Of a stretch of DNA of 35,778 nt, positions 1 to 35,778 are shown in pieces. The stretch is from assembly GCA_947378965.1 (NCBI GenBank), contig CANCMG010000041.1, forward strand, positions 1 to 35,778, read 5' to 3'. A model generated the notes under the pieces. That model saw only the letters and a list, made by a program, of their open reading frames with translations. It searched no databases and had not been told where the DNA came from. The DNA comes from Alcaligenaceae bacterium. Lineage in GTDB: Bacteria > Pseudomonadota > Gammaproteobacteria > Burkholderiales > Burkholderiaceae_B. Every line of letters starts with the position of its first letter. Position 1 is the stretch's first letter. A program made the translations under genes and the position numbers.

Positions 1-183
1 AACAAACGTGGCGGGCGTGTTAGGTTGCATAAGAGTGGCATCTTTTCTTGAGTTGAGGCAAATGGGGTTCAATCGACCTCTGAAGGTGTTTATACAATGC
101 TTTGGCACGGATTGCATTTGCCAAGTAGGCTAGAAACCTAATACAAAGGGGGTTCGAGCTTGTTTATATAACTAGAGACAGTC

Positions 184-1197
184 ATGACAAAGCCAAGCAG
201 TCGCATCAGTTCTGAAATCCCTTTTGATCAAGAGGGCAAGCATGTAGGTTTTTTGCGCTTGCCGCACTCAATTCATCGCTCCGCTTATGGTTGGATTCCA
301 ATCCCGGTGGCCAGTATCAAGAACGGTAAAGGGCCGATCGTGCTGTTAATGGCGGGTAACCACGGTGATGAGTATGAAGGTCAAATCGGTTTAAGTTCCT
401 TGCTTCGCATGCTTGATATTCAAGATGTTCAAGGCCAGATCATCTTCTTGCCCTCTGCGAATTTTCCAGCTGCAGCGGCTGGTATGCGCACGTCTCCAAT
501 TGATGAGGGTAATTTGAATCGGCTGTTTCCTGGTGATCCTAACGGCACCGTGACTCAGCAGATGGCTTGGTATATCGAGCATGTGTTGCTGGCGCAAGTC
601 GATTATGTTTTTGATTTGCATTCGGGCGGCAGTTCTCTGATGTACATCCCAAGCGCGGGTTGTCGGCGCAGTGATGATCCAAAACGCATGGATCAAGCGC
701 TAGAGATTGTGCGTCTGTTCGGTGCGCCTGCAGCCTATGTGCTTGATTCTCAATCTAGTGATTCGTGTACGCTTGCAGCCGCAGCGGCTAGGCAAAATGT
801 GATTCACTATGGAGCCGAATTGGGTGGTGGGGGCACGTTGTCACCCCAGGCATTGCGCGTCACCATCGATGGTACTCGCCGAGTGCTGAAGCACTTGGGG
901 GTGTTGAGTCAAGCGATCAACGTTGATGAACCGAGCCCCACACAAATACTTCAAGTCAGAGGCGCTGATTATTTTGTATATGCGCCCGATAGCGGCATGT
1001 TTGAACCAACGGTTGAACTTGGAGATTCGGTGCAAGCTGGCCAAATGGCTGGCCGTATTCACTTTTTTGATACGCCGTGGCGCGAGCCAAGTGTGGCGGT
1101 TTTTAAGCGCTCGGGCATTGTGCTCTGTAAGCGCATGATGTGCAGAACCGAGCGTGGCGATTGCCTGTTTCATTTGGGCGCGCCGTTTGAACGCTGA
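184..1197 (+). CDS. Succinylglutamate desuccinylase/aspartoacylase-family zinc hydrolase
   Basis: A 337-residue cytosolic protein with no signal peptide. The zinc-site motif GNHGDE (His60, Glu63) and a later FDLHSGG (His146) match the AstE/AspA family of M14-like metal-dependent amidases, and YGAELGGGG near residue 210 fits the catalytic glutamate region. Members remove acyl groups from N-acyl amino acids or related amides; the substrate cannot be read from sequence. The C-terminal 80 residues resemble the beta-barrel cap of this family. It is the first gene of a + strand run with a Bug receptor and an acyl-CoA ligase, which suggests uptake and breakdown of an acylated compound rather than natural-product assembly. 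The ATG at 184 gives the expected family length. The 183 bases upstream show no gene and no convincing promoter. The family call is firm; the substrate is unknown. Confidence 0.85.
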   Translation: MTKPSSRISSEIPFDQEGKHVGFLRLPHSIHRSAYGWIPIPVASIKNGKGPIVLLMAGNHGDEYEGQIGLSSLLRMLDIQDVQGQIIFLPSANFPAAAAGMRTSPIDEGNLNRLFPGDPNGTVTQQMAWYIEHVLLAQVDYVFDLHSGGSSLMYIPSAGCRRSDDPKRMDQALEIVRLFGAPAAYVLDSQSSDSCTLAAAAARQNVIHYGAELGGGGTLSPQALRVTIDGTRRVLKHLGVLSQAINVDEPSPTQILQVRGADYFVYAPDSGMFEPTVELGDSVQAGQMAGRIHFFDTPWREPSVAVFKRSGIVLCKRMMCRTERGDCLFHLGAPFER

Positions 1198-1220
1198 AAA
1201 CAATACGAAAGTCGTGGGGT

Positions 1221-1300
1221 CAACTCTCGAGAATTGAGATCACCTCTCTAGAATTGAGATCACCTATCTAGAATTGAGATCGTCCCTATAGAGTTGAGGT
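1221..1300. repeat. Four tandem 20-bp repeats upstream of the Bug receptor gene
   Basis: Four consecutive 20-base units start at 1221, 1241, 1261 and 1281. Units 1-3 share TAGAATTGAGAT-like cores with one or two changes each, and unit 4 is more diverged (GAGTTGAGGT). A very degenerate fifth unit may run to 1320. The array fills most of the gap between the hydrolase stop and the receptor gene and overlaps an alternative GTG start at 1299. The periodicity is seen directly; a function (operator array, mRNA leader) is only a guess. Confidence 0.85.
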
Positions 1301-1373
1301 GAACCTTCAAGAATACACACCCATGCTTTTCGTTATATTGCTTCTCACTTGGATATCAGGCGTCTATAAAATT

Positions 1374-2351
1374 ATGCTTTGTCTACCGCACTTGAAACGT
1401 TTCGTGGTCTCCGTAGTGTTGGGCTGTACCTTGAGTTACGCTCAACTCGCTGTAGCGACTTATCCCGAGAAGTCGCTTCGCTTGATTGCGCCCTTTGCAC
1501 CTGGTGGTGGCACCGATCAAATGGCGCGGGCGCTGGGTGCGGGCTTGACTAAAGTGCTTGGGCAAACGGTTGTGATTGAGAATAAGCCGGGTGCAGGTAC
1601 CGTCATCGGGATGGATCTTGTTGCGAGAAGTGCCCCTGACGGCTACACCCTTGTTCTGGCAACCTTTGCACATGCCGTTAACAGCGTCCTGCAATCAAAG
1701 TTACCCTATGACAGCGATCAAGCGTTTGCCCCTGTTGCTTTGATTGCGCGTGGGCCCAACGTGTTGGTGGTGCGTACTGAAAGCCCTTTCCAATCAGTCA
1801 AAGAAATTGTTGCCGCAGCCAACGCTCAACCGGGCGAGTTGACCTATGCCTCGCAAGGAAATGGCACCTCAGCGCACTTGGCCGGTGAGATGCTTCAAAA
1901 TTTAGGCAAGATCGAGTTGACGCATATCCCGTATCGAGGCGCAAGCCTTGCGTTAACAGACTTGTTGGGTGGGCAAGTCGATCTGTTCATCGGTACGGCA
2001 GCGGGGGTAACTCCACTGATTGCCAGTGGTAAATTACGCGCGATTGCTGTGACGAGTCCAAACCCCTCTAGTGCCTTTGAATGGGTCACGACGGTCGCTG
2101 CAACATTGCCGGGTTACGCGGTCGAGAGTTGGTATGGTGTGTATGCACCGACGGGCACTCCTGCGTCGATCATTGACACGCTCAATGCCGCGATTCGACA
2201 GACTGTGAAAAATCCTGATTTTATTAAAAAGGTCGAGAATGAAGGGCTGACGATTTCGGTTGGCGCACCTCAAGAGCTTGAGCAGTACGTACAAGCAGAA
2301 AAAAGTCGCTGGAAAAAAATCATCCTTGAAAACAAAATTCAAGTTCAGTGA
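1374..2351 (+). CDS. Bug/TctC-family periplasmic solute-binding receptor
   Basis: A tripartite-tricarboxylate-transporter-type extracytoplasmic receptor. From the ATG at 1374 the protein is 325 residues, the usual family length. It begins with a classical signal peptide: basic n-region (LKRF), hydrophobic VVSVVLGCTLSYA and a likely cleavage after LAVA. The mature start YPEKSLRLIAPFAPGGGTD is the family hallmark, and LTHIPYRG and the C-terminal region with Trp and Pro also fit. In-frame starts at 1299 (GTG) and 1323 (ATG) would add up to 25 hydrophobic residues before the signal peptide, so 1374 is preferred although no clear ribosome site precedes any of them. No TctA/TctB membrane subunits are present, which is normal for these orphan receptors. 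Bug receptors are greatly expanded in Burkholderiales, which is the main taxonomic clue here. The ligand is unknown. Confidence 0.9.
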   Translation: MLCLPHLKRFVVSVVLGCTLSYAQLAVATYPEKSLRLIAPFAPGGGTDQMARALGAGLTKVLGQTVVIENKPGAGTVIGMDLVARSAPDGYTLVLATFAHAVNSVLQSKLPYDSDQAFAPVALIARGPNVLVVRTESPFQSVKEIVAAANAQPGELTYASQGNGTSAHLAGEMLQNLGKIELTHIPYRGASLALTDLLGGQVDLFIGTAAGVTPLIASGKLRAIAVTSPNPSSAFEWVTTVAATLPGYAVESWYGVYAPTGTPASIIDTLNAAIRQTVKNPDFIKKVENEGLTISVGAPQELEQYVQAEKSRWKKIILENKIQVQ

Positions 2352-2423
2352 TTTCAACAATGACAGAGATTTAAAGGACTGTAAAGATTTCAATCACTGG
2401 TGCTCTTGACTGCTGATCATGCG

Positions 2424-2547
2424 AATGATTGAAGTCGTTTCGATGACGACTGAAGTCATTTTAAGTCGTTTCGATGACCGAAATGATTGAAGTCGTTTCG
2501 ATGACTGAAATGATTGAAGTCGTTTCGATGACCGAAATGATTGAGTG
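2424..2547. repeat. About four tandem 27-bp repeats upstream of the acyl-CoA ligase gene
   Basis: The core GTCGTTTCGATGA occurs four times, with its AGTCG starting at 2433, 2464, 2491 and 2518, so the spacings are 31, 27 and 27 bases. Flanking AATGATTGA is also repeated. The last three copies contain a small dyad, TTTCG-ATGAC-CGAAA (or TGAAA), able to form a 4-5 bp hairpin. The array lies in a 247-base gap with no other gene. Function is not evident. Confidence 0.85.
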
Positions 2548-2598
2548 ATGAGCAGTTGGTGACATCAATAACGCTATAGCAAAAAGGTTTGACGGTTA

Positions 2599-4707
2599 AT
2601 GGATACGATTTCTCGCTTAATGCGGCCGCGTTCGGTTGCGGTGATTGGCGCCTCGGCGGATGTGACAAAAACGGCGGGCAGGCCCGTCGCCTATTTGTTA
2701 AAGCACGGTTTTGCGGGTGAGGTGTATCCCGTGAACCCCAAGGCGACTGAGATTAGTGGCTTACCTTGTTATCCGACTATTGCCTCGCTGCCCAGTGTGC
2801 CGGACGTTGGGATCGTGTTGCTCGGCGCAGAGCGCGCGCAGCAGGCTGTTAAAGAGCTTGCCGACATCGGCTGTGCTGCCGCCATTGTCTTGGCCAGTGG
2901 CTATACCGAGGTGGGCGAAGAGGGGGCCAGGCGCCAAGCCGAGTTAATTCAAGCTGCAGGCGCAATGCGCATACTTGGCCCTAATACGATTGGCTTAGTC
3001 AACATTACCGATCGTATTGTCTTGTCGGCCTCAGGCGCACTTGAGATGGATCACTTTCCTTCTGGTGCTATCAGCCTAGTTTCGCAAAGCGGTGGCATTT
3101 TAGGCTCATTACTTTCGCGTGCCGCCGCACGTGGGATTGGGCTGGCAAAAATGATTTCGACCAGTAATGAAGTGGATCTAGAGTTGGCTGACTTTATTGA
3201 TTGGTTGGTCGATGACGAGGCTACAAGGGTGATCGCGCTGTATGTTGAAACCGTACGTGATACCCAAAAATTTCGTGCTGCGGCCTTGCGTGCGGCCCAA
3301 GCGGGTAAGCCTATTGTGGCGTTCAAAATAGGTCGTTCTGAAGCCGGTGCCAAGGCAGCGATCTCGCATACAGGTGCGCTGGCAGGCTCTGACCGCATGT
3401 ACGATGCACTATTTAAACAGACGGGCATCCTGCGAGCACAACGCTTTGATGAGTTGCTAGATATGCCTGCCTCACTCGCAACGGGGCGAATATTGCATGG
3501 CAATCGTGTTGCGATCCTGACATCAACGGGCGGTGCGGGGACGTTGGTCTCTGATGCACTGGGTGTCTCTGGCTTTGAGACCCCCCCACCAGATGCACAA
3601 ACCGCAGCTAAGCTTAGAGCGCTTCAGCAGGGCGACCATGCAGCGCTAGATCGAAATCCCATTGACGTCACGCTTGCAGGTTTGCAGCCCGAGCTATTAA
3701 AGGGCGCAATCAGTGCAGTGCTGTCTAGTCCGACCTATGATGCCTTAATTGTGATCGTGGGTGCCTCGGCACTTGCAATGCCTGAATTAATGTCAAACGC
3801 GATTAAAAGCTGTATGTCGTTATCCGACAAACCGATCCTTGCGTACATTAGTCCGCATGCGCCAAACATTGGCGCGCTCTTGACTCAAGGCGGTGTGCCA
3901 GCGTTCTCGGCGCCCGAGAGTTGTAGCGCGGCGCTCGTGGCAATGCTTCACGCAAGTCAAGCTAAGACGTCAATGCGTATCGTGCCTATTGTTCGTCAGG
4001 ATCAGAGCCGCGCACTCGATGCATGGCCAGCAGGAAGTTTGGATGAAGAGCAAGCAAAACGCCTGTTTTCATCTTTTGGAATTGCGTCGGTACGTGAGAC
4101 AGTTGTGACGACGGCCGAACAGGCTCAGGCGGCGTTGCCGGCGTTGGGCGAGCGTGCCGTATTAAAAATCCTCTCGTCTGAAATATTGCACAAGAGTGAA
4201 ATAGGAGGCGTGGCCGTCAACGTAACGCAGGCGGCCATTTCCGCTCGATTGCTGCAGATGACACAAGACGTGAAAGATAAGTCGGGTATCACTCCAAAGC
4301 GGTTTCTGGTTCAAGAGATGGTATCTGGCGGAGTTGAGATTATTTTAGGGATGCACCGCGATGTACTTGGCGTTGCAATCTTGTTAGGCATGGGGGGTGT
4401 GACGGCTGAGTTGTTGCAAGACACGACCCTTCGCTTGCTTCCTTCAACGGGTGGTTTGTCTGCAGAGACTGCGCGTGAGATGGTTGTAGCGCTAAAAACA
4501 TGGCCTTTACTAGATGGCTATCGTGGCCGACCAAAGTCGGATGTCGAGGCGCTTGTCAAGGCGATTGTGGCTTTCTCGGAAATGGTTGCCGCATTTGGCG
4601 CTCGGCTACTTGAGGCCGAGATCAATCCGCTGTTTGTACTCGAGGCAGGGCAAGGCGTTAAGGCGGCAGATGGGATTGCAGTTCTAGCAGTTGAGAGCAT
4701 TTCATGA
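2599..4707 (+). CDS. NDP-forming acyl-CoA synthetase, fused alpha and beta domains (acetate-CoA ligase family)
   Basis: A 702-residue cytosolic ligase that joins a carboxylic acid to CoA with ATP hydrolysed to ADP. Domains in order: CoA-binding Rossmann fold (about 5-130, starting RSVAVIGAS), succinyl-CoA-ligase-like domains (about 150-440) with SHTGALAG whose His257 fits the phosphohistidine, then an ATP-grasp domain (about 475-700, with LKILSSEILHKSEIGGV). The fused order matches the acetyl-CoA synthetase (ADP-forming) family common in betaproteobacterial aromatic and organic-acid breakdown. The gene follows the receptor on the same strand after 247 bases containing repeats, so it may belong to the same catabolic unit. 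Its acid substrate cannot be named. It could in principle supply an acyl-CoA starter for the PKS, but its position outside the cluster and its family argue for catabolism. Confidence 0.88.
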   Translation: MDTISRLMRPRSVAVIGASADVTKTAGRPVAYLLKHGFAGEVYPVNPKATEISGLPCYPTIASLPSVPDVGIVLLGAERAQQAVKELADIGCAAAIVLASGYTEVGEEGARRQAELIQAAGAMRILGPNTIGLVNITDRIVLSASGALEMDHFPSGAISLVSQSGGILGSLLSRAAARGIGLAKMISTSNEVDLELADFIDWLVDDEATRVIALYVETVRDTQKFRAAALRAAQAGKPIVAFKIGRSEAGAKAAISHTGALAGSDRMYDALFKQTGILRAQRFDELLDMPASLATGRILHGNRVAILTSTGGAGTLVSDALGVSGFETPPPDAQTAAKLRALQQGDHAALDRNPIDVTLAGLQPELLKGAISAVLSSPTYDALIVIVGASALAMPELMSNAIKSCMSLSDKPILAYISPHAPNIGALLTQGGVPAFSAPESCSAALVAMLHASQAKTSMRIVPIVRQDQSRALDAWPAGSLDEEQAKRLFSSFGIASVRETVVTTAEQAQAALPALGERAVLKILSSEILHKSEIGGVAVNVTQAAISARLLQMTQDVKDKSGITPKRFLVQEMVSGGVEIILGMHRDVLGVAILLGMGGVTAELLQDTTLRLLPSTGGLSAETAREMVVALKTWPLLDGYRGRPKSDVEALVKAIVAFSEMVAAFGARLLEAEINPLFVLEAGQGVKAADGIAVLAVESIS

Positions 4708-4755
4708 TGGTCTATCGTAAGATCTCATGCGCAAGCGCGATCAACGCGATATCTT

Positions 4756-4759
4756 GAGG
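4756..4759 (+). promoter_or_regulatory. Ribosome binding site supporting the GalE-like start at 4769
   Basis: GAGG lies 9 bases before the ATG at 4769, with a second purine run AAGG just after it. No comparable site precedes the earlier in-frame ATG at 4727, and the Rossmann motif starts directly after the 4769 start. Confidence 0.55.
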
Positions 4760-4768
4760 CTAAGGTTC

Positions 4769-5770
4769 ATGACGAACGTCTTAGTGGTAGGAGGAGCAGG
4801 CTACATTGGCTCGCACATGGTTGCAATCCTACTCAAGCAGGGTTTTCGTGTCACGGTATTTGATAATTTATCTAGAGGGCATAAAGATGCGTGCGAAGGT
4901 GCGCATTTTATTCAGGGCAACCTCTTAGATTTTGCCGCAATTAGCGGCTGTCTTTCTGCGCAATCGTTTGATATCGTCTTTCATTTTGCCGCGCTCGCCT
5001 ACGTGGGCGAATCGGTAAAACACCCTGAACAATATTATCAAAATAACGTTGTTGGCTCAGTTAATTTGCTGGCGGCCATGCGTAAACATAAATTGAATCG
5101 CTTGGTATTTTCTTCAACTTGTGCGACCTATGGCGAGGCAAAGCACTTGCCGATACGTGAAACAGATCCGCAGGTGCCGGTGAATCCTTACGGATTTAGC
5201 AAATTTGTTGTCGAACATATGTTGTCTGATTATGCGAAGGCCTATGGTTTTCAAAGTATTAGCTTAAGATATTTCAACTCAGCGGGTTGCGATCCGCTTG
5301 GCGCCCTGGGCGAGCGTCACGAACCCGAAACGCATCTGATTCCGTTGGTGTTACGCGAGGCGTTGCGTACCAAGCTCGGTGGTCATTCAAAAGATACGGC
5401 GTTACAAATTTTTGGGGATGACTATGACACGCCCGATGGTAGCTGTCAGCGCGACTATGTACATGTCAATGACTTGTGTGACGCGCATTTGTTGGCGGCT
5501 CAACAATTGTTGACTAACGATGACGGACAAGCAAAATACTACAACTTGGCTAACGCCGTTGCGTATAGTGTTTTTGATGTCGTGAGCGCTTGCCGACGTC
5601 TGACAGGGCAGCCTATAGAATATCGGATTGAGCCGCGCCGCTCTGGCGATCCGGCTGTTTTAATTGGTGATGCGCAACAGGCAATCAAAGAACTGGGGTG
5701 GAAGCCTCATCGCACGCAACTCGATGACATGATTAGTTCAGCATGGAACTACCTTTCAAAGGGTGCTTAG
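4769..5770 (+). CDS. galE: UDP-glucose 4-epimerase-type NAD-dependent sugar epimerase
   Basis: A 333-residue extended short-chain dehydrogenase. Seen directly: the NAD-binding GGAGYIG (Gly8, Gly11, Gly14), the DNLSRG segment typical of GalE, the catalytic Ser/Thr in FSSTCATYGE and Tyr141 with Lys145 in PYGFSK, plus RYFNSAG and QRDYVHV in the C-terminal substrate domain. GalE converts UDP-glucose and UDP-galactose; close relatives act on UDP-xylose/arabinose or the GlcNAc forms, and sequence alone does not separate these. An upstream in-frame ATG at 4727 would add 14 residues before the Rossmann strand, so it is rejected. The gene is convergent with the family-2 glycosyltransferase, 14 bases between stops. 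With the glycosyltransferase at 13137 and the oxidoreductase at 12123 it may prepare a sugar for the cluster product, but housekeeping use is equally possible. Confidence 0.88.
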   Translation: MTNVLVVGGAGYIGSHMVAILLKQGFRVTVFDNLSRGHKDACEGAHFIQGNLLDFAAISGCLSAQSFDIVFHFAALAYVGESVKHPEQYYQNNVVGSVNLLAAMRKHKLNRLVFSSTCATYGEAKHLPIRETDPQVPVNPYGFSKFVVEHMLSDYAKAYGFQSISLRYFNSAGCDPLGALGERHEPETHLIPLVLREALRTKLGGHSKDTALQIFGDDYDTPDGSCQRDYVHVNDLCDAHLLAAQQLLTNDDGQAKYYNLANAVAYSVFDVVSACRRLTGQPIEYRIEPRRSGDPAVLIGDAQQAIKELGWKPHRTQLDDMISSAWNYLSKGA

Positions 5771-5784
5771 CTAAACAATGTCAG

Positions 5785-6894
5785 TCAAGATTGAGTCGAA
5801 CGTAATGCCAAAATTTGCGCTTGATGTCTGGCTATTTTTTGGTTCAGTCTTTTGTAGGTATCTTTGAAGGCAAGTAATTTAGCATCAAAACTTTTGCCAC
5901 CTGAATGTTGTTTGACTTTGCCACCTGAATGTTGTTTGACATAGGCGATCGTGATGAGAGTTTTATACAAAAGAACGGATAACGCCTTGGGCAAGGCGAG
6001 CAGCGTCAGAAACGGTAGGCTGTTAAGGTGTAAGCGCGCGATGGCACGCTTGGCAAGTGCTAGTGCGGTTTTTTTACTGTGTGGCATATAGAGTAGACCA
6101 GCGTCTCGTTCGGCACAATGGCACAACCCTAGCACTAAGGCGGCTCTGGCTCGAGCGTAGCGATGTGCCTTGAAAGCTGGAAACTGTTCACTCACCATGT
6201 CAATGACAGCAAAACGATCATCAATCGCTTTGATGATTGGCCATTGCATCGCGACGTCATTGACGTAGTTGACAACAGGTTCACTGACGATGCAGACAGA
6301 AGATCCTAACGAGAGCATTGAAAATAAAATAGGGACTTGAACAAAGATATTAGATGAGATCTTGATATAGGTGCTGCTGATATCGTCTTTATGTAACCGG
6401 ACCATGGCCTCTGATAGAAGAAGAAATGGTAAATGACCCGTGTCACTCAGCAGTAAGTCTTTTACCGTAAGTTGTTTAGTCCTATCTAAAAAGTCATAGT
6501 TTTCGGTGATAGGGTCATCAAACATACCCAGACTGCTGATCGGCAACATGATGCAGTCGCTCTCATTCTTTAGTACCTCAAGCATTGCAGCCTCGAAACC
6601 ACTCCATACAATATGGTCGTCATCCGAGATCAGCCAAATGTAGGAGCTGTTAGCCTGATTTAAGAGCGCGTTGATATTTGCGGCGTAGCCTTTCTCACTG
6701 TTGCGGTAGTAGATAACCCTAGAATCTAGCGACTGTTGAATGGTGGTCGAAACGCGATCGTTTGACTGATCCATCACAATGACATCAATGTGTTCTTGAT
6801 ACTGATCGAGTGCTTGCGTTAAAAAATTAGCTTGTAGCTCACTGAGTTGTTGAGCACGATTGTAGGTTGGGATGCAAATAGATAATTTTTTCAT
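5785..6894 (-). CDS. Family-2 glycosyltransferase
   Basis: A 369-residue protein beginning MKKLSICIPTYNRA, the classical GT-A fold start of GT2 enzymes. The metal/nucleotide-binding acidic motif is ISDDDH at about residues 89-94. The ATG at 6894 is chosen because the upstream in-frame ATG at 6963 adds 23 residues with no family character. A hydrophobic stretch near residue 300 (LPFLTLLALPKALSVLLY) could be membrane-associated. The C-terminus is basic and carries an exact 8-residue duplication (VKQHSGGK twice). It transfers an activated sugar, but donor and acceptor are unknown. It lies between galE (convergent) and the halogenase gene (same strand, upstream), separated from the latter by a strong hairpin, so it is probably not cotranscribed with it. 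It could act on surface polysaccharide rather than the cluster product. Confidence 0.82.
   Translation of the reverse strand: MKKLSICIPTYNRAQQLSELQANFLTQALDQYQEHIDVIVMDQSNDRVSTTIQQSLDSRVIYYRNSEKGYAANINALLNQANSSYIWLISDDDHIVWSGFEAAMLEVLKNESDCIMLPISSLGMFDDPITENYDFLDRTKQLTVKDLLLSDTGHLPFLLLSEAMVRLHKDDISSTYIKISSNIFVQVPILFSMLSLGSSVCIVSEPVVNYVNDVAMQWPIIKAIDDRFAVIDMVSEQFPAFKAHRYARARAALVLGLCHCAERDAGLLYMPHSKKTALALAKRAIARLHLNSLPFLTLLALPKALSVLLYKTLITIAYVKQHSGGKVKQHSGGKSFDAKLLAFKDTYKRLNQKIARHQAQILALRSTQS
5893..5940. repeat. Exact in-frame 24-bp tandem duplication inside the glycosyltransferase gene
   Basis: Two identical 24-base units, 5893-5916 and 5917-5940, encode the residue block VKQHSGGK twice near the C-terminus of the family-2 glycosyltransferase. 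The exact identity suggests a recent slippage event. The reading frame is kept. Confidence 0.92.
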
Positions 6895-6973
6895 TGCGCT
6901 CCGGTAATATAAAAAAATCAACCCTAACCGCATTGAATCAATGACAGTTAGGGTCGGATACAACAGATCACAA

Positions 6974-7019
6974 AAGTTTTTTCTATGTCAATCTAGGGGC
7001 CGATTGACACCAAAAACTT
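6974..7019 (-). terminator. Strong hairpin at the 3' end of the halogenase gene
   Basis: An uninterrupted 8-bp stem TGTCAATC (6986-6993) pairs with GATTGACA (7002-7009) around an 8-base loop. Outside it, AAGTTTTT (6974-6981) can pair with AAAAACTT (7012-7019), which overlaps the halogenase stop codon (7018-7020). It is placed as a terminator for the minus-strand halogenase transcript. The tract after the stem is not a clean U-run on that strand, so efficiency is uncertain. Confidence 0.55.
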
Positions 7020-8511
7020 AGGTTGCCATAGGTGCCTTTGGCTTGGGTAGATTATATAGAGCTTCAAGTCGCTCAATCGCCTCGTGATGCATAGGCGACA
7101 TCGTGCCACGATATTTTTCATTTCTTGTATGCGCGTCGATCACCAGCTTTTCAATTGTTTTTGCATCAGCCGGCAGTTTTTTGGGTGCCACTTCGTACCC
7201 TAACTGAATCAACCAGTGCCCCCAGCTTTCGCCACTAAAGTAAGAGCCGACATCTTTACAGCCATTTGGAATCAATTTATTGGGGTTTTTCAATAACTCT
7301 GCGTAATATAGTTCACGCTCTGAAGGTACCCGATGCTCTTTCACATAATTCCAGAAGGGCGTTGTTCTTGTTGATTTTGCATAGTGCATGCTAACGAAAT
7401 CGATTGTTTCTTCGAAGTAGTATTTCATGACATTGTTGTACAGCTCGATATCGCCATCGTTATAGCGATGATCACGAATGCGGCCGAGCAAACAAACCAT
7501 GCCTTCCATAATCAACACCAGACCGGTACTTTCGAGCGGCTCAATAAAGCCTGCGGCCAAGCCAATCGAAACAACGTTTTCATGCCAAAAATTTTCGTTA
7601 TAAAAAGGCGTCCAATCGATGACTTTTAAATTCTCTTTTTGAATACGATTGTCCCAATATTTGACGAAATAATCTTTAGCGTCTTCAACATCTGTGATTG
7701 AACGCTTGAAGACTAAGCCAGAGCCAATACGGGTTCGAACCGGAATATTCCACACCCAGCCATGATCAACGGCCTCAGAGCGAACGTACGGATGCATTTC
7801 TTTTTCGCGATCGATGTATGGCACATGCCCGGCAATGGCAGTATCACAAAAGAGTCGACTATCAAGATTGACGCGCTTAGGCGCTTGATTCAACAAGGAT
7901 TTGAATCCTGTGCAGTCAATGAACAAGTCGCCGGTAATCGTCTGACCATTTTTCAAGACCAAGCTCTTGACGTACTGGTCGCTATCGCGATTGATAGTCA
8001 CCATCTCAGACTGAATAAAAGTTACCTTGTCTTTCAACTTTTCTTTGATAAAGACAACCAGTTTAGTGGCGTCAACGTGATAGCCAAGAGGTTGTTTTAA
8101 ATCAACACGATCCTGAGTCACATTACAGTCATAAAATTGACTGCCGTATTCTCTAAAGTCGTGTTGTTGACAATTTGTCCACGCGTCAACCTGGGGCATT
8201 CCTTCTGCAACGCTTCTAGGCTCAAAAAATGGATGCCAAATATCGTTGCCTTCGCGATCCCAGTTAGGAAACAAAATGGCAGTTTTGTATGTTGCATCAA
8301 TCGTGGTAAACCATTCGTCGACGGAGAATCCACAACGCTTTAGATAAATCTCAAAATTTAGAAGAGTTCCTTCACCCACTCCAACCGGTGTGCCGACCTC
8401 TTTGTCAACCACCGTAAGTTTTAATTCAGGGGTGTTGTGAGCCAAGAGAGCCGCCGCAAGCCAGGCAGCCGAACCGCCGCCAACGATCACAATCTCATCT
8501 AAATTCTTCAT
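7018..8511 (-). CDS. Flavin-dependent halogenase, tryptophan-halogenase family
   Basis: A 497-residue FADH2-dependent enzyme. Seen directly: the FAD-binding IVIVGGGSAAW (Gly11-Gly13), GVGEGT (44-49), Lys76 in ATYKTAILFPNW matching the catalytic lysine of PrnA-type halogenases, the family signature WVWNIP (252-257) and EPLESTG with Glu327 in the place of the second catalytic residue. Length fits the family (about 500-540). These enzymes make HOX at the flavin and halogenate an electron-rich carbon, most often a free or carrier-bound aromatic ring. No tryptophan-activating domain and no flavin reductase are visible here, so the substrate may be introduced by NRPS modules outside the window. The weak GGAAA before ATG 8511 may be the ribosome site. 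The gene is single, ended by the hairpin at 6974-7019. The family is certain; halogenation of the cluster product is inferred. Confidence 0.9.
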   Translation of the reverse strand: MKNLDEIVIVGGGSAAWLAAALLAHNTPELKLTVVDKEVGTPVGVGEGTLLNFEIYLKRCGFSVDEWFTTIDATYKTAILFPNWDREGNDIWHPFFEPRSVAEGMPQVDAWTNCQQHDFREYGSQFYDCNVTQDRVDLKQPLGYHVDATKLVVFIKEKLKDKVTFIQSEMVTINRDSDQYVKSLVLKNGQTITGDLFIDCTGFKSLLNQAPKRVNLDSRLFCDTAIAGHVPYIDREKEMHPYVRSEAVDHGWVWNIPVRTRIGSGLVFKRSITDVEDAKDYFVKYWDNRIQKENLKVIDWTPFYNENFWHENVVSIGLAAGFIEPLESTGLVLIMEGMVCLLGRIRDHRYNDGDIELYNNVMKYYFEETIDFVSMHYAKSTRTTPFWNYVKEHRVPSERELYYAELLKNPNKLIPNGCKDVGSYFSGESWGHWLIQLGYEVAPKKLPADAKTIEKLVIDAHTRNEKYRGTMSPMHHEAIERLEALYNLPKPKAPMAT

Positions 8512-8787
8512 AAAGGTTTCCGTGTTATTTGAACTTCGTTAAGTTTTGCATACTTGGTCGAATTTTTCACTTTTCTTGATCAAAAAGTAATAGCATTTGC
8601 GAGGTTTCTATTGAAAAACGCCTGCTGTATCCGCCTGTGAAGATCGCAGTCATGTTTGCAGTGCCGAGAGCTAGGTATTGGCGGCTCTTTGGCCGCTCTG
8701 GTCGCTTCACACTAGGATCGCCAACGCCGCCTGGTCTGGCAACTCCGGCGAAGATTTTTCAGCCGCAGTACGCTCAATTTGAGGCCA
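8512..8787. other. Intergenic region between antiporter and halogenase genes, no gene seen
   Basis: Both neighbours are on the minus strand, so this 276-base gap should carry the halogenase promoter (at the 8512 side) and the antiporter 3' end. A short + strand reading frame from 8637 runs into the antiporter gene, lacks a ribosome site and resembles nothing recognisable, so it is not called. No convincing -35/-10 pair or terminator was found. Confidence 0.5.
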
Positions 8788-10014
8788 TTAAGTTACCCTT
8801 TGCCGCTCAAGTCGGCACTGCACTAAGCGCGATAACGGAGTTGACATGAGCGTTGTCGCGATAGTTACCACAACGAAAATCGTGTATTGAACTGGCGAAA
8901 AGATTCCGCTACTTAGCCCGACCGAAAGGATGACGAGTTCCATCAAGCCTCGGGTGTTTAACAACAGGCCAAGCAACAGGCTTTCAGGCCGCGACAGACC
9001 AATCCATCGTCCGGCGAGCATCAACGGGATGAGTTTAGTACCGATGCACAAAACGAGAAAGGCCGCTCCCCAGCCTAACTCATTAAGCGCGAAGTCGTCA
9101 GAGGACAGCAGCTTCATGCCGGCGATGGCGAAAAACAGCGGACAAAAGAATCGATCGGTGATCCAACTCGTCGCGCGTAACCAGTTCTCACGAATATCGT
9201 TGTTGGAGGCAAAAACGCTGCCGACAAGAAACGCACCAAACACGACGTGCAAAGACGCGAGGTGAGTGAGACCCGCAGAGGTCAGCAGCGCAATCAAGAC
9301 GATTTGACTTGAGGATGCAGACCCAAACCAACGGTGAACAATGCCGTATTTGACGACCATTAGCGCTGCAAACATCGCGCCAACGAGCAGCAGGCGAGTC
9401 AGGACGAAATGGCTAGAGTCTGCGTTTTGATGGAGCGAGAGTGCCAACCCAACGAGTATCCAGCCGATCACGTCAGTCCAGCAAGCGGCCCGAAAAGCGA
9501 GGCCGCCAACCCGCGAAGTTTGCAGACCTAATTCGACGAGGATGCCGGCCAGCACGGGCACGGCACTAATGCTCATCGACACGCCGATCAGAATGACGAA
9601 GGCTGGGGTGGCGCGAAGTTCGTGCGCTGAGGCGTATTGCACCGCCAGCCAACCTCCAATCAAAAGTGACGGCAAACAGTTGCTCAGTGTGATGGCTATA
9701 ACGGCTCTAGCGTTTGAAATACCTTCAGTCGCGGCATCGCTTCTTGGTGCATGAAAGAGTGCCTTGACAACAATGAAAACCAACCCAATTGCGCCTAGGT
9801 CTTCTAGCGACCTCGCGGTTGCTGCTGCGAGAGAACTGGTTGAGTCGAAGAACAGTTTGCCCATTAGGTTTAAGGCAACGCCCACTAACAACCCCGCCAA
9901 CATGTCTCCAATCAATGGAGGTTGCCCCAACAGTCGAGCAACTCGATGCAAAATCAGCGATGCAAGAATCACCAAACCGATGGTGAGGTGAACTGAGACT
10001 TCGTGGTGGCTCAT
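8788..10014 (-). CDS. CPA2-family cation:proton antiporter (Kef/Nap-type membrane domain)
   Basis: A 408-residue integral membrane protein with roughly 11-13 hydrophobic segments and no soluble C-terminal TrkA/RCK domain. The start (HLTIGLVILASLILHRVARLLGQPPLIGDMLAG) is characteristic of CPA2 antiporters, as are the GISMSISAVPVL-like segment and LNTRGLMELVILSVG near the C-terminus. In the ion-binding segment I read CWTDVIGW, so Thr stands where many CPA2 exchangers have the first Asp of an Asp-Asp pair. It moves Na+ or K+ against H+ across the inner membrane. It sits between the halogenase and the oxygenase genes, divergent from the latter. Antiporters of this family occur in several natural-product clusters and may help with self-protection, but that role is inferred. 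Confidence 0.87.
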   Translation of the reverse strand: MSHHEVSVHLTIGLVILASLILHRVARLLGQPPLIGDMLAGLLVGVALNLMGKLFFDSTSSLAAATARSLEDLGAIGLVFIVVKALFHAPRSDAATEGISNARAVIAITLSNCLPSLLIGGWLAVQYASAHELRATPAFVILIGVSMSISAVPVLAGILVELGLQTSRVGGLAFRAACWTDVIGWILVGLALSLHQNADSSHFVLTRLLLVGAMFAALMVVKYGIVHRWFGSASSSQIVLIALLTSAGLTHLASLHVVFGAFLVGSVFASNNDIRENWLRATSWITDRFFCPLFFAIAGMKLLSSDDFALNELGWGAAFLVLCIGTKLIPLMLAGRWIGLSRPESLLLGLLLNTRGLMELVILSVGLSSGIFSPVQYTIFVVVTIATTLMSTPLSRLVQCRLERQRVT

Positions 10015-10098
10015 AGGCGGTAACCGTTAGACAGATAGGAAATAGTTCTGGATATTTTTTGACTGGCACTAGAGTTTGATCCAGCAAATGATCAAAGG

Positions 10099-10161
10099 TG
10101 AGTGTCACCACTCATAAAAAAACTTGTCACGGTTTACGAAAAAATGGATGCTAGCATTTTT
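10099..10161. promoter_or_regulatory. Two small dyads in the divergent antiporter/oxygenase promoter region
   Basis: TGAGTG-TCAC-CACTCA (10099-10114) is a perfect 6-bp dyad. Further right, AAAAATG (10140-10146) can pair with CATTTTT (10155-10161), and inside it ATGCTAGCAT (10148-10157) is a perfect 10-base palindrome. They lie in the 228-base gap between divergent genes, where operators would be expected. No regulator gene is nearby. Confidence 0.35.
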
Positions 10162-10242
10162 CTTGTTTACCAGATTCTCATGAGCTGGTTTCTGTTGCAC
10201 GCCTGATAGAAAGTGTTAGACTAAAAAAAATACACCTTTAAA

Positions 10243-11031
10243 ATGCATCAATGCGTGAAAAAGATTCTTACAGATTCTTACGATAAAGGTAAAGGCAAAT
10301 CATCTAAGCGCCGATCAACCCTTGAAGAGATTGCACACAGAATGATGACCAACGATCAGAAAAAAAACAAGAACTTGTTCAGGGCCGTCGATACCCAAAT
10401 CACGAACAAGTGGTGTTTGTCGCCAATTTGGCTGGTTGAAACAAATCTTGATTCTGCTTTTAATCGACAATTATTTGAAGAGGTTTTCAAATTTTATAAA
10501 GACATTGATCAAGGCCTTTCAACAAAGTCTGATTTGATTCACTACGATTCCCCTACGTTTAATCGTTTACAAGAGGTCATCTTGTCTTCGGTGGGTGAGG
10601 CCGTTGCAGATTTCGAAAACATGAGTCCTCCGGCTTCAGCAAGTGATCTTCCCTTCGAGATGTGCTCGGCTTGGATCACGATCATGCCACCTGGTGAACA
10701 CTATGTGATGCACACGCATCCTAATGCCATACTCACTGGGACATACTACATTTCTACCCCTCTCAATAGTGGCGATATTGCTTTCATTGATACGCAAGAG
10801 ATGGCGCTTGATCCTATTGCAGGGACTGCCAAACTTATTCGCATCCCACCAAAAGAGAGCAACTTAGTTTTTTTCCCGGCTTACCTGTTGCACGAAGTAC
10901 AAACGAACAACTCAAACGAAGTACGTATTTCAATCACCTTTGATTTGAAATTGAAAGATACCAATATCAAAGTGACCGATAAGAATGTTGCACGAACGGT
11001 CGTCGACAACTACGAACGCTTTCTAGCCTGA
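10243..11031 (+). CDS. 2OG-Fe(II) oxygenase-family protein (TIGR02466/PF13759-like)
   Basis: A 262-residue cytosolic protein. The C-terminal half carries the pattern of the putative 2OG-Fe(II) oxygenase group: PPGEHYVMHTHPN (His157, His159), LTGTYYIS, then VFFPAYLLHEV with His217 as the distal iron ligand and RISITFDL with Arg228 as a likely 2-oxoglutarate contact. Such enzymes hydroxylate unactivated carbons. The N-terminal 50 residues are lysine-rich and low in conservation clues. ATGs at 10342 and 10345 are possible later starts, and no good ribosome site favours any of them. It is divergent from the antiporter gene and convergent with a second oxygenase-like gene. A tailoring role, such as beta-hydroxylation of an amino acid or the acyl chain, is plausible but inferred. 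Confidence 0.72.
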   Translation: MHQCVKKILTDSYDKGKGKSSKRRSTLEEIAHRMMTNDQKKNKNLFRAVDTQITNKWCLSPIWLVETNLDSAFNRQLFEEVFKFYKDIDQGLSTKSDLIHYDSPTFNRLQEVILSSVGEAVADFENMSPPASASDLPFEMCSAWITIMPPGEHYVMHTHPNAILTGTYYISTPLNSGDIAFIDTQEMALDPIAGTAKLIRIPPKESNLVFFPAYLLHEVQTNNSNEVRISITFDLKLKDTNIKVTDKNVARTVVDNYERFLA

Positions 11032-11037
11032 GCACTT

Positions 11038-11064
11038 TAGGTGTTCTTTGTGACAGAGCACCTA
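11038..11064. terminator. Hairpin between two convergent oxygenase-like genes
   Basis: TAGGTGTTCT (11038-11047) pairs with AGAGCACCTA (11055-11064) over 10 bp with one G-U pair and a 7-base loop. It lies exactly between the stops of the convergent genes, so it could serve both strands. There is no clear T-run on either side. Confidence 0.5.
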
Positions 11065-11068
11065 GCAG

Positions 11069-11863
11069 TTAGTTATACAGATACCAAGAACCATCGCACT
11101 TAACACCGTGGCCCTGCAAGGTAATCCTTCTATCATCGATACGTAGCTGATGTCTGCCAGCAACGCGATGAACCACATGACCCGTGAAATAGGTTAAGTG
11201 ACCCGTTAGATAAGGGACAAACTCATAGTCTGTAATGAGCTTGGCGTGCTCACTTGCTGGCATCGCATTGAAAGTGTTCCCAGCCTTGGTATCCCCAGGA
11301 TTTTTCCAAACATCCAAGCCTGAGCCCGACTGCGGTAGTTGAAGCGATAGCGTAAACGTTAAGGCATTATTAAAATCGGCATTTTGAAACCGCTGCCAAA
11401 AAGAAGTGTGCGGCATGTAGGGCGCATCAATATGAAAGGCAGACCACCCGTCTAATTTCTCTAATTGCTCAGCCACAGCTTGAGGTAAAAGTTTTTGTTG
11501 CGGGCTCGGGCCAAGTATTTGAAATCCAGGTAGTCCCATATGTTCGCTTGCATACAAAGCTTTGGCACCTAATGCAGACTCTAGGCTGCTGCGAACACCT
11601 TCGTACATGTCTTTAAAGTTGCTTGCCAGTATCGGATTCAGCGAAGCACGTATGCTGTGATACTTGTCATAGATATCATGTCTATCGGGTGAAACTAGCC
11701 CGTTTTTATCAAAGAACTCTCGTGCACTGAAGGCCCCAACTGTGTAGAAAAAATCGTTATTAGGACAAACCCAATGCTGATCAAGCGACAGAATCGTGTC
11801 GGTGGCCTGCTTGCAGGCTTGAGGACTTAAAATGGCCAGCGAAGTTACGGCGTCACGGTACAT
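11069..11863 (-). CDS. Second 2OG-Fe(II) dioxygenase-like protein, different subfamily
   Basis: A 264-residue soluble protein, not confidently placed in a named family. It has a canonical iron-binding pattern: FHIDAPY with His144 and Asp146, and about 85 residues later GHVVHRVAG (His229, His232) followed by RIDDRRITLQGHG (Arg241, Arg246), the usual place of the distal histidine and the arginine that holds 2-oxoglutarate. Between them TFTLSLQLP and SGLDVWKNPGD resemble the jelly-roll strands of such enzymes. It shows no similarity by eye to the oxygenase at 10243, so the two are not a duplicate. It is convergent with that gene, 37 bases between stops. A hydroxylation or related oxidative tailoring step is inferred. 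It could also be a fold relative without activity. Confidence 0.6.
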   Translation of the reverse strand: MYRDAVTSLAILSPQACKQATDTILSLDQHWVCPNNDFFYTVGAFSAREFFDKNGLVSPDRHDIYDKYHSIRASLNPILASNFKDMYEGVRSSLESALGAKALYASEHMGLPGFQILGPSPQQKLLPQAVAEQLEKLDGWSAFHIDAPYMPHTSFWQRFQNADFNNALTFTLSLQLPQSGSGLDVWKNPGDTKAGNTFNAMPASEHAKLITDYEFVPYLTGHLTYFTGHVVHRVAGRHQLRIDDRRITLQGHGVKCDGSWYLYN

Positions 11864-11980
11864 TGAAAGAAGTCCTCAAAGAGAAATTTATACGTCAAAT
11901 CGTACTATAGAATAGCCCTTGTCACGGTGTGGCGTTGGTGGTGACAGACTATCTCATGGCATGGCCGTGTTTCATGACAG

Positions 11981-12020
11981 CTTTTGCGAGAGTTGAAGTG
12001 TCTTTGCGAGAGTTGAAGTG
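11981..12020. repeat. Two tandem 20-bp repeats upstream of the Gfo/Idh/MocA gene
   Basis: Units 11981-12000 and 12001-12020 are identical except for the first two bases, with core TTTGCGAGAGTTGAAGTG. They lie in the 259-base gap between two divergent genes. The GAGTTGA part recalls the 20-bp array at 1221-1300. Confidence 0.88.
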
Positions 12021-12122
12021 TCTATTAGCAGGCCGCGCGACGTTTGTAGGTAACGTCTTGCTTAAAAATGACGATATAAAAAGATACGCCTCGCCTTGAA
12101 AACAGCTAACAGGATCTGACAC

Positions 12123-13100
12123 ATGTCCAGTCGAATCAGAGTCGGTGCATTGGGTAACGCCAGAATCTTGAAAAGATTCATAGTCGATCACGCGGTCAAT
12201 CCACTCATCGATTTTCAAATGATTGCGACGCGTTCTGCAATCGCTGCCGAAAAAGCGCGTCAGACGTATCCAACAAAAATGATTACCCAGCGCTATGAAG
12301 ACGCGCTGGCTTCGAAGGATTTAGAGGCCATTTATATCTGTTTGCCGAGTGGTTTGCATTTTATGTGGGCTGAAAAAGCGTTAGAAGCGGGCAAAAGCGT
12401 TCTGATTGAGAAGCCAGCCGTTCTTAAGGCTGAAGACGCACAGGCTTTAGCGGCACTCGCACAATCTCGTCAATTAATTGTGATGGAAGCGTGGTGGTAT
12501 CGCTTTCACCCACTCGTACAAAAAATTCGAGCATTGATCGCTTCTGAGAGCTTAGGAAAAATTCGGTTCATCACCTCAAATTTTTCGTATGTGAATTCTG
12601 ATTTATCAGACTCTCGTTGGAAGGCCGATTTAGGCGGTGGTGCGCTAAATGATCTGTTCTGTTATCACGTAGATTTTCTGAATCACGTGATGGGAATCAA
12701 GAATGAACACATTGAATTGATTCAGGCCTTTAGTCAACTACGTGAAGATGTAGACGCGAGCATTTCAGCTGAGCTCGTCACGAATACTGGCGTGGTCTGT
12801 CAGTTTGTGTCGGCGATCAATCGCCACTCGATGTGTAAAACTTTTATTGTTGGCGAAAAAGGATCGTTAGAGATCCCTCACCTGAGGATATTGCCTGAAA
12901 TGGGTGCCTCAATGTTTATGCGTCATGACTCGTCGGGTACGACTACTCATTCTTTTGACGCGACAGATGCTTATTTGCTGATGTTGGATGCCTTTGCTGA
13001 CGCGGTCATTCACAAACGTCCGCCCGATGTGGGTGCGGACGATATGATTGAAAACACCAAGCTATTGACACGTATTAGATTGGCGAGTCAAGAGGCTTAG
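12123..13100 (+). CDS. Gfo/Idh/MocA-family NAD(P)-dependent oxidoreductase
   Basis: A 325-residue cytosolic oxidoreductase. The N-terminal Rossmann motif GALGNA (Gly8, Gly11, Ala13) binds the dinucleotide, EKP at 96-98 is the family signature with the catalytic lysine, and DLGGGALNDLFCYHVDF (169-185, His182) matches the conserved active-site stretch of the C-terminal domain. Members oxidise or reduce sugars, inositols and sugar nucleotides. AGGA at 12111-12114, 8 bases before the ATG, is a good ribosome site and fixes the start. It is convergent with the UGT-type glycosyltransferase gene. In that setting a role in making or modifying the transferred sugar is attractive, but the substrate cannot be read from sequence. 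Confidence 0.86.
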   Translation: MSSRIRVGALGNARILKRFIVDHAVNPLIDFQMIATRSAIAAEKARQTYPTKMITQRYEDALASKDLEAIYICLPSGLHFMWAEKALEAGKSVLIEKPAVLKAEDAQALAALAQSRQLIVMEAWWYRFHPLVQKIRALIASESLGKIRFITSNFSYVNSDLSDSRWKADLGGGALNDLFCYHVDFLNHVMGIKNEHIELIQAFSQLREDVDASISAELVTNTGVVCQFVSAINRHSMCKTFIVGEKGSLEIPHLRILPEMGASMFMRHDSSGTTTHSFDATDAYLLMLDAFADAVIHKRPPDVGADDMIENTKLLTRIRLASQEA

Positions 13101-13161
13101 TCACCCATCAGGTTTGCAAGCCAAGAGGCTGAAGCATCAGCTTGGCGAGTCAAGAACCTTG
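13080..13161. repeat. Three loose repeats spanning the convergent gene ends
   Basis: Related 20-base blocks start at 13080, 13113 and 13142. The first and third share TTGGCGAGTCAAGA exactly; the second matches the first at 16 of 20 positions. The first includes the stop region of the oxidoreductase gene, and the third lies in the end of the glycosyltransferase gene, so parts of both C-termini are encoded by repeat sequence. Confidence 0.65.
13121..13145. terminator. Bulged hairpin between convergent genes
   Basis: CCAAG (13121-13125) pairs with CTTGG (13141-13145), and inside it CTGA (13129-13132) pairs with TCAG (13137-13140), leaving a 3-base bulge and an AGCA loop. The position between the two stops suits a bidirectional terminator, but no T-run follows. 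Confidence 0.3.
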
Positions 13162-14372
13162 ACTTGTATCAAGGTTTGAACAATATTGTTAGCGATCTCG
13201 CTAGGGCCCAGACGATTTTTTATTTGCTCACCGAGGTCAGCGCAATTTTTATTGATTGCCGCTGACTCAAGTATCTCTGTGATGCCTTGGTAAAAATTTT
13301 CGCTTGTGAGCGCAGGCGCCGGTATGTTTGAACCCAGTTGAAGATTTTTGATTCTTGCGGCGTTGTCCCATTGATCGCCTAAAGAGGGGGTAACCAATTG
13401 TGGAATCCCCGCCCGCGCAGACTCAGCGAGCGTGCCGATGCCACCGTGATGCACAATCAATGAACAGCGTTGCAAGAGCGCCGGAAAATTATTGCAATGC
13501 TCTAGCCACAGGACAGATTCTGGTAAGTTTTTTGGTAAATTATTTTTATCTTTACAGATAAAAATCGCTCGCCGCTTCGCTCTTTGAATGGCATTCAATG
13601 CGTGTTCAAAATATTCTTGACAGTGTAGATTGCCGGTGCCGAATGTACAGAGAATAGGTTTGTCGGGAGAGTCTAAAAACTTTTCAAGCTCTTGAGTAAA
13701 TGCCGCAGAGTGATTCACCTCATGAAAGATAAATTCGCCCGCAATTGTATTGTTTGGCCAATGTGCTTCTTGTTTGCCAAACCACTCACTGAACAGCAGA
13801 GCATTGAATGAAGCCAGGCAAGTAAAGAGATCGCTATAAGTATGAACGAGGGGCAACCCGAGACGGGCACGAGCGCGATTGACCGGGACAATCAACGGTA
13901 GGTCAGAGTATTGCCGTTCAAGGGGATTTTCAATATGCCGCGGGTCATTTGCCTCGCCAAATACACTCGGATACAGAGCACCGCCAATGACCGTCACAGT
14001 ATTGGGACGACTCGCATGAGCAAGCCCTGCATTCGCTAATAAATTTTGATGAGCGAGGATGATGAATTTTTCATCTTGAGGATACTGACTGATGAAGGTG
14101 TCGATGTTATCGAGGTTTGGTACAAACAACGTTAAGGCAATATCCAGAAAGGTTTGATCGTTCCACAATTTATTGTTTTGTAGTACCATCAAATACTGCT
14201 CTTTGGTGCCGAGCGGATAAAAATCTAAACCAAACTGCTTAACGGTTTGTTCGAAATATGGGTTGGTAATAAACGTTGTTTGATGACCCATTTTTTTCAG
14301 CGCGATGGCGACTTGAGCAAATGGGTAAACATCACCGTATGTTCCAATGGTTGCTACGATAAAGTGTGCCAT
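13137..14372 (-). CDS. UGT/macrolide-type glycosyltransferase (GT1 family)
   Basis: A 411-residue GT-B enzyme of typical length. It starts MAHFIVATIGTYGDVYPF, the acceptor-domain start of antibiotic and sterol UGTs, and has the donor-binding signature HHGGIGT (308-314) followed by GIPQLVTPSLGDQWDNA (to about 338), where the Asp-Gln pair usually contacts the nucleotide sugar. Members transfer a nucleotide-activated hexose or deoxysugar to hydroxyls of lipids, macrolides and peptides. The PKS should leave a hydroxyl at the fatty acyl C5, which is a reasonable acceptor. It is convergent with the oxidoreductase and divergent from the mbtH-like gene across 129 bases holding a dyad and repeats, so both may be controlled together. 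The family is firm; the acceptor is inferred. Confidence 0.9.
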   Translation of the reverse strand: MAHFIVATIGTYGDVYPFAQVAIALKKMGHQTTFITNPYFEQTVKQFGLDFYPLGTKEQYLMVLQNNKLWNDQTFLDIALTLFVPNLDNIDTFISQYPQDEKFIILAHQNLLANAGLAHASRPNTVTVIGGALYPSVFGEANDPRHIENPLERQYSDLPLIVPVNRARARLGLPLVHTYSDLFTCLASFNALLFSEWFGKQEAHWPNNTIAGEFIFHEVNHSAAFTQELEKFLDSPDKPILCTFGTGNLHCQEYFEHALNAIQRAKRRAIFICKDKNNLPKNLPESVLWLEHCNNFPALLQRCSLIVHHGGIGTLAESARAGIPQLVTPSLGDQWDNAARIKNLQLGSNIPAPALTSENFYQGITEILESAAINKNCADLGEQIKNRLGPSEIANNIVQTLIQVKVLDSPS

Positions 14373-14431
14373 GTAAAACCTTGTTCGATGATGTTGATTT
14401 GATGAGGATGTTCAGTTAACTTTCTAAGAGC

Positions 14432-14452
14432 GACCAATACGTGGTGTTGGTC
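14432..14452. promoter_or_regulatory. 21-bp operator-like dyad between divergent glycosyltransferase and mbtH-like genes
   Basis: GACCAATAC (14432-14440) is followed by GTG and then GTGTTGGTC (14444-14452). The 9-base arms are inverted copies with one mismatch. It lies 59 bases from the glycosyltransferase start and 49 from the mbtH-like start, as expected for a shared operator. The cognate regulator is not in the window. Confidence 0.4.
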
Positions 14453-14490
14453 TAAGCGCTGATTAAATTTTTAAACGCTGATTAAATTTT
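14453..14490. repeat. Two tandem 19-bp AT-rich repeats just upstream of the mbtH-like gene
   Basis: Units 14453-14471 and 14472-14490 differ at one base and contain CGCTGATTAAATTTT. They directly follow the dyad at 14432-14452 and end 11 bases before the ATG, so they probably form part of the promoter or leader of this gene. Confidence 0.88.
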
Positions 14491-14501
14491 AATAGACACA
14501 T

Positions 14502-15080
14502 ATGACTAATACAAATTTTGAAGACTCCGTTCCGTTTCTTGTTGTCAGAAACCACGAAGAGCAATATTCAATTTGGCCTGTCGGTCGCGAGATCCCATTA
14601 GGTTGGGTGGATTGTGGCTTTAACGGTGATAAGCAGTCCTGTTTAAAACACATCGAAGCCGTCTGGACAGATATGCGTCCGCTCAGTCTGCGCAAACAAA
14701 TGGATACGCTGGCTAACACAGCTGCAAAAGATCCTCTTCCAGCGTCAGAGTCGTCGGGGCCCGATCTAGTCGAGCGGTTGTGCGCAGGATCGCACAAGGT
14801 GCGGGTGGTGGTTCGCCCTGAGGGCTCAGCTACGGCTTTCAAAGAGTCCCTTGAACGTGGCTTTGTTCAGATTGAGTTCACACAAACGCAGGGCGGTACG
14901 GTCCTTGGTTTTTCTGTAGACACTCAACAAAGTGACCTCTCTAAAATGTCAGATAGCAAGCAAAGCGGTGAGGTTGTGATTGTTGGTACGCTCACACTCA
15001 ACTTTCAAAAAGTCAGATGTGTCGCCACAATTGACTTACAAGACTTAACGGGCGAGGGCAAGTTAGAGTTGATTCACTAG
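14502..15080 (+). CDS. MbtH-like protein with an unrecognised C-terminal extension domain
   Basis: Residues 1-66 are a complete MbtH domain: NHEEQYSIWP, then GWVDCGF and CLKHIEAVWTDMRPLSLR, with the three invariant tryptophans Trp25, Trp35 and Trp55. MbtH proteins bind NRPS adenylation domains and are often required for their solubility and activity; the partner here is presumably the A domain of the 3131-residue synthetase or A domains outside the window. Standalone MbtH proteins are about 62-75 residues, whereas this one is 192. After a polar linker (about 67-80) come some 110 residues rich in predicted beta strands (KVRVVVRPEG, FVQIEFTQ, VVIVGTLTLNF, VRCVATIDLQDL) that I do not recognise. 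The gene is convergent with the last megasynthase gene, 11 bases between stops. The frame is open throughout with no sign of a frameshift, so the fusion appears genuine. Confidence 0.88.
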   Translation: MTNTNFEDSVPFLVVRNHEEQYSIWPVGREIPLGWVDCGFNGDKQSCLKHIEAVWTDMRPLSLRKQMDTLANTAAKDPLPASESSGPDLVERLCAGSHKVRVVVRPEGSATAFKESLERGFVQIEFTQTQGGTVLGFSVDTQQSDLSKMSDSKQSGEVVIVGTLTLNFQKVRCVATIDLQDLTGEGKLELIH

Positions 15081-15091
15081 TTTTCTCTTTG

Positions 15092-18000
15092 TCACTTGTT
15101 GAGCAGCTTTAGCAGCTCTTCGGGCGATTGACCGCTCGCAAGAAGAGCTTCAACTTCTTCTTCAGTCATGTTTTCAAGCGCATCTAGGTCAAGCGCCAGG
15201 TCACTTGTTTCATCACTTACCTTTGTTTGACTGTCTATCAGTGCCGACTGTTCAGCAATGCTCGGCGCGCTGAAAAATAATCCTAAATCTACAGTCGCTT
15301 GAAATGTCTGCTTGATCTGACGGATGAGTTGAGCCGCAAGCAGCGAGTGCCCACCAAGATCAAAGAAGTTGTCATGCACACCGATGCGGTTGATCTTCAG
15401 ACAGTCTTGCCAAAGTTTGGCTAGCCTCAACTCAGTGGGCGTTGAGGCATCAATGAATTCAGCCTCTAGCTCTGGGCGCTCATACAACTCGTGCGTGGCT
15501 TGCTGCGAGCCTGCGTTGACAGACGAATGAATAGCTTGTTCTTTACGCCGCTGAGGGTGACTCGTGGCGATGGTAACAGAGGGCAGGGGAAGCAGATCTA
15601 AAGCTTTACGAAACGCGCTCATACCTTCTTTGGCGCTAAAGTCATGGCTGGCAAGGTCAGTGTCTACTTTGTCAGTCCAACGGTCCCAGTTCATCACCAT
15701 CCATGGATTAGAGCTCTGTTGGGCTTTGAAACTGATAAAGGCGTTGGCATAACTGCCTGCCATCGCGTGCATTGTTTGACCAATGCCGCCAATTTTTGCT
15801 GACAACGAAGACATCACGATACAAAAGTCTAATGGCCTCGCATCAACGTAGCGGCTGAGTTGTTCTAAAAATTGGCCCTGTGCTTCAAGATAGGTCTGAC
15901 AGTCCTTTAGACTTAATTCGTTGACTAAGCCAGTCGGTTTTGAATCGAGCATATCGTAGCAACAGATCAAACCATCCAAGTCGGTTGGTAGGTGTGCGCA
16001 CGCGTCTAAAGACTGACCCAAGCTGTCGGTATGCATGGGATCTAGATGTAGCGTAAAAATCTGTGAGCCTGATTTTTCTAAGCGTTGAACGAACGCAGTG
16101 AGGTCAGCATTATTTTTGAAATCTGAATCTCTGCTGCTCAGAATCAACTTACCCTGAACTGCCTCTGCAAGTACCTGTGCGAACGCTTGGCCAACACCAT
16201 CAAGTCCTCCAAGAACTAAGTAGGTTTTCTTGGGCTCAATCTGAGGTTGTAACGGTGTTTGATCTAACGGAAGCGCTTGGAGGCTGAGTTCCCAGTACTC
16301 GTTTGCTCGCAGGGCAACGATACGTTGCGTACTATCGTGTATGAGCCACTGATATATTTTTTGCAAGGTCGATAGATCGAGAGCTTCCACGTCTAACAAA
16401 GCGCAGCGCGTTGCCGTTTGCTCGTACTCTAAGCTGGCAATCAGCCCCAGGATGCTCGCTTTGACGGGGCTCAGCTTGTTAGAGCCAAAAGGCCCTGTTA
16501 TGCCCTGGCCAACGAAGCGCAGGGTTCTGGATTCTGTATCTTGCAATGCGCCAAGTGCTTTGGCAATATTCAAGAAATTAAGCGTGCTATCGAGATTCGA
16601 CTGAATGCTTTCGTCTAGATACACAATGTTGTCAAAGCGTTGTTCTTCTTTCTTGAGGGTCGAAAAAAGTGTGTCTAGTTGAGCACGATTGTTGAAATCC
16701 AAGGCAAACTGATTGGATGAGCTCTGCGTAAATTCTGACTTTTCACAGGCGAGAATGACCTGATGTCCGTTTGCTTGCAGTTTATGTTGCAAGGCCGTCA
16801 CTGCTGTACTTTGCGAACCAAATATTAAAAACGCTGAGCTCTTCTCTGTATTCGTATTCAGTAGTGTCAACGATTTCCACGAGTCGGTATAAAACCATTT
16901 GTTCGGATCGACTTGTCGAACCGCTAAGGCACTCGCAGTTTGTGCCGTATCTTTTTGTGTCTTGCCAGCCTCGATCCAGTATTTCGTTCGCTCAAAAGGA
17001 TAGGTAGGCAGTGAGACCTTAAAACGTCTCTCTTCTTGATAAAACGCCTCCCAGTCAATCGTTTGATGTTTGACCCATGCCTTTGCCAGACTGTTAAGCA
17101 TAAAGTCTGTCGAGCTGGTTTTTTCATGCGCTGTGGGTAGGCTGTAGGCAACCGGCGCTGTGGTGTCGTCTTGCGCTTGATTCAAACGGGCCAATTGACC
17201 TAGCGTTTTTCCTGGACCCACTTCTATCAGAAGGGCGCTCTCAGTATCAGTGAGAATTGTTTGAATGCCTTGACTAAAACAAACGGCTTGTCTGAGGTGT
17301 CTGCACCAATACTGTGGGTCGGTAGCGTCTTGTTGAGTGATCCACGTGCCACTTAAGTTTGACACGTAAGGGACGCTCGGTGCTCTGAGCGTCACACTAG
17401 AAAGAACTTTCTCAAATGATTTCAGCATCGGCTCCATCATCGAAGAATGAAACGCGTGTGACGTTCTTAATATTTGACTCTCGACGCCCTGTTGCTGTGT
17501 CAGTATCGACTGGTAGTCTTCGATAGCGTCTTTAGATCCTGAAACGACGCACAAGGCTGGGCTATTTTCTGCCGCAATTTCGACCGCTAACTTCAATGAC
17601 TGAATATCTTGTCGAATGCGCTCAGCCGACAGTGGCACAGACAACATCGCGCCAGTCGCCATGCCTTGCATGAGTTGACTACGGCTTGCCACTAATTTAA
17701 GGGCATCTTCTAGCGACAACACCTTAGCGACGCATGCTGCAACATACTCTCCTAAGCTGTGACCGATCATCGCTTTGGGCTGAACCCCCCAATGGATCCA
17801 CAGTTTTGCTAAGGCATATTCGATGGTGAAGAGGCAAGGCTGAGTGATGTGCGTTTCTTGCAGATGTAAATTGGCTTGGGCAACATCGTTTGTATGCGGA
17901 AACAAAATTGTTCGAATATCTTGATTCAATAGCGGCTGCAAAAGCACTGCGCAGGCATCAACCGTTTCTTTGAAAGTCTGTTCGTCTTGATACAGTTCTT

Positions 18001-19636
18001 TGGCCATCCCGGCATACTGACTACCTTGTCCCGGAAACATGAAGACCGCATTGGAAAAGTGTTTGTCTTCTGAAAGGTTGTACTTCTCAGTTTGCAAAAT
18101 ATCCACGGCCTCTTGCGCAGACTGACAGGTAAAGGCGAGTCGTTGTGCAAAGGCCTTTCTACCACGTGCGAGAGTGCTGGCAACGTCCGCGATGTTGATA
18201 TCTGGATTTTGTGAAAGGTGATTAGCAAGACTTTTCGCGTAGTCCGCCAAACCATGTTTGGTCTTGGCCGACAGGGTAATCACGTGTCGGCTTCGGCTCG
18301 GCGAAGACGGCTCTGAAAGCGGCGCCTCTTCCAGGATGGCATGAGCATTCGTGCCCCCTACACCAAAAGAGCTGATCCCCGCGCGCCGAGGTTGCGCTGA
18401 GCGTGTCCACGCTTTAGGTTCATGCACGACATAAAAAGGGGTTTTTTCAATTTGTAGCTTTGGATTAGGTGCTTTCCAATTCAGACTCGGAGGTAAGAGT
18501 TCATGTTCTAACGCCAAGGTCGTCTTGATTAAGCCCGCTAAGCCCGCGGCTTTGTCTACGTGGCCAATATTTGACTTGACTGAACCGACGCCACAAAATC
18601 CTGTGCGGTTGGTGCTCGTTCTATAAGCCTGTGTTAACGCAGCAAGTTCGATCGGGTCACCTAACGGGGTCGAAGTGCCGTGGGCCTCTACGTAGCTGAT
18701 CGAGTCGGCCTCAACTTCGGCAACAGCTAGCGCTTCAAGAATCGCCTCAGCCTGGCCGTTCACGCTCGGTGCCGCATAGCCAACCTTATCCGAGCCATCA
18801 TTATTAATCGCGCTACCTCGAATCAGCGCGTGAATCTTATCTCCGTCATTGAGCGCATCTTCTAGTCGCTTCACAATGATGACGGCGGCACCGTTGCCAT
18901 CGATCAAGCCGCTTTGCGTCGAATCAAAAGGGCGGCAGTGCCTGTCGGGTGAGTAGGCAGAGCCCGCCTCATGTAGATGGCCAACTTTTTGTGGCAGGTG
19001 GATGGTGATCCCTCCAACCAGCGCCATATCCGATTGATAGGTCAACAGATGCTGACAAGCCAAGTGTGTGCTGACTAAAGAGGATGAGCAGGCTGTCCCA
19101 ATATCAATGGCCGGCCCCTTGATATTCATACTGTAGGCAATACGTGTGGGGACAAAGTCTTTATCGTTATAAATAGAGAGTTCAAACCCACCAACTTGTT
19201 CAAGTAAGTCGGGATTCGACATTAAGTTAACTGGCAGGTAGGTGTTCATGCCCGCACTGGTAAAGACCGCGATGCGTCCGGGATATTGCTCAGGGACGTA
19301 GCCTGCGTCTTCCATCGCCGCCCAAGAGCACTCCATCAGTACACGATGTTGAGGATCCATGAGTTCAGCCTCGCGCGGGGCGATACCAAAAAAATTGGCA
19401 TCGAATAACTCGACACCTTCAAGAATCCCTTTGGCTGCAACATAGTTGGGCAGATCAATCATCTCGGCGCTGACGCCGGCCTCGAGCATCTCTTCTTTAG
19501 TAAAAAGAGAAATGCATTCTTTTCCAGTCTTTAGATTGTCCCAAAATTGGCGTACGTCGGTCGCCCCAGGCATACGAACGGCAATGCCAATAATGGCGAT
19601 GCAATCAAGATTTTTACTAGATTCAGACTGATTCAT
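15092..19636 (-). CDS. Type I PKS module KS-AT-(degenerate KR)-carrier with C-terminal docking-like tail
   Basis: A 1514-residue extension module. KS about 9-435: Cys183 (DIGTACSSSL), His319 (EAHGTST), His359 (SNIGH); its LHEAGSAYSPDRHCRPFD stretch resembles KS domains that take chains from NRPS carriers. AT about 530-850: GHSLGEY with Ser627, HAFH at 727-730, hence malonyl-CoA. KR region about 915-1345: the nucleotide motif reads GGLDGVG, and the catalytic Lys, Tyr and Asn positions appear as Ala1252, His1290 and Gly1294, so ketoreduction is probably lost. Carrier about 1403-1470 with Ser1431 in DLGGHS. The end (LENMTEEEVEALLASG) looks like a docking helix, and there is no thioesterase. It starts 6 bases after the stop of the 3131-residue gene, so it is cotranscribed and should extend the Asn-bearing chain by two carbons. 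The next partner is not in this window. Confidence 0.93.
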   Translation of the reverse strand: MNQSESSKNLDCIAIIGIAVRMPGATDVRQFWDNLKTGKECISLFTKEEMLEAGVSAEMIDLPNYVAAKGILEGVELFDANFFGIAPREAELMDPQHRVLMECSWAAMEDAGYVPEQYPGRIAVFTSAGMNTYLPVNLMSNPDLLEQVGGFELSIYNDKDFVPTRIAYSMNIKGPAIDIGTACSSSLVSTHLACQHLLTYQSDMALVGGITIHLPQKVGHLHEAGSAYSPDRHCRPFDSTQSGLIDGNGAAVIIVKRLEDALNDGDKIHALIRGSAINNDGSDKVGYAAPSVNGQAEAILEALAVAEVEADSISYVEAHGTSTPLGDPIELAALTQAYRTSTNRTGFCGVGSVKSNIGHVDKAAGLAGLIKTTLALEHELLPPSLNWKAPNPKLQIEKTPFYVVHEPKAWTRSAQPRRAGISSFGVGGTNAHAILEEAPLSEPSSPSRSRHVITLSAKTKHGLADYAKSLANHLSQNPDINIADVASTLARGRKAFAQRLAFTCQSAQEAVDILQTEKYNLSEDKHFSNAVFMFPGQGSQYAGMAKELYQDEQTFKETVDACAVLLQPLLNQDIRTILFPHTNDVAQANLHLQETHITQPCLFTIEYALAKLWIHWGVQPKAMIGHSLGEYVAACVAKVLSLEDALKLVASRSQLMQGMATGAMLSVPLSAERIRQDIQSLKLAVEIAAENSPALCVVSGSKDAIEDYQSILTQQQGVESQILRTSHAFHSSMMEPMLKSFEKVLSSVTLRAPSVPYVSNLSGTWITQQDATDPQYWCRHLRQAVCFSQGIQTILTDTESALLIEVGPGKTLGQLARLNQAQDDTTAPVAYSLPTAHEKTSSTDFMLNSLAKAWVKHQTIDWEAFYQEERRFKVSLPTYPFERTKYWIEAGKTQKDTAQTASALAVRQVDPNKWFYTDSWKSLTLLNTNTEKSSAFLIFGSQSTAVTALQHKLQANGHQVILACEKSEFTQSSSNQFALDFNNRAQLDTLFSTLKKEEQRFDNIVYLDESIQSNLDSTLNFLNIAKALGALQDTESRTLRFVGQGITGPFGSNKLSPVKASILGLIASLEYEQTATRCALLDVEALDLSTLQKIYQWLIHDSTQRIVALRANEYWELSLQALPLDQTPLQPQIEPKKTYLVLGGLDGVGQAFAQVLAEAVQGKLILSSRDSDFKNNADLTAFVQRLEKSGSQIFTLHLDPMHTDSLGQSLDACAHLPTDLDGLICCYDMLDSKPTGLVNELSLKDCQTYLEAQGQFLEQLSRYVDARPLDFCIVMSSLSAKIGGIGQTMHAMAGSYANAFISFKAQQSSNPWMVMNWDRWTDKVDTDLASHDFSAKEGMSAFRKALDLLPLPSVTIATSHPQRRKEQAIHSSVNAGSQQATHELYERPELEAEFIDASTPTELRLAKLWQDCLKINRIGVHDNFFDLGGHSLLAAQLIRQIKQTFQATVDLGLFFSAPSIAEQSALIDSQTKVSDETSDLALDLDALENMTEEEVEALLASGQSPEELLKLLNK

Positions 19637-19642
19637 ATGCTC

Positions 19643-22600
19643 TTAGACATTGACCGGTTTGTTGGATGGCGTCTTGTTTAAACTGGCTTTTCTGCGATCC
19701 GCTTTTTTAAGAGTTGCCATTTTTTGCTTGGCAATTCTATCGGTAATCTGTTCAGACATCAGAGTGTCAGCTGTTGAGTCTTTAGAGATAAATTCGGCTA
19801 ACGCTTTAATAGTGGGGTATTTGAATAGATCAATCACCTGGCAGTCGGCAGGTAGCAAAGACTCTAGCTTTTTAAAGGCCTGCAGAATGAGCAGAGAATT
19901 ACCACCAAGATCAAAAAAATTATCTGTCGGGTTGACCTGAGTACAGCCCAGTACCTCACACCAGACCTTGGCGATTGCGATTTCTCGCTCTCCCTGTGGT
20001 GTCTGGCTGGTTGCTGTGTCAATTGGCTCAAGCCCTGGCGCTGGTAAAGCTCGGACATCCACTTTGCCGTGGCTAGAAAGTGGCATCTCGGTCACCAGTA
20101 CGAAAGCCGTAGGCACCATATATTCTGGCAATTGAGTTTTCAAGGCATCGCGTAATTGTTGCGCAGTCAGGCTCTCGCCACGGTGACAGCTGAAATAGGC
20201 GACTAGGCGAATCACACCAGGGCGATCCTCGCGCAGCATGACGGCGGCTTCTTTGACCCCAGCAATTTGTGCCAAAGCCACCTCAATTTCACCTAGTTCG
20301 ATGCGATAACCGTTCAGTTTGATTTGATGATCTTTACGCCCTAAGAAAACTAAGTCGCCGTTCGAAAGATAGCGAGCACGGTCGCCAGTTTTGTACAAGC
20401 GCGCGCCTGGGTTGTTCTCGTCTTGGCAGAACGGATCTGGGATAAACGATGCCGCAGTGTGAGAGGGACGATCCAGATAGCCTCGCGCCAGACCTAAGCC
20501 ACCAATATACAAATCTCCTGCAATGCCAGCTGGTAGAAGTTGTAAATTGGTATCAAGCACATACATCCGCATGCCTTCAATGGGCTTGCCAATCGGCACT
20601 AAACCTTGCACCGAGTCTTTTGTTTCGAACACACAGCAGCCGACCACCGTCTCGGTTGGGCCGTACTCGTTCACGATGCTGACCTGACCACTGTTTAACC
20701 AAGGGTTCACTGCAGACGCCTGTAGTGCCTCACCACCCAACACCAAGGCATGTGTCAGTGCGGTGTTGCTGAGCTTGTCGGTCTGTTGTAGTGAATTAAG
20801 TATTTCAAGATGAGCCGGCGTAATTTTGATAAAACTAAATTGGTAAGGTGAGCGATTTAAGCTATTCAAGGCTTGTAACTCATCACCATTGGGCATCAGA
20901 ACAATTTTGTTGCCCGCCATAAACGGAACAAAAATACTCGTGATGGTGGCATCAAAACTAAAAGACCCTAAAACGGGCGAACCATCGGCTTGCTCAGCAT
21001 GATAGGCGTCTTTAGCCCAACTTAAGTAATTGCTGAAACCCTCGTGCGTGATCATTGCCCCTTTCGGTTGGCCCGTAGAGCCTGAGGTATAGATCACATA
21101 CGCGAGGTTGTGAGCATGGATGCTGACCGAAGGATTGGTGCGCGCCTTCAGTTGGATGGCGTCGAGCTCTTGATCAATGCAACAAGATTTTTCTGCTGGG
21201 AACGAGAGCGATTGAAAAATGGCTTGCTCGGTGATGAGCAACTCAATCTTGGCATCTTCAAGAATATACGTCAGACGATTTTTTGGATAGCTTGGATCTA
21301 GCGGGACATAGGCGCCACCCGCCTTCAGGCAAGCCAGCATCGACACAATCATTTGCCACGAACGTGTCAGGCAAATGCCAATACGTTGATCGTTTTTTAG
21401 CCCAAGACTCAGTAAGTGGTGTGCAAGTTGGTTGGCCTGTGCGTTTAATTCTGCATAGGTCAACGTGACCTCGTTACCGCTCACAAGCGACACAAGCGCA
21501 ATGGCATCAGGATGCTGGGCGACGCGTTGATTCCAAACTTCAATGAAAGACGATAACTGTGGTTGGCGTTGTGCGGCATTCCAAGTCGTTAATTGAGTCT
21601 GTGCGTCATGCGGATTGACCAGCCCAATATTGGCATTGCTAATGTGCGGGTTTTTGACAACTGTCTCTAAAATTGAAAGGTAAGACTTCAATAGGCTTTC
21701 AATCGTTGAAGCCTCAAACAGATTGGTGTTGTAGTCACACTCTAGAACAACATGATCACGCTTTAGATTCGCGGTAAAGGTTAAATCCATTCGAGTATAG
21801 GCAATCGGCTGCTGTTGCATATCGACCGTTAGGCCATCAATGACTTGCGCTTCATTCAGACGTTCGAGATTAAAAATCACATTAATCAAGGGCGAGCGAC
21901 TGATATCCCGGGGCAAGTTCAACTGATTCAGCAGTCGCGCGAAGGGGTAGTCTTGGTGCTCGTACGCTTGCAACAGTTGCTGCTTGATTGTTTGCAGGTA
22001 TGCCGCAAAGGTATCGCTAGGCGTTAACACGCTTACGATCGGAAGCAAATGCACGCAGTAGCCAACTAATGACTCCGAACCACTCATGCTACGACCTGTG
22101 TAAGGTGCACCAATCGCAATCCGTTTTTGTTCACTTAAGCGATGCATCAACACAGAAAATGCTGCGAATAAAACCATATATAGCGTACTGGCATTTTTAC
22201 CAGCAAGTTCTCGTACGGCTTTGAGTAATGTTGGGTCAATGTGCGCCCAGGCTCGTGCCCCCTGATACGTTTTAACCTGAGGTCTCGGAAAATCGTAAGG
22301 TAAGGTCAAATCAGTCACAGGTGTTGAAAATTGATTTAACCAGTACGCTTCGTGTGCTTGGGTGACGGCGTCGGTCTCGAGATTGGTTTGCCACTGCAAA
22401 AAATCTCGGTACTGCAAAGCAGGCTTTGCTACCAGCGGTAAACCCTTTTTCAGGTTGGCATAATGTTGAATGATCTCGTGCAGCACAACCCCCATAGACG
22501 GGCCATCCGAGATAATGTGATGGCTAGACAGCGCAAGCACATGATGGTCCGTGGCGAGTTTCAGTAACGATGGCTTAAACAGAGTCGCTTCATTAAGCTG

Positions 22601-25600
22601 AAACGGTGTGTTGGCCTGCAACAGAAACCACTCGTTCAGAGCACTCGAGGGGTCCGCGCGCTCACTGAGATCAATCTGATCTAAATGTAAGGTTTCGGGA
22701 GCCATCACGTGTTGCTCGTTGCCTTCGGCATCAAGCCAGGTTCTGAGTGATTCGTGGCGATGGATACAGGCTTGAACAGCGGTGTTGAGAAGAATCGTAT
22801 CGAGCTGGCCTTGCAGCGAGACAGCACCCGGGTCGTTGTACGCGAGATTTCCTTCTTGGTTCATTTGGGCGATGAGCCATAACTGCTTTTGCGCCTCACC
22901 AAGAGGAAAAGTGCTTCTCGCTTTTAAAAGACGGGCTTGATAGACGTCTTTAAGCTTGTTAATGTGAGGCAAGCTATCCAATACTTTTTGCGCATTCACG
23001 CCAAAGTCGATAAAACAGGCTAATTCTGTAACGCCCATTTGCAGCATGACATCGACAATGGGTTCGACAGTGGCCGCCGAGCCAATCAGTGCACTGGTCG
23101 CCACGTATTTTTCGTACGCCTTGTTGACAATGAAGTCTTTGTCTTCTTTTGATGCGCGATTGATATCTTGGACAGGGCCTAAACCTGCAGCCATTTTTTG
23201 AAAAAGATGGATGCTGGAGAGCAGATAGTCACACATTGGTTTGCGTGCTTCTTCAATCGCTTTTTCAGCATTGTCTTCTAGATAGGTATGAATCAGGACG
23301 GTAATCCGAGCTTGACTCAGGTCGTGTCCATGAGCAGCGTAGGCTTGCTTGTAGAGACGAATGTTTTTTGCCAAGTCTTCAAGAGACTGGCCCATTAAGT
23401 TGGTCAGTATATTGAGCCCTAGCTCACCTGCTTTTTGGTAAGAGTCAGGATTATTGACAACGGTGAGCCAAATTGGCACCTGTTCTTGCTTAGGACGAGG
23501 AAACGTGCGTAAGACGACGTCACTGTTGTTGCCACCTTTACGTGAGATTGAGCCGCCCGACCAGAGATGTTTGACAGTCTTAATCGACTCAAACATCACA
23601 TTACGATTCTCACTAAACGAATCAGGGGCAAACACGAAATCGTTTGGATGCCATCCTGAGGCAAAACTAATGCCGACACGCCCGTCAGAGAGATTGTCTA
23701 CAAGCGACCACTCTTCGACAATGCGAATCGGGTCATGCAAGGGCGCCACGACGCTACCAGCGCAGATTTGAATGCGTTTGGTTTCGCGTGCGACCGCAGC
23801 TGCCAAGACAGCAGGATTAGGCGAGAAGCCGCCAAATTCATCGAAGTGACGCTCGGGGATCCACACGGTACTAAAGCCATGAGCATCCGCGTACTGCGCA
23901 CCATCCATCAGTAATTGATATTTGCCCGCAGCGTTATTGGCGTCGTAGTTACCAAAATAAAACACACTGAAATCTAAGTGCTTGGCACTGCCACCCGCTG
24001 CAATATTGAGGTCAGAGAGCGATCCAGAATGGCTTAATTTCGACTGTTGACGAAACCATGCCCTCTCAGAGGGCGCCTCCTTTTGTGTCGCGTTAGTTTC
24101 GAGTGCTTTCACAGTCGAAAGGGTTGAGGTAGGAGCAGCCTGTTTGATATAGCCGCCGTCACGCAGTGCAAATACGGTGTCTTTGACCGCTTTGACGACA
24201 TCGTCTAAATCTTGATCGGTGTGAGCGGTCGATAAGAAGCAGGCGCGCCACTCCCAGATGTAGACTCCTTTTTCAAGCAACTGGTAGTAGAACATTTCCA
24301 AGTTGCCCGAAAACTTGAATTGAAAAGTCGACGCAAAGTGCACGACTTTGATTGGGACGTTTTCAGCTTCAAAGAATTGATTTAAGGTGCTGGCGAGTGC
24401 CGCAGTGCGGCGGTTTAAGTTCTCTTGTAAGGCAGGCCCCTCGGCTTTGAGCTTTCTCAACGTGACCAAGCAGGTTGCCATTGACAGCGGATGTTGACAG
24501 AAGGTGCCGCCAAAATAGGTTCGGGTTTCTCGAGGATATGACGCGTCGCCATATTCCCAATAGCCGCCATCGATACCGCCCATGAAGCGATCCGAACCCG
24601 CTACGGCGCCAATCGGTAAGCCACCGCCAATAATTTTTCCGTAGGTGGCGAGATCTGCCTTGATGCCAAGCAGGCCTTGCACGCCGGCGGGATGTGCTCT
24701 GAAGCCGCTGACCATTTCATCAAAGATCAGGGCGACATCTTTTTCTTGCGTCAGTGCTCTTAACTCTTTTAGAAACTCAAAGGGTTGTAGATCAAGACGT
24801 CGACTTTGTACGGGCTCAACGAGCACCGCGGCTAACTCATGTGCGTGTTCACGAATAATATCAAGCGATTTTTGGGCGCCGTATTCTAAGACCAGCACAT
24901 CTTTCGCAATATTGTCTGGAACGCCTGGGGCGAGAGGTTCAGAGACGAACTCTCCGTTAATGATGCTGGTCTTGACCAAGGTGCCGTCTGAGTGACCGTT
25001 ATAAGCACCATCGAAAATGACAATCTTGTTGCGACCGGTCTTTGCTCTGGCCAAACGCATCGCGATCATCACGGCCTCTGTGCCAGAGTTCGTAAAAGCG
25101 ACGCGGTCGTGTCCGGTGATTTCAGTGAAGAGCTCTGTAATTTCGCCCATGTGAATCGAGCGAGGGCCTAGTTGAAAACCATGCTCTAACTCTTTTTGAA
25201 TCACGCCCTCAAGAAACTCGGGCTTGCTCCCAAAAAGTAGTACGCCAAAGCCCATCGTCAGATCGACGTAGTTATTACCGTCAACGTCCCAGATCCGTGA
25301 GCCGGTCGAATCGACTCCGGTGATGGGATACAAAATCTCTTTGGTAGAGAATCTGAAGCCGATACTGGCGCGACTATCTGCCAGACCTTTTCTGCTCGCT
25401 TGTACCAGCGCCTTAGACTTTGGCGTTTTTTTCTGATAGCGATCAATCAGATTATTCAGATAGGTGCTTTGCTGTGTCGTTAAGTTTCCTACCGTCGGAG
25501 TGATCGGGATATTAAGTGCTTTTAACGGCGATGAGCGGTCTTCTGATTGGGCTGGTGCTGAAGCAGAGGGGGTCGCCGTAGGCTGTGCTGCAACAGCGAC

Positions 25601-28600
25601 GTGAGTGGTAGCCGGCTTTGCGACTGCAAGTGCTTGAGACTGAATCGCTGGGCTCGGCTGTATCAGCGCTGCAGGTTGTGGCAGCGTTTGCAGGCCAGCT
25701 TGACCCAGCGCTGCTGCGTGCATCAGCGACAACTGCTGCGACATTAACTGCGTTTGTGCCAGAATCAACTGGCTCAGGGCTGAGCCCTCTTGTTGGCCGA
25801 AGTTGAGCGGCGCTGGCATTGACATGGCAGCCATGGCGGGTGCCTGCGTGAACAAAGCAGCAGGTATGCTGCTTGGCGCCGCTGAGGGTGTCACGACTTG
25901 TTGTGCGAGGGCTGCAACCGGTGGGGGGCTCACGCTCAGGGAAGTTGCCGGCGCCGGCGCCGGTGCGGGTGCTGCAGCGGGTGCTGTCTGTGTCGCCTGA
26001 AGCGAGTTCAGATAGTGCGCAATGGCGCTGACTGAACTAATTTCTTCAAAGAACTGCCTGATTTCAATTTTGACCCCAAAATTGTCCTCAATCACTCGCG
26101 CTCCAGATAGAAGCACAAGAGAATCGGCTCCCATCTCTACAAAGGGTGAGTGAATATCGATCTCTTGGGCGGATACCCGAAAGAGTTCTGCAAATAGTTG
26201 CAGTAGACGATTCAGAATGGAATCGTAGTGATCGACAACTGGGGTAGGCTGTTGTAGACCAGGTGAAGTTGGGGCATTCATGGAGTGTTGTTCCTTGAGG
26301 TGAATCCAGTAGCGTTGACGTTGAAACTGATACGTCGGTAAATGAGGTGCGCGTTGGCTTGAGCCAAAATTCCAGTGAGTCCAATCGATCGGAAAACCAA
26401 GCGAATAGAGCTTAGCGGCGGTGTTTGCGACAACCACTTCATCAGACTGATAGCGCTGAAGGCTAGGTAGCCAAGCCAGGACATTGAGTTGAGGCTGTCC
26501 AAGATTCGCCAAGATCGCATTGGGACCAATTTCGATGACAAGATCTGGTTTAGCACTCTTCAGGTTCTCGAGTGCTTTCGCAAATAGTACGGGCTCGCGG
26601 TAGTGACGCCGCCAATAGCTAGGCGATATATTGGTGCGCGCATCGAGCATCTGCCCAGTGAGGCTTGAGAAAAACGCTAGTGTTGGCGCGTGGTAGGTCA
26701 AGCCCTTGGCAAACGTCTCAAGCTCTTCGAGGATTGGATCCATCAGTGGCGAGTGAAACGCGTGCGTGACCGTCAGGGGATGCGTCTCGATCTTTAGCGC
26801 TTGGCATTGCGCGCTGATTGTCTGCAAAGCTGTTTTGTCACCCGACAACACGATACTTTTTTCGCTGTTGATGACTGCAACGCTTACGTGCGCAGCATGC
26901 GCTTGAACCAGTGGTGCAATGTTTTCTAGAGTTGAAAAAACCACCAACATCGAGCCACGATTGTCTAAGGTATCGGTGAGTCGTCCGCGCTCGGCAACGA
27001 TATGTAGCGCGTCTTTGAGGCTCAGCACTCCGGCTACGCACGCTGCGGCGTATTCTCCTAAGCTATGCCCTGCTACAGCACAAGGCGTCACACCTAGCGC
27101 CGTCCACATCTGGCTTAGGGCATATTGAATACAAAATAGCGCAGGCTGCGCGTATTGCGCCTTTGCATTCAGCAACCGGCTTGCGTCTTCGTCCTCAGCG
27201 TGCATGAGCTGTAATAACGACGTATCCAGGATGCCATCCAGGATGCTGCAACACTCATCTAAGGCCTTGGCAAAGCTCGGTTGTTGCTGATAGAGCTCTT
27301 TGGACATCCCCGAATAGATGGAACCCTGGCCACCAAAGACAAAGGCGACTCTGGGAGCCTTTTTAATTTCTGCTCGAGTGGTGTGTATGTCGAGGTTTGT
27401 CTTGTCTGCCGAATATTGGTTCAGCAGCTCAATCGCTTGCTCTTTGCTTCGTACCGTGAAGGCAACGCGATGTTTGAAATGATCACGATGACGATTACTG
27501 CTTAGGCAGAGGGCATTTAGCGAAACGTCTGTCGCACCTAAAAATTGGCCGTATGCCTTGACTGTCTGTATCAAGCCGTCTTTGCTTTTTGCAGAGAGTG
27601 CCATGATCGACAGCCGCCCATCACTGGGTGACGCAGCGGGCTCAACAGGCGCTGCAGCCTCTTCAATGATCAAATGGGCATTGCTTCCGCTCGCTCCAAA
27701 GGCACTTAAACCTGCTCGTCTTAACGTACCCTGAGACCGCCAGGGTTGTAGTTCAGTAACCGGTTGCAGGTTCAGTTCGTTCCAAGGGATACGACTACTA
27801 GGCGTTTGAATATGCAGCGTAGGAGGTAACTCGCGATGCTCAAGCGCCTTCAGTAGTTTGATGAGACCCATCACCCCCGCCGCTGACTCGAGGTGACCGA
27901 TATTTGACTTAATCGAGCCCACCAACAAGGGGCGATCTCTTTGCTCGGCTTTGCCAATGACAGCGCCGAGCGATTGAGCCTCGATCGGATCACCCAAGGG
28001 AGTTCCAGTGCCGTGGGCCTCGACGTAATCGATGTCGTGAGGCTGAAGACCAGACTTCAGCAGTGTTTGGCGAATCAGTTTTTGTTGGGCCTGACCATTG
28101 GGCACGGTAAAGCCGCTACTGGCACCGTCTTGGTTGACACCCGTTGCGCGTATGACGCCAAGGATGTTGTCGTTGTTCGCCACTGCATCAGAGAGGCGTT
28201 TTAAAACGACGATGCCACAGCCTTCGCCTCGAACGTAGCCATTTGCGTCCTCACTAAAGGTCTTGCACTTACCATCTGCAGACATCATCCCCGCAGCTGA
28301 CAAGGTCACGTTCAGTAAGGGAGAGAGCGTAAGGTTCACGCCACCAGTCAGGGCAAGGTCGCAGTCCTTTGCCCTCAGTGAGGTGCAGGCCAAATGAATC
28401 GCAGTGAGCGAAGAGGAGCAGGCCGTATCCACTGCCATGCAGGGTCCTTGCAGCCCCAACACGTAAGAGATTCTTCCGGCACAGGCATTGAGCGGTGTGC
28501 CAGTATTGAAGTAAGGGTTGCCATCTCCTTCTCCGTCCGAGCAAGCTTGCAGCAGGCCATAGTCGCTCGAAGTGACTCCCACGAAGACTCCAGAGGCACT

Positions 28601-29038
28601 TGCAACGAGCGAAGAGGGTGGAATCCCTGCGTGCTCGAGTGCCTCCCAGGCGACTTCAAGTAGCAGTCGTTGCTGAGGATCCATCCCTTCAGCCTCTCGG
28701 GCTGAAATCCCAAAAAAACTGGCATCAAATTTGTCTGCGTGTTCGACAAAGCCTCCGCGAAGGGTATAGGCCTTGCCGGGCGTACCTGGTCGCGGATCAT
28801 AATAATCCTGAGCGTTCCAACGCGTTTTTGGAATGTCGGTAATGGCGTCGCGTCCTGCGCGAACCAATTGCCAAAGCTCTTCTGGATTTTTCACGCTAGG
28901 CGCACGGCACGCCATCCCAACTACCGCAATGGGCTCGGCAGACAGCGACTTGGTTTGCTCAAGCTCTTTGCGCAGTAATTGAATGAGCGAATAAGCCTTT
29001 TGCAAGGGGCTCGCGACGGTTGAAGACGAGTCACTCAT
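19643..29038 (-). CDS. Hybrid PKS-NRPS: KS-AT-ACP-aminotransferase-LLM monooxygenase-C-A(Asn?)-PCP
   Basis: A 3131-residue megasynthase. N-terminal coiled-coil docking helix (12-30). KS 35-460: Cys207, His342, His382. AT about 560-880: Ser659, HAFH 759-762 (malonyl). ACP about 937-1013, Ser973 in GADS. Ala/Pro-rich linker 1016-1165. Aminotransferase of the GSA/class-III fold about 1215-1625: FDEMVSGFR, PLP Lys1468 in ATYGKIIGGG. Luciferase-like monooxygenase (TIGR04020 type) about 1688-2035. Condensation domain about 2042-2470: HHIISDG with His2174 catalytic. Adenylation about 2485-3000: SGSTGQPKG, YKTGD, Lys2992. PCP about 3013-3085, Ser3048. The pocket residues read D-A-T-K-V-G-E-V-G-K (Asp2696, Ala2697, Thr2700, Lys2738, Val2766, Gly2768, Glu2791, Val2799, Gly2800, Lys2992), close to the Asn code. 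With no KR, the beta-ketone should go to a beta-amine as in MycA/ItuA, and the monooxygenase may add an alpha-hydroxyl. The C-terminal tail is strongly basic. Confidence 0.95.
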   Translation of the reverse strand: MSDSSSTVASPLQKAYSLIQLLRKELEQTKSLSAEPIAVVGMACRAPSVKNPEELWQLVRAGRDAITDIPKTRWNAQDYYDPRPGTPGKAYTLRGGFVEHADKFDASFFGISAREAEGMDPQQRLLLEVAWEALEHAGIPPSSLVASASGVFVGVTSSDYGLLQACSDGEGDGNPYFNTGTPLNACAGRISYVLGLQGPCMAVDTACSSSLTAIHLACTSLRAKDCDLALTGGVNLTLSPLLNVTLSAAGMMSADGKCKTFSEDANGYVRGEGCGIVVLKRLSDAVANNDNILGVIRATGVNQDGASSGFTVPNGQAQQKLIRQTLLKSGLQPHDIDYVEAHGTGTPLGDPIEAQSLGAVIGKAEQRDRPLLVGSIKSNIGHLESAAGVMGLIKLLKALEHRELPPTLHIQTPSSRIPWNELNLQPVTELQPWRSQGTLRRAGLSAFGASGSNAHLIIEEAAAPVEPAASPSDGRLSIMALSAKSKDGLIQTVKAYGQFLGATDVSLNALCLSSNRHRDHFKHRVAFTVRSKEQAIELLNQYSADKTNLDIHTTRAEIKKAPRVAFVFGGQGSIYSGMSKELYQQQPSFAKALDECCSILDGILDTSLLQLMHAEDEDASRLLNAKAQYAQPALFCIQYALSQMWTALGVTPCAVAGHSLGEYAAACVAGVLSLKDALHIVAERGRLTDTLDNRGSMLVVFSTLENIAPLVQAHAAHVSVAVINSEKSIVLSGDKTALQTISAQCQALKIETHPLTVTHAFHSPLMDPILEELETFAKGLTYHAPTLAFFSSLTGQMLDARTNISPSYWRRHYREPVLFAKALENLKSAKPDLVIEIGPNAILANLGQPQLNVLAWLPSLQRYQSDEVVVANTAAKLYSLGFPIDWTHWNFGSSQRAPHLPTYQFQRQRYWIHLKEQHSMNAPTSPGLQQPTPVVDHYDSILNRLLQLFAELFRVSAQEIDIHSPFVEMGADSLVLLSGARVIEDNFGVKIEIRQFFEEISSVSAIAHYLNSLQATQTAPAAAPAPAPAPATSLSVSPPPVAALAQQVVTPSAAPSSIPAALFTQAPAMAAMSMPAPLNFGQQEGSALSQLILAQTQLMSQQLSLMHAAALGQAGLQTLPQPAALIQPSPAIQSQALAVAKPATTHVAVAAQPTATPSASAPAQSEDRSSPLKALNIPITPTVGNLTTQQSTYLNNLIDRYQKKTPKSKALVQASRKGLADSRASIGFRFSTKEILYPITGVDSTGSRIWDVDGNNYVDLTMGFGVLLFGSKPEFLEGVIQKELEHGFQLGPRSIHMGEITELFTEITGHDRVAFTNSGTEAVMIAMRLARAKTGRNKIVIFDGAYNGHSDGTLVKTSIINGEFVSEPLAPGVPDNIAKDVLVLEYGAQKSLDIIREHAHELAAVLVEPVQSRRLDLQPFEFLKELRALTQEKDVALIFDEMVSGFRAHPAGVQGLLGIKADLATYGKIIGGGLPIGAVAGSDRFMGGIDGGYWEYGDASYPRETRTYFGGTFCQHPLSMATCLVTLRKLKAEGPALQENLNRRTAALASTLNQFFEAENVPIKVVHFASTFQFKFSGNLEMFYYQLLEKGVYIWEWRACFLSTAHTDQDLDDVVKAVKDTVFALRDGGYIKQAAPTSTLSTVKALETNATQKEAPSERAWFRQQSKLSHSGSLSDLNIAAGGSAKHLDFSVFYFGNYDANNAAGKYQLLMDGAQYADAHGFSTVWIPERHFDEFGGFSPNPAVLAAAVARETKRIQICAGSVVAPLHDPIRIVEEWSLVDNLSDGRVGISFASGWHPNDFVFAPDSFSENRNVMFESIKTVKHLWSGGSISRKGGNNSDVVLRTFPRPKQEQVPIWLTVVNNPDSYQKAGELGLNILTNLMGQSLEDLAKNIRLYKQAYAAHGHDLSQARITVLIHTYLEDNAEKAIEEARKPMCDYLLSSIHLFQKMAAGLGPVQDINRASKEDKDFIVNKAYEKYVATSALIGSAATVEPIVDVMLQMGVTELACFIDFGVNAQKVLDSLPHINKLKDVYQARLLKARSTFPLGEAQKQLWLIAQMNQEGNLAYNDPGAVSLQGQLDTILLNTAVQACIHRHESLRTWLDAEGNEQHVMAPETLHLDQIDLSERADPSSALNEWFLLQANTPFQLNEATLFKPSLLKLATDHHVLALSSHHIISDGPSMGVVLHEIIQHYANLKKGLPLVAKPALQYRDFLQWQTNLETDAVTQAHEAYWLNQFSTPVTDLTLPYDFPRPQVKTYQGARAWAHIDPTLLKAVRELAGKNASTLYMVLFAAFSVLMHRLSEQKRIAIGAPYTGRSMSGSESLVGYCVHLLPIVSVLTPSDTFAAYLQTIKQQLLQAYEHQDYPFARLLNQLNLPRDISRSPLINVIFNLERLNEAQVIDGLTVDMQQQPIAYTRMDLTFTANLKRDHVVLECDYNTNLFEASTIESLLKSYLSILETVVKNPHISNANIGLVNPHDAQTQLTTWNAAQRQPQLSSFIEVWNQRVAQHPDAIALVSLVSGNEVTLTYAELNAQANQLAHHLLSLGLKNDQRIGICLTRSWQMIVSMLACLKAGGAYVPLDPSYPKNRLTYILEDAKIELLITEQAIFQSLSFPAEKSCCIDQELDAIQLKARTNPSVSIHAHNLAYVIYTSGSTGQPKGAMITHEGFSNYLSWAKDAYHAEQADGSPVLGSFSFDATITSIFVPFMAGNKIVLMPNGDELQALNSLNRSPYQFSFIKITPAHLEILNSLQQTDKLSNTALTHALVLGGEALQASAVNPWLNSGQVSIVNEYGPTETVVGCCVFETKDSVQGLVPIGKPIEGMRMYVLDTNLQLLPAGIAGDLYIGGLGLARGYLDRPSHTAASFIPDPFCQDENNPGARLYKTGDRARYLSNGDLVFLGRKDHQIKLNGYRIELGEIEVALAQIAGVKEAAVMLREDRPGVIRLVAYFSCHRGESLTAQQLRDALKTQLPEYMVPTAFVLVTEMPLSSHGKVDVRALPAPGLEPIDTATSQTPQGEREIAIAKVWCEVLGCTQVNPTDNFFDLGGNSLLILQAFKKLESLLPADCQVIDLFKYPTIKALAEFISKDSTADTLMSEQITDRIAKQKMATLKKADRRKASLNKTPSNKPVNV

Positions 29039-32000
29039 CTTGCATCCTTTTTGGCAGTCAGGGATGAAAGTTCACCCTCAATGAGCGCCGCAATTTCGCT
29101 GTCAGAGAGTTCGTTTTCAAGCGCGGGTGTTGGTGTGTGTGTCATTGCCGTCTGAGGTGTCTGTGCCACGTGCTCTTTTGCTAAGGTCTCTTCAGTGAAG
29201 AGCAACGACAGTAGATATTGGGTGAGTCGCTCGACAGTAGGAAAATCAAAAATTGTTGAGGCGACTAGTTTGCAACCCAGTTGTTGTTCTAGCCGAGTTC
29301 GTAGTGAAACCGCCATTAAAGAGTCCATGCCAAAATCAAAGAACCCTCTATTCGTATCAAGCGTTGAACTGTCAGACATTTCAAGCAAGGCGCACACTTG
29401 TTGGCTGATATATTCACTCAACGCCTCGGCACGATTCCATGCGGGCATCTCTCGAAGTTGATTCAGTAGCAAGGGCGCACTAGCGCTTTCGGTAGGCGTC
29501 ACACTACGCACCAACAGATCAAACAGGGATTGTTGGTGGTGAACCGAGTATGTATTTTTGAGTTGAGTCCAGTTCGCGCTAACAATCGCAAGTTGACTTT
29601 GATTCAACAACAAAGCTTGTTCAAGGTGCTGAAGGGCTTCGCTCGGGGGCAATGTCAAAAATCCGCTATTCAAGACCTTCTCTGAACCGGCGGTGCTTTG
29701 AACCAGACCGCCGCTTTCCCAGGGACCCCAGTTGATGCTAATGGCAGGCAGGTTCAGTGCTCGACGATGTGTTGCGAGCCCATCTAAAAATGCATTGGCA
29801 GCAGAGTAGTGCGCCAGTTGAGCTGAGCCAAGTACGCTTGAAATAGATGAATAGAGTACAAAAAAATCGAGGTCTAGTGCCTTTGTTTGCTCGTGTAAAT
29901 TCCAAGCGCCTTGGACCTTGGATTCGAACATGCTGTGCATGGCTTCTATAGTGAGATCTTTACACCAGATTGGAGTTGCCAGACCTGCCGCATGCACGAC
30001 GCCCTTGATTTGACGTTTATTCTTAATGAGAAACTCAAACGCCTGCCTAACTTGCGAGGCGTTTGAGACATCGCAGGGCATGAACAATACTTTTGTACCA
30101 AGAGCTTCAATCTCTTGGATCGCTTGCTGTGCGCTTTCGCTCGGGATGTTTCGACTCAGCAAGATCACTTCACTGGCATGTTTGGATGCAAGAAACCTAG
30201 CGGTTTGAAGACCGAGTGATCCTGTACCACCCGTGATCAGGTATGTTGCCTCTTCGGCAATTTTTAGATTTTTAAAGGGTACGCCTGCGACCGGCTCTAG
30301 ACGGGCCACATATTTTTTATGTTGACGCAGTTGAATGTGACTTTCGGTGGGATTAGCAACGAGCTCAGCAAAAATATGCGGTGTGCTTGCCTCGTCATAC
30401 TCTAAAACACCGCCCTGAATGGTTGGGTTCTCTAGAAATAACGAACGCGCAAAGCCGTTTAGCATGCTAGAAAATGGTGTCGAAAAATCCTCGCGAGTCA
30501 AGGAGTCGGATCTTTTCACCAAAAACCAAAGTGGAATTGCAATGGCCAACTGTGTTAACGCACGGCTGACATATGCCGCGTTCAGTAACATCTGTTCTCC
30601 AAACGTCGGATGAAAACTTGTTTCATTCCAATCCTCTGGCCACATGAAGACAACACTCGTTAGCGTGCTCGTCTGATGAACATCTTGAATCACTTTGCGA
30701 TAGTCATTTGACGAGAGTCCGTCAATCACCCAAAGTGTTTCTGATTTTTTGTCGTAGCTATGGGCAGGGACGACATAAATATTTGCGGTGTCTGCGCCGT
30801 TCAAGGCACCCGCGGGTACAGCTTCGATATTCGACACGAAAATCAGACAATGCCCAGAGCCTGGCGCAGGCGTCGCATTCGCCATTAAAGCTGCTTGTTG
30901 TTGCCAAATCGGTCGATACAGTGGTTGTATCGTTTGCTGTTTGCTCTGCTGATATTCGTCTATTAAAACTTGGCAGATTCTATTCAATACTGCGTCATCT
31001 TTCTCTTCAAAATGACTGCGTTGCGAGAGATGTTCACGAAGGTTGCTGACATTGCCGCCTTGAATGAGTTCAAGCATCTTGAAGGATGGCACGCTTGACT
31101 TCGCTGCTGTGGTTTGGCTGGCGTTAAACCAATGGCGTTGCCGCTGAAAAGCATAGGTCGGCAAAGAGACAAAGGGTGCAGTCGTAACGCCATACACTTT
31201 CAGCCAGTCGATCGCGAGCCCCGCAAGATACAGTTGCGATAGGTTCTCAGTGATCGCTTGAACTGCGCCTTTATTTTTTCTTAAGCTCGGCATCAAATTC
31301 AAGCGCTCGGCGTGTTCACTTTGCCCGATCATCCCCAACAAAATGGGCTGAGGTCCAATTTCCATCACGACACCGATATAGTCGTTCAAGACGTTATCGG
31401 TGATTTTGGTAAATTGCACGGGCTGCCGAATGTGGTCTCGCCAATAACGTGCGGTTTGAATCTCGTCTTGCGCCAAGGCACCACTGATGTTTGAAAGCAG
31501 GGTGATCTTGGCGGACCGAAAAGTGATCGTTTCGGCAAAAGATAAGAACTCACCAAGCATTGGCTCCATCAGCGCCGAATGAAAAGCGTGCGATACGGTC
31601 AGCTCGCGGTACTTGATGCCTGCCTGATTAAGCGTCGACTGAAAGTCTGTGATGGCGCTGACATCGCCGGACACCACAGTCTCTTTGGCTGTATTGAGTC
31701 CTGCAATCTCAAGTGAGCCTGACGTATCAAGTTTCGTGAGTAGCAATCTCACATCATCAGCGGCGGCAAAAACCGCCATCATTCCACCTGTGACTTTCAG
31801 TTGCTGCATCAGACGAGCACGCGTTGCGATCAGCTTTAGACCGTCTTCAAGCGAAAAGACACCAGCGACGCAGGCGGCAACGTACTCGCCGACGCTATGC
31901 CCCGCTACAACGTCGGGTTTGATTCCCCACGACAACCAAAGTTGCGCCAGTGCATATTCAAGAGCAAAAAGTGCCGGTTGTGTATTGACAGTTTGATTCA

Positions 32001-33876
32001 GCGCACCGGTCTGATCGTCAAAGATCAACGTGAGTAAAGGCTGTTCAAGAATCGGGTCTAAGTAGGTTGCACATTGTTGTAAAGCGTCTCTGAAGACGAC
32101 TTCAGTGTCAAAAAGCTCTTTGCCCATTCCTGGATATTGTGACCCTTGCCCGGTAAACAACCAGACGATCTTTGGTGCCTGACCATTCAAATTCAGTTTT
32201 TTATTTAAAGCCAAATGTTGTGGTGTCTGACTTGAAAACTGTTTTAATTTTTCAAGACACTCAGCCTTTGAACTGGCAACGATCGAGAGCCTGTGTTCAA
32301 AATGGGTACGGTGCACGCTCGCAGCAAGGCAAAAGGCTGTTAGGTCTTCGTCCGGTATGTGTTGGATTTGTTGCGCAAACCGTCTGACTTGTGCGTTGAG
32401 CGCTTGGGGTGAACGTGCGCTGATATTCAGGATTTGCAGCGGTCGATGGCCTAAGCTCGCTGAGTCGAGGACTGCTTGATCGCTTGAAGGGGCTTGTTCT
32501 AAGATAACGTGGCTGTTTGTTCCACTAAAGCCAAAAGAACTCACACCGGCAAAGCGAGCTTTGTCAGTTGAGAGCCACTCTTGGCGCTGATGAGTGATTT
32601 GAAAGGGTAGGCTGTCCCACGGAATGTGAGGATTTTGTTCGGCACAATTTAAATGCGCAGGTAACACTTTATGCTGTAAGGCCAAGACGACTTTAAGCAG
32701 CCCGCTGATTCCTGCTGCACCCTCCATGTGGCCAACATTTGTTTTGACTGAGCCGATTTTTAAAGGATCTTCGTGAGTACGGACACTCGAAAAAATTTCG
32801 GCCAGAGCGCCGATCTCAATGGGATCCCCCAGGCTGGTGCCCGTGCCATGCGCTTCAACGTAGTCGATTTGATCGGCACTGACGTTGGCATTTTTGAGCG
32901 CTTGCTTGATGACGCGTTGCTGAGACGGGCCATTTGGGGCAGTCAGTCCGCTGCTCGAACCATCTTGATTGACGGCGCTACCCCGAATCAGGGCCAGGAC
33001 ACGATCGCGTTTGACGTCGACATCCGCTAGGCGTTTCAACACAACGAGGCCGCAACCCTCTCCGCGGCCGAAGCCGTTAGCGTCAGACGAGAAGGCTTTG
33101 CATTTGCCGTCTGGTGACAGCATGCGATTACGAGAAAAATCAATGCTAGTTTCAGGCGTGAGCGTTAAATTGACACCGCCCGTGATGGCGAGATCGCATT
33201 CCAAGTTACGTAAACTTTGACAGGCCAAATGCACTGAAACAAGCGACGATGAGCAAGCTGTGTCAATGGCAATACAGGGGCCCTCAAGCCCAAGCGTGTA
33301 TGACAGTCGACCAGACGCCACGCTGTGGGCCATACCCGTCGTCATATAGGCATCGATGTCTGTCTTGTCGCGTGACATCGACAGCAAGCTGAAATCTTGA
33401 TTGCAAATGCCGATGAATACGCCGGTTCGACTACCTGCCAGTGACTCAGGAATGATATTGGCGTGCTCGAGGGCTTCCCAGCACACTTCAAGCAACAGGT
33501 GTTGCTGGGGATCCATGTTTTTCGCTTCTCGCGGAGAGATGCCGAAAAATTCTGGATCTGACTCTTGTACCTGAGAAAAGAAAGATCCTTTCGTGGTGAT
33601 GATCTTGCCAGCCTCGTCATAATTTGGACTGTAATAGGCTTGACCATCCCAGCGACTTTCAGGAATCGTTGCGATCGTATCTTTACCCGACAGGAGCAAC
33701 TCCCAAAAGTCTTCAGGAGAGTCAATGCCGCCGGGGAATCGGCAGCCTAAACCGATGATTGCGATCGGTTCAGATTGTTGCTTTTCTAGCGCGTCGATTT
33801 TTTTTCGCGCTGCCTGCAAGGCGAGTAGCGCTTGCTTGACGGCGGTAAGCTGACTTTCAGAGGCGGACTGTTCCAT
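29035..33876 (-). CDS. Type I PKS module KS-AT-KR-ACP
   Basis: A 1613-residue module. A coiled-coil N-terminus (about 8-33) suggests docking to the preceding PKS. KS about 36-460: Cys208 (DTACSSSL), His343, His383. AT about 570-890: Ser661 in GHSVGEY and HAFH near 763, so malonyl-CoA. A structural half precedes an intact KR (about 1208-1395) with GGTGSLG, Lys1320, the Ser pair at 1343-1344, and Tyr1357 with Asn1361 in HYSAANAF. The B-type LDD motif is absent, which hints at an A-type ketoreductase. ACP about 1490-1560 with Ser1521 in DFGMDS. No DH or ER, so the module should leave a hydroxyl that becomes C5 of the final acyl chain. The C-terminal LSDSEIAALIEGEL looks like a docking helix. Its stop overlaps the next start (ATGA, 29035-29038), which indicates translational coupling. 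Confidence 0.94.
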   Translation of the reverse strand: MEQSASESQLTAVKQALLALQAARKKIDALEKQQSEPIAIIGLGCRFPGGIDSPEDFWELLLSGKDTIATIPESRWDGQAYYSPNYDEAGKIITTKGSFFSQVQESDPEFFGISPREAKNMDPQQHLLLEVCWEALEHANIIPESLAGSRTGVFIGICNQDFSLLSMSRDKTDIDAYMTTGMAHSVASGRLSYTLGLEGPCIAIDTACSSSLVSVHLACQSLRNLECDLAITGGVNLTLTPETSIDFSRNRMLSPDGKCKAFSSDANGFGRGEGCGLVVLKRLADVDVKRDRVLALIRGSAVNQDGSSSGLTAPNGPSQQRVIKQALKNANVSADQIDYVEAHGTGTSLGDPIEIGALAEIFSSVRTHEDPLKIGSVKTNVGHMEGAAGISGLLKVVLALQHKVLPAHLNCAEQNPHIPWDSLPFQITHQRQEWLSTDKARFAGVSSFGFSGTNSHVILEQAPSSDQAVLDSASLGHRPLQILNISARSPQALNAQVRRFAQQIQHIPDEDLTAFCLAASVHRTHFEHRLSIVASSKAECLEKLKQFSSQTPQHLALNKKLNLNGQAPKIVWLFTGQGSQYPGMGKELFDTEVVFRDALQQCATYLDPILEQPLLTLIFDDQTGALNQTVNTQPALFALEYALAQLWLSWGIKPDVVAGHSVGEYVAACVAGVFSLEDGLKLIATRARLMQQLKVTGGMMAVFAAADDVRLLLTKLDTSGSLEIAGLNTAKETVVSGDVSAITDFQSTLNQAGIKYRELTVSHAFHSALMEPMLGEFLSFAETITFRSAKITLLSNISGALAQDEIQTARYWRDHIRQPVQFTKITDNVLNDYIGVVMEIGPQPILLGMIGQSEHAERLNLMPSLRKNKGAVQAITENLSQLYLAGLAIDWLKVYGVTTAPFVSLPTYAFQRQRHWFNASQTTAAKSSVPSFKMLELIQGGNVSNLREHLSQRSHFEEKDDAVLNRICQVLIDEYQQSKQQTIQPLYRPIWQQQAALMANATPAPGSGHCLIFVSNIEAVPAGALNGADTANIYVVPAHSYDKKSETLWVIDGLSSNDYRKVIQDVHQTSTLTSVVFMWPEDWNETSFHPTFGEQMLLNAAYVSRALTQLAIAIPLWFLVKRSDSLTREDFSTPFSSMLNGFARSLFLENPTIQGGVLEYDEASTPHIFAELVANPTESHIQLRQHKKYVARLEPVAGVPFKNLKIAEEATYLITGGTGSLGLQTARFLASKHASEVILLSRNIPSESAQQAIQEIEALGTKVLFMPCDVSNASQVRQAFEFLIKNKRQIKGVVHAAGLATPIWCKDLTIEAMHSMFESKVQGAWNLHEQTKALDLDFFVLYSSISSVLGSAQLAHYSAANAFLDGLATHRRALNLPAISINWGPWESGGLVQSTAGSEKVLNSGFLTLPPSEALQHLEQALLLNQSQLAIVSANWTQLKNTYSVHHQQSLFDLLVRSVTPTESASAPLLLNQLREMPAWNRAEALSEYISQQVCALLEMSDSSTLDTNRGFFDFGMDSLMAVSLRTRLEQQLGCKLVASTIFDFPTVERLTQYLLSLLFTEETLAKEHVAQTPQTAMTHTPTPALENELSDSEIAALIEGELSSLTAKKDAR
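29045..29052 (-). promoter_or_regulatory. Ribosome binding site of the hybrid synthetase, inside the upstream PKS gene
   Basis: On the minus strand AAAAAGGA lies 6 bases before the ATG at 29038 and within the last codons of the upstream PKS gene. With the ATGA overlap it supports this start and coupled translation. Confidence 0.6.
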
Positions 33877-33937
33877 TGCAAATAAACCGAAAAAGAGTCC
33901 ACGTATTCGCTAGGTTGCGCACTTGAATTGAATCACC

Positions 33938-33952
33938 GAAACAAGTTGTTTC
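33938..33952. promoter_or_regulatory. 15-base perfect palindrome upstream of the KS-AT-KR-ACP gene
   Basis: GAAACAA-G-TTGTTTC is a perfect 7-1-7 dyad, 61 bases before the start codon on the minus strand. It fits the size of an operator, but no regulator is visible to pair with it. Confidence 0.35.
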
Positions 33953-34082
33953 ATGGGCTAGACCTTAACATAGGCAAGAGCGCACATACTCACAATTTCG
34001 CACAGAATGCCACTGGGGCGAGAGGGCTTGAGCTTGGGTCAGAACACCGAGCTTGTGATCGTTTTGGTTGCGACAACAGCTT

Positions 34083-34100
34083 TTATATTACTAAATATAA
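34083..34100. promoter_or_regulatory. AT-rich dyad, possible promoter element or terminator stem
   Basis: TTATATT (34083-34089) and AATATAA (34094-34100) form a 7-bp dyad with an ACTA loop in an AT-rich patch that stands out from its surroundings. It could be part of a minus-strand promoter (TATATT- and TAATAT-like boxes) or a weak stem after the upstream PKS stop. Confidence 0.3.
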
Positions 34101-34109
34101 CTTTATTTT

Positions 34110-34222
34110 CTTGGTCTTCAAAGCGCATCACTCTTAGCCTCCAAAGCCCATCTCTCTTAGTCTCTAAAGCCCCTCTCTCTTAGTCTCCAAAGCCCCTCTC
34201 TCTTAGTCTCCAAAGCCCATCT
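34110..34222. repeat. Tandem 23-bp repeats made from the 3' end of a PKS gene
   Basis: Four near-identical 23-base units, 34131-34153, 34154-34176, 34177-34199 and 34200-34222, follow a degenerate unit at 34110-34130. Read on the minus strand, the rightmost unit encodes the last residues EMGFGD and the TAA stop of the PKS gene; the other copies repeat this end, including stop-like triplets, into the intergenic region. Units differ by one or two bases. Confidence 0.93.
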
Positions 34223-35778
34223 CTTTAAGGGTTTTTCTGAGCTCTTCAGCAGCCTCTTGGTCGCTCAATTGCTCAACTGCCAGGGTATCAACAGCGCTTG
34301 ATACCTTCCTGTTGTCTTCAACGAGGGGAAATTTCTCATTGATTTTTGCGACGAGGTAGTTTGCCAGGCTAGTTGCATTTGGATAATCAAAGGCTAGGGT
34401 TGCGGGCAGTGCAACCATTAATTCGCGATTTAAGCGATTTTTGAGCTCAACCGCAGTCAGCGAATCCATCCCCATATCTAAGAATCCTTGCTTACGGTCA
34501 ATGTTTCTCGACTTTGGCAAGCTCAGCACTGCGACGATATTCTGTTCAACTAACTGCAGAAGCAGAGTCGCTCTGTCCTCGGCCTTGGCGTTTGCGAGAT
34601 CACTGAGCAAAGAACTGCTGGCTGTCTGGCGAGTTTGACCGATCGGTTCTTCTTGAAACGCAGTTATAAACGCCTTGGGCTTTTTATGGAGTTGGTAGGT
34701 TTTCCAGTCAATATCAAATACGCCGAGCTGAGGTCCGTGGTGATGCATGGCTTGACGCAGTGCAGCCAACGCCAGCCGAGGCGGCATGGCTTGAATGCCT
34801 TGCTTAGCCAGGCTAAGCGGTGAACTCATTCTTGCGGCTAGGCCGATTTCAGCCCAGGCGCCCCAATTAATGGCAAGCGTCGCGCGGCCTGTTGAACGTC
34901 GATAGTGCGCAAAAGAATCTAAGAAGGCGTTGGCCGCAGCGTAGTTGGCTTGGCCCGGTGCACCCAGCAGCGCGGTCGCCGATGAGAACAACACGAAGAA
35001 ATCTAACCGGAGGTCAAGTGTGTGCTCGTGCATGAGCCATGCGCTGTCAATTTTTGAACGCAACACTCTGTCAAAGCGCTCGGCGCTTTGCTGCGAGAGG
35101 ACACCGTCGTCAAGTACGCTGGCACAATGGAAGATGCCTCTGAGTCGGCGCCCAGAATCCTTAAGCTGGCGTACCAAGCGAGCCACATCGCTTGGTGCCG
35201 TGATATCGGCTTGCAGCACGGTAACCGTCACGCCAGCCTCGCGCAGTGCCTCGAGTTGCGCTTGCTTGTCTGGGGTTGGTGCACTTCGCCCGACTAAGCA
35301 AAGATGCTGCGCGGTTTGCTCAACCAGCCAATTCGCCAGACTCAACCCCAAGTCGCCTAAACCACCAAGAATCAGATATTGATCGTTTGGATCGCCAGAG
35401 ATTAACGCTTGCTGCTGCATGTCGATGATGACTTTGCCAGTGTGTTTGGCTTGTTGCATCGTACGAAAAGCAGTCTCGACAGCGTCAGCCGCAAAGGTCT
35501 GGTAGGGCAGTGGGGTGAGCTCGCCGGTGGCAAAGCGCTCAAGCAGCTTGTGCAGTAACGCCTGCAACACGTCACGCTGCTCTCGGTATAGCACCATCAG
35601 ATCAATCGGAAAATATTGTATGGCGGTTGAGAATTGCGCGACTTGTTCGGGAGTACGCAAATCGGTGATGCCGATCTCTAGAAAACGCCCGCCTGCTCTC
35701 AACAGGCGCAAGCTGGCATCAGTAAACTCACCGCGCAGACTATTGAGCACGGCGTCTAGACCTTCTCCGTGAGTGAGC
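34203..35778 (-). CDS. Type I PKS, partial: ...ER-KR-ACP (5' end beyond the window)
   Basis: Only the last ~525 codons are present; the frame stays open to the right edge, where it reads LTHGEGLDAVLNSLRGE, the conserved core of a PKS enoylreductase. A GTG at 35750 inside that motif is not a start. Numbered from that GTG: ER remainder 1-110 (GGRFLEIG, AKHTGKVII), KR about 125-345 with GGLGDLG, LDD at 213-215 (B-type), Lys233, SS at 256-257 and Tyr270 in NYAAANAF, then ACP about 397-470 with Ser430 in DMGMDS. The end (VEQLSDQEAAEELRKTLKEMG) resembles a docking helix. An ER implies a DH upstream and a fully reduced unit, as in fatty chain building. It is the first visible step of the line and passes its chain to the PKS at 29035-33876. 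The stop lies inside the 23-bp repeat array. Confidence 0.93.
   Translation of the reverse strand, partial: LTHGEGLDAVLNSLRGEFTDASLRLLRAGGRFLEIGITDLRTPEQVAQFSTAIQYFPIDLMVLYREQRDVLQALLHKLLERFATGELTPLPYQTFAADAVETAFRTMQQAKHTGKVIIDMQQQALISGDPNDQYLILGGLGDLGLSLANWLVEQTAQHLCLVGRSAPTPDKQAQLEALREAGVTVTVLQADITAPSDVARLVRQLKDSGRRLRGIFHCASVLDDGVLSQQSAERFDRVLRSKIDSAWLMHEHTLDLRLDFFVLFSSATALLGAPGQANYAAANAFLDSFAHYRRSTGRATLAINWGAWAEIGLAARMSSPLSLAKQGIQAMPPRLALAALRQAMHHHGPQLGVFDIDWKTYQLHKKPKAFITAFQEEPIGQTRQTASSSLLSDLANAKAEDRATLLLQLVEQNIVAVLSLPKSRNIDRKQGFLDMGMDSLTAVELKNRLNRELMVALPATLAFDYPNATSLANYLVAKINEKFPLVEDNRKVSSAVDTLAVEQLSDQEAAEELRKTLKEMGFGD

Follow-up and report, generated by a model that had tools for sequence, protein, structure and literature searches.

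We propose that a 3131-residue hybrid synthetase of a freshwater member of the Burkholderiales, from the genus of Sheuella amnicola, carries out the β-amino-acid-forming, Asn-loading step of a cyclic lipopeptide line akin to microsclerodermin/pedein synthesis, an assignment that we consider likely. The gene lies in a stretch of 35,778 nucleotides, hereafter the window (Table 1). Most likely, a β-ketoacyl chain on the acyl carrier of this protein would be hydroxylated at C2 and aminated at C3 and then coupled to Asn. The first-pass annotation had gone as far as a β-amino acyl-Asn unit; that unit is supported, and the neighboring modules point beyond it to a microsclerodermin-like ring.

Architecture of the synthetase

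The synthetase is encoded by one unbroken ORF with an ATG start, and the order KS-AT-ACP-AMT-LLM-C-A-PCP in a single chain, as previously annotated, is borne out by the intact frame together with Pfam and NCBIfam matches. The ORF runs on the minus strand, on which the annotation was silent. PP-binding matched in two stretches overall, one of them being the ACP, and none of the 14 Pfam families listed for the protein (E 0.001) is a KR, DH or ER family. The HAFH motif of the AT is one that we take to mark the malonyl type. Upstream of the C domain the sole carrier motif is GADSL, containing Ser973, while the terminal PCP has GGNSL. Comparable single frames occur in four congeneric genomes (3143, 3145, 3152 and 3069 aa) and in two Methylobacter (3118 and 3129 aa), which makes an assembly artefact an improbable source of the 3131-residue frame. 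A fifth congener, Sheuella amnicola, has these domains on two separate genes, 837 and 2161 aa long. A claim of a new architecture was rejected, since PuwE is already built in this way according to the part of its description cited here (PMC4219810).

Table 1. Features of the synthetase and of neighboring genes, in window coordinates.
Feature	Coordinates	Strand	Residues	Details
Hybrid PKS/NRPS KS-AT-ACP-AMT-LLM-C-A-PCP	19643..29038	-	3131 aa	ORF, Pfam and TIGR04020
KS	27809..28936	-	35-410	Pfam ketoacyl-synt 35-285, its C-terminal half 293-410
AT	26426..27343	-	566-871	Pfam Acyl_transf_1; GHSLG at 657, HAFH at 759
ACP	26009..26209	-	944-1010	Pfam PP-binding; Ser973
Class-III aminotransferase (AMT)	24119..25441	-	1200-1640 as searched	Lys1468 in YGKIIGGG
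Luciferase-like monooxygenase (LLM)	22949..23971	-	1690-2030	TIGR04020
Condensation domain	21596..22915	-	2042-2481	Pfam Condensation
Adenylation domain	20063..21529	-	2504-2992	Pfam AMP-binding 2504-2855, AMP-binding_C 2917-2992; code DATKVGEVGK, Asn-like
PCP	19754..19996	-	about 3015-3095	Limits set by hand; Ser3048
Next PKS module KS-AT-KR-ACP	15092..19636	-		KR degenerate, catalytic Tyr absent
Preceding PKS module KS-AT-KR-ACP	29035..33876	-		KR intact-looking (future 5-hydroxyl)
End of earlier PKS module, ER (part)-KR-ACP	34203..35777	-		Cut by contig end
MbtH-like protein	14502..15080	+	1-52 (MbtH-like)	C-terminal extension
Glycosyltransferase	13137..14372	-		Glyco_transf_28 N / EryCIII-like C; candidate pathway gene
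Gfo/Idh/MocA oxidoreductase	12123..13100	+		Candidate pathway gene
2OG-Fe(II) oxygenase	10243..11031	+		PF13759; class of mscM; candidate pathway gene
Tryptophan-halogenase family protein	7018..8511	-		Class of mscL

Aminotransferase and monooxygenase domains

The identities of the AMT and LLM, for which lack of HMM support had been named beforehand as a refutation, are backed by Aminotran_3 (residues 1242-1596, E 6.7e-45), Bac_luciferase (1692-1991, E 6.2e-48) and TIGR04020, the MupA/Atu3671 luciferase-like monooxygenase domain (475 bits, cut-off 244.45; model positions 1-341 of 341). Among solved structures, the AMT is best matched by that of MycA (6KFM, E 8.1e-136), followed by the GSA aminomutase family (6.9e-53); the earlier comparison with MycA was thus correct, and the alignment places TYGKIIGGG in both proteins, as befits a MycA-type in-line β-aminotransferase. 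The best solved match of the LLM is PuwE (6KET, E 3.6e-131). For an LLM tree 43 sequences were given, of which L024, L034 and L030 yielded no row (LLM short or absent); L058-L062 were left out. Among its labels, L043 is called a KR module although its contig stops after the LLM, and L032 is called AMT-LLM although the AMT of that MAG sits on a different contig. The window's LLM falls into a starred clade of 10 rows that also holds those of Methylobacter and Acidimicrobiia and is separate from the Nostoc row; PuwE is absent from the tree.

We suggest a plausible route for the chain. A FAAL-started polyketide bearing a 5-hydroxyl would arrive from the preceding KR module and be extended by one malonyl unit in the KS-AT-ACP module; with no KR in the module, it would stay a β-ketoacyl thioester on Ser973. 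There the LLM, using FMNH2 and O2, would hydroxylate C2, and the AMT, using PLP, would convert the C3 ketone into an amine. Ser973 being the only carrier in the module, the question of whether both reactions share it, which the first-pass annotation had left open, is settled as far as anatomy allows. The C domain would then hand the 3-amino-2-hydroxyacyl group to Asn, which would probably be extended by the next PKS and cyclized; Gly, D-X (Trp by analogy), Gly and Gly+C2 (GABOB) could follow, and the TE would close the ring onto the 3-amino group.

As for the order of the two reactions, we lean toward hydroxylation before amination, since C2 of a β-ketoacyl chain is acidic. Amination first, with the LLM acting on the 3-aminoacyl-ACP or later on the peptidyl product, is a serious but less favored possibility. 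It would suit the position of the AMT before the LLM along the chain and the finding of the LLM within an A domain in 13 of 41 loci, where its substrate is presumably an amino-acyl chain. Domain order, however, is not equal to reaction order, and LLMs also lie in KR-bearing PKS settings without an AMT (L035, L039 and L040); because of these, and because the L035 LLM is nested beside AMT-type LLM in the tree (support 99/95), an amine is apparently unneeded.

Hydroxylation of the β-ketoacyl chain also has to be weighed against a role in which the LLM does not act on C2 and instead oxidizes a β-hydroxyl to the ketone for the AMT, any 2-hydroxyl coming from a hydroxymalonyl extender. Such a role is proposed in a review section on microsclerodermin D (PMC6163206), whereas the cited part of the PuwE description (PMC4219810) links the PKS module of that enzyme, which has no reductive domains either, to a 2-hydroxy product. 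In the window's module, where there is no KR hit, the ketone needs no oxidase, and for this reason we judge the oxidase role improbable. The AT motif, taken to be of the malonyl type, likewise argues against it.

The Asn module and homologous clusters

The A-domain code, DATKVGEVGK, is near what we take to be the reference Asn code, DLTKLGEVGK, in line with the Asn specificity first annotated, for which a prediction far from Asn had been named as a refutation. All 11 aligned rows from the clade of the window, which stand for 10 different proteins since L012 and L082 are the same, show the pattern DA[TS]K[VI]GEVG, with K at the tenth position in all but L032 (N); given this constancy, a misread code was rejected. 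The iturin-group enzymes MycA, ItuA and BamA load Asn as well.

In the KR of the following PKS module the catalytic Tyr is missing in all seven aligned copies, the window's included, and present in three of three control KRs; therefore, a β-ketone is predicted to remain, so that the Asn module is followed by a PKS with a dead KR, and this ketone could be the pyrrolidone precursor. The Acidimicrobiia counterpart of this PKS (1039 aa) has no KR hit.

Sheuella amnicola (contig C5) and an Acidimicrobiia MAG hold colinear clusters that run from the Asn module and a PKS without a KR hit through Gly-NMT, X-E and Gly to Gly-KS-AT-KR-TE. Their predicted unit order is β-amino acid, Asn+C2, N-methyl-Gly, X-E, Gly, Gly+C2 and TE. 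In Methylobacter tundripaludum SV96 a single contig holds these modules in a different, non-colinear gene order: the NRPS and TE genes precede the loader, with an extra 8584-residue frame between them. The Gly module with N-methyltransferase (sarcosine) is present in genome G022, Sheuella C5, SV96 and Acidimicrobiia, and contig C2 of Sheuella carries such a cluster without NRPS parts. All seven genomes that have both AMT and LLM carry an amidohydrolase, as do 2 of the remaining 54; at 1e-40 it was not found in two of three outside genomes.

Relation to known systems

Microsclerodermins are antifungal peptides found first in sponges and later in soil myxobacteria, and the accounts cited here describe sarcosine as common to all of them. 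For the hosts Jahnella and Sorangium (microsclerodermin/pedein), the gene list in the part of the review cited here (PMC6163206) includes mscE (amidohydrolase), mscJ (type II TE), mscK (MFS transporter), mscL (Trp halogenase), mscM (Fe/αKG oxygenase) and mscN (methyltransferase gene). Judged from this list and the ring order, not from alignment to mscF-mscI, both systems have an AMT and a monooxygenase in the Asn-loading module, PKS and NRPS genes surrounding it, and genes for an amidohydrolase and a type II TE; candidates for the Trp halogenase and Fe/αKG oxygenase classes also lie in the window. The module order of the relatives agrees with N-methyl-Gly, Trp (by analogy), Gly and GABOB, which suggests that it follows the residue order of the ring as published. 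The msc AMT/MOX, however, belongs to an NRPS module (mscF stands among the NRPS genes of the list, separate from the PKS genes), whereas KS-AT-ACP is fused to it here, and the msc starter is phenylacetate where the present line has a FAAL. The review assigns the monooxygenase a different role from ours. A single scan limited to genome contigs found no locus titled as myxobacterial.

It seems quite unlikely that the protein is instead a puwainaphycin-like β-amino lipopeptide synthetase with the same AMT-LLM module and a remaining molecule unrelated to microsclerodermins. PuwE of the cyanobacterium Cylindrospermum alatosporum does join a non-reducing PKS module, aminotransferase, monooxygenase and one NRPS module in a single chain, and its LLM is the closest solved one. 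Its A domain, however, is predicted for Val in the description cited (PMC4219810), against an Asn-like code throughout the window's clade, and its up- and downstream modules are different: neither a dead-KR PKS downstream of an Asn module nor a series of Gly-NMT, X-E, Gly and Gly-PKS-TE belongs to the puwainaphycin descriptions cited here. The separation of the window's LLM clade from the Nostoc row also speaks against it.

Other systems share parts of the proposed chemistry. According to the discussion cited here, iturin-group synthetases (structures 6KFM, 6KFR and 6KFU) use an in-line class-III aminotransferase to give a β-amino fatty acid and have PKS and NRPS modules in one chain; they differ in having the FAAL within that chain, and this discussion names no monooxygenase domain. 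Tychonamide/floridanemamide synthesis also uses aminotransferase and monooxygenase domains for 3-amino-2-hydroxy polyketide residues with extra hydroxyls, but is cyanobacterial and places its Athmu/Atpoa residue in a different, longer peptide, as described in the cited part of PMC13252402.

The proposed assembly line in the window's genome

In the window's genome the line is spread over contigs C38, C35, C158 and C41, joined by synteny with Sheuella contig C2, and modules of every needed kind except N-methyltransferase were found. The NRPS on C35 has the codes DILQLGVIWK, DIGVIGEIMK and DILQLGLIWK, and its second module is followed by an E-type motif (HHLVIDGISW); the code of this module has no Trp assignment, and no test recognized the X-module codes as Trp. 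C-A-PCP-KS-AT-KR-ACP-TE follows, and we read the C35 modules as Gly, X-epimerase, Gly and Gly+PKS+TE, the PKS having a KR, with an adjoining amidohydrolase. Amidohydro_2 genes lie at C35 26088-27248 and C38 21757-22935, and a type II thioesterase gene, as mscJ, at C38 20945-21724. No MT family was found in the C35 NRPS; since its first Gly module has a Gly-like code and no N-methyltransferase domain, Gly rather than sarcosine is predicted, a difference from microsclerodermin. Because that module lacks the sarcosine feature, we regard the line as a variant with a microsclerodermin-like mode of synthesis and not as a member of that kind.

At the join of C35 to C158 about 23 residues are missing. 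The homology of C158 and that of C41 overlap over 41 residues, with 57 identical bases only: these bases, at the window end, equal C158 70-126, and the match stops before the first 69 bases of C158, so that a plain contig overlap was rejected and the join rests on synteny. The remainder of the module cut at the window end is most likely on C158. Further PKS genes on C59, C23 and C125 are outside the assigned line. It is hardly probable that the cluster on the window's contig is a decaying remnant giving no product in this strain, with loader, NRPS and TE on other contigs: the split over four contigs and the NRPS-less Sheuella C2 cluster would fit, but the large ORFs are uninterrupted, the A code is preserved, as are the AMT and carrier motifs, the contigs break in or near ER-KR regions where the ERs of C35 and C158 are 97% alike, and N-methyltransferase is the one needed module kind missing.

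More tentatively, free-living freshwater bacteria (Sheuella-genus Burkholderiales, Methylobacter and Acidimicrobiia) may make microsclerodermin-like antifungal rings, and the window's strain a so far unrecorded variant, aliphatic and glycosylated with Gly in place of Sar, in whose synthesis the LLM would hydroxylate the β-ketoacyl-ACP ahead of amination. If so, these bacteria would be new sources of such peptides, Sheuella amnicola NBD-18 and Methylobacter tundripaludum SV96 being named strains with sequenced genomes and homologous lines, and the role of the in-line monooxygenase could be tested directly, because the LLM here sits in a module without a ketoreductase. Our literature search, mostly outside subscription papers, found no paper joining microsclerodermin with Methylobacter; 13 papers mention microsclerodermin together with Burkholderi, PMC6022970 among them, and PMC10946135 describes one Variovorax cluster whose antiSMASH similarity to that of msc is 21%.

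The glycosyltransferase genes that adjoin the window's cluster are a further difference from microsclerodermin. A 56% homologue of the glycosyltransferase in Table 1 comes after the AMT gene on Sheuella amnicola contig C2, and a 63% homologue of the Gfo/Idh/MocA oxidoreductase adjoins the same AMT gene. The halogenase-family protein occurs in 2 of 61 genomes, and its inclusion as a fixed pathway part is unsupported.

The hybrid synthetase and its Asn-type module

The first-pass annotation described the hybrid as one 3131-residue chain, KS-AT-ACP-AMT-LLM-C-A-PCP, and Pfam and NCBIfam confirm that order in a single minus-strand frame, upholding both the class-III aminotransferase (AMT) and the TIGR04020 luciferase-like monooxygenase (LLM). 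The closest solved structure to the AMT is the aminotransferase of MycA from mycosubtilin synthesis (6KFM, E 8.1e-136), with glutamate-1-semialdehyde aminomutases far behind (E 6.9e-53); that to the LLM is PuwE, the puwainaphycin hybrid (6KET, E 3.6e-131), the remaining luciferase-like enzymes being far weaker (E 3.2e-24). Both domains are therefore of known in-line kinds. PuwE has the same single-chain layout, and judged by its sequence the hybrid taken alone is one more instance of it. Pfam lists two carrier stretches in the 3131 residues and no KR, DH or ER family. Since Ser973 is the sole carrier motif N-terminal to the C domain, amination and hydroxylation, if they occur in this module, must use it jointly.

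The A domain had been called Asn-type, which its pocket bears out: the ten positions, read by motif and alignment, are DATKVGEVGK, near the Asn reference code DLTKLGEVGK. The first reading of the hybrid is sound. All 11 rows from the window clade (congeneric genomes, two Methylobacter and one Acidimicrobiia), which represent 10 distinct proteins, have DA[TS]K[VI]GEVG at positions 1-9. The first A domain was also read in five distant AMT-LLM loci, giving DILQLGMIWK in three (L033, L036, L049), DFWNIGMVHK in L028 and DAFFVGIVLK in L037, which we take to be Gly-like, Thr-like and of another kind, respectively. Asn loading thus belongs to the window clade and not to AMT-LLM modules generally.

Features of the window and of related loci
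Feature	Location	Strand	Remarks
ER-KR-ACP end	34203-35777		cut by contig edge; upstream in reading order
KS-AT-KR-ACP	29035-33876		upstream in reading order
Hybrid PKS/NRPS	19643-29038	minus	single frame, 3131 residues
KS-AT-KR-ACP	15092-19636		downstream
MbtH-like gene	14502-15080	opposite to synthetases	~140 residues past MbtH domain
Sheuella amnicola cluster (G023)	contig C5, 120071-163602
Sheuella C5 KS-AT	L015 8409-10922		837 aa
Sheuella C5 ACP-AMT-LLM-C-A-PCP	L015 10939-17424		2161 aa
Shortened Sheuella cluster (G023:C2)	L030 6476-11329		three PKS genes and a KS-AT-ACP-AMT protein
Acidimicrobiia MAG cluster	G063:C9, 36518-89323		order as in Sheuella C5
Methylobacter tundripaludum SV96 cluster	G061:C2, 698973-793940		modules as in Sheuella C5, one contig
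SV96 NRPS/PKS frame	L103-L104, G061:C2 741308-767062		8584 residues
Scytonematopsis KS-AT-ACP-LLM-KR-C-A line	L035 6389-18817		no AMT

The probable assembly line in the source genome

The draft genome comprises 4.5 Mb in 189 contigs, of which the window is one complete contig (C41, 35778 bases). The KR of the downstream PKS scores 80 bits in Pfam against 210 for the upstream one, and its catalytic Tyr is missing from 7/7 aligned copies (window, G010, G019, G022, Sheuella C5 and two Methylobacter) and kept in 3/3 control KRs; the Acidimicrobiia counterpart (1039 aa) is without a KR match. With this Tyr absent, a ketone is predicted from the sequence and should persist once Asn has been extended by C2. 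Beyond the downstream PKS lie the MbtH-like gene, a glycosyltransferase, an oxidoreductase, one gene matching no Pfam family, a 2OG-Fe(II) oxygenase, a Na/H exchanger and a tryptophan-halogenase family gene, whose closest solved relatives are LooH and PrnA.

With one half of a congener's NRPS as query, the strong matches in the genome fell on contig C35 and in the window. C35 encodes a 3710-residue synthetase with the A codes DILQLGVIWK, DIGVIGEIMK and DILQLGLIWK, the first and third Gly-like, and an epimerisation-type domain after module 2. It is followed by a 2932-residue C-A(Gly-like)-PCP-KS-AT-KR-ACP-TE protein and a KS-AT-DH-ER-KR gene running past the contig edge, and an amidohydrolase gene adjoins these synthetase genes. 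Contig C38 carries a loader 77% identical to the FAAL-ACP-KS-AT-DH-KR-ACP protein of G010, a type II thioesterase and a second amidohydrolase; more PKS genes are on C59, C23 and C125.

Gene order on Sheuella amnicola contig C2 lines up C35, C158 and C41 as one likely row: the C35 protein matches the first PKS there (64%), C158 (64%) and C41 (58%) match the second, and the PKS following on C41 matches the third (63%). About 23 residues are missing at the C35-C158 join, and where C158 meets C41 the two ends share 41 residues of homology, yet just 57 bases are identical. The ER domains of two PKS genes (G000:C35 742, C158 12) are 97% alike, which would fit recent gene conversion and may account for contig breaks. 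Since the examined part of Sheuella C2 holds no NRPS, it backs the PKS row only.

Relatives and co-occurrence

Domains in the related clusters and loci were named by tblastn with domains from the window's genome and its congeners. The whole module order is seen in two colinear clusters, Sheuella C5 and the Acidimicrobiia MAG. Sheuella C5 begins with a FAAL loader, type II TE, KS-AT, ACP-AMT-LLM-C-A(Asn-like)-PCP and KS-AT-PCP with a dead KR, and continues with C-A(Gly)-NMT-PCP, C-A(X)-PCP-E, C-A(Gly)-PCP and C-A(Gly)-PCP-KS-AT-KR-PCP-TE; its hybrid is thus divided between two genes. No AT was matched by tblastn in the Acidimicrobiia hybrid (2796 aa). Gene order differs in SV96, where NRPS and TE genes stand ahead of the loader; between loader and AMT-LLM gene its long NRPS/PKS frame holds several extra NRPS modules. 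An amidohydrolase (61%) adjoins the SV96 TE gene, and none was matched at 1e-40 in the Acidimicrobiia or second Methylobacter genome. G022 has the line, but without a complete TE gene.

In the shortened cluster on Sheuella C2, the 1617-aa KS-AT-ACP-AMT protein ends directly after the aminotransferase and a glycosyltransferase comes next, with no LLM, C, A or PCP past the AMT and no NRPS in the stretch from there to two amidohydrolases. The cluster could make a free beta-amino polyketide or might supply the C5 line. Two MAG contigs, L022 and L060, are titled 'Bordetella parapertussis'; the label of L022 looks wrong, as its probable genome (G027) falls in the genus of Sheuella amnicola.

Across 61 genomes (the source genome, 31 congeneric, 5 of the family and 24 of the order; AMT/LLM threshold 1e-60), AMT occurs in 10, LLM in 9 and both in 7. 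The amidohydrolase is found in 9, namely 7/7 with AMT and LLM and 2/54 others (G004, G013), although these counts are not independent events since the genomes are related and often fragmentary. The halogenase is present in 2/61, one copy being a fragment at a contig end.

Comparison with microsclerodermin

The Jahnella microsclerodermin (msc) cluster is described as having five PKS genes, two NRPS genes and one hybrid, together with a presumed pyrrolidone-closing amidohydrolase, a type II TE, an MFS transporter, a tryptophan halogenase, an Fe/aKG oxygenase and a methyltransferase; its first NRPS module loads Asn, with aminotransferase and monooxygenase inside (PMC6163206). The PKS, NRPS, hybrid, amidohydrolase, type II TE, halogenase and oxygenase classes also occur in the window's genome. 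In the synthesis of microsclerodermin, Gly-Trp-Sar-Pyrr is joined to a beta-amino acid-GABOB unit. In the direction in which we read them, these couplings give the module order found: beta-amino acid, Asn+C2, N-methyl-Gly, X, Gly, Gly+C2 and closure on the amine. Whereas sarcosine is reportedly common to all microsclerodermins, the first Gly module of the C35 NRPS has no methyltransferase domain, so we regard the line as a variant working like a microsclerodermin synthetase, not filed as one. Taken as a pathway, the line most likely resembles that of microsclerodermin, with modifications. Its individual parts are known already; the real use lies in the hosts and in a testable question about the monooxygenase.

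Role of the monooxygenase and order of reactions

Among 41 named genome loci surveyed, L024 and L032 being two contigs of the same MAG, 14 have AMT and LLM, 21 LLM without AMT and 6 AMT without LLM. By Pfam, the LLM stands in a PKS context with a KR in L035, L039 and L040. The L035 LLM is akin to those of AMT modules: in the LLM tree (40 rows) it lies beside a Nostoc AMT-type LLM (support 99/95), within a group supported at 99/99 that contains, besides L035, 18 AMT-type rows. AMT and KR both act on beta-ketoacyl-ACP, so the common substrate of an LLM swapped between them would most simply be that ketone. This favours hydroxylation preceding amination. The msc review proposes instead that the monooxygenase oxidises a beta-hydroxyl (PMC6163206). 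Because the hybrid module lacks a KR, this role is not needed. Nor does the AT point to a hydroxylated extender, since it carries HAFH, which we take as malonyl specificity. Hydroxylation of the beta-ketoacyl chain before amination is the order we prefer.

The LLM is nested within an A domain in 13 of the 21 loci without AMT (L038, L041, L044-L048, L050, L051 and L053-L056; 12/13 Bacteroidota or Gammaproteobacteria), and these LLMs form a single tree branch (91/79). Two LLM genes above the TIGR04020 cut-off, L010 and L011, come from genomes without AMT (G003 and G001) and form a very long branch outside the rest of the tree.
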